A stretch of 29,427 bases of DNA. It comes from a virus. Positions 1 to 29,427 of this stretch are shown one piece after another (within the stretch, counting starts at the first letter, position 1; every line of letters begins with the position of its first letter). The translations under genes and the position numbers were made by a program. Where the stretch lies: the IMG/VR virus record IMGVR_UViG_3300020428_001135, positions 1-29,427 of that record; one strand, written 5' to 3'. Below the pieces are notes generated by a model. The model saw only the letters and a program-made list of their open reading frames with translations, was not told the origin of the DNA and did not search any database.

Positions 1-457
1 GTAGTGTTCCACGTCTAGCACACCATTGTGCAATACGTGTATATTTAGAAAGTCCTATTAGTGTCTCTGCCGCAATAATGCCAATATATGCAACACCGTT
101 CACAGGTTGATGATGATGTGAACACATGCTTTTTATTTCACTTCTTACTACTAGCATACCTTTGTAACCATCATCTACATGGTTAGGAAATGCAGTTGCA
201 TTAGGCATTGGATCATAACGTCCTGACATTATTTCATTAAAATACATTTTAGCAAGTCGCCTACCAGTGTCCATGCTATTAGGATCACTATGCCTGTCAA
301 TTACTAAGCTATCTAAAACTTGTTCAAACTTTAGTGTTGCCTCTTCAATCAGTTGTTCTTTGTCGCCTTCCTGCAAGACATCGGAAATATTGTCACCTGC
401 CCAATAGCGGATGCCAGCATCTTGCAGTCTTGTAATAATTTGTTTGCTTTTACTCAT
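1..457 (-). CDS. folE: GTP cyclohydrolase I, C-terminally truncated by window edge
   Basis: This enzyme converts GTP to 7,8-dihydroneopterin triphosphate, the first step of both folate and 7-deazaguanine (queuosine/preQ0) synthesis. I translated 152 residues from an ATG at 457; the gene runs off the left edge without a stop. Family signatures are clear: the zinc-site segment MCSHHHQPVNG (Cys112, His114, His115), then YIGIIA and the IGLSKYTRIAQ segment (about residues 134-144), followed by ARRG, where the family continues with a QE(R)LT segment beyond the window. The N-terminal region (residues 30-85) matches the helical part of the family. An SD-like CGGAG lies just upstream of the ATG, behind a near-perfect sigma-70 promoter (502-530). 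With the dpdA-like and QueD-like genes of this window, the likely role is supplying precursor for modified DNA bases. A folate role is the alternative. Confidence 0.93.
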   Translation of the reverse strand, partial: MSKSKQIITRLQDAGIRYWAGDNISDVLQEGDKEQLIEEATLKFEQVLDSLVIDRHSDPNSMDTGRRLAKMYFNEIMSGRYDPMPNATAFPNHVDDGYKGMLVVRSEIKSMCSHHHQPVNGVAYIGIIAAETLIGLSKYTRIAQWCARRGTL

Positions 458-474
458 TTTTTATTCTCCGAGTT

Positions 475-492
475 ATAGACGAGGATGTCTAT
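475..492 (-). promoter_or_regulatory. Leader hairpin in the folE mRNA
   Basis: The segment reads ATAGAC-ATCCTC-GTCTAT on the minus strand: a perfect 6-bp stem with a 6-nt loop. It lies between the predicted transcription start (about 495) and the folE ribosome binding site, so it would form the very 5' end of the folE transcript. It could stabilise the mRNA or limit ribosome access. There is no T-run after it, so it is not a terminator. The role is inference; the complementarity is seen. Confidence 0.5.
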
Positions 493-501
493 TATGTTAT
501 T

Positions 502-530
502 ATTATACAATATATTTAGGCGATTGTCAA
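502..530 (-). promoter_or_regulatory. Sigma-70-type promoter for folE
   Basis: On the minus strand the sequence gives TTGACA (525-530), a 17-bp spacer, then TATAAT (502-507). Both hexamers and the spacer length match the bacterial sigma-70 consensus exactly. It sits in the longest gene-free stretch of the window (458-578), about 45 bp before the folE ATG. Transcription would start near 495 and give a leader of about 38 nt holding a hairpin. The rest of 458-578 shows nothing else recognisable. Confidence 0.88.
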
Positions 531-578
531 TCAAAACATTCGCCCAAATTAAATTTTTTGTTTGTATTTAGGTTTTTC

Positions 579-815
579 TTACCCATTCAATACAGTTTTG
601 TCGGAACTTTCAGAAAAATATTTGTCCAACATAGATAGTCTATCGTCTGCCGCCGCTAGTTTGTTTAATTCTTCTATCACTGCTTCTGTAATATCAGAAT
701 GTTCACCTATTCCAGCGGGCATAGTTTGATAGACTTTAATATTGGCCATATGGACCGCTATCTCCCCCTCTGCCTGCTTTCTGGCCGCAATCAATAAAGC
801 TTCACCTGGTTTCAT
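579..815 (-). CDS. Small conserved phage protein, function unknown
   Basis: A 78-residue soluble protein beginning MKPGEALLIAARKQAEGE. It is mostly helical in character, with a central GIGEH segment (about 46-50) and a C-terminal charged helix. I recall similar short proteins starting MKPGEALL in T4-like marine phages, none with a known function to my knowledge. Its ATG at 815 overlaps the TGA of the HIT gene (ATGA), and an SD AAGGAGAG lies eight bases upstream inside that gene, so the two are probably translationally coupled. It ends 120 bases before folE and is the last gene before the folE promoter. Confidence 0.75.
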   Translation of the reverse strand: MKPGEALLIAARKQAEGEIAVHMANIKVYQTMPAGIGEHSDITEAVIEELNKLAAADDRLSMLDKYFSESSDKTVLNG

Positions 816-1168
816 CCACCACTCTCCTTACGTTTTAGGTAATTTCCTTTGTTAGGAATTACGTTTCTGACCCCACCTCTGGGATCCTCGATATCCCCCT
901 TTTTACGGGGAATTAAGTGTACATGAGGATACATCACAGTTTGTCCTGCGGCCTCACCTACATTTTGTCCTATATTAAATCCATCACATATCTTATCTTG
1001 TACCCATTCATATCCCCAGCCGTATGCGGCTTTATAACAATATGCTAAACACTCCCATGTTTCTTCTTTAGGCACAAACAAAATATGTCCGTCTGTGACC
1101 GGAAATCCGTCTTTATAAACTGTATAATGCTTCGTATCTATTACTATGTCAGTCCAAGGTTTATCCAT
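812..1168 (-). CDS. HIT-family nucleotide hydrolase/transferase
   Basis: HIT (histidine triad) proteins hydrolyse or transfer nucleoside monophosphates, for example Ap4A- or AMP-NH2-type substrates. The 118-residue protein has the family pattern: an N-terminal strand pair, a GHILFVPK segment (27-34), a long helix, FNIGQNVGEAAGQTV (64-78), and PHVHLIPRKKGD (81-92). His82 aligns with the nucleophile and His84 with the third His. The first His of the classic HxHxH is replaced by Tyr80, a common variation in phage members. The start is ATG at 1168 behind TAGGA. The substrate cannot be told from sequence. A housekeeping role in removing toxic dinucleotides during replication is one possibility. 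Confidence 0.88.
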   Translation of the reverse strand: MDKPWTDIVIDTKHYTVYKDGFPVTDGHILFVPKEETWECLAYCYKAAYGWGYEWVQDKICDGFNIGQNVGEAAGQTVMYPHVHLIPRKKGDIEDPRGGVRNVIPNKGNYLKRKESGG

Positions 1169-1173
1169 AATAT

Positions 1174-1512
1174 TTAATTTCCTACAAAAAAGTTAACAAT
1201 GCCTGTTGCAAAAATAAAAACTGCTACTCCATTAATAAAAACTAGTGCTCTATCATGCCAAAGCATACCTACTACTCCCCAACCCATTACTCCACCAAGA
1301 TGAAAGAATAAGTTATATGGCTCCATACCTCCAGCACTGGTCAATACCATTCCAATAAGAATAATAAAACTAGAAGCCCACTTAATATACCAACTTAGAT
1401 CGTACTTAGGTGTAATCTTTTTAAACACTCTACTAGAGTTTAACTCCTTAATCTTATCGTCTAAATTAGGAACCCACTTTTTTATTTCTTTTTCTATATC
1501 TTTTTTATTCAT
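1174..1512 (-). CDS. Conserved three-TM membrane protein (DUF6552-like)
   Basis: A 112-residue protein with a charged, soluble N-terminus (about 1-42) followed by three hydrophobic segments (about 45-62, 68-85 and 90-110). The signature YDLSWYIKWASSFIILIGM and a later WHDRALVFINGVAVF segment match a family of small membrane proteins I know from marine phages, catalogued I believe as DUF6552; that assignment is from memory. Function is unknown. The ATG at 1512 lies within the end of the phosphoribosyltransferase gene, with an SD AGGAAC upstream. Membrane proteins of this sort are numerous in this window. Confidence 0.75.
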   Translation of the reverse strand: MNKKDIEKEIKKWVPNLDDKIKELNSSRVFKKITPKYDLSWYIKWASSFIILIGMVLTSAGGMEPYNLFFHLGGVMGWGVVGMLWHDRALVFINGVAVFIFATGIVNFFVGN

Positions 1513-2038
1513 ATGTTCCTACATTTTCCCAAGGGTAAACTAACCAAACATCTTCTTCTGCCTTGTTAACCTCATGACAAGAATAGTGTGTCTTAAATTT
1601 AAACTCACTAGCTAAATTATCTGTTATAACCGCAAATCTTACATTTTCACACCAAACATTACGCCAATGATCATCTTCAGGGTAACAACTGCTTTGCCAG
1701 TCTTCAACAATCCAATTGAATGTTGATCCTGTATCGTTTATATCGTCAACAATTAATATATTCTTTCCTTGTCCGTTACTGTCTGCATTAGGACTTCCAA
1801 ATGCATCTTCTGCCATCCAAGCATTAGATTCGTTTGCATATCCACTGTCACGTAAACTAACTTTTATTGCTTCACAACGTATGCCGGTCATATTAGAAAT
1901 AATTGTTGCAGGAACATTGCCGCCTCTTGTTATTCCTACAATATAATCAGGTGTCCATTGATCCTTATACATTTGATTTACAATACTTGTGCTACAATTT
2001 TCTATGTCTTTCCATGTATAGAAATGCTTTTTAATCAT
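1505..2038 (-). CDS. Phosphoribosyltransferase-family protein
   Basis: Type I phosphoribosyltransferases attach ribose-5-phosphate from PRPP to a base, usually a purine or orotate. The 177-residue protein holds the PRPP-binding loop KNILIVDDINDTGSTF (about 92-107) and the upstream strand DYIVGITRGGNVPA (31-44), typical of the xanthine/hypoxanthine-type fold. I start it at ATG 2038, one base after the TAA of the upstream oxygenase gene (TAATATG), because residue 1 then gives MIKKHFYTWKDIE, which resembles phage homologues. An in-frame ATG at 2059 would add seven residues. Given the nearby deazaguanine genes, purine salvage or handling of a modified base are both possible, but the substrate is not visible. 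Confidence 0.85.
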   Translation of the reverse strand: MIKKHFYTWKDIENCSTSIVNQMYKDQWTPDYIVGITRGGNVPATIISNMTGIRCEAIKVSLRDSGYANESNAWMAEDAFGSPNADSNGQGKNILIVDDINDTGSTFNWIVEDWQSSCYPEDDHWRNVWCENVRFAVITDNLASEFKFKTHYSCHEVNKAEEDVWLVYPWENVGTYE

Positions 2039-2039
2039 A

Positions 2040-2600
2040 TTACCAAACCCAAGATACAAAACTGTATCTTGTCCCTTCTGTTATTAATGTTACTTTGTGT
2101 GAGTACATAAATGTACTTGGAAATATAAGAATATCTCCTGCTCCTAGCTCAACTTTATTGTCGTCTAGCATAATAAAATCGCCGCCTGTAAAGTTATCGT
2201 TTAATAATCCTACTACAGACAGGGTAGGAATACCTTTTCTTTCACCGTCGAACATCTGTTGAACTCGATCGGCATGCATATGCATCTGTGTATTTTCATC
2301 ATACTTATTAAACCTAACATCAGTAAATCCGTCAAACCCTTGAAGTGTAGGTAATGCTATATCTTTTTCTATGTATTGTATTAGACTATCTTTAACAATA
2401 TGATGTAGTTCTTTATAGTGAGGCACTACTTGGTGAGATATAGAAAGTTCAGTATCTGTACTAAATTTCTCTTTTTCACTATGCGAATAAAATGTATGCT
2501 TTTGCCAGTCATCTTGGAAATTCTCAATTATAGTATTGCATATGTTTACAGGAACTTTTTGTTTTTGAACGACTACATAAGACATAAGATCTTTCTTCAT
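2040..2600 (-). CDS. 2-oxoglutarate/Fe(II)-dependent oxygenase
   Basis: These enzymes hydroxylate proteins, small molecules or nucleic acid bases using 2-oxoglutarate, O2 and Fe(II). The 186-residue protein shows the jelly-roll core with the iron facial triad: His109-x-Asp111 in MHMHADRV and distal His168 in YSHKV, then Arg178 in GTRYSFVSW for 2-oxoglutarate. The GDFIMLDD...GDILIFPS segment (140-162) is typical of the prolyl-4-hydroxylase-like phage enzymes. The ATG overlaps the stop of the upstream gene (TAATG). Such genes are common in marine T4-like phages, with unknown substrates. Next to a glycosyltransferase and a DpdA-like enzyme, modification of DNA or of a virion protein is possible but unproven. 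Confidence 0.88.
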   Translation of the reverse strand: MKKDLMSYVVVQKQKVPVNICNTIIENFQDDWQKHTFYSHSEKEKFSTDTELSISHQVVPHYKELHHIVKDSLIQYIEKDIALPTLQGFDGFTDVRFNKYDENTQMHMHADRVQQMFDGERKGIPTLSVVGLLNDNFTGGDFIMLDDNKVELGAGDILIFPSTFMYSHKVTLITEGTRYSFVSWVW

Positions 2601-2965
2601 TATGCATCACCCTCCTTCTTTTTATTAAAGTCTGACTTACACATATCATAGAATAATTTAAAATTTCTCCAAGCCTTATCTAACCCTGGATAATCTTTAG
2701 ACATTTCTTCCACATCATTTTTAAAATTAGTTTCTGTATAGGATGCTTCTCCGGGACTAATATTTACTGTAAACTCTGATCCAGTATCATTTGTTCCATA
2801 TGATAAAGGATCAAATCTTCCATCTCCATAAGATACACCGCTTGTGCCTCCGCCTGTTGATGCTACATCGTATGTAATAGTATCGCCTAAATCTAAATTG
2901 AGTTGATCGATATTAACAGTTACAGTATCTTCCAAGGTTATTTTGTAAGTGGTATCATCTCCCAT
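2600..2965 (-). CDS. Small acidic protein with glycine-rich centre, unknown
   Basis: I do not recognise this 121-residue protein. The first 35 residues are beta-prone and hydrophobic/polar alternating (TYKITLEDTVTVNIDQLNLDL). A GGGTSGVSYGDGRFDPLSYG stretch (about 38-57) looks like a flexible or surface loop. The last 40 residues are helical and charged (NDVEEMSKDYPGLDKAWRNFKLFYD), ending in a lysine-rich tail. It overlaps the glycosyltransferase stop and the oxygenase start by TAATG junctions, so it belongs to that translation unit. The composition would fit a minor virion or accessory protein. Confidence 0.7.
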   Translation of the reverse strand: MGDDTTYKITLEDTVTVNIDQLNLDLGDTITYDVASTGGGTSGVSYGDGRFDPLSYGTNDTGSEFTVNISPGEASYTETNFKNDVEEMSKDYPGLDKAWRNFKLFYDMCKSDFNKKKEGDA

Positions 2966-4014
2966 TAAATAGCCTCATATAACTGCTTACCAGAAAAGAA
3001 ATCTGTGTTAAGTTTTTTTACTTGTTTATCTAATGGTACAAGAAAGTCTTCATAGTGTTCCATGTATTCGGATATCTGATTAACAACTTCTGATCTATGA
3101 ATTTTGTAACTTGCAAAACTTTCTGTCCATTTGCTAGGATATTTAAAATCTGGCAAAGCCATTTCTTCGTAGCTAAGTCTGTCTGGAACCATTGGTATTG
3201 CACCAACAACTGCTCCTTCGTACCAACTAATACCTAGTGTTTCTTGTAAGTTTGCACTAAACACCATCTTAGCTTCTCCTAGCAAGTTATGATATTGATT
3301 CTTATCAAGTTGTTTTTCTTGACAAACAACAAAATCATATTGTGGTAACTGTGTTGCTAAATCACTGAAGATTTCTAGTTGTTTTTCTGGAGCAATTCTA
3401 TGTGGAAAAAGTATTAAATTACGTTTCTGCATTCCTTTATATGGAAGCAATTCTTCACGTAAATACTCCATAGGCCACCCAACTCGAACACTTTTTTCAT
3501 CTAACTCTATTCCTTCTAACATAAGTTCATTACTAAACATATTAATATGAAACTCTGTAGCAAAGAAGTTGTGATTATAGCATTCATACATACTAGCTTC
3601 AGCTTTTCTAACCCAAGGTTTGTTACCAATTAGTCTACCTAAAAAGTCGTGCGGATCATAACTACCAGCATGCCACATGCCACCAATGCTAATGTCAACA
3701 CCCAATAATTCTGCCATATAACGCAATTGAATAACTGTAGGATTCCAGGCATCGGTGTACAAAAAATAATCATCGTCTTTAACCTTGCCATTGCAGAACA
3801 TTTCTCCTATTTGTTCGAGTTGTTTACTCTTATATATGTTCGTTCCGCCAAAGTTAAGAAACGCCCCAGGCGTTGTTGCTTGAGGAGTCTCTCCTCCACT
3901 TATAGTGACGACTTCCTCATTAGTAGACCGTTTAAGTTGCTTAGGAAGATGCTCCTTCCACTGTTTAGTATACCTAGTGTCTACTGCTTCAATGTCTACT
4001 ATATAAATGGTCAT
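2965..4014 (-). CDS. GT-B-fold glycosyltransferase
   Basis: A 349-residue protein with the two-domain layout of GT-B glycosyltransferases. The C-terminal half has RNLILFPHRIAPEKQLEIF (about 197-215), the nucleotide-sugar domain start, then a VFSANLQETLGISWYEGAVVGAIPMVPD-type segment (about 250-277). That segment carries the E-x7-E arrangement of GT4-like retaining enzymes and a GAIPMVPD loop. The N-terminal half has DYFLYTDAWNP and a GGMWHAGSYDPHDFLGRLIG region, familiar from marine T4-like phages. The acceptor is unknown. In phages, enzymes of this kind decorate DNA bases, virion proteins or host surface. Its place between the QueD-like gene and a 2OG oxygenase makes a DNA-modification role worth testing. 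ATG at 4014 overlaps the previous stop (ATGA). Confidence 0.85.
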   Translation of the reverse strand: MTIYIVDIEAVDTRYTKQWKEHLPKQLKRSTNEEVVTISGGETPQATTPGAFLNFGGTNIYKSKQLEQIGEMFCNGKVKDDDYFLYTDAWNPTVIQLRYMAELLGVDISIGGMWHAGSYDPHDFLGRLIGNKPWVRKAEASMYECYNHNFFATEFHINMFSNELMLEGIELDEKSVRVGWPMEYLREELLPYKGMQKRNLILFPHRIAPEKQLEIFSDLATQLPQYDFVVCQEKQLDKNQYHNLLGEAKMVFSANLQETLGISWYEGAVVGAIPMVPDRLSYEEMALPDFKYPSKWTESFASYKIHRSEVVNQISEYMEHYEDFLVPLDKQVKKLNTDFFSGKQLYEAI

Positions 4015-4196
4015 CGTCTTTTATTATTCCTCCATTTTTTTCTAGTTCTAGACCAAGCCATATAACTTTCCCAAGTTCTGTCGCCTTTTTTATAAAGGCT
4101 GGCTTCTTTAAAAACTTTACCTTCGAGTCTACAGTAATCTCGGAATGTGTCGAGATCGTCAAAAATTTTCCTAATAAGGGGATTCTTAATTGCCAT
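4011..4196 (-). CDS. Small basic conserved phage protein, unknown
   Basis: I start this 61-residue protein at ATG 4196, because an SD AAGGAACT sits just upstream and the next gene ends at 4213; an in-frame ATG at 4268 would overlap that gene by 56 bases with no good SD. The sequence begins MAIKNPLIRKIFDDLDTFRDYCRLEG and ends WSRTRKKWRNNKRR. I recall short proteins with the IFDDL..F.D.CR pattern in T4-like marine phages, without a function. The strongly basic tail suggests binding to nucleic acid or protein. It ends with ATGA overlap onto the glycosyltransferase start. Confidence 0.72.
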   Translation of the reverse strand: MAIKNPLIRKIFDDLDTFRDYCRLEGKVFKEASLYKKGDRTWESYMAWSRTRKKWRNNKRR

Positions 4197-4212
4197 GATA
4201 GTTCCTTGTATA

Positions 4213-4701
4213 TCATTGTGTGGGGTAATAAATCGAACAGCCGTTTTCACCGTCTTCAGCAACGTCAATCTCTACAAATCGGCCTGGGTATTTTGCAGAA
4301 ATCTCTTGATATAAGTCATCAGCAATCATTTCGCATGACTTATGATTTAATTCTATTACATCTTCATTGTATAGTTTTTCCATCCATCGTTTAAACTGAA
4401 TAAATTCAATATCACGATCATCATGGAATACTTCTATTCGCACTTTGAAGTGGAATATATGCCGATGTGCAACGCCTAAGAAGCTCACGTCGTCCCAGTC
4501 TCCTGTTGCAAGTTTTGGATCATCTTTAGCCGCTGGATACAAATGTATTCCTTCTTTTCTAAATGTTACCCAAATACTTCGCTTTGCATTTTTCACTGCA
4601 TCTTCCATACCTTTTACCTTCTCCATAAGTTCTTCAAATCGAGCTTCTCTCTTATTGACTAAGTTTATTATATTATCTTTAGATGATTTTGTCAAGTCCA
4701 T
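4213..4701 (-). CDS. QueD/PTPS-like T-fold protein (probable 6-carboxytetrahydropterin synthase relative)
   Basis: QueD converts dihydroneopterin triphosphate, the FolE product, to 6-carboxy-5,6,7,8-tetrahydropterin. The 162-residue protein has a helical N-terminal extension (1-40) followed by a region that aligns in order with QueD: an HRHIFHFKVRIEV strand (His79 and His81 as the HxH zinc pair, perhaps with His53), RDIEFIQFKRWMEKL (96-110), KSCEMIADDL with Glu124 at the substrate-Glu position, and a final VEIDVAEDGENGC strand (143-155). The usual catalytic Cys just before HxH is not there, so activity may differ. It overlaps the upstream 171-residue gene by 23 bases. Assignment rests on motif order; a structure search would be decisive. 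FolE and a DpdA-like enzyme in the same window support it. Confidence 0.6.
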   Translation of the reverse strand: MDLTKSSKDNIINLVNKREARFEELMEKVKGMEDAVKNAKRSIWVTFRKEGIHLYPAAKDDPKLATGDWDDVSFLGVAHRHIFHFKVRIEVFHDDRDIEFIQFKRWMEKLYNEDVIELNHKSCEMIADDLYQEISAKYPGRFVEIDVAEDGENGCSIYYPTQ

Positions 4702-5194
4702 AATCTTTCCATTCTGTAAATTTATCTCTATGCATCAAATCATGTAGACTATGACACCAAACACCAGGATTAGATGCCTTAAAGTCTTTATCGTCAATTT
4801 TTAACATAGTGTTATAGTTCCATTGTTTTATATAAGGAACAGGTACACGCAGTTGCGGAATAAAATTATTATATTCGCAAAGTCCACCCTCTAAAAATTC
4901 TTCTGCGTATTTTATAGGAATATCTAGAGAGCATAACTTACCAGCTGACAAAAATGCTTTAATAAGATTCTCCCATGATTCCCATTCTTTATCATTCTCT
5001 GGATGGAATGAATGATTTGCACCAAAGAATATATGTTCACATTGATTTTCATCATAATGTTTTTGTATTTCGTGAGGTTCGTGTACTCCTGTAACAAATA
5101 GTGTTTTTAATCCATATGCAGGAGTCTTTTCTACTTCATTACCTATGAACATTTTAACATCAGTTTGTGTGCCGTTTTCGTAATCTCTATTCAT
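4679..5194 (-). CDS. Conserved marine-phage protein coupled to the QueD-like gene, unknown
   Basis: A 171-residue soluble protein. Notable segments are NGTQTDVKMFIGNEVEKTPAY (about 7-27), LKTLFVTGVHEPHEI (29-43), EHIFFGANHSFH (53-64) and a C-terminal NPGVWCHSLHDLMHRDKFTEWKDY region (143-166). The strand-helix alternation suggests an alpha/beta fold. I recall homologues in T4-like cyanophages listed as hypothetical. The sequence has no radical-SAM CxxxCxxC motif, so it is not QueE, and no PP-loop, so it is not QueC. Its 3' end overlaps the QueD-like start by 23 bases, which suggests linked expression. The conserved Asp, Cys and His residues near the C-terminus could be functional. Confidence 0.75.
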   Translation of the reverse strand: MNRDYENGTQTDVKMFIGNEVEKTPAYGLKTLFVTGVHEPHEIQKHYDENQCEHIFFGANHSFHPENDKEWESWENLIKAFLSAGKLCSLDIPIKYAEEFLEGGLCEYNNFIPQLRVPVPYIKQWNYNTMLKIDDKDFKASNPGVWCHSLHDLMHRDKFTEWKDYGLDKII

Positions 5195-5400
5195 TTGCTT
5201 ATCATCACTAAAATTGCAGTAAAGAAAAGTGCAAAGAACACAACCGTATAGTCTTTTTTTGGTTCTATTTTACAAGCCTCCTCAAACTCACTGTAATCTA
5301 AAGGCATATAATCTCTATTCCATGCATCTCTTCTTGTATCTTTCTTACGTTGATCGACTTTGATAGATCCTGGGTCTACTTTATAATCTTCCTTTTTCAT
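5191..5400 (-). CDS. Small tail-anchored membrane protein
   Basis: A 69-residue protein with a charged soluble part (1-50, rich in Lys, Asp and Arg) and one hydrophobic C-terminal segment (about 51-68, YTVVFFALFFTAILVMIS). The tail-anchored layout would place the N-terminus in the cytoplasm. No family is recognised. It overlaps both neighbours by ATGA junctions (5397-5400 and 5191-5194), so it is translated with the DoxX-like gene. Confidence 0.72.
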   Translation of the reverse strand: MKKEDYKVDPGSIKVDQRKKDTRRDAWNRDYMPLDYSEFEEACKIEPKKDYTVVFFALFFTAILVMISK

Positions 5401-5795
5401 CTATCATTTCCTTTCATTGCAAAATACAATCCACCAACCCATAGCATAACATGAAAGTTATCATAAAGGATAACATCCATAAAGCTCTCAGGTTGTCCTA
5501 CCCAAATCACTCCAGTCATAATACATCCAATAGTAAATCCACTGAACTTAGTTATTAAATTTCCTACCCAGGGCCATAATCTTTTCCAAAGTGCAGAAAT
5601 TCCTCCAATTAGCAGGCCAAACCCTGCTCCTAGTTCACCTAATATTACAAATACCCAAACTATATAAGGCAATTCGAAACTTTGTGCATCTTCAATTGAG
5701 ATAGGTAGTTTAATAAGTCCTTGTTGAATAAACACTATTGCAAGAGGTACTCTTAGCAACCAACCAGGTAAGTGTTCGTTTATTTTCTGTATCAT
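5397..5795 (-). CDS. DoxX-like four-TM membrane protein
   Basis: A 132-residue integral membrane protein with about four hydrophobic segments (roughly 12-30, 44-65, 82-100 and 105-126). The N-terminal WLLRVPLAIVFIQQGLIKLP and the ELGAGFGLLIGG segment match the DoxX/DoxD-like superfamily, whose bacterial members sit with redox and quinone partners. Phage members have no known job; changing host membrane energetics during infection is a guess. It is embedded in a string of very short genes between dpdA and the QueD-like gene, with ATGA overlaps at both ends. Confidence 0.75.
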   Translation of the reverse strand: MIQKINEHLPGWLLRVPLAIVFIQQGLIKLPISIEDAQSFELPYIVWVFVILGELGAGFGLLIGGISALWKRLWPWVGNLITKFSGFTIGCIMTGVIWVGQPESFMDVILYDNFHVMLWVGGLYFAMKGNDR

Positions 5796-5974
5796 TTTCT
5801 TTTTATATGATCCTTTAGTGCTAACTTTTGTTTCTTTAATTTTACTAGATGTTCTTTAGTTTCCCAACTTCTATCGTAATTTCTTTCTGCTTCTACTTGC
5901 TCTACTTTCTTATGAAAGTAATCAAACATATTTTGCATCTTTTTAGCCTTCTTGGTGGCTCTTCCAGTACTCAT
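5792..5974 (-). CDS. YdcH/DUF465-like small coiled protein
   Basis: A 60-residue, highly charged helical protein. The pattern ...FHKKVEQVEAERNYDRSWETKEHLVKLKKQKLALKDHIKRK matches the DUF465 (YdcH) family, in which a conserved LKkqKLaLKD segment follows a helix. Family members are short and uncharacterised. The start ATG overlaps the dpdA-like stop (TAATG), with AGGAG a few bases upstream. It continues the operon from dpdA into the DoxX-like gene. Confidence 0.72.
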   Translation of the reverse strand: MSTGRATKKAKKMQNMFDYFHKKVEQVEAERNYDRSWETKEHLVKLKKQKLALKDHIKRK

Positions 5975-7434
5975 TATATCTCCTCAAACAAATTATTGAA
6001 CTGCGAACTTGCATTTACAGTTCTCTTTCCAGTAGCACCTCTTGTTCCAATAATCGACATCCAAAACTTTGAAAACTCTTCTATCACAAGATTTGCTTCA
6101 TCTCTGCTACTTGTAGCAAAAATAGCTTCAACGACATCTTTGAAGTATACTCTATCAAATCGTTCGTCTACTAACATAGCAGGAATAGTATTATTGTCGT
6201 ATTTTCTATTTGCTTCTTGTACTGCATTAATGTGCATCCATACATTGTGTCCCATCATTATTGCATAAGAAAAACTATCCCAACTAGTTTTACCTTCTTT
6301 TCCTATTTTATTTAGGTCTCCTGGACCATATATACAAATGTCTTTAGCCATTAATTCTGCAGTAATAGGAGAGTCTAAGAAACTTGTATGTTTTCCTTCT
6401 CTAACAAATGCAGTACCAAACGGCGTAGTATCTGTAGATAAACTTTTGTCATCTATACTAGGAACCATTCTGTATACCCATTTAGATCTATCTTGGGTTT
6501 CTAGTTCGCAATATATTTGTCCATTCGCTGTTGCTAAAAACGGACTAGCACAGTCAAATGTTACAGTAAAGTTTTCGTTATGATACTTACGAACTGCTCT
6601 TTGTATATCAGTAAGTAGTGTAGCCCATTCTAGTTTGCTTGTGCCTAAAAAGTGCATTACATCATGTATACCTTTTTCTAGTAATCCGTCAAATCTTAGT
6701 GCAACTAGTCGTTTCAAAACAAGATGCACATCACACATATTCTGTCCACCCATTGACCATCCATTAAAGTGATCATTAGGATATTTTTTAGGATCACAAT
6801 AGTCTTTCATCTGATTATACCAGTCATCTGCATCAGCATGATTTTCGCCTTGTAAAACATTTAGGAATTTACAAGCACCAGATCTATTTTTCATCCAATA
6901 ATCGTTATTGATACGTGTGGCATTTACTGCATCTTGGTAGTTGTCAATACCAGTAGCTTTTGCACCCTCGGGTGAACGTGAAACCCAAGCCGGAATATCT
7001 AATATCATTCCATAGTCCATGTAAGCATCCATCCATCGTAGAACACCATCACGTTTCTTTTGTGCTTTAGGACAATTAGGATCTTTCCAATCGCCTTCCC
7101 AAACACCTTTACCTATTTGAAATCCACCAGAGTCTCCTAATATCCAACTGTTATTTCTATCTCTGTTCCGAACCATATCTTCTTTAGGAGAATCTTTGTT
7201 AATATCTAGCTCAGCATGACCTGCAGAATACAAAGTCCATTTGTACTGAAATTGACCCTGTGTTGGATTAATGTAATTAAGACCTTCTACACCATTTTTT
7301 AAGTTACTAGGTATTCTTGACGTTTCAACATATTCATCAAAACGTTGTTTTCCAACATATGTAGCATAAAATCCGCTTAAAGCTGGAAGAAATCTAGCAT
7401 AATCTTTTTGTTGTGCAGTTAAGTCTGTAATCAT
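5974..7434 (-). CDS. dpdA: DpdA-like (TGT-superfamily) DNA deazaguanine transglycosylase
   Basis: TGT enzymes exchange guanine for a 7-deazaguanine in tRNA; their DpdA relatives do the same in DNA. In this 486-residue protein the TGT landmarks appear in order and at near-canonical spacing: ILGDSGGFQIG with Asp101-Ser102-Gly-Gly-Phe-Gln106, ILDIP with Asp146, WSMGGQN (227-232) at the GG(L)AVG position, HFLGTSK (261-267), and TFDCASP with Asp294 as the expected nucleophile. The CxCxxC...H zinc site of bacterial TGT is not seen after Asp294. A 150-residue C-terminal region differs from tRNA enzymes, and no PUA domain is obvious. FolE and a QueD-like gene nearby make a DNA role more likely than tRNA queuosine. 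ATG at 7434 overlaps the previous TGA (ATGA). Confidence 0.82.
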   Translation of the reverse strand: MITDLTAQQKDYARFLPALSGFYATYVGKQRFDEYVETSRIPSNLKNGVEGLNYINPTQGQFQYKWTLYSAGHAELDINKDSPKEDMVRNRDRNNSWILGDSGGFQIGKGVWEGDWKDPNCPKAQKKRDGVLRWMDAYMDYGMILDIPAWVSRSPEGAKATGIDNYQDAVNATRINNDYWMKNRSGACKFLNVLQGENHADADDWYNQMKDYCDPKKYPNDHFNGWSMGGQNMCDVHLVLKRLVALRFDGLLEKGIHDVMHFLGTSKLEWATLLTDIQRAVRKYHNENFTVTFDCASPFLATANGQIYCELETQDRSKWVYRMVPSIDDKSLSTDTTPFGTAFVREGKHTSFLDSPITAELMAKDICIYGPGDLNKIGKEGKTSWDSFSYAIMMGHNVWMHINAVQEANRKYDNNTIPAMLVDERFDRVYFKDVVEAIFATSSRDEANLVIEEFSKFWMSIIGTRGATGKRTVNASSQFNNLFEEI

Positions 7435-7691
7435 GAATCAGCTCTCCACCTATACACTTCTGGGATACAAAAATTTCTGCCCCATTTACAAGTATTATCT
7501 TCTTTGCATACACGTTCGTGTTTACTGTTTTCCCAACAATCACCTGTTAGTCCTCGCATCTTTACAAGTTTCGCAAATCCATCATCTATTGATAGCATAA
7601 TAATAGAAGGAAAAATTAAGCCCATGGTTACAATCCAAAAGAATGCCCAACCAAAGCCTTTATTATGATATGGTTGATTTGGATCACTCAT
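7431..7691 (-). CDS. Small membrane protein with cysteine-rich exterior
   Basis: An 86-residue protein with one clear hydrophobic segment (about 13-34, FGWAFFWIVTMGLIFPSIIML) and a C-terminal part holding four cysteines (GDCW, RVCK, NTCK, NFC) between about residues 50 and 76. This layout suggests a single-pass protein with two disulfides outside the cytoplasm. No family recognised. Its start overlaps the sliding clamp stop (TAATG) and its end overlaps dpdA, so it shares the clamp promoter. Confidence 0.7.
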   Translation of the reverse strand: MSDPNQPYHNKGFGWAFFWIVTMGLIFPSIIMLSIDDGFAKLVKMRGLTGDCWENSKHERVCKEDNTCKWGRNFCIPEVYRWRADS

Positions 7692-8419
7692 TATTTGCTC
7701 TGAGCTGGTAGTATATAGTCGTATTTTACCATACCACTGTCTACTGAAATTTGCATAGCACCTTGATCACTCAAACTCATAGTTAAATTACCGTCTAAGT
7801 TAAGTATAGATTGAACTTGTGCTACAGGCCAACTCCAAGTATGTGCGAGTGTGCCTTCTATTCCGTGATGGAAAACAAATTCACCTGCATGTGTACTTTG
7901 ATCACCGAACGCAAAAACAAGATTACCATCTTTTGTACTAACATTAAAGTTAGGCTCTTCTGAATGTGCGGCACTCATTAGTTTCATTCTTGCAATACTT
8001 GCCACACTTGGGGCAAATGTAACTTGCCACTGGGCACCTTTAAATTTTACTGTTTTAAGTTTTTCGTCAATGATTGCTTTGTTCATAAAACGATAATCAT
8101 TTTGGAAATCACCAGCCGCATTTTCAAAATGAATATGTGTAGGAACAGTTTCTCCGTTTCTTTCTGCTTTTACAACTTCTATCTTTGCATCTTTTTGATA
8201 TTCTGGATTCTTTAAATGCAATGCAAGTTTGTCTAAATTTGGCATACCAAAAGTATTTTGAAATTCGCCTACTGCTGACTGTGCTTCAGCAGATAGTATA
8301 ACACTACGGTCTTCAGCCATAGAGTCAATCTGTGTTCCTTCTTCGTTTGTAACTTTTACCAAGCTCAAGAACCCTAAAGCATGAGTGTGTGCTACAATAT
8401 CTTGTAAGATGTCTTTCAT
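7691..8419 (-). CDS. 45: Sliding clamp, T4 gp45-like
   Basis: A 242-residue protein (T4 gp45 is 228) forming the trimeric DNA clamp that gives processivity to the replicative polymerase and, in T4, activates late transcription. It has two similar beta-alpha-beta halves: an N-terminal half with a long helix and an NLDKLALHLKNPEY segment, and a C-terminal half from about 130 (AQWQVTFAPSVASIARM). GNLVFAFGDQSTHAGEFVFHHGIEG and the final GMVKYDYILPA strand match gp45 of marine T4-like phages. The polymerase in this window ends in a clamp-binding tail. It has its own sigma-70 promoter and TAGGAGAA SD. No clamp-loader genes (44, 62) are adjacent. Confidence 0.88.
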   Translation of the reverse strand: MKDILQDIVAHTHALGFLSLVKVTNEEGTQIDSMAEDRSVILSAEAQSAVGEFQNTFGMPNLDKLALHLKNPEYQKDAKIEVVKAERNGETVPTHIHFENAAGDFQNDYRFMNKAIIDEKLKTVKFKGAQWQVTFAPSVASIARMKLMSAAHSEEPNFNVSTKDGNLVFAFGDQSTHAGEFVFHHGIEGTLAHTWSWPVAQVQSILNLDGNLTMSLSDQGAMQISVDSGMVKYDYILPAQSK

Positions 8420-8439
8420 ATTATTCTCCTATTGTTATT

Positions 8440-8468
8440 ATTATAGTATCTAAGTGGTTGAAAGTCAA
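8440..8468 (-). promoter_or_regulatory. Sigma-70-type promoter for the sliding clamp operon
   Basis: Minus-strand TTGACT (8463-8468), a 17-bp spacer, then TATAAT (8440-8445). Eleven of twelve hexamer bases match consensus. The -35 box overlaps the stop of the dehydrogenase gene. The predicted start near 8433 leaves a leader of about 14 nt with SD TAGGAGAA. It would transcribe the clamp, the dpdA-like gene and the following string of small genes. Confidence 0.85.
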
Positions 8469-9250
8469 GTGTTTTTCCTAACTTTATTGTTATATTCTAC
8501 CGCTGATCTTATGATATTTAGATCGATGCCGGCATTGTCTGCTGATTTTAGGATAGCATTTGCATCCTTTGGAAAGCAATGACCACCAAAGCCTCTTTCT
8601 TCTGTGACCTTAGTATGACTATGTCCTATTCTAGGATCTTCGCCAATTTCTTGAGCTACTTTATCGAAGTCTATATTTAATTTTTTGCACATATCAAATA
8701 TCTGATTAAAGAAACTTACCTTAGTTGCTAAAAATGCATTGCGAAATACCTTTGCAATTATTAATTCTTTAGGTTCGCTTATAATAATGTTCTTGCCACA
8801 GTTATTAAAAACTTCCGTCCAATACGGAATATCGTCTCCGCCAAGAGATATATTTTCACAATCTAATAAATCTTTTGTTGCAGTTTTAGATCTCAAGTAC
8901 TCAGGACTAAAAGTTATGTTATGTTTAGGAAATTTTTGTTTCAGATTAAACCAACCATCAATACTAATAGTGCTTTTTATAAGTACGGGAATGTTTTCTT
9001 TTGTTTGAGACAATACTTCAAAAATGTTTGACATATTACATGCACCATCATAGTCTTCAGGAGTGCTTACACAAACTATTACACTTTCTGAATTATAATC
9101 ACTAATCCTACCTAAAAAAGTTTTCTGTTTGCCTAAAATTCTATAGTATTCTGGATCAACAATTTGTGTCATGTAATCAAAATCGTTAAGTAATTTTTCG
9201 TGAGCTTGACCTACAGACCCATATCCGGCAATTATAATGTATCCAGTCAT
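8465..9250 (-). CDS. UDP-glucose/GDP-mannose dehydrogenase-like protein, short form
   Basis: Family members oxidise a nucleotide sugar to the uronate with two NAD+. This 261-residue protein has the N-terminal Rossmann motif AGYGSVGQAH (Gly9, Gly11, Gly14), the SPEYLR segment (115-120), the central-domain AKVFRNAFLATKVSFFNQ (166-183, with Lys167 and Asn171) and FGGHCFPKD (221-229) with catalytic Cys225 and Lys228. Cellular enzymes have about 430 residues; the C-terminal nucleotide-sugar domain is missing and the N-terminal domain is short. The active-site residues remain, so a reduced but working enzyme is possible. It follows phosphomannomutase and cytidylyltransferase genes in one operon. 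ATG at 9250 overlaps the small gene upstream (ATGA). Confidence 0.85.
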   Translation of the reverse strand: MTGYIIIAGYGSVGQAHEKLLNDFDYMTQIVDPEYYRILGKQKTFLGRISDYNSESVIVCVSTPEDYDGACNMSNIFEVLSQTKENIPVLIKSTISIDGWFNLKQKFPKHNITFSPEYLRSKTATKDLLDCENISLGGDDIPYWTEVFNNCGKNIIISEPKELIIAKVFRNAFLATKVSFFNQIFDMCKKLNIDFDKVAQEIGEDPRIGHSHTKVTEERGFGGHCFPKDANAILKSADNAGIDLNIIRSAVEYNNKVRKNT

Positions 9251-9417
9251 TCAGTATCCTCTATGCAGACGAACCCTACACCTGGTTCTGCCTCTTGTTC
9301 TTCTATGATAGCATTTTTCCAGCATTCGTATGAGCCTGTATAATAATTAATTGATTCTCCAGTTACAGTTCCGTTAGCAAGAATAGTAACCATTACAAGT
9401 ATGTAACCATATATCAT
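9247..9417 (-). CDS. Tiny protein with signal-peptide-like N-terminus
   Basis: A 56-residue open frame I translated in the gap between the dehydrogenase and cytidylyltransferase genes. It begins MIYGYILVMVTILANGTVTG, a hydrophobic stretch resembling a signal peptide or membrane anchor. The rest is acidic (NAIIEEQEAEPGVGFVCIEDTE) with two cysteines (32 and 51) that could pair. It overlaps both neighbours by exactly ATGA (9414-9417 and 9247-9250), which strongly supports it as a real gene. No family recognised; probably exported to the periplasm or membrane. Confidence 0.72.
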   Translation of the reverse strand: MIYGYILVMVTILANGTVTGESINYYTGSYECWKNAIIEEQEAEPGVGFVCIEDTE

Positions 9418-9818
9418 TCGCAAATCCTCTTTCGTAAATCAGTTGTACTAAATCTATGATCTCTTTTGTTAAAATATAATTCAATTCCTAAACGTCTACA
9501 AATATCTTTTCCAGTAAAGTCTTTATCTTTATATTCTTCACCTAATATACGTATATCTATTTGATACATTTCAAGTATGTCTTCTACATCTTTTTCTGTT
9601 GTGTAAGGAATAATTTCGTCAACATATTTTACACCTTTTAATTGGGTATAACGTTCTACAATAGTTTGAATTGGCTTGTTCTTTTCTGGTCTGTCTATGG
9701 TAGGATCTAATTGTAGTCCTGCAACCAAATAATCGCATTTATTTTTTGACTCTCTAAGCATTGCAATGTGGCCTGCATGTAGCAAATCAAATGCACTAAA
9801 GGTTATTCCAACTTTCAA
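9414..9818 (-). CDS. Cytidylyltransferase (glycerol-3-phosphate cytidylyltransferase-like)
   Basis: These enzymes make CDP-activated alcohols or sugars from CTP. The 134-residue protein is the size of TagD and has its motifs: ITFSAFDLLHAGHIAML with HAGH (14-17), RPEKNKPIQTIVERY (43-57, the substrate and dimer segment), and RFSTTDLRKRI (122-132), the RTxGISTT-like signature. The start is TTG at 9818, supported by SD AGGAG seven bases upstream and by overlap with the phosphomannomutase stop. In context it may act on a phosphorylated sugar or polyol in the same pathway as phosphomannomutase and the dehydrogenase. Confidence 0.85.
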   Translation of the reverse strand: MKVGITFSAFDLLHAGHIAMLRESKNKCDYLVAGLQLDPTIDRPEKNKPIQTIVERYTQLKGVKYVDEIIPYTTEKDVEDILEMYQIDIRILGEEYKDKDFTGKDICRRLGIELYFNKRDHRFSTTDLRKRICE

Positions 9819-10540
9819 TTAGCTACTCCTGTTTTTTGCAGATTTTCTAAGATTTCTTTAGTTTCTCGCCAGTTCTTAACTTGTTTAGCAACTCCACCTC
9901 TTTCTTTTACTGCATAAGCTAAACTAAAATCGTTGCCATCAGGATCCATTCTATCTCCAAAGAAGAATAGTTTTTCGTCTTCTTTAAAATGACTTACAAT
10001 TTGTCTTTTATCTTTTCCTTTAGATATAATATCTATACCTGTTTCTCCGCCGACTACTGCACTTACATCTGGAAATTTATTGTTTACTGCTTCAGCTATG
10101 TTTACACGTTCTTCACTTTGCATATCCCAATAATAGTAGTCTTTTCTTTGTACTTTATCAGCTTTTCTACCAACTACGGAAAAGTTTATCATACCTGGAC
10201 GATGTTCTATGTGCTTACCTGTTTTAGTTTGGTATTCACTTCCTTGCAAATGGTTTTCTAAAAATGCCAATAGTTCAGCAGATGGTTTCCAGTTGTTTGT
10301 GTATACATTTTTTTGCTTTTCCCATATGTCATTACCATTACAGTTGTAACATTTGTTTACACTTTTACATATTTCTATTCCTAGTTGCTCTACAGTTTTA
10401 GGATTATCACTACCTGTAACTAAAGACACAGGATTTTGTTGTGCAAAATACATAAACCATAATGCAAATTCAGATTGTATTCTTTTACGGCTTGGAGTTA
10501 GTGTGCCGTCTACGTCAAATAAGAAATGATTCCTATTCAC
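9815..10540 (-). CDS. Phosphomannomutase-like HAD phosphatase superfamily protein
   Basis: A 241-residue HAD type IIB protein most like the eukaryotic-type phosphomannomutase (mannose-6-P to mannose-1-P). The catalytic FDVDGTLTPSRK lies at 8-19 (Asp9, Asp11), followed by SLVTGSD (39-45), a cap with HRPGMINFSVVGR (112-124), GGETGIDIISKGKDKRQ (163-179) and FFFGDRMDPDGNDF (193-206). Arg and Asn of the cap motif are those used for the sugar phosphate in the family. The start codon is GTG at 10540 with SD AAGGAG; it overlaps the PsiE gene by eight bases. Likely partner of the cytidylyltransferase and dehydrogenase downstream in making an activated sugar for surface, DNA or virion glycosylation. 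Confidence 0.86.
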   Translation of the reverse strand: MNRNHFLFDVDGTLTPSRKRIQSEFALWFMYFAQQNPVSLVTGSDNPKTVEQLGIEICKSVNKCYNCNGNDIWEKQKNVYTNNWKPSAELLAFLENHLQGSEYQTKTGKHIEHRPGMINFSVVGRKADKVQRKDYYYWDMQSEERVNIAEAVNNKFPDVSAVVGGETGIDIISKGKDKRQIVSHFKEDEKLFFFGDRMDPDGNDFSLAYAVKERGGVAKQVKNWRETKEILENLQKTGVAN

Positions 10541-10940
10541 TATTTTTCTCCTTTATATCTAGTTTTTCTAAACTTAATTTTTCCTTTGCACTCATTAAAT
10601 AAGCGGCACTTGCAAGTACAAGAATTGCTCCTGCTTCTGCAATAAGCACCCAAGGATCAGCATCCTTTGAATGTAATATAATTAATCTACATAATGCTGT
10701 CATAGCAATAATAATTGGTAATGTTACAGGTATTCTATTACTAATAAAGTAGGCTCCTACCATTCCAACTATTTCAGTGTAAATAAATAGCAAAAATAGA
10801 TCAGCAAGTTGTATTTGTTTTGCAACCCACATATCCCATACTGAGGTTCCTGCGGCAACAACAGTTAAACAACCTATAAATGCTAACATACCTTTTTCTG
10901 TTAAGGTAGTTGTCCAATGCAATCTTTTATTAACTTCCAT
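10533..10940 (-). CDS. PsiE-like phosphate-starvation membrane protein
   Basis: A 135-residue protein with four hydrophobic segments. The segment ADLFLLFIYTEIVGMVGAYF followed by RIPVTLPIIIAMTALCRLIIL (about 46-88) is the recognisable core of the PsiE family, whose bacterial members are induced under phosphate starvation. Their molecular function is not established. I start at ATG 10940 because SD GGAGAG lies five bases upstream, while the in-frame ATG at 10958 would sit inside the polymerase gene without an SD. Marine phages often carry phosphate-stress genes. It is directly behind DNA polymerase and would be made at the same time. Confidence 0.8.
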   Translation of the reverse strand: MEVNKRLHWTTTLTEKGMLAFIGCLTVVAAGTSVWDMWVAKQIQLADLFLLFIYTEIVGMVGAYFISNRIPVTLPIIIAMTALCRLIILHSKDADPWVLIAEAGAILVLASAAYLMSAKEKLSLEKLDIKEKNSE

Positions 10941-10941
10941 A

Positions 10942-13611
10942 TTACTCTCCAAAGTCAAACAAGCTACTAAATGTGTTTTGTTGTTTAGTATCTTCTAAAT
11001 TATAGTTTAGCACACCAATAAGATTGTCAAGTTTATTGTCAATAATAGTTTCTTCCATAGCATCATTATCAAATGGAAGTTCTTTAAACCAATCTGGTAT
11101 ACGTAATTCATCTGTAGGATATGCAACACTAGTATAACCAAGTGGGTTATTTTTAAGTTTACATACAATAACTTTCATTCCGTCAACTATTTCCTGCGAA
11201 TACTTGTCTCCGTTCATACGTTTTAGTGTATTCCAGTTAATACTTGCTCTAACATGTCCAGGCATATTTGCCTTTCCTTGTTTTTCTTCTAACCTTCTAT
11301 AGTGTCCAACTTTATTAGCACGTTTAGGAGAGCCTTTCTCCCAACCGGGACGTTCTTTAAAGTCTCGCCTAAATTCTGTAATACGTTGTAGTACTTGCTC
11401 CTGTGGAATATCTGTAAGCACCATTAGTAATAGCTCGCTTAAAAACTGTTGCATGAAAACTGGCGTATCAGATCTTCGTAAGTCTAGCCCCATTGCTTTT
11501 ACTTTACCGGGCTTACCGTCTATGTCACTTCTAAAGCCTTCAATATCATATACCAGTGCCGCATAACGTTTTTTAGTAATATAAAGTCCGCTTTCTGCTA
11601 CAATTTCTCTACCTGCGGCAATAACATCTGATCTGCTTTTAGGACAATGAAATGCAGTTAACATAAACTTTTCAAATGTTGTATTTGCTTCTTCTGCAAC
11701 TTGGTCGTATAGGGTAATAACGTTATCTTTTGACCAAGGAATATTACCAGCCTCGATATCTTTTTTAAGTGTAGGATAAGCACTAAAATAAACAGAATCT
11801 GTATCACCATATATAACTGCTTGGCCTACATGATCATATGTTCCTGTTATTACCTTGTTTACCTCAGCACTCATATGCTTAACAATAGTCCTACCAGACA
11901 ATGTTGTTGACTGACCAATACGTTTATCAAAGAATCTACAACCAGGATTAAGTATAGCACCATATAAACTGTTTAAGTTAATCTTTTTAACAAGTTGTCT
12001 TTTGTCCCAATATTCAGTTTCTATTGCATTGCCGGCATCTTTTGCTTTTTTAAGTTGGGCTTGTAACTCTTTACGTTCTGCATACCAACGTGCAAGGATT
12101 CCAGGTATAACACCTTCAAACTCGGTTGTAAAAATAGTGCCATTGGAACTAAGCATCCAAGGCATGTTGCTGTCAAATACCAGCTTGTAGATTTCAGCAC
12201 CACTCATTACTTGACTTTCTTGATTTTCAAAGTCAACTGTAATGGCAATGTCTTTTCTCTTTTCCATGACTGCTTCGTATTCTTCTGAGCCGAACTTTCC
12301 TTCCCATGCTCCTGCAAAAGACTTCTTTTGCAGTACCATTGCATCATGTAGCATTGCTTCTGTATGCTCAGCACGTAGTTGTCCAACAATAGTTTCTGGA
12401 GCCATATTCAATGCACGAATTACACTAGGATACAGACTGTTTAAGTCCATTGACCCAATCCATTTATGCAAACCTTTTTTAGGAAATGCTACATAAGCAC
12501 CTGCGGCCGCAGTATTTTCGTCATCACGTTTTGGTCTGTTAGGAACTTGTAGTCCTCTATGATGAGCTTCGTTGATAATTGCTTGTTCTGTAACTGCTAC
12601 TGCACCCATAGTGGTTTGAAGCAAAACAGTATTTGCATGTGCTAGTTCGTTACTTAGATCAATAAATCTTAGTTTTTTGTCCAGCTTGTCCAGTAATGCG
12701 GTATCTTGTATGTTGTATTCAATGAACTTTCTAAAGTCATTGTTGTACAGTTGATCCAAAGTTCCTTCATACGGAACCTTATTCTCTCCAACTTCGAGCT
12801 CGCCAATTGCATCAAGTCTATAAGTGTGTCTTTCTTCATATGTATATTTACGATATAATTCTAAACTATCTAAATGTACCCTGCCTACTAGGTCATAGGT
12901 TACAGCTGATTTGCCATACTTTTCATATTCACGTTTTTTAGGAAGTTGTTTCCATAAGCAAAATCTTCTTGTGTCATCTTTGCTTAGTACCCTACTAGTT
13001 CTATTTACTGTATAAGGTATATCATAACCTTCACTGTTCCAGCCTGATAATATATCAGCATCTTCGATTAATGTTAAGAAAGTGTCGATCATTTCACCTT
13101 CTTTTTCAAACAACATTACATTTTCAATGCCTTCAAGTTCTTTCTTTGCTTGATCCATTGTAAGTGTTTTAGGAGGAACGGCTAAACATATCATTGTTTC
13201 CATCCACTGTAAGTAAACACTTATACTTGTAATTGGCATAAACGGATCTGCAGGATCAGCAAAGCCTCGTTCTGGATCATAATCTGTCTCAATATCGAAA
13301 AATGCAATGTTTAGTTTAGGTGCATCTTGATTGAGATAATTTTCACTTAGGCATTGGAATATAGGATTTATGTCGCTTTCAAAAAGTTCTTTATTTTTGT
13401 TGATAGCAACTTCTTTACGAAAGTCTTTTGTATTTTTAGAAACAATTCTAGTTAAAGGATCACCATATATACTTTTATGTTTACCTTTTAGCTCTTTGTA
13501 ATAGAATGTATATTTTACGGGATATTCGTGAAATCTTCGCTTGCCGTCTACTCTTTCAACGACCTTAATTATGTCTTGATCGCGATCAAAGACCGCATCT
13601 ACGTAACTCAT
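10942..13611 (-). CDS. 43: Family B DNA polymerase, T4 gp43-like
   Basis: The replicative polymerase with 3'-5' proofreading. In 889 residues (T4 gp43 is 898) I see Exo I FFDIETDYD (Asp106, Glu108), Exo II SGWNSEGYDIPY (Asp197), Exo III YNIQDTALLD (Asp303), Pol A MDLNSLYPSVI (Asp389), Pol B KKINLNSLYGA (552-561) and Pol C YGDTDSVY (601-608, Asp603 and Asp605). The C-terminus SSLFDFGE looks like the clamp-binding tail of T4 gp43, and a gp45-like clamp is encoded downstream. All catalytic carboxylates are present and no intein or split is seen. The ATG is preceded by SD AGGAGAG and a 5-bp/8-nt hairpin that resembles the T4 autoregulatory operator. Confidence 0.97.
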   Translation of the reverse strand: MSYVDAVFDRDQDIIKVVERVDGKRRFHEYPVKYTFYYKELKGKHKSIYGDPLTRIVSKNTKDFRKEVAINKNKELFESDINPIFQCLSENYLNQDAPKLNIAFFDIETDYDPERGFADPADPFMPITSISVYLQWMETMICLAVPPKTLTMDQAKKELEGIENVMLFEKEGEMIDTFLTLIEDADILSGWNSEGYDIPYTVNRTSRVLSKDDTRRFCLWKQLPKKREYEKYGKSAVTYDLVGRVHLDSLELYRKYTYEERHTYRLDAIGELEVGENKVPYEGTLDQLYNNDFRKFIEYNIQDTALLDKLDKKLRFIDLSNELAHANTVLLQTTMGAVAVTEQAIINEAHHRGLQVPNRPKRDDENTAAAGAYVAFPKKGLHKWIGSMDLNSLYPSVIRALNMAPETIVGQLRAEHTEAMLHDAMVLQKKSFAGAWEGKFGSEEYEAVMEKRKDIAITVDFENQESQVMSGAEIYKLVFDSNMPWMLSSNGTIFTTEFEGVIPGILARWYAERKELQAQLKKAKDAGNAIETEYWDKRQLVKKINLNSLYGAILNPGCRFFDKRIGQSTTLSGRTIVKHMSAEVNKVITGTYDHVGQAVIYGDTDSVYFSAYPTLKKDIEAGNIPWSKDNVITLYDQVAEEANTTFEKFMLTAFHCPKSRSDVIAAGREIVAESGLYITKKRYAALVYDIEGFRSDIDGKPGKVKAMGLDLRRSDTPVFMQQFLSELLLMVLTDIPQEQVLQRITEFRRDFKERPGWEKGSPKRANKVGHYRRLEEKQGKANMPGHVRASINWNTLKRMNGDKYSQEIVDGMKVIVCKLKNNPLGYTSVAYPTDELRIPDWFKELPFDNDAMEETIIDNKLDNLIGVLNYNLEDTKQQNTFSSLFDFGE

Positions 13612-13621
13612 TTTCTCTCCT

Positions 13622-13639
13622 CGTTGCTTATGGCCAACG
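13622..13639 (-). promoter_or_regulatory. Hairpin at gene 43 ribosome binding site, candidate translational operator
   Basis: The minus-strand RNA would read CGUUG-GCCAUAAG-CAACG, a perfect 5-bp stem with an 8-nt loop, and its last stem base directly abuts the SD AGGAG (13617-13621) of gene 43. In T4 and RB69, gp43 represses its own translation by binding a hairpin of the same size, 5 bp and 8 nt, at the same place. The loop here differs from the T4 loop as I remember it (AAUAACUC). Structure and place are seen; the autoregulatory role is inferred by homology. Confidence 0.6.
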
Positions 13640-13651
13640 TACCTTCTACAT

Positions 13652-13672
13652 GCCCGCCAATCGGCCTAGGGC
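13652..13672 (-). promoter_or_regulatory. GC-rich bulged hairpin upstream of gene 43
   Basis: On the minus strand GCCC-TAG-GCC-GATT-GGC-GGGC folds as a 4-bp outer stem, a 3-nt bulge, a 3-bp inner stem and a GATT loop. This is unusually GC-rich for this AT-rich genome. No T-run follows, so an intrinsic terminator is unlikely. It could be a mRNA processing or pausing site between the dsbA-like gene and gene 43, or an extra part of the gene 43 operator. Confidence 0.4.
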
Positions 13673-13687
13673 GTTTGTTGTATTTAA

Positions 13688-13948
13688 CTACTTGTCTTTA
13701 CCAACGGTAGCAACAAGAACTTCTAAATCTTCAAATTCATCTGCAACTCTACTCCAGTCGCCTTTTTGTGCAACTTTTATAGCTTTGTTAATCAATGCAG
13801 GTTTGATCTCTAACTCTTCTGCAATTGATTTTACTGTGTCTCTTAAACCTTCTTGTAGGTCTTCTACTTCTTGTAAAACATTGACACCTTCGTTTACAAG
13901 TCTTTCAAGTTTTGCCTTTTCTTCTGCACCGTATACACGACTGCTCAT
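13688..13948 (-). CDS. dsbA: DsbA-like dsDNA-binding late-transcription protein
   Basis: T4 DsbA is an 89-residue double-stranded DNA binding protein linked to late promoters. This protein has 86 residues. Its C-terminal two thirds run in the same order: helix DTVKSIAEELEIKPALINKAIKVAQKG (about 37-63), with a helix-turn-helix look, then an acidic helix VADEFEDLEVLVATV (68-82), similar to the T4 KDELGV...FNRLLALYHK and EAETEEVVELYDTVF segments. The N-terminal part is a charged helix. It has its own strong sigma-70 promoter and a TAGGAGAT SD and lies directly before gene 43. The assignment rests on size and pattern; it is not the thiol oxidoreductase of the same name. Confidence 0.7.
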   Translation of the reverse strand: MSSRVYGAEEKAKLERLVNEGVNVLQEVEDLQEGLRDTVKSIAEELEIKPALINKAIKVAQKGDWSRVADEFEDLEVLVATVGKDK

Positions 13949-13971
13949 ATTGATCTCCTAATGTTTAACTA

Positions 13972-14000
13972 AGTATACTATAAGTTTGCCTGTTTGTCAA
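13972..14000 (-). promoter_or_regulatory. Sigma-70-type promoter for the dsbA-like gene and gene 43
   Basis: Minus-strand TTGACA (13995-14000), a 17-bp spacer, then TATACT (13972-13977). The -35 box is perfect and the -10 has five of six consensus bases. It lies across the end of the upstream 74-residue gene. The predicted start near 13965 gives a leader of about 17 nt with TAGGAGAT. It marks the border between the probable virion genes and the replication genes. Confidence 0.85.
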
Positions 14001-14202
14001 GCATTTTTTTATATGCTTCTTCAAAACCATCCAAAGTGCTGTTAAATTCTACACTTTCCCCTTGTAACCTGCACCACATTCGTTTGAAATAGCCGTTGTA
14101 ACAACTGTAAATGGTATCCATAGATGAATTCAAATGACCCTTTACAATCCAGAACATTTGACAAGCCTCCTTATGTGAGGGGTTGTCCTCGCCGTCCGCC
14201 AT
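13978..14202 (-). CDS. Small soluble protein with four cysteines, unknown
   Basis: A 74-residue protein I cannot assign. It has cysteines at 14, 34 and 44 plus an aromatic-rich middle (MFWIVKGHLN, YSCYNGYFKRMWCRL) and a charged helical end. No membrane segment or signal peptide. It begins immediately after the stop of the preceding gene (TAAATG). Its 3' end contains the promoter for the dsbA-like gene. Only three cysteines are clear; the label counts only those visible in the translation, so metal binding is uncertain. Confidence 0.65.
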   Translation of the reverse strand: MADGEDNPSHKEACQMFWIVKGHLNSSMDTIYSCYNGYFKRMWCRLQGESVEFNSTLDGFEEAYKKMLDKQANL

Positions 14203-14673
14203 TTATTTGAAATTTCTAAGTGAGTGGTATAATTGGTCCTTAACAGACTCTTCTTTTGGTTGTTCTTTGGGCCTTTGCCCTTTTAGTATTCTATTCATAG
14301 ATACTAAACTACTCCTAAATCTAGGTTCAGTAAGTAGCTTTGTTATTAATCCTACATAAGGACTGAGTGCATTTCTTTCATTTGGAGTTAATGTTTCTCC
14401 TGCTACTGCTTTTTGTAAGCCTCTAGCTACTAGTATATTTGGGTCATCGGAATCTAAGTCCGATTTAAGTGCTGAAATAGCGGCCGACAATCTATTGGTA
14501 TCAATGTCATCTTCGCCTACAAGTTTGTCTTTCAAAGGATGTGGTTGTGAACCGTTTTTACTTGGTGTAGAAGTTTTTGGTGTTGGATCTTTGCCTTTTG
14601 CCTGTCCAGGAGAGCCCATCTTTTGCTTTTCATTTACACCTGCTAGTGTTCGTATTTCATCAAATATACTCAT
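14203..14673 (-). CDS. Probable prohead-internal protein with capsid-targeting-like N-terminus
   Basis: A 156-residue protein of unknown activity. It starts MSIFDEIRTLAGVNE, a short amphipathic helix ending in V-N-E. This resembles the N-terminal capsid-targeting peptides of T4 internal proteins, which the gp21 protease cuts after an (L/I)-x-E site. The same RLAGVNE-type peptide begins the 73-residue protein at 18054-18275. Residues 16-48 are a low-complexity Ser/Pro/Lys/Gly linker. The rest is helical (RLSAAISALKSDLDSDD, GLITKLLTEPRFRSSLVSMNRILKG), with a charged C-terminus. Packaging into the phage head is inference from the N-terminus and gene neighbourhood. Confidence 0.7.
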   Translation of the reverse strand: MSIFDEIRTLAGVNEKQKMGSPGQAKGKDPTPKTSTPSKNGSQPHPLKDKLVGEDDIDTNRLSAAISALKSDLDSDDPNILVARGLQKAVAGETLTPNERNALSPYVGLITKLLTEPRFRSSLVSMNRILKGQRPKEQPKEESVKDQLYHSLRNFK

Positions 14674-14681
14674 AATAATAT

Positions 14682-14912
14682 TTAGTCCCTCAATGCGGCG
14701 TAGCCTTTGTCCTTGGCAATTTCAATAGCTCTTCTTGCGTCTAATGGTTTAATTTTAGGAAATTTTTTCTTCAACATTTTAAGAAGTACTCTTTCAGGAT
14801 AAATGTTTACCTTAGGCACAATATAAGGAAGATATTCGGTCTTCATTTCCTTGCCCGACCAATCCATCCATTTGGGCCAACCCCATCCTTCTATAATTTG
14901 GTGTGCTAACAT
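14682..14912 (-). CDS. Small conserved protein, unknown
   Basis: A 76-residue protein starting MLAHQIIEGWGWPKWMDW. I place the start at ATG 14912, one base after the stop of the cysteine-rich peptide gene (TAATATG), the same junction as seen at 2040. An in-frame ATG at 14960 exists, but it lies inside that gene without an SD. The protein has an aromatic N-terminal helix, a middle YLPYIVPKVNIYPERVLLKMLKKKFP stretch and a C-terminal helix LDARRAIEIAKDKGYAALRD. No motif for an enzyme is visible. Confidence 0.65.
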   Translation of the reverse strand: MLAHQIIEGWGWPKWMDWSGKEMKTEYLPYIVPKVNIYPERVLLKMLKKKFPKIKPLDARRAIEIAKDKGYAALRD

Positions 14913-14913
14913 A

Positions 14914-15021
14914 TTACTTACAATGTTTACAACTGCAACCTGTACAAACATCATTTGCACAGTCTAAACATTCTTCACCGCAATGATGGTCATGTCCACA
15001 TTTCTCGCACTTGCATTCCAT
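14914..15021 (-). CDS. Cysteine-rich 35-residue metal-binding-type peptide
   Basis: I read this short gene from ATG 15021, which has a strong SD (TAGGAGAGGACT) just upstream, to TAA at 14914. The 35-residue product has ten cysteines (3, 5, 8, 14, 18, 21, 26, 29, 31 and 34) and four histidines (10, 12, 13 and 33), arranged as CxCxxC, CxxxC, CxxC and CxxCxC. Such density is typical of metallothioneins or compact zinc clusters. The strong SD and tight fit between two genes (19 bases after the upstream stop, one base before the next start) support translation. It could buffer zinc or copper, or hold a structural metal in a virion complex. Function is not known. Confidence 0.72.
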   Translation of the reverse strand: MECKCEKCGHDHHCGEECLDCANDVCTGCSCKHCK

Positions 15022-15040
15022 AGTCCTCTCCTAAATTATG

Positions 15041-15727
15041 TTATTTTTTTTGTTCTTTTTTATAACGTGCTAAAAACTGCTTGTGTTTCGCATGGCTCTC
15101 TGCCGCATCTGGGCTTTTCTTATAAATTTTTAGCCAACCCTTATATTCTAAGTCATCTTTGGAACTGCTCTCTTTTACTTTTCCATATGTTTTACATGGG
15201 TCTTGGCCACAACCACAGTTCTTTTTCTTTTCAACAAGTTTGTTGTTTAGCTTTTCTGATAGTACATTTTTGTATGGCGTAGGTGCTTTTGCATGGTACT
15301 TAGATTCAGCAAATTTCATTTCATAATCTAAGTTGTGGAAAACAGAAGATATGTAATCAGCGGCTTTAGTAATTTTACTTTGTTGCCAACCTTGTAGTCC
15401 TTCTGCTTCTGAAATATTTTTTAGCATATTATGAAGTTTAATAGAATATTTTGCAAGTTTGTATAAGTCTGATCTAGCCATATCAACTTCGTGATCTTTT
15501 TCGACCATATCAGCCATCATAGCCATATTTGAACCTTCTTCTACCGAATCTTTAATTTTAACACAGTTATCAACTGTCTTGCCACCTTTTTTCTTAGTGC
15601 CCATACGTTTATAGCCCTTCCAACAAACCTTGCCATCTACACCTTTTTGCTTTTCTTCGTCTAGTGTAGTGTAACTAGGGTTGCCACAATCTGGGCATAA
15701 TTCGCTTTCAAAATGTTTTAATCTCAT
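15041..15727 (-). CDS. Probable virion protein with N-terminal zinc ribbon
   Basis: A 228-residue protein. It starts MRLKHFESELCPDCGNPSY, with Cys11-x-x-Cys14 as half a zinc site. A VCWKGYKRMGTKKKGGKTV segment follows (about 34-52) with Cys35 and Cys55 that may complete it. This CWKGYKRMGTKKKGG motif recurs, as I recall, in T4-like marine phage structural proteins. The middle is helical (DMVEKDHEVDMARSDLYKLAKYSIKLHNML). The C-terminal part has NCGCGQDPCKTYG (about 171-183) and a basic end GWLKIYKKSPDAAESHAKHKQFLARYKKEQKK. It starts with ATG 15727 after SD AGGAG and a T4-late-type promoter candidate. Confidence 0.72.
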   Translation of the reverse strand: MRLKHFESELCPDCGNPSYTTLDEEKQKGVDGKVCWKGYKRMGTKKKGGKTVDNCVKIKDSVEEGSNMAMMADMVEKDHEVDMARSDLYKLAKYSIKLHNMLKNISEAEGLQGWQQSKITKAADYISSVFHNLDYEMKFAESKYHAKAPTPYKNVLSEKLNNKLVEKKKNCGCGQDPCKTYGKVKESSSKDDLEYKGWLKIYKKSPDAAESHAKHKQFLARYKKEQKK

Positions 15728-15745
15728 AACATGCTCCTGTTATAG

Positions 15746-15753
15746 TATTTATG
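15746..15753 (-). promoter_or_regulatory. Candidate T4-type late promoter
   Basis: The minus strand reads CATAAATA in the 27-base gap before the zinc-ribbon gene, one mismatch from the T4 late -10 element TATAAATA. A start six or seven bases on would leave a short leader containing SD AGGAG. AT-rich DNA makes chance matches frequent, so confidence is modest. Confidence 0.4.
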
Positions 15754-15754
15754 T

Positions 15755-16486
15755 CTAACCGGCATGCATTGCCGCCATGTGAGCCTTATACTTTTTAGTT
15801 CCTTTTTTATGTGGACTTTTACCTTCTACCTTCTTTTTCTTTTTCTTGCCCATACGTGATACAACACCTGGACCACCATTAGCAAAACCGTTACCTCCGC
15901 CCATACTAGTTGCTATTGCACTTGAACTTGTGGTTTCTAGTATATAGTCGCCCTCTTTATGCTGTTTTACGTCTTTCATTTTTTTCATTACTTTTTGTGC
16001 ATCTTCTGTGTACCCGGCATCTTTACATGCTTTTTTAATTGCACCTAGACCGGCGGCTCCACCTTCTTTCTTGAGTGTTTTACGTATACAATCCTCAATC
16101 GATCCTTTAGATTCGCCTATACCACCAAATGCATCTAATTCTTTATTTCTTGCTGTTTTTGCATACTGCTTTGATTGGGCGGCTTGTTTTTGCATAGTTG
16201 GCATTTGTGCTTGTATTTGGTCAATAACTTTTTGTAACTTAGGAGTATCTGGATCCTCTGGAAAGTTTGCAACCTGCTGTTCATATGCTGAAAGCATTTT
16301 TGACATAAAGTTATACATTTTTGTACCTATGTCTAATTTAGCAAGTCCATTTGCAATTTGCTCCATATTTGCTAAGGCACCTCTCATATCACCTTGCTTA
16401 ACTTTTTGTAATCCTTGTTGAGCAGAAACAGTCAATTGATTTAAATCATTTACTTGTGTATTTTCTACTATTTCATATACTTTCAT
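15755..16486 (-). CDS. Probable prohead-internal protein with basic C-terminal module
   Basis: A 243-residue protein. I start it at ATG 16486, which overlaps the preceding TGA (ATGA) and has SD GGGAG upstream; an in-frame ATG at 16519 has no such signal. The first residues MKVYEIVENTQ look like a T4-type capsid-targeting peptide. The body (12-130) is a helical, Gln-rich domain. A segment around 131-165 (SIEDCIRKTLKKEGGAAGL) precedes a Gly-rich linker (MGGGNGFANGGPG) and a run of six lysines. The end KSPHKKGTKKYKAHMAAMH is a basic motif I recognise from the C-termini of other marine phage virion proteins. It could bind packaged DNA. Confidence 0.72.
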   Translation of the reverse strand: MKVYEIVENTQVNDLNQLTVSAQQGLQKVKQGDMRGALANMEQIANGLAKLDIGTKMYNFMSKMLSAYEQQVANFPEDPDTPKLQKVIDQIQAQMPTMQKQAAQSKQYAKTARNKELDAFGGIGESKGSIEDCIRKTLKKEGGAAGLGAIKKACKDAGYTEDAQKVMKKMKDVKQHKEGDYILETTSSSAIATSMGGGNGFANGGPGVVSRMGKKKKKKVEGKSPHKKGTKKYKAHMAAMHAG

Positions 16487-18057
16487 TTCTTTCTCCCAGA
16501 TTTCATATTTGCACACCAATGATACATTTTAGCTTTTTCACCTGATGCATTTTTTGCCTTTTTACGTAGACTAGTTACACTACCGTTGCAACTAGCACCT
16601 GAACGTTTTACACGTCCTGGTCTGCTTTTACCCTTTTTTTTACCGTCTGCAAAGTTTTCTACGATTGCTTTTATTTTCCATGGCAACCTAGCAACTTCTA
16701 TTTCCTTTATATTTAACATTTTAAGAGCATCTAGTCTATGATGCCCGTTAATTATTTTATTATCACAGTCAACTACAATATGATTGTATTTACCAGCTGT
16801 CAATCTGTCAACCTGTCTTTTAAAGTTTTCCATAATACGTTCTTGTTGCACAGGGATAAGATCTTTTACTTGTACTTTTTCTATTGTATGTTTGATATTT
16901 TGTAAATTCTTATTTTTTATTTGTGGAAGTTGGTCTCTCGTATAAGATTCCTTCTTTTGTTGATTCATTGCTATTGCGTAAATAGCACCTTCTGGATCCA
17001 TTCCTTTTTCTTTAGCCCATTTTGCTATATTTTTTTTGGCTTTGGGTTTACTTTTTAGTTTGTCAGCTTTTTTATGTGCTGATTTAATATCCGACTTGCT
17101 CATATCTTCTTTCATTAGTGTTTTTAAATTTCTGGCTGTTCTTTCAAACTTATGATCTTTGTGTTTAAAGCCCATACCGCCGGCGGCTTCCCATTTTCCT
17201 ATGTTTATTCCGTAGTCGTCAATCAGTATGTTAGGAGTACCATCAGATTGAGATGCGTACTTGGCTTTATCAAATGTAATAATAATATTCTTAGGTGGAA
17301 AGAAGGATAAGTGTTTTTCAATCCATTGTCTTTTATGTGGTTCTGAGTTAGGATCATCTGGCAACGGACTGCTTAAAATATTGTACGATCCTTTGATATC
17401 TTTGATTAGAGATAGTAGGTTTTTTGCATTACTTGTTACTGGCAAATTAAGCCAAAAATCTTCAGTGTCTCTTATCTTTTGCAGAGCTGGTTTAATATCT
17501 TTTAATTCTCTCCAATCCTTACCGACAAGTTTTTTCCAGTCTCCAAAAAAGTCTGCTAATACACCGTCCATATCAACATAGATCTCACTTTGTGCATTTA
17601 TGTCTTCTTTTACTTGTTCTTTTTCTTTATTTTTATTTTTATTTTTAGTTACTTGGGTAGCAAGATATCCACCAGCACCTCCGCCTATCAAGTATTTAAA
17701 AAGGTCAACATATACTTCAGGCCCAACACCAGGAGGCATTCTTTTAATAAATTCACTCATAATTGCTTTGGCTTTTTTGACGCCTTTCTTCTTAGCCAAT
17801 GCTGTAAAAGCCGCGGCTATGATTGGCCAAACTTGTATTGCTTCTGTAACTTGTACTGATTCTGAAAGTCCTAAATTAAAAAGAACGTTAGTGCTTTTAC
17901 CTTTTACTTTTTTACTTAATGTAGGAGGTCTTCCGTCTTTGTCTACAGTATTACCAAACTTTTTTGCTTGTCTTGGAATTTCATTAGTACCCACATCAAC
18001 TGTTGTGTTAACACCCTTTACTATTCTGCCGTCTTCGTATAATTCACCTACTTTCAT
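16483..18057 (-). CDS. Multidomain virion-type protein: HAD 5'-nucleotidase-like plus ParB-like domains
   Basis: A 524-residue mosaic. Residues 1-75 are a structural-type N-terminus (MKVGELYEDG...). Residues 75-140 hold a hydrophobic helix pair. Residues 157-300 are a NT5C-like deoxyribonucleotidase HAD domain: YVDMDGVLADF (Asp162, Asp164), NILSSPLPDD (226-235), HKRQWIEKHL and NILIDDYGINIGKW (276-289). Residues 320-370 form a helical segment. Residues 390-465 look ParB/sulfiredoxin-like, with VKDLIPVQ and CDNKIINGHHRLDALK (431-446, NGHHR). The basic Cys-containing tail from about 478 (SRPGRVKRSGASC...YHWCANMKSGRK) recurs in marine T4-like phages. Catalytic Asp residues are present, so enzymatic activity in or near the virion is plausible. 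Overlaps both neighbours by ATGA. Confidence 0.8.
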   Translation of the reverse strand: MKVGELYEDGRIVKGVNTTVDVGTNEIPRQAKKFGNTVDKDGRPPTLSKKVKGKSTNVLFNLGLSESVQVTEAIQVWPIIAAAFTALAKKKGVKKAKAIMSEFIKRMPPGVGPEVYVDLFKYLIGGGAGGYLATQVTKNKNKNKEKEQVKEDINAQSEIYVDMDGVLADFFGDWKKLVGKDWRELKDIKPALQKIRDTEDFWLNLPVTSNAKNLLSLIKDIKGSYNILSSPLPDDPNSEPHKRQWIEKHLSFFPPKNIIITFDKAKYASQSDGTPNILIDDYGINIGKWEAAGGMGFKHKDHKFERTARNLKTLMKEDMSKSDIKSAHKKADKLKSKPKAKKNIAKWAKEKGMDPEGAIYAIAMNQQKKESYTRDQLPQIKNKNLQNIKHTIEKVQVKDLIPVQQERIMENFKRQVDRLTAGKYNHIVVDCDNKIINGHHRLDALKMLNIKEIEVARLPWKIKAIVENFADGKKKGKSRPGRVKRSGASCNGSVTSLRKKAKNASGEKAKMYHWCANMKSGRKK

Positions 18058-18275
18058 TTCTTCCTGCCTCTAAATTGAACAGGTCCAGTCATGTAGGGTT
18101 TAGAAAACCATAGCTTAAACCAGTCAGCATCTCCTGGCTTAACTCCTAGTTTCTTTTCTTTACGTTTTAGTTCTGCGGCTGTTTCAGATGGGTTTTCGTC
18201 TATCTTGTATTCAGTAAATCCTTTGAACTCATTTACACCTGCAAGACGTTTTAGTTCTTCAATACTAGAATACAT
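18054..18275 (-). CDS. Small capsid-targeting-like protein, unknown
   Basis: A 73-residue protein beginning MYSSIEELKRLAGVNE, nearly the same N-terminal peptide as the protein at 14203-14673. After this comes a short acidic stretch and then a helix ETAAELKRKEKKLGVKPGDADWFKLWF (about 31-57). It ends in MTGPVQFRGRKK, a basic tail. The peptide suggests delivery into the prohead and cleavage by a gp21-like protease after Glu16. It lies between two large probable virion genes. Function unknown. Confidence 0.72.
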   Translation of the reverse strand: MYSSIEELKRLAGVNEFKGFTEYKIDENPSETAAELKRKEKKLGVKPGDADWFKLWFSKPYMTGPVQFRGRKK

Positions 18276-18279
18276 TAGA

Positions 18280-19743
18280 CTACCCCTTCACACCTACATC
18301 TGGATTAACTGCCCTTGGTGCTTGAGGTGCTCTTTGTTTTGCTATTCTAGCATTTTGATCTTGGTTAGTTTTGTCTAATGAATCCCACCATTGTTTAGCA
18401 CCTGCGATTGCCTGACTAGCAGGAATACTACGTCCGTTTTTAAGGAATTTAGTATCAGCAATAGCCATAAGTTGTTTTAATCTTTCTGCATGATTTATAT
18501 TAGGCATAGGTCTGCCCATTTGGCTTTGCCGTGTATATGCTAAGTATTTGTCTATAGACTTTTGTACTCTTTCTTTGCCGTATTTTTGTAATTTTGCTGG
18601 ATTAGATTTTAAAATTATTGTAACATCATTAAAAGGATCAAACATTGCATTTTTAACGGTTACTCCCGACTTGTCTTTGTTTACTGAGAAGCCGCCAGCT
18701 CCTACTCCAATATTACCGGAGTCTGCTATTTTGTTGCCCTTCATATCATATGTTGCACTTTGGTCTACGTTTGCCTCTCCATCATCAGTTTTAACACTAG
18801 TTATAAAATTTAATTTAATTTTACGTTGCACATAATCATATGTATATTCCAATCCTTTGATAGCTGGTGTTTTCCACATTGTCATTCTTCCATCAACAAA
18901 TGTGTACTTACCTCCGCCATTGCTTACATGTACTTTATTGTCATCATATTTGTCTTGTACATAGGTTGTCCCATCATCTGCAGTATAACCAGTTCTGTTA
19001 ACTGGTATAGTTGCATCTGGTGCTTTAGGTGGATTTTGCGGTTTCAATACCTTTATTTTATCCGGTAAAGTATCTCCAACTGCTTCGTTTTTTTGACCCT
19101 GACCAAAAACTTTCTTGCGTCTTTTAAAATCCTTTTTTACTTTATCCACAACATCTTTAACTATATTTTCACCAATAGCATCGACACCCATTAAACCTTG
19201 TAGTTTTTTAAACATTTCTTCTGCAAAAGGTAATGCAGATTTTGTAACACCTAACTTGAATGCTTCTATATCATTATCCATTACAGTTTGTCGTAATTTA
19301 CTTGCACTCATACCCGTGGCATCTTCTGCATCTGGATCTCTAGTTAACCGCACTAGTTTTAAAGTATCAAAATTGTAATCGTGTTGATCCATTTTTTTAC
19401 CATTGTATGATTGAAGTACATTACCCATTTTAGGCTCACCTTCTAGATATATTAGATCAGTGTAACCCATTTTATATAATCTATCAGCCGCCAAAAAAGG
19501 ACTCTTAGCAAGTCCTACAGCAATGCCGTTAAAACTTTTTTGTGCCCATGCTAATTTTTCTTCGGAACTTAATGGATCTGTAGGAAGTTTAGATGCTCTA
19601 TCACTTAAAAACAAAAAAGGATCTGCATTCTGTCTTTTAATTTCTTCTATTAATAGTTCATGTCCAGAGGTGGCAGGATTTAAACGACCAAATGCAAACG
19701 CCGCAGTTTTTTTTGGTGCTTCAAATAACTGCCTTAATCTCAT
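18280..19743 (-). CDS. NMNAT-like nucleotidyltransferase fused to a virion-type domain
   Basis: A 487-residue protein. After a capsid-targeting-like start (MRLRQLFEAP), residues 13-185 match the nucleotidyltransferase fold of nicotinamide-mononucleotide adenylyltransferases: AAFAFGRLNPATSGHELLIEE (14-34, TSGH in place of HxGH), LFLSDRAS, DLIYLEGEP and GMSASKLRQ (about 143-151, the family's (I)SxTxxR-like element). Residues 225-400 are a beta-rich domain (TADDGTTYVQDKY...GGKYTFVDGRMTMWK), and 400-487 a helical end. The first His of HxGH is Thr here, which may weaken catalysis. NAD synthesis or ADP-ribosyl-related chemistry in the virion is possible. ATGA overlap with the upstream 714-residue gene. 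Confidence 0.8.
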   Translation of the reverse strand: MRLRQLFEAPKKTAAFAFGRLNPATSGHELLIEEIKRQNADPFLFLSDRASKLPTDPLSSEEKLAWAQKSFNGIAVGLAKSPFLAADRLYKMGYTDLIYLEGEPKMGNVLQSYNGKKMDQHDYNFDTLKLVRLTRDPDAEDATGMSASKLRQTVMDNDIEAFKLGVTKSALPFAEEMFKKLQGLMGVDAIGENIVKDVVDKVKKDFKRRKKVFGQGQKNEAVGDTLPDKIKVLKPQNPPKAPDATIPVNRTGYTADDGTTYVQDKYDDNKVHVSNGGGKYTFVDGRMTMWKTPAIKGLEYTYDYVQRKIKLNFITSVKTDDGEANVDQSATYDMKGNKIADSGNIGVGAGGFSVNKDKSGVTVKNAMFDPFNDVTIILKSNPAKLQKYGKERVQKSIDKYLAYTRQSQMGRPMPNINHAERLKQLMAIADTKFLKNGRSIPASQAIAGAKQWWDSLDKTNQDQNARIAKQRAPQAPRAVNPDVGVKG

Positions 19744-21884
19744 GTATATTCACCATTGTTAATTTGTTCTATCTCTTCAGAGTAGATTTTATCGTACAAT
19801 GCTTGTCTATGATCCTGTTTAAAAACTTCATCTGGCATTTTAGCAACATTATATTTTTTGCAGTAAGAGTTAATGCCGTTGTCTACTAATGGCATAACAA
19901 TCATTTTAGGATCAAAAACTTTTCTACCTTTAGTAAGTTCTGCAATTTTACACATTGCTGGATAATACTGTTTTCTGTAAAAGTCTCTATCATTTTTCAT
20001 ATGTACGTGTGTATCGTCTATAACATCAAAATTAAATTTTTGTTCTAAACCTGCTAGTTCAACTATTCTGTATAAATCTTTCATATCTTTACCATCTCTC
20101 AAATCATTTTTTCTTTTTGGATCATATTGGTCACCGTCCCATTTACCACTTTTTGTGTTATATTTGATGTTACCTTTGCTATCCATTACGCCTCCCGGAT
20201 GTACCATTTCTTTTGACTTTGCAATTTTACCATCTGTGCCTCTATAAGAGTCGTACTCAGCTTCTAATTTTTTGTACTCGGGAGAATCCGTATATTCAAA
20301 GCCATCTGTCTTGTCACCAAGTGCGTTCATTTGATCTCTTATTTTTTTCTTCTCCGCACGTAGTTTTTGAGTTTCTTTTGTTGCTCTCATAACTTTTGCA
20401 AATCTTGTAGTGCTTCCCCCACCTGAGGTGCTTGTTGTATTGCTAGATCCACCTGTTGTTGTAACATTGCTTGTGCTTGTACTGGTAGATGATGATGTGG
20501 TTTTGACGTCTGCACCACCTTTTTTCATAGCCGCGATTTTGTCTTTGCTTTTTTGCATTGCAGAGTCCATATCGTCGTCATCATCGCCGTCTAGCATTCT
20601 ATCAAAGTCGTCTTTTCCATCAGCATCACGTTTTGTGTTTGTAAATTTGTCTTGCTTTGCCTGCATTGCATCAGCTTCGTCTTTATCTATTTCAACTTCT
20701 TTGCCTGTTTTAGGGTCAGTTTTGTAATATTTTGTTGTACTTTTTTTATTTTTACCTGAATATCTTCCTTCAGGTTTTTCAGGCAACCCTGTAACACCTG
20801 CTTTAACTAGTTGTTGTTTTATTCTATTGGTGTTCATTAACCTTGCAAAATATCTGTTGCCTTTTACTGCATCTATCAACGCCTGTAGTTCTTGTAATTC
20901 AGGTTGACTCAGTGCTTCGTGTAATAATTTTCCTAGTATACTTTGAAAGTCAATACCTGCAGTTACAGAACTAGAATCTACTTTTTTCAATAACGCATTT
21001 ATACGTTTACTAACATCGTTTCGCGACATTTGTTTACCATTAATATTAAAAGTATCGTCCTTGGTTGATGCTTTAGTAGTTGCTGTCTTTGTGCCATCTG
21101 GGTCTTGTTGTGCTGGTGTTGCTCCTGTAGTAGCTGGTGCTGTTTTATCAGGAGGTGATACTTTAGGTGCTTTATCTTTAGGATCAGGTGTTGCTGTCTT
21201 TGTGCCATCTGGGTCTTGTTGTGCTGTTGTGGTTCCTGTTGTATCTGATGCTGTTGGAGTGCCTCCAGGTGCAGTAGTTTGTGTTTGTGCATCAGGTGAT
21301 ACTGGTGCTGTTTGTTGTCCTGTAGTTGTGTCCTGTCCTGCAGGTGTTGCTCCTGTAGTAGCTGGTGCTGTTTTATCCTGAGGTGATACTTTAGGTGCTT
21401 TATCCTGAGGGTTTTGTTGTACTGGAGCCGGTGTTGTAGTTGCACCAGGCGATACTTTATCTTTTGGATTAGGTGCTGGTGCAGTTGTTTGGGTTGTCTG
21501 TGTAGTATTTGCCTGAGCGTCAGCCGGTCCGTCAACACCTTGAGTTGTATTTCCTGATGGCTGAGCTGGTTGTGCTGGAGCCGTCGGAGCAGGTTCTTGT
21601 GCGGGTTCTTTTTGTACACCTGCACTTTGCATAGCCTTCAATGTTCCTGGGCCTGCATCTCCGTCTACTGCTATTCCTTGTTTTTGTTGAAAAGCTCTAA
21701 CTGCATTGGCAGTACCTTTTCCGTAAATTCCATCTTCGCCTCCGGCATTAAAGCCGTTAGCATTTAACCATTTTTGTAATTCTACAACTTCAGGCAGTTT
21801 GTTAGCACCATACCCGCTTTTTTTCCAAAGGCTTTGTGTAGTGTCTACATTAAGTTCTAAAAGGATTTCTGCCCAAGCTACCAT
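19740..21884 (-). CDS. Peptidoglycan-binding protein with Pro/Thr-rich repeat linker
   Basis: A 714-residue protein. Residues about 30-88 are a PG_binding_1 domain (VVELQKWLNANGF...DGIYGKGTANAVRAFQQKQG...DGDAGPGTLKAM). Residues 95-280 are a low-complexity Pro/Thr/Gln/Ala linker with long direct repeats around DKAPKVSPxDKTAPATTGATPA. Residues 285-400 are helical (MSRNDVSKRINALLKKV and on). From about 400 comes an acidic/Lys/Ser-rich stretch, then a C-terminal domain (600-714) with DLYRIVELAGLEQKFNF and a Tyr-rich ending. No lysozyme or amidase catalytic motif is visible, so it probably binds rather than cuts cell wall. A place in the virion, for example at injection, fits. Confidence 0.78.
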   Translation of the reverse strand: MVAWAEILLELNVDTTQSLWKKSGYGANKLPEVVELQKWLNANGFNAGGEDGIYGKGTANAVRAFQQKQGIAVDGDAGPGTLKAMQSAGVQKEPAQEPAPTAPAQPAQPSGNTTQGVDGPADAQANTTQTTQTTAPAPNPKDKVSPGATTTPAPVQQNPQDKAPKVSPQDKTAPATTGATPAGQDTTTGQQTAPVSPDAQTQTTAPGGTPTASDTTGTTTAQQDPDGTKTATPDPKDKAPKVSPPDKTAPATTGATPAQQDPDGTKTATTKASTKDDTFNINGKQMSRNDVSKRINALLKKVDSSSVTAGIDFQSILGKLLHEALSQPELQELQALIDAVKGNRYFARLMNTNRIKQQLVKAGVTGLPEKPEGRYSGKNKKSTTKYYKTDPKTGKEVEIDKDEADAMQAKQDKFTNTKRDADGKDDFDRMLDGDDDDDMDSAMQKSKDKIAAMKKGGADVKTTSSSTSTSTSNVTTTGGSSNTTSTSGGGSTTRFAKVMRATKETQKLRAEKKKIRDQMNALGDKTDGFEYTDSPEYKKLEAEYDSYRGTDGKIAKSKEMVHPGGVMDSKGNIKYNTKSGKWDGDQYDPKRKNDLRDGKDMKDLYRIVELAGLEQKFNFDVIDDTHVHMKNDRDFYRKQYYPAMCKIAELTKGRKVFDPKMIVMPLVDNGINSYCKKYNVAKMPDEVFKQDHRQALYDKIYSEEIEQINNGEYT
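21080..21404 (-). repeat. Direct repeats in the Pro/Thr-rich linker
   Basis: Two repeat families lie in frame. One 36-base segment occurs at 21080-21115 and again at 21191-21226 (111 bases apart, encoding QDPDGTKTA). A second segment of about 62 bases occurs at 21115-21176 and at 21343-21404, with a few differences near its middle (encoding DKAPKVSPxDKTAPATTGATPA). The near-identity at DNA level shows recent duplication, and such tracts are expected to vary in copy number between relatives. Confidence 0.85.
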
Positions 21885-22447
21885 TTTCTACAACTCCAGT
21901 AACGAGCCTTATGACGCGGTCCTGGATTAGCACAGTTATGTCTTGCTCTAAAGGAACGTCTACGTGCTGGATTAGACTTTTTAATTTTCACGCCTTTTTG
22001 CCCAAAGTTAACTTTAACTACATTACCTTTTGGATTCTTTACATAGACTTTAAATTTCTTAACATCTCCAGCCATTGGCTTACCAAGTTTGACTTTACGT
22101 CCTTGGTATTCTGCTTCGTCAATAACATCATCTTCGTTAAACCACATAACACCATATTCTGCAAAAAAATCATCGTCATCATCAAATGTAACTTCGTCTA
22201 ATTCTTCTGCTTCGTCTGTTGATACTTCTATATCAAAATCTTCGTATCCTTCAGCAAAAAGGTACTTACTTAACCTTTCAGCATATTCGTCTGATTCTTC
22301 GTTAGTTAGTTGTCTAGCTAAAGGTATTTCTAAAACTCTAGCACCCTGTTCTGATTCTAAAACAGTTAGATTTGGAAAAATAGATTCATCTAGGTTTTCG
22401 TTTAAATTATCATCTTTTTCAAATACTATTCTTACAAAATGTTCCAT
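21878..22447 (-). CDS. Acidic virion-type protein with conserved basic C-terminal module
   Basis: A 189-residue protein in two parts. Residues 1-110 are very acidic (ESDEYAERLSKYLFAEGYEDFD, EVTFDDDDDFF). Residues 113-189 are a conserved basic module: QGRKVKLGKPMAGDVKKFKVYV, then VKVNFGQKG, then SFRARHNCANPGPRHKARYWSC, ending in RKW. I recognise this ARHNC...ARYWSC motif from the C-termini of several T4-like marine phage proteins near prohead genes, though its role is not known to me. SD AAGGA precedes ATG 22447. It overlaps the next gene by seven bases. A head-associated role is inferred. Confidence 0.75.
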   Translation of the reverse strand: MEHFVRIVFEKDDNLNENLDESIFPNLTVLESEQGARVLEIPLARQLTNEESDEYAERLSKYLFAEGYEDFDIEVSTDEAEELDEVTFDDDDDFFAEYGVMWFNEDDVIDEAEYQGRKVKLGKPMAGDVKKFKVYVKNPKGNVVKVNFGQKGVKIKKSNPARRRSFRARHNCANPGPRHKARYWSCRKW

Positions 22448-22457
22448 TGCTTCGTCC

Positions 22458-22823
22458 TTAATGATTTAAAACAACACCATTTACAGTTCCGTCTGTATAG
22501 GTTACTACTATTCTTATCCACACATAATTACCTGTAACGTTACGTATTGCACTTGTAGTCTGTGTAGATAAAGTGTTAGTATCTACAGTAAACCAGTCTG
22601 CTTCTACTGGTGTTGTCGCAAGTGTGCCTTGTATTAGTATTGTTCCACTGAATCCATCAAGATTATATTGTATACTATGTAAACCATCAGATCGTCCATA
22701 GTATCCATCACCTTTTAGTTTATCAGATGTATTCGTCACTGACGTGCTGTCACCCGGATGGGTGAAACTAGTGTTGTTTGTTGAGCTTATTACAAAATTA
22801 AATGTTTCACTGTTTGCTGGCAT
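22458..22823 (-). CDS. Beta-rich small virion-type protein
   Basis: A 121-residue protein of Ser/Thr/Asn-rich beta character (FNFVISSTNNTSFTHPG..., QYNLDGFSGTILIQGTLATTPVEADWF, TGNYVWIRIVVTYTDGTVNGVVLNH). The pattern IQGTLA.....DWF followed by GNYVWIRI..T resembles short decoration or tail-associated proteins of marine T4-like phages. No signal peptide. No SD is evident before ATG 22823, where GATAAATA (the end of the preceding gene) lies nearby, so initiation may be weak or leaderless. Confidence 0.7.
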   Translation of the reverse strand: MPANSETFNFVISSTNNTSFTHPGDSTSVTNTSDKLKGDGYYGRSDGLHSIQYNLDGFSGTILIQGTLATTPVEADWFTVDTNTLSTQTTSAIRNVTGNYVWIRIVVTYTDGTVNGVVLNH

Positions 22824-22827
22824 ACAA

Positions 22828-23502
22828 TTATTTATCTATATTTTGCCTGCTTACCAATTTGTCTATTCTTGCAAAACTAGTGCCAGCAATCAAATTACAC
22901 AACATCAGAGTTGAATCATTTTTAGCATACATATATCGTCCAGCAACATAGCCGTTTTTCTTTATTTCATCATTAGTAGCAGGAGTAATTTTAACTTTAT
23001 TTTTATTTCTCTCACACCAGTCACCAAATGAAGCTGGAAGAGGATTATTCCCAAATGTAATCTTATATTCATATGGAAAATCACCATTAACAATCATAGT
23101 TTTGTGATTATCCATTAAAAATTGTGCTAGTTTTGGATCTGGCTCATAAAACTCTGTAATAGATGTAATTTTTTTAGCTATACTTTTAAGCCAAGGTTTG
23201 TCATTAGAATAAACCTTAACAACATTACCTTCACACCTTAACATATACTCATTTGTATACCTAAAACATTCATTAAAAAAAGTTCTTACATCAGTAAACT
23301 CGTCTTGTTTTATTTGCTTCTCTTTCATAGTCTTTTTAATCCATAGAGGAAGACCAGATTCGTGAGAACGTTGTAAGTCATCTATAATAGACTTAGCATA
23401 CCTAAAGTTTTTATTTCTAAAGATACTAGCTATAGGATTTCTAAATGACATTCCATAAAGATATTTGTTGTAAAATAGTTTTTTTGTTTCAAACTTTTTC
23501 AA
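22828..23502 (-). CDS. Basic protein of unknown function
   Basis: A 224-residue, lysine-rich soluble protein I do not recognise. It opens KKFETKKLFYNKYLYGMSFRNPIASIFRNKNFRYA, continues with helical segments, and has SITEFYEPDPKLAQFLMDNHKTMIVNG (about 113-139) and a final ATNDEIKKNGYVAGRYMYAKNDSTLMLCNLIAG region. I use TTG at 23502, inside the end of the ClpA-like gene and with AAAGG just upstream. ATG 23451 is the alternative and would remove 17 residues. Positive charge suggests nucleic acid contact, but no motif proves it. Confidence 0.72.
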   Translation of the reverse strand: MKKFETKKLFYNKYLYGMSFRNPIASIFRNKNFRYAKSIIDDLQRSHESGLPLWIKKTMKEKQIKQDEFTDVRTFFNECFRYTNEYMLRCEGNVVKVYSNDKPWLKSIAKKITSITEFYEPDPKLAQFLMDNHKTMIVNGDFPYEYKITFGNNPLPASFGDWCERNKNKVKITPATNDEIKKNGYVAGRYMYAKNDSTLMLCNLIAGTSFARIDKLVSRQNIDK

Positions 23503-25726
23503 TTTTTACCTTTTCGTAATCAAGTTTTATAGATTTACCTTTAACGACAATTTTACATTCGCCGCCTTCTTTTAATTCTCCAAACAACATTGCCCTTGAT
23601 AAAGGCTTTTTAATATCTCTATCAATTACACGTTGTAAGGGTCTTGCACCCATCTTGCTGTCGTATCCTTTATCAACAAGATAATCTAAAGCATCATTGT
23701 CAATAGTAATTTTGATGCCTTTTGCTTCTACCTGTGTACGTAATGTTACTAGGAATTTACCAACAACTTTCATCATTACTTCTTTACTTAATTTTCCAAA
23801 AGTTACTACTCCGTCTAATCTATTTCTAAATTCGGGAGCAAAGTATTGTTTTAGTTCAGTATCTTCATATTTGAAGTCAAAGTCGTCGGAAAATCCTATA
23901 GACTCTTTTTCAGCTTGTTCTGCACCTAGGTTTGTTGTTAGTATGACTATAGTGTTACGTGCATCTGCTTCTTTACCATTACTTCCTGTTACTTTTCCGT
24001 TGTCCATTATTTGTAACAGTATTTGTGACACATCGGGATGTGCTTTTTCTATTTCATCTAATAGTAATACACAATTAGGATTTTCTTGTAGTTTAGTAAT
24101 TAAGAGTCCGTGATTTTCTTCGTAACCTACATATCCTGGAGGACTACCAATAAACTTTGCTACTGCATGTTTTTCTTGATATTCACTCATATCGAAACGT
24201 ACAAGTTTTGTACCTAAGTGTTTTGCAAGTTGTTTTGCAGTTTCGGTTTTACCTGTTCCAGTAGGACCCATAAATATAAAACTTCCAATAGGTTTATCTT
24301 CATCTTTCAATCCTGCTTGTGCTACTAGGATCTTATCAACTAAATCTTCTATTGCTTTATCCTGTCCGTACACACTACCTTTAATATTCTTTTCAAGATT
24401 TGCTAGGTTCTCAGTTTCTTTTTCAGCAACCTGTTCAGCAGGTAAATTTACAAGTTTTGCAAGTTCAAACTGAATATTTTCTTCTCCTACATTTCTCTCA
24501 ATATCTTTTTCTTTTAGATTAAACCTACTACAAGCTAAATCAATTAAGTCAATAGCTTTATCAGGAAGTTTCTTATCACTTTGATATTTCACACTTAATT
24601 TAATTGCTGAGTCGATTGCATCTTCTGAAATAACTGTGTTATGAAACTCTTCATAATACTTTTTGATGCCATTAAGAATATCCATTGTTATTTCTTGTGA
24701 CGGCTCGTCGACTGTAACCCTTTGGAACCTTCTCATTAATGCTCTATCTTTTTCAAAGTATTTTCTATATTCTTCCCAAGTTGTACTTGCAACAACTTTG
24801 ATATTACCTTTACTAAGTGCTGGTTTAAGCATATTAGCAAGATCGTTCGAGTTAGGTCCGCCACCTGATCCTGCTCCACTAATCATGTGTGCTTCGTCAA
24901 TAAACATTATAGTTTTGCCTTTACCTCTAAGTCCAGCTAAAACAAGTTTGAACCTTTCTTCAAAGTCACCTCGATACTTAGAACCAGCTAGTAATGATCC
25001 TATGTCTAAGTTGTAAACATTGTATTCTTTTAAAAATTCTGGCACAGTATCATTGACAATATTCCAAGCTAATCCTTCTGCAATAGCAGTTTTACCAACT
25101 CCAGGATCACCTACTAATAATACGTTGTTCTTGTTACGTCTACCTAATGCAAGTGCAATACTGTCTAGTTCTTCACTTCTTCCAATCACAGGATCAATTT
25201 TATTTTTTTGTACTTCCTGATTTAGGTTTGTTGTAAATGCTCGTAAAGCCCGTTGTGCCTGTCCTGACATTTCATCTTCAGCTAGATCGTATTCCATTTC
25301 ATTGCTGAGATAATCATTTAATTTATCTTTTTGAACACCGCCTTTTTCTAAGTAGTAGTTTGCAACAGATTTCTTTTCTGATAATACACTTAATACAACG
25401 TCTTGTAAGTCAATATGCGATCTTCCGCTGAAAAGAGTTTGTGTAAAAGCTCTATTTAAAACCCTTTCAACTGATTGTGTTTTTTTAGGCTTATGTTTAG
25501 GATCATCTATTTCAATATCCTTACAACTATTTTTTAAATGATGCTCTAAATTAGTTTTGATAAATTCAACATCTGCACCAAAACCTTTCAACAAATTATA
25601 TAAAGTTTCGCTACACATTATACTGAACAATAAATGTTCAATAGTAACGTATTCGTGCTTTAGGTTTTTTGCATCTTTAATTGCTTTTTCAAATACTAAT
25701 TTTAAATCTTCACTAGGTTCTACCAT
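23489..25726 (-). CDS. clpA: ClpA-like AAA+ unfoldase with ClpP-docking loop
   Basis: ClpA hexamers unfold proteins and pass them to the ClpP protease. The 745-residue protein is full length (E. coli ClpA is 758). It has the N-terminal Clp_N domain (2-145), first ATPase with GDPGVGKT (206-213) and MFIDEAH (274-280), GSKYRGDFEERFK pore-loop region (248-260), second ATPase with GPTGTGKT (487-494) and LLLDEIEKAH (554-563), GYVGYEENHG (531-540) and sensor APEFRNRLD. The ESIGFSDD stretch (608-615) corresponds to the IGL/IGF ClpP-docking loop, and there is no ClpB coiled-coil insert. It could redirect host ClpP, or act as a chaperone. SD AAGGA precedes the ATG; it forms a unit with dnaJ upstream. 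Confidence 0.93.
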   Translation of the reverse strand: MVEPSEDLKLVFEKAIKDAKNLKHEYVTIEHLLFSIMCSETLYNLLKGFGADVEFIKTNLEHHLKNSCKDIEIDDPKHKPKKTQSVERVLNRAFTQTLFSGRSHIDLQDVVLSVLSEKKSVANYYLEKGGVQKDKLNDYLSNEMEYDLAEDEMSGQAQRALRAFTTNLNQEVQKNKIDPVIGRSEELDSIALALGRRNKNNVLLVGDPGVGKTAIAEGLAWNIVNDTVPEFLKEYNVYNLDIGSLLAGSKYRGDFEERFKLVLAGLRGKGKTIMFIDEAHMISGAGSGGGPNSNDLANMLKPALSKGNIKVVASTTWEEYRKYFEKDRALMRRFQRVTVDEPSQEITMDILNGIKKYYEEFHNTVISEDAIDSAIKLSVKYQSDKKLPDKAIDLIDLACSRFNLKEKDIERNVGEENIQFELAKLVNLPAEQVAEKETENLANLEKNIKGSVYGQDKAIEDLVDKILVAQAGLKDEDKPIGSFIFMGPTGTGKTETAKQLAKHLGTKLVRFDMSEYQEKHAVAKFIGSPPGYVGYEENHGLLITKLQENPNCVLLLDEIEKAHPDVSQILLQIMDNGKVTGSNGKEADARNTIVILTTNLGAEQAEKESIGFSDDFDFKYEDTELKQYFAPEFRNRLDGVVTFGKLSKEVMMKVVGKFLVTLRTQVEAKGIKITIDNDALDYLVDKGYDSKMGARPLQRVIDRDIKKPLSRAMLFGELKEGGECKIVVKGKSIKLDYEKVKIEKV

Positions 25727-25749
25727 TAACGTGTTCCTTTGTTTTCCAT

Positions 25750-26169
25750 TTATTCGTGTTCTCCACCTGGATCATTTGCATCTAATTTTACCTTTTTACC
25801 ATTTACCCACATGTTCTGCCTTGCTCTTGGTCCACTATTATAACCACTCTTGAAGGTAAATGACTTTACAGTTTTATTTAAGCTATCAGGCCTTTTATCA
25901 GCCTCATTAAAGATCATAACTGTAATTGCAGTACCTGATATTAGTGCGACGTGAGCTATAGCACTTATGCCAAATGCAGTTATACTTCCAACCATAATTG
26001 AAAATATTCCACTCCACATAAATGCTAAAATCATAAACACCATATGTGCTACCCTTGGATCTAGTTTACGTAATGCTGATCCTTCGATTGTCATAATAGA
26101 ATTCCAAAAGTCTTTGATTATTACGTATACCAATACAGGAGGGTATGCTTTATAACTATTTTTATTCAT
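25750..26169 (-). CDS. Membrane protein with basic C-terminal tail, unknown
   Basis: A 139-residue protein with two or three hydrophobic segments between about 10 and 88 (VLVYVIIKDFW, VAHMVFMILAFMWSGIFSIMVGSITAFGI, AIAHVALISGTAITVMIF) and a soluble tail SFTFKSGYNSGPRARQNMWVNGKKVKLDANDPGGEHE. No family identified. It has its own candidate promoter and a TAGGAGAT SD. It sits between dnaJ and the ClpA-like gene. Confidence 0.7.
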   Translation of the reverse strand: MNKNSYKAYPPVLVYVIIKDFWNSIMTIEGSALRKLDPRVAHMVFMILAFMWSGIFSIMVGSITAFGISAIAHVALISGTAITVMIFNEADKRPDSLNKTVKSFTFKSGYNSGPRARQNMWVNGKKVKLDANDPGGEHE

Positions 26170-26193
26170 CTTTCAATCTCCTAACTATTATAC

Positions 26194-26221
26194 ATTATAC
26201 ACATATTTAAAAAAAATGCAA
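26194..26221 (-). promoter_or_regulatory. Candidate sigma-70-type promoter before the membrane gene
   Basis: Minus-strand TATAAT (26194-26199) with TTGCAT (26216-26221) 16 bp upstream. A second TATAAT is at 26187-26192. The -35 box is poor (three of six), but the perfect -10, the 53-base gap and the TAGGAGAT leader shared with the stronger promoters support it. Confidence 0.5.
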
Positions 26222-26222
26222 G

Positions 26223-27065
26223 TTATTTGGTAATATCTCTCTTTATGTTCTCTATCAGTTGCAGGTTCTTTTCTGATAATTTAGGTGTTTGGCAACCAAT
26301 TTCAACGTATAAGTTGCCTCTTTGCTTTGTACGCATTACAGGTATTCCGTATCCATTTATACTAAATGTAGTTCCAGGATTTGTTCCTGTAGGTATTGTC
26401 AAACTAATAGATTTACCTTCAGGAGTGTTTATGTCTATCTTGGTTCCTGTTAGTAAATCTAACATGCCTACGGATATTTTTGTATATATGTTATTACCGT
26501 CAACACGCCATCCAGGAGGATATCTTACTCTTATTACAACGGATAAGTCTCCCCTTGGTAAGTTAGGTATAGAGTTATCGCCGTATCCTGTAAATCTAAG
26601 GGTGTCTCCATCTTTCATACCTTCTGGTATTCTTACATCTAGTATCTCATTCTGTCCATTGGGCAATTTAAATGTTATAGTGTTTCCACCGCCTGTAAAT
26701 ACATCTTTAAAGTCTATTGTATAGTTTAGTCTTATATCTTTATTTTTACGAGGACGTTGTTGTGCAAAACCAAATGGACCTCCTCCAAACATTTGTTCAA
26801 ACACGTCTCCCATGTTTCCTGAATTAAAATGAAACGACTGGCTTTGATTTTGATTTACTTGCTGTGGATCAGCTGTACCAAATTGATCGTACATTTGGCG
26901 TTTTTGTGTATCACTAAGGACTTGATATGCTTCGTTAATTTGTTTAAACTTCTCAGGATCTCCTCCTTTGTCAGGATGGTACTGCATTGCTTTATTTTTG
27001 AATGCTGTTTTAAGTTCTTTGTCTGAGGAAGATTTTGTTACCCCTAGAAGTTCATAGTAGTCCAT
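26223..27065 (-). CDS. dnaJ: DnaJ-like co-chaperone without zinc finger
   Basis: DnaJ-type proteins deliver substrates to DnaK and stimulate its ATPase. The 280-residue protein begins with a J domain (1-66) with His30-Pro-Asp32. A short Gly/Phe-rich region follows (about 80-105, FGGGPFGFAQQ), then two DnaJ C-terminal beta domains (107-270; LNYTIDFKDVFTGG, GDTLRFTGYGDNS, GDLSVVIRVRYPPGWRVDGNNIYTKISV). The CxxCxGxG zinc repeats are missing, so it is a type II protein like CbpA. There is no phage DnaK here, so it would need host DnaK. It precedes a ClpA-like gene, suggesting a chaperone module for phage protein folding or host takeover. Confidence 0.92.
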   Translation of the reverse strand: MDYYELLGVTKSSSDKELKTAFKNKAMQYHPDKGGDPEKFKQINEAYQVLSDTQKRQMYDQFGTADPQQVNQNQSQSFHFNSGNMGDVFEQMFGGGPFGFAQQRPRKNKDIRLNYTIDFKDVFTGGGNTITFKLPNGQNEILDVRIPEGMKDGDTLRFTGYGDNSIPNLPRGDLSVVIRVRYPPGWRVDGNNIYTKISVGMLDLLTGTKIDINTPEGKSISLTIPTGTNPGTTFSINGYGIPVMRTKQRGNLYVEIGCQTPKLSEKNLQLIENIKRDITK

Positions 27066-27077
27066 ACTACTACTTAT

Positions 27078-27527
27078 TTAAACGGTAACTTTGCCTTCGG
27101 AGATTAGACGTTCTCTATTTTTTAAATGCTGTGCATCTATTTCGTCTTTAGATCCACCAAAATATGCAACACCGTAGCCGTCATCAATCATAACTTCAGT
27201 AAGTTTTCTTTGTGCGTCTTTCTCACCATGGTATACTAAAAAGTCTCCTAGTATTCTACCAAACTTACCTCTACTGTCTTCACCTGATTTGTCTATGGTA
27301 GTTTTTAAAACTTGTATTGATCCTACAGGTAGATAACTTTTTACATATTCTTTTGATGCAAGGCCAAACTGCTTTTCTACTAAATCTCTAGTTCTAGATT
27401 CAGGAGTATCAATGCCCATCATTCTCACACGTTCTTTGTGCATCCATACTCCGAATCCTAAGTCGATATCAACGTCAACTGTATCTCCGTCGACTACTCT
27501 TAAAATTTTTGCCTTATACTCATACAT
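27078..27527 (-). CDS. Thermonuclease (SNase)-like protein
   Basis: A staphylococcal-nuclease-fold protein of 149 residues that should hydrolyse DNA or RNA with Ca2+. The key residues are present: Asp20 within GDTVDVDIDLGF, Arg35 and Asp40-Thr-Pro-Glu43 in VRMMGIDTPE, and Arg91 in GKFGRILGDF. I start it at ATG 27527, where AAGGATT precedes; an in-frame ATG at 27569 would overlap the upstream gene. No signal peptide, so it probably acts inside the cell or virion. Phage SNases may help degrade host DNA. It lies between the coiled-coil membrane protein and DnaJ. Confidence 0.9.
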   Translation of the reverse strand: MYEYKAKILRVVDGDTVDVDIDLGFGVWMHKERVRMMGIDTPESRTRDLVEKQFGLASKEYVKSYLPVGSIQVLKTTIDKSGEDSRGKFGRILGDFLVYHGEKDAQRKLTEVMIDDGYGVAYFGGSKDEIDAQHLKNRERLISEGKVTV

Positions 27528-27540
27528 TTTATAATCCTTT

Positions 27541-28059
27541 TTAGTTTCTATTTGCGAGCGGATTATCAAGAGCTCTTTGTAACTGTTTTTCCATGTCGTC
27601 TTGAAGATCTTTTATTTTACTTTCTAAAAGTTCTTTTGTAGTAGAGTTTTCTCTTATAAGCATGTCCTTTTGTGCAACATATTGGTTTAACAAGTCATCG
27701 CGTTTAGTATCGAATCTAGTTTCAGCATCGTCTATTAATGTTCTTGTTTTAGTTTCAACTTCATTAATATCATCTTCTACTTTGTCTATAATCTTTTCTA
27801 ACCGCACTATGTCGTCACGCAGGCCATTCTTAATATCTCTTGAATAATCTAATGCCTCATCTAACTTTGTATTTATAACATCCATACGTGCATTAACTTG
27901 GCCAGTATCTATGTTGGCAATGATATCTTTCATGTTTGAATAGTCTTTATAAAATTCAAATCCTGCCCATAGTCCTCCACCTAATGTACCCAAAAGAGGT
28001 AATATAAGTAGAAGCTTCCCTCCACTTAATTTAATTCCTCCATATTCAACTTCTGCCAT
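27541..28059 (-). CDS. Membrane-anchored coiled-coil protein
   Basis: A 172-residue protein with one hydrophobic segment near the N-terminus (about 16-34, LLLILPLLGTLGGGLWAGF) and a long predicted coiled coil (48-165). Similar proteins beginning MAEVxYGGxKLxGGKLLLILP occur in T4-like cyanophages, from memory, without a known function. A lysis (spanin-like) or tail-tube/scaffold role cannot be excluded, but it lacks a lipobox. SD TAGGAGG is the best ribosome site in this region. It immediately follows the two-Cys repeat protein. Confidence 0.75.
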   Translation of the reverse strand: MAEVEYGGIKLSGGKLLLILPLLGTLGGGLWAGFEFYKDYSNMKDIIANIDTGQVNARMDVINTKLDEALDYSRDIKNGLRDDIVRLEKIIDKVEDDINEVETKTRTLIDDAETRFDTKRDDLLNQYVAQKDMLIRENSTTKELLESKIKDLQDDMEKQLQRALDNPLANRN

Positions 28060-28068
28060 TTTTTCCTC

Positions 28069-29427
28069 CTATTTTAAGTTGTATTGTAATTCTTCCATTG
28101 CACCAAACTTAGGATCGTTTAAGAACCATCTAGAAAAATAATGATCCACAGTAGGCTTATCTGGATAAAATGCAATCTGTTCTATTTCTTTTTTATTGTA
28201 ATCAAAACCTGGCACAAAAGAAATAAGTGCAAGGAGTTGTCGTTGTACTAACATTTGTTGTTCTATAGTTACTGCGTTTTCAATCTTCTTTGTTAATTCG
28301 TTGGCCTTTTTAGCAATTAACATCTTTAATTTATCATTTCTACTAGTGGGTTTTTTCTTAGCTTTTGGCTCTTCTTTAGTTTCCTCTTTTAGCTGTGCAA
28401 TTTCTTTTTCAATGTCATCTTCTTGTTCTTTACTGCCTCCAATTGATCCATCTTTTTCGCCTGGTGTTTTGTTATCTTCTTTGGACTTTTGTTTATCTTC
28501 TTTCTTCTCTTCTTCTTTTTCTTCAATCTCTTCGGACTCTTCTTTTACTTCTTCAAGTTCTTCTTTAGCCTCATCAGCATTTGGATTGTTAGTTTCTTCT
28601 TCTAATGAAGCAATCTCTGCTTCTATGTTATCCTCTTGATTAGATTGTCCATTATTAGACTGTGATTCTAACGAAGCAATTTCTGCTTCTATGTTGTCAG
28701 ACATTGCCATTGTGCCATCCATTGATTCTAGTTCTGCAAGTTCTCTTTCTATACTATCTTCCATTGCTGTCAAGTCAGATTGTACAATATCAACTTCTGG
28801 AATTTGTACTGTTTCAGTTGTTGTGTCGACAGTTGGTTGTACAAAATTTTGTACAGTAGGTAATCCTTCAATTTGTAAACCTGTATTAATATCTCCTATT
28901 ATAATTTCTGTATCTAATATTTCTTCAATTGGATCTATATCAGTTCCATCGTCAACAATTTGTATTGGTGATATGTAACCTGCACACGTTTCATCATATT
29001 GTGGATCAAAACTACATTGTTGGTTAAAATACGCAACATCATAACCTATGCATGTAGTTTCATATAAAGGGTCAATGTTACATTTTGCTTCTTTATAACC
29101 TGTACATGTTGCATCAAATAATGGATCTAATGCACATTGTTGATTCAAGTAAGCAGTCGCATGTCCTGGACATCCTTTATCATATAAAGGATCCAATGAA
29201 CATTGTTGGTTATAATATGCTTGTGCATATCCTGTACAGCCTGCATCGTATAATGGATCCAAAGTACATTGTTGGTTATAGTAGGCTGTAGCATATCCAG
29301 GACATTGTGTGTCATACAATGGGTTTAGTGAACATTGTTGATTGTAGTAAGCTGTAGCATATCCTGGACATTGTGCATTATATAATGCACTTATTGAACA
29401 TTGTTGATTAAAATATGCAGTAGCATA
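28069..29427 (-). CDS. Two-cysteine-repeat protein, N-terminus beyond window
   Basis: 452 residues read here; the frame is open through the right edge, so the true start is beyond it. The first 150 residues are tandem 22-residue repeats of the form CPGYATAYYNQQCxLDPLYDxx. A Val/Thr/Ile-rich stretch follows, then a Glu/Lys-rich low-complexity region with repeated DNIEAEIASLE-type segments (about 230-340), and a C-terminal domain (about 350-452) with the GFDYNKKEIEQIAFYPDKPTVDHYFSRWF region. Each repeat could hold a disulfide, suggesting exposure outside the cytoplasm. It is probably a virion or tail-surface protein, but no enzyme motif is present. Confidence 0.78.
   Translation of the reverse strand, partial: YATAYFNQQCSISALYNAQCPGYATAYYNQQCSLNPLYDTQCPGYATAYYNQQCTLDPLYDAGCTGYAQAYYNQQCSLDPLYDKGCPGHATAYLNQQCALDPLFDATCTGYKEAKCNIDPLYETTCIGYDVAYFNQQCSFDPQYDETCAGYISPIQIVDDGTDIDPIEEILDTEIIIGDINTGLQIEGLPTVQNFVQPTVDTTTETVQIPEVDIVQSDLTAMEDSIERELAELESMDGTMAMSDNIEAEIASLESQSNNGQSNQEDNIEAEIASLEEETNNPNADEAKEELEEVKEESEEIEEKEEEKKEDKQKSKEDNKTPGEKDGSIGGSKEQEDDIEKEIAQLKEETKEEPKAKKKPTSRNDKLKMLIAKKANELTKKIENAVTIEQQMLVQRQLLALISFVPGFDYNKKEIEQIAFYPDKPTVDHYFSRWFLNDPKFGAMEELQYNLK
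28975..29427 (-). repeat. Tandem 66-base repeats encoding 22-residue two-Cys units
   Basis: At least six full units plus partial ones are present, with Cys every 22 residues and a second Cys 12 residues after the first. One unit (about 29042-29106 region) has lost four residues, so its spacing is 18. Units keep GYA.AY.NQQC..DPLYD, with third-base differences between copies that show age. The array extends past the right edge. Confidence 0.88.

Follow-up and report, generated by a model that had tools for sequence, protein, structure and literature searches.

7-Deazaguanine modification of phage DNA has been described as dG+ in phage 9g and as dPreQ0 in CAjan and Rosebush (Hutinet et al. 2019, PMC6884629). 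The systems presented in that paper encode FolE, QueE and a DpdA of the tRNA-guanine transglycosylase (TGT) superfamily, as does the locus studied here, but our cluster has no QueC or amidotransferase, carries a T-fold protein (f5) and a glycosyltransferase-like protein (GT) instead, and encodes a DpdA family that has no match in Pfam or PHROG. The word “clamp” is absent from its main text. The jumbo phage PA5oct is credited with “a deazaguanine synthesis/incorporation system” (PMC7824862); the passage that says so mentions no f5, GT or DpdA tail. We found in PA5oct a DpdA of the same family as ours (36% identity) with GT, f5, QueE and a clamp-type gene nearby. Another point of comparison is the T4 alpha-glucosyltransferase, which is a DNA-modifying, clamp-binding enzyme that co-purifies with the clamp gp45, but it glucosylates hydroxymethylcytosine, and according to the same source the gp45 interaction is not the main reason why alpha-glucosylation dominates (PMC13216743). 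In the open-licence literature we found no explanation of how a transglycosylase reaches guanines genome-wide during replication, and no title or abstract dealing with a clamp-bound DpdA.

We analyzed a window of 29,427 nucleotides (IMG/VR record IMGVR_UViG_3300020428_001135) from a marine phage, probably a jumbo phage. A preliminary description had read its FolE, QueD-like and TGT-like ORFs as part of a 7-deazaguanine DNA modification pathway. All three ORFs are present where described, all on the minus strand (Table 1), the FolE call is borne out by its profile matches, and the locus is best read as encoding a deazaguanine pathway that includes a DNA-type transglycosylase. The window cuts folE at the contig end. 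Contig L001, which is 100% identical over window positions 1-7704 and then runs past position 1, holds the remainder of folE (229 aa at full length) followed directly by a QueE-like gene, which the preliminary description had suggested looking for there. This ORF matches PHROG 2076 (1.7e-48), has no Pfam match in L001 and keeps three Cys residues in 36/36 sequences. Our combined findings make it fairly probable that the cluster is a QueC-less deazaguanine DNA-modification system with its transglycosylase tethered to the replication clamp. The genes, the predicted folds of DpdA and f5, the conservation of catalytic residues and of the tail, and the synteny are observed; that DNA is the substrate, which base is made, clamp binding, the f5 reaction, the roles of GT and the phosphoribosyltransferase, and the identity of the clamp gene are inferred.

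Table 1 Features of the deazaguanine cluster and neighboring replication genes in the window.
Feature	Coordinates	Strand	Basis
FolE (GTP cyclohydrolase I), first 152 aa	2..457	-	PF01227 E 3.3e-16; PHROG 2197 “GTP cyclohydrolase” 2.6e-22
Phosphoribosyltransferase	1505..2059	-	PF00156 E 8.5e-15; family in 54/84 records
GT, glycosyltransferase-like	2965..4014	-	PF00534 match at E <= 0.1 in 11/26 of the family (lowest E 2.5e-4)
f5, T-fold protein (QueD/PTPS fold) lacking the QueD catalytic Cys	4213..4701	-	model and conserved residues
g171, conserved protein	4679..5194	-	family in 76/84 records
DpdA-like guanine transglycosylase (TGT fold)	5974..7434	-	predicted fold and conserved catalytic residues
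Clamp-binding-type peptide (F-x-x-L-F-E) ending the DpdA-like protein (codons for its last 14 residues)	5977..6018	-	
Putative sliding clamp, 242 aa	7691..8419	-	depositors' names of two relatives and position
Family B DNA polymerase	10942..13611	-	PF00136 2.2e-36; PHROG 262 1.7e-194

The gene arrangement recurs widely. With counts taken over loci other than the window and L081-L083, the f5 and GT families were both present in 44/44 loci that continue for over 5 kb beyond DpdA, and a clamp-type family ended within 1 kb upstream of DpdA in 70/71 loci; the cluster is thus not a chance assembly. Relatives of the DpdA-like protein at 27-36% identity occur in PA5oct and Phosso together with FolE, QueD and an annotated QueE, and in Vibrio phage 2.275.O together with an annotated 7-cyano-7-deazaguanine reductase and queuosine genes; both settings favor a deazaguanine role. 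f5 lies in the deazaguanine clusters of unrelated phages, and in Cellulophaga phage phiST an f5 relative forms a single run with QueD, QueE and FolE. The phosphoribosyltransferase has relatives in phiST and PA5oct. The g171 relative in ACP17 adjoins the DpdA-type gene of that phage; g171 has no match in Pfam or in the PDB, including a profile search of PDB sequences. In the species genome set f5 was found at 10 loci, all in MAGs: five have DpdA along with a phage-type DNA polymerase and a clamp-type gene, four further loci have one or more of FolE, QueE and QueD, and the last only a GT-like gene. We take at least the five DpdA-bearing loci to be viral. Searches of viral_contigs returned no relatives of the PA5oct DpdA or of the phiST f5.

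The DpdA-like protein has no notable match by sequence in Pfam, PHROG or the PDB. Its predicted structure (pLDDT 78.1, pTM 0.84) retrieved TGTs as all of the best 50 matches both in Foldseek (top 1.5e-6) and in VIA (Z 17.1-18.5). D101, D146, G230 and D294 are kept in 30/30 aligned sequences and Q195 in 29/30; we take these residues (D101, D146, Q195, G230, D294) to correspond to D102, D156, Q203, G230 and D280 of the Zymomonas mobilis TGT. With the fold recovered by both programs and the residues for catalysis and base binding (DSGGFQ, D, Q, G, D) kept, the membership of the TGT superfamily proposed in the preliminary description holds. Profile comparison matches it to a protein of ACP17 (hhalign probability 74), itself related to one of nt-1. 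Synteny and the C-terminal tail point indirectly to DNA rather than tRNA as the likely substrate.

The tail suggests how the enzyme might reach its substrate. Its final residues form a peptide of the same type as the end of the window's DNA polymerase, F-x-x-L-F-D, an enzyme whose closest named relatives are in jumbo phages. Such a peptide lies within the last 14 residues in 67/83 DpdA and 69/71 polymerase ORFs, and in at most 2/21 members of any of 66 other families. When longer tails were included, 81/83 DpdA proteins carried the peptide, whereas shuffled tails gave 1.8 of 83 on average and never more than 7. T4 gp43 ends in ASLDFLFG. On sequence grounds the DpdA-like protein is thus a putative sliding-clamp client. 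The candidate clamp itself is encoded beside it, by a gene with two named relatives: that of PAC2 bears the depositors' name “proliferating cell nuclear antigen” and that of Phosso “DNA polymerase III sliding clamp beta”. Pfam, a PDB profile search, HMM searches and hhalign against T4 gp45 gave no support for this gene being a clamp. In 9g, dpdA adjoins a gene annotated as replicative clamp; in Phosso, ~170 kb separate dpdA from the clamp-type gene.

The peptide might instead help the protein to fold or to dimerise, for example. This is consistent with its absence from the DpdA proteins of nt-1, pf16, L116 and L126, from the last 14 residues of the L198 protein and from the two of 83 that lack it even when longer tails are counted, one of these being Phosso, where the tail is not clear. 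We nonetheless regard such a role as somewhat unlikely, since among 68 families the strict F-x-x-L-F pattern in the last 14 residues is otherwise confined to the polymerase family (a broader pattern brings in 2/21 and 1/17 members of two families), the tail region is of low confidence in the DpdA model, and the peptide turns up again in two lineages of DpdA as well as in 9g. Moreover, the DpdA tail of several phages resembles that of their own polymerase: TLDELFE and SLDDLFE, respectively, in ACP17, SLDDLFG and SLEDLFG in Ps15, and NNDLFGW and NTDLFDW in 2.275.O.

We then considered the chemistry upstream of the transglycosylase. The preliminary description had called f5 a QueD-like T-fold protein; the fold is supported, and the QueD identity is not. 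f5 has no Pfam match, PTPS included, and falls in PHROG 17812 (unknown function). The best PDB match of its AlphaFold2 model (pLDDT 94.9) in Foldseek is E. coli QueD (7.3e-5), and in VIA QueD/PTPS chains reach Z 11.7 and dihydroneopterin aldolases 10.4. The proximity of these scores identifies f5 as a T-fold protein generally rather than as QueD specifically. A profile search of PDB sequences gave no credible match, and hhalign aligned f5 with phage QueD over 45 C-terminal columns (probability 43.6). Ten residues are invariant in 39/39 f5 sequences (H53, H79, H81, H93, D95, E99, S122, E124, E149 and D150). Phage QueDs keep their catalytic Cys, located four positions ahead of the HxH zinc pair, in 13/13, whereas f5 has Leu75 in 39/39 at that position as equated by motif. 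The QueD Asp-His dyad (D73-H74, 13/13) is likewise not invariant in f5, where His120 occurs in 20/39, the equivalence again being by motif and not by structure. In addition, 8/8 non-window-type f5 records with a length of 100 kb or more encode a separate PF01242 QueD. Given the missing Cys and this coexistence we rejected the identification with QueD; f5 is probably not QueD. A profile search found no QueD in 29/31 window-type records, which counts against our scheme: either CPH4 has another source or the role of f5 is wider than we propose.

QueC, which the preliminary description had placed possibly downstream of folE, was not recovered there. Full-length QueC was found in 0/11 tested cultured f5 phages as compared with 5/6 chosen f5-less phages, the sixth having a partial QueC. 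This distribution leads us to propose that f5 probably acts on the product of QueE, 7-carboxy-7-deazaguanine (CDG). No PF06508 match exceeded the cut-off in 29 window-type records, all of them fragments (four matches were sub-threshold), and the QueC-like profile A8 finds nothing in the window. Partial QueC matches over the cut-off occur in three f5-bearing records (D479, G043 and G048). With f5 not QueD and QueC not in the cluster, preQ0, preQ1 or archaeosine becomes a less likely product.

An ordinary preQ0/archaeosine-type pathway, with f5 a diverged QueD and QueC elsewhere in the genome, would accommodate the top structural match of f5, the rarity of any other QueD in window-type records, the QueC-like PP-loop ORFs that 8 window-type records carry elsewhere, and the DpdA relative of Vibrio phage 2.275.O, which sits alongside an annotated 7-cyano-7-deazaguanine reductase and queuosine genes. 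We judge it improbable in view of the Leu substitution in f5, the separate QueD of long non-window-type f5 genomes and the PF06508 result. The PP-loop ORFs of the marine relatives, as candidates to complete the pathway, were provisionally set aside, since most lie close to radical-SAM genes rather than in the cluster, and none was found in the long records G009, G026, PA5oct and Phosso. That the TGT-like protein modifies tRNA or another RNA, with FolE serving pterin or folate metabolism, is very improbable: its nearest solved structures are tRNA-TGTs, but it is syntenic with a polymerase and a putative clamp, bears a clamp-type tail, clusters with FolE and a QueE-like gene, and is related to proteins of phages in which deazaguanine in DNA is known or predicted.

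In the QueC-less system that we favor, FolE and QueE, together with a QueD that either the host or another part of the phage genome supplies, would produce CDG. f5 would take the place of QueC by binding and converting CDG, with no step from CDG to preQ0; in its simplest form the reaction would be a zinc-assisted loss of the carboxylate, giving 7-deazaguanine. DpdA would exchange guanine in DNA for the f5 product, and its flexible C-terminal peptide would dock on the sliding clamp like the polymerase tail, so that exchange would follow the replication fork. The phosphoribosyltransferase may salvage the guanine released, and GT may decorate the modified base. A decarboxylated base offers no obvious attachment point for a glycosyltransferase, which counts against the scheme. 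The same logic is reportedly found in the dDG/dCDG phages of a 2023 study by Cui et al. in NAR, in which CDG is said to be used without QueC, its decarboxylation, for which a CDG decarboxylase DpdL was proposed, being optional, and DpdA performing the insertion; phiST is said to have been part of that work. GT and g171 are not known to feature in it.

If the tail does bind the clamp, it would provide a directly testable mechanism for modification during DNA copying. The cluster also marks a branch with a T-fold enzyme and a GT-like gene where other phages have QueC. On this basis we would expect marine phages, for which our search returned at least 600 stretches, and cultured jumbo phages, PA5oct and Paride among them, to contain deazaguanine bases that do not belong to the preQ0 series. 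It is a more doubtful proposal, advanced tentatively, that several DpdA lineages are clamp clients coupled to replication and that the final base here is an undescribed glycosylated 7-deazaguanine made by QueE, f5 and GT.

The GT assignment draws on its family. The window's own copy has no PF00534 match at 0.1, 10 family members match Rsbr_N about equally well, and a profile search of PDB sequences gave no credible match. Relatives in Phosso and PAC2 were deposited as glycosyltransferase. In window-type phages GT accompanies the T-fold gene, and it adjoins f5 in PA5oct, Phosso and ACP17. One GT-like protein, that of Synechococcus phage BUCT-ZZ01, has a clamp-type tail of its own.

The window (a virus record of 29,427 bases, G+C 35%) carries a real, conserved gene cluster of deazaguanine type that lacks QueC. 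Its likely genes are on the minus strand, and a tRNA gene search of the window found none. The order of transcription is polymerase, putative clamp, DpdA-like transglycosylase, a conserved 171-aa protein (g171), the T-fold protein f5, the glycosyltransferase-like protein (GT), phosphoribosyltransferase, HIT protein and FolE. Identity of the polymerase is 49.5% to that of Phosso, 45.7% to Atu_ph07 and 42.3% to Vibrio phage 2.275.O. Positions 1-7704 of the window are matched at 100% identity by contig L001, which extends past the window edge and completes FolE (229 aa). A QueE-like gene follows folE there, a location that the preliminary description had named as possible. A Pfam search of its product gave no match. 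The QueE family has 37 members among 84 clustered records, with three Cys invariant in 36/36 aligned members, and QueE was present in all seven loci having folE and at least 6 kb beyond it.

Features of the cluster in the window and in contig L001
Feature	Position	Strand	Remarks
Family B DNA polymerase	10942-13611	-	nearest relatives in jumbo phages
Putative clamp	7691-8419	-	242 aa
DpdA-like	5974-7434	-	TGT-fold model
g171	4679-5194	-	conserved family
f5	4213-4701	-	T-fold model
GT	2965-4014	-	349 aa, glycosyltransferase-like
Phosphoribosyltransferase	1505-2059	-	
HIT protein	812-1168	-	PF01230 E 7.2e-10
FolE	2-457	-	incomplete at contig edge
QueE-like radical SAM protein	L001:8150-9046		298 aa; PHROG 2076 E 1.7e-48

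The DpdA-like protein received no name from sequence libraries (Pfam, PHROG, PDB). With its AlphaFold2 model (pLDDT 78.1, pTM 0.84), the best 50 rows were all tRNA-guanine transglycosylases, both in Foldseek (best E 1.5e-6) and in VIA (Z 17.1-18.5, with 286-321 residues superposed at rmsd 4.4-5.7). Residues D101 (of DSGGFQ), D146, G230 and D294 (of FDCASP) are invariant in 30 aligned sequences, and Q195 is kept in 29. A tblastn search of 50,697 phage records gave 28 records with a match at E <= 1. The match is strong in 13 of them, namely Phosso, Vibrio phage 2.275.O and 11 Pseudomonas records from the group of PA5oct. For PA5oct, an earlier report states a deazaguanine synthesis and incorporation system (PMC7824862). 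In 2.275.O the polymerase is followed by a clamp relative and, after two ORFs, by DpdA; past one more ORF come an annotated 7-cyano-7-deazaguanine reductase, vitamin uptake transporter and queuosine protein, with GTP cyclohydrolase I farther along.

The outline of a deazaguanine-type cluster in the preliminary description stands; its QueD and preQ0 details are probably wrong. The f5 model (pLDDT 94.9) has its closest structures in QueD and PTPS, and dihydroneopterin aldolases come almost as close; a PTPS Pfam match was sought and not found. Invariant in 39 aligned relatives are H53, H79, H81, H93, E99, S122, E124, E149 and D150, of which the first three are likely zinc ligands. Against the assignment of f5 as QueD, the 39 aligned sequences have Leu at the position of the Cys found in all 13 phage QueDs, and a separate PF01242 QueD coexists with f5 in PA5oct, Phosso and phiST; an invariant Asp-His pair was sought in the 39 relatives without success. 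In a set of 26 records (25 with f5), PF01242 QueD was found in 15, including all eight of at least 100 kb (ACP17 (as G030), G033, G040, G043, G045, G049, RHph_I1_18 and Bakedbeans). Among window-type records, i.e., those retrieved with the window's DpdA as query, QueD was found in only 2/31, and not in the window. Because these records are fragments of probable jumbo genomes, QueD may lie elsewhere in the genome or come from the host.

A tblastn search with f5 matched 27 phage records. In the 11 cultured f5 phages tested (PA5oct, Phosso, phiST, RHph_I1_18, Bakedbeans, ACP17, X1, BUCT-ZZ01, D479, Ahp1 and MA9V-3), f5 was confirmed in all and a full-length QueC match was found in none; a partial match scored above the threshold in D479 (32.8 bits) and below it in X1. 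Six f5-less comparison phages, chosen rather than sampled (nt-1, pf16, Ps15, 9g, G056 and G057), had full-length QueC in five and a partial match in Ps15. ACP17 and pf16 have related DpdA-type proteins (29.5%), yet pf16 has an annotated QueC whereas ACP17 has f5 and GT. As exceptions, G043 and G048 carry f5 together with a QueC-like PP-loop ORF; an ORF of this kind also lies elsewhere in eight window-type records, and four gave sub-threshold PF06508 matches. The simplest reading is that f5 stands in for QueC in handling 7-carboxy-7-deazaguanine (CDG). Cui et al. 2023 reportedly described the CDG decarboxylase DpdL alongside dDG and dCDG phages, and f5 may be DpdL. QueC-like PP-loop proteins with a conserved C-terminal Cys occur in 10/46 records (L091, L092, L093, L153 and L154 among them), and several lie near radical-SAM gene runs in marine phage contigs.

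Members of the GT family matched Glycos_transf_1 (11 of 26 aligned, best 2.5e-4) and Rsbr_N (10 of 26, best 4.9e-4) about equally. GT was present in 44/44 loci having more than 5 kb after DpdA, and adjoins f5 in PA5oct, Phosso and ACP17. A separate f5 search yielded 35 loci, several incomplete and several copies of one phage, with GT in 18, FolE in 23, QueE in 22, QueD in 14 and DpdA of either type in 17. Some f5 phages (phiST, RHph_I1_18) have no GT close by, so GT seems to be an add-on to f5. Should GT act on the base, a glycosylated deazaguanine would, speculatively, result.

A clamp-type tail is a new element of the cluster. The window's DpdA ends SSQFNNLFEEI and its polymerase NTFSSLFDFGE. 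We surveyed 68 ORF families with five or more members, together 1,594 complete proteins, and 187 singletons for strict F-x-x-L-F in the last 14 residues. It was found in 69/71 polymerases and 55/83 DpdA proteins; the other 66 families and the singletons gave none. With Tyr and Phe allowed, 67/83 DpdA proteins fit in the last 14 residues and 81/83 in the tail past residue 430, two failing; shuffled DpdA tails gave a mean of 1.8/83 (maximum 7/83). The broader pattern occurred in the last 14 residues of two other families (2/21 and 1/17), and within the last 45 residues in 33/49 members of a short hydrophobic family, f11. A second, mostly distinct collection of loci, several of them copies of one phage, held 34 ORFs out of 1,236 with the strict C-terminal motif. 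Of these, 15 were DpdA proteins of three lineages and 15 were polymerases or fragments of their C-terminal end (one assigned by position alone); the rest were a BUCT-ZZ01 GT-like protein beside DpdA, nt-1 VPFG_00169 (DUF5591) and two others. In several phages, DpdA and polymerase tails resemble each other (ACP17, TLDELFE/SLDDLFE; Ps15, SLDDLFG/SLEDLFG; 2.275.O, NNDLFGW/NTDLFDW). The tail of T4 gp43, which binds gp45, is ASLDFLFG. Against the tail reading, DpdA proteins of nt-1, pf16, L116 and L126 are without a clamp-type tail, and a C-terminal LF is all that the Phosso protein shows; such tailless DpdA proteins slightly lower the confidence in the main reading. A DNA-modifying enzyme bound to the clamp has a precedent in T4 alpha-glucosyltransferase, although its dominance was found not to be due mainly to clamp binding (PMC13216743). 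The tail reading, in which the transglycosylase would be tethered to the replication clamp, is directly testable.

Relatives of the putative clamp gene also follow the polymerase in Atu_ph07, which has no DpdA match by tblastn, and two depositors label such relatives PCNA or beta clamp; comparisons with Pfam, PDB profiles, HMMs and a T4 gp45 profile did not confirm clamp identity. DpdA lies within two ORFs of this gene in the window, PA5oct and 2.275.O, and ~170 kb from the clamp-type gene in Phosso. In 9g, a phage known to have dG+ (PMC6884629), dpdA adjoins an annotated replicative clamp of beta type, and DpdA ends RLQDLFDE.

In Synechococcus phage BUCT-ZZ01, a 447-aa GT-like protein (L190:4370-5713) directly before DpdA ends SLEDFFND, similar to the DpdA tail SLDSFFD. 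In Vibrio phage nt-1, the DUF5591 protein (L186:3495-4175) ends SLANFF; DUF5591 is a domain of archaeosine synthase, and the clamp tether may here be on a later enzyme instead of DpdA. A species genome set contained metagenome-assembled genomes with the phage cluster on contigs L194-L198, and these genomes therefore probably include viral contigs. DpdA tails of contigs L194-L197 and L199 all fit the clamp-type pattern, and the motif is absent from the last 14 residues in L198.

The g171 family, for which family and PDB sequence searches gave no match, is present in 76/84 records and adjoins DpdA in ACP17. The phosphoribosyltransferase family occurs in 54/84 records, and annotated phosphoribosyltransferases are found in QueC-bearing Ps15 and f5-bearing phiST and BUCT-ZZ01; the enzyme could recycle guanine freed by DpdA. 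Between polymerase and putative clamp lie a UDP-glucose dehydrogenase-like gene (8465-9250) and a heptose adenylyltransferase-like gene (9414-9818), a possible sugar-nucleotide supply.
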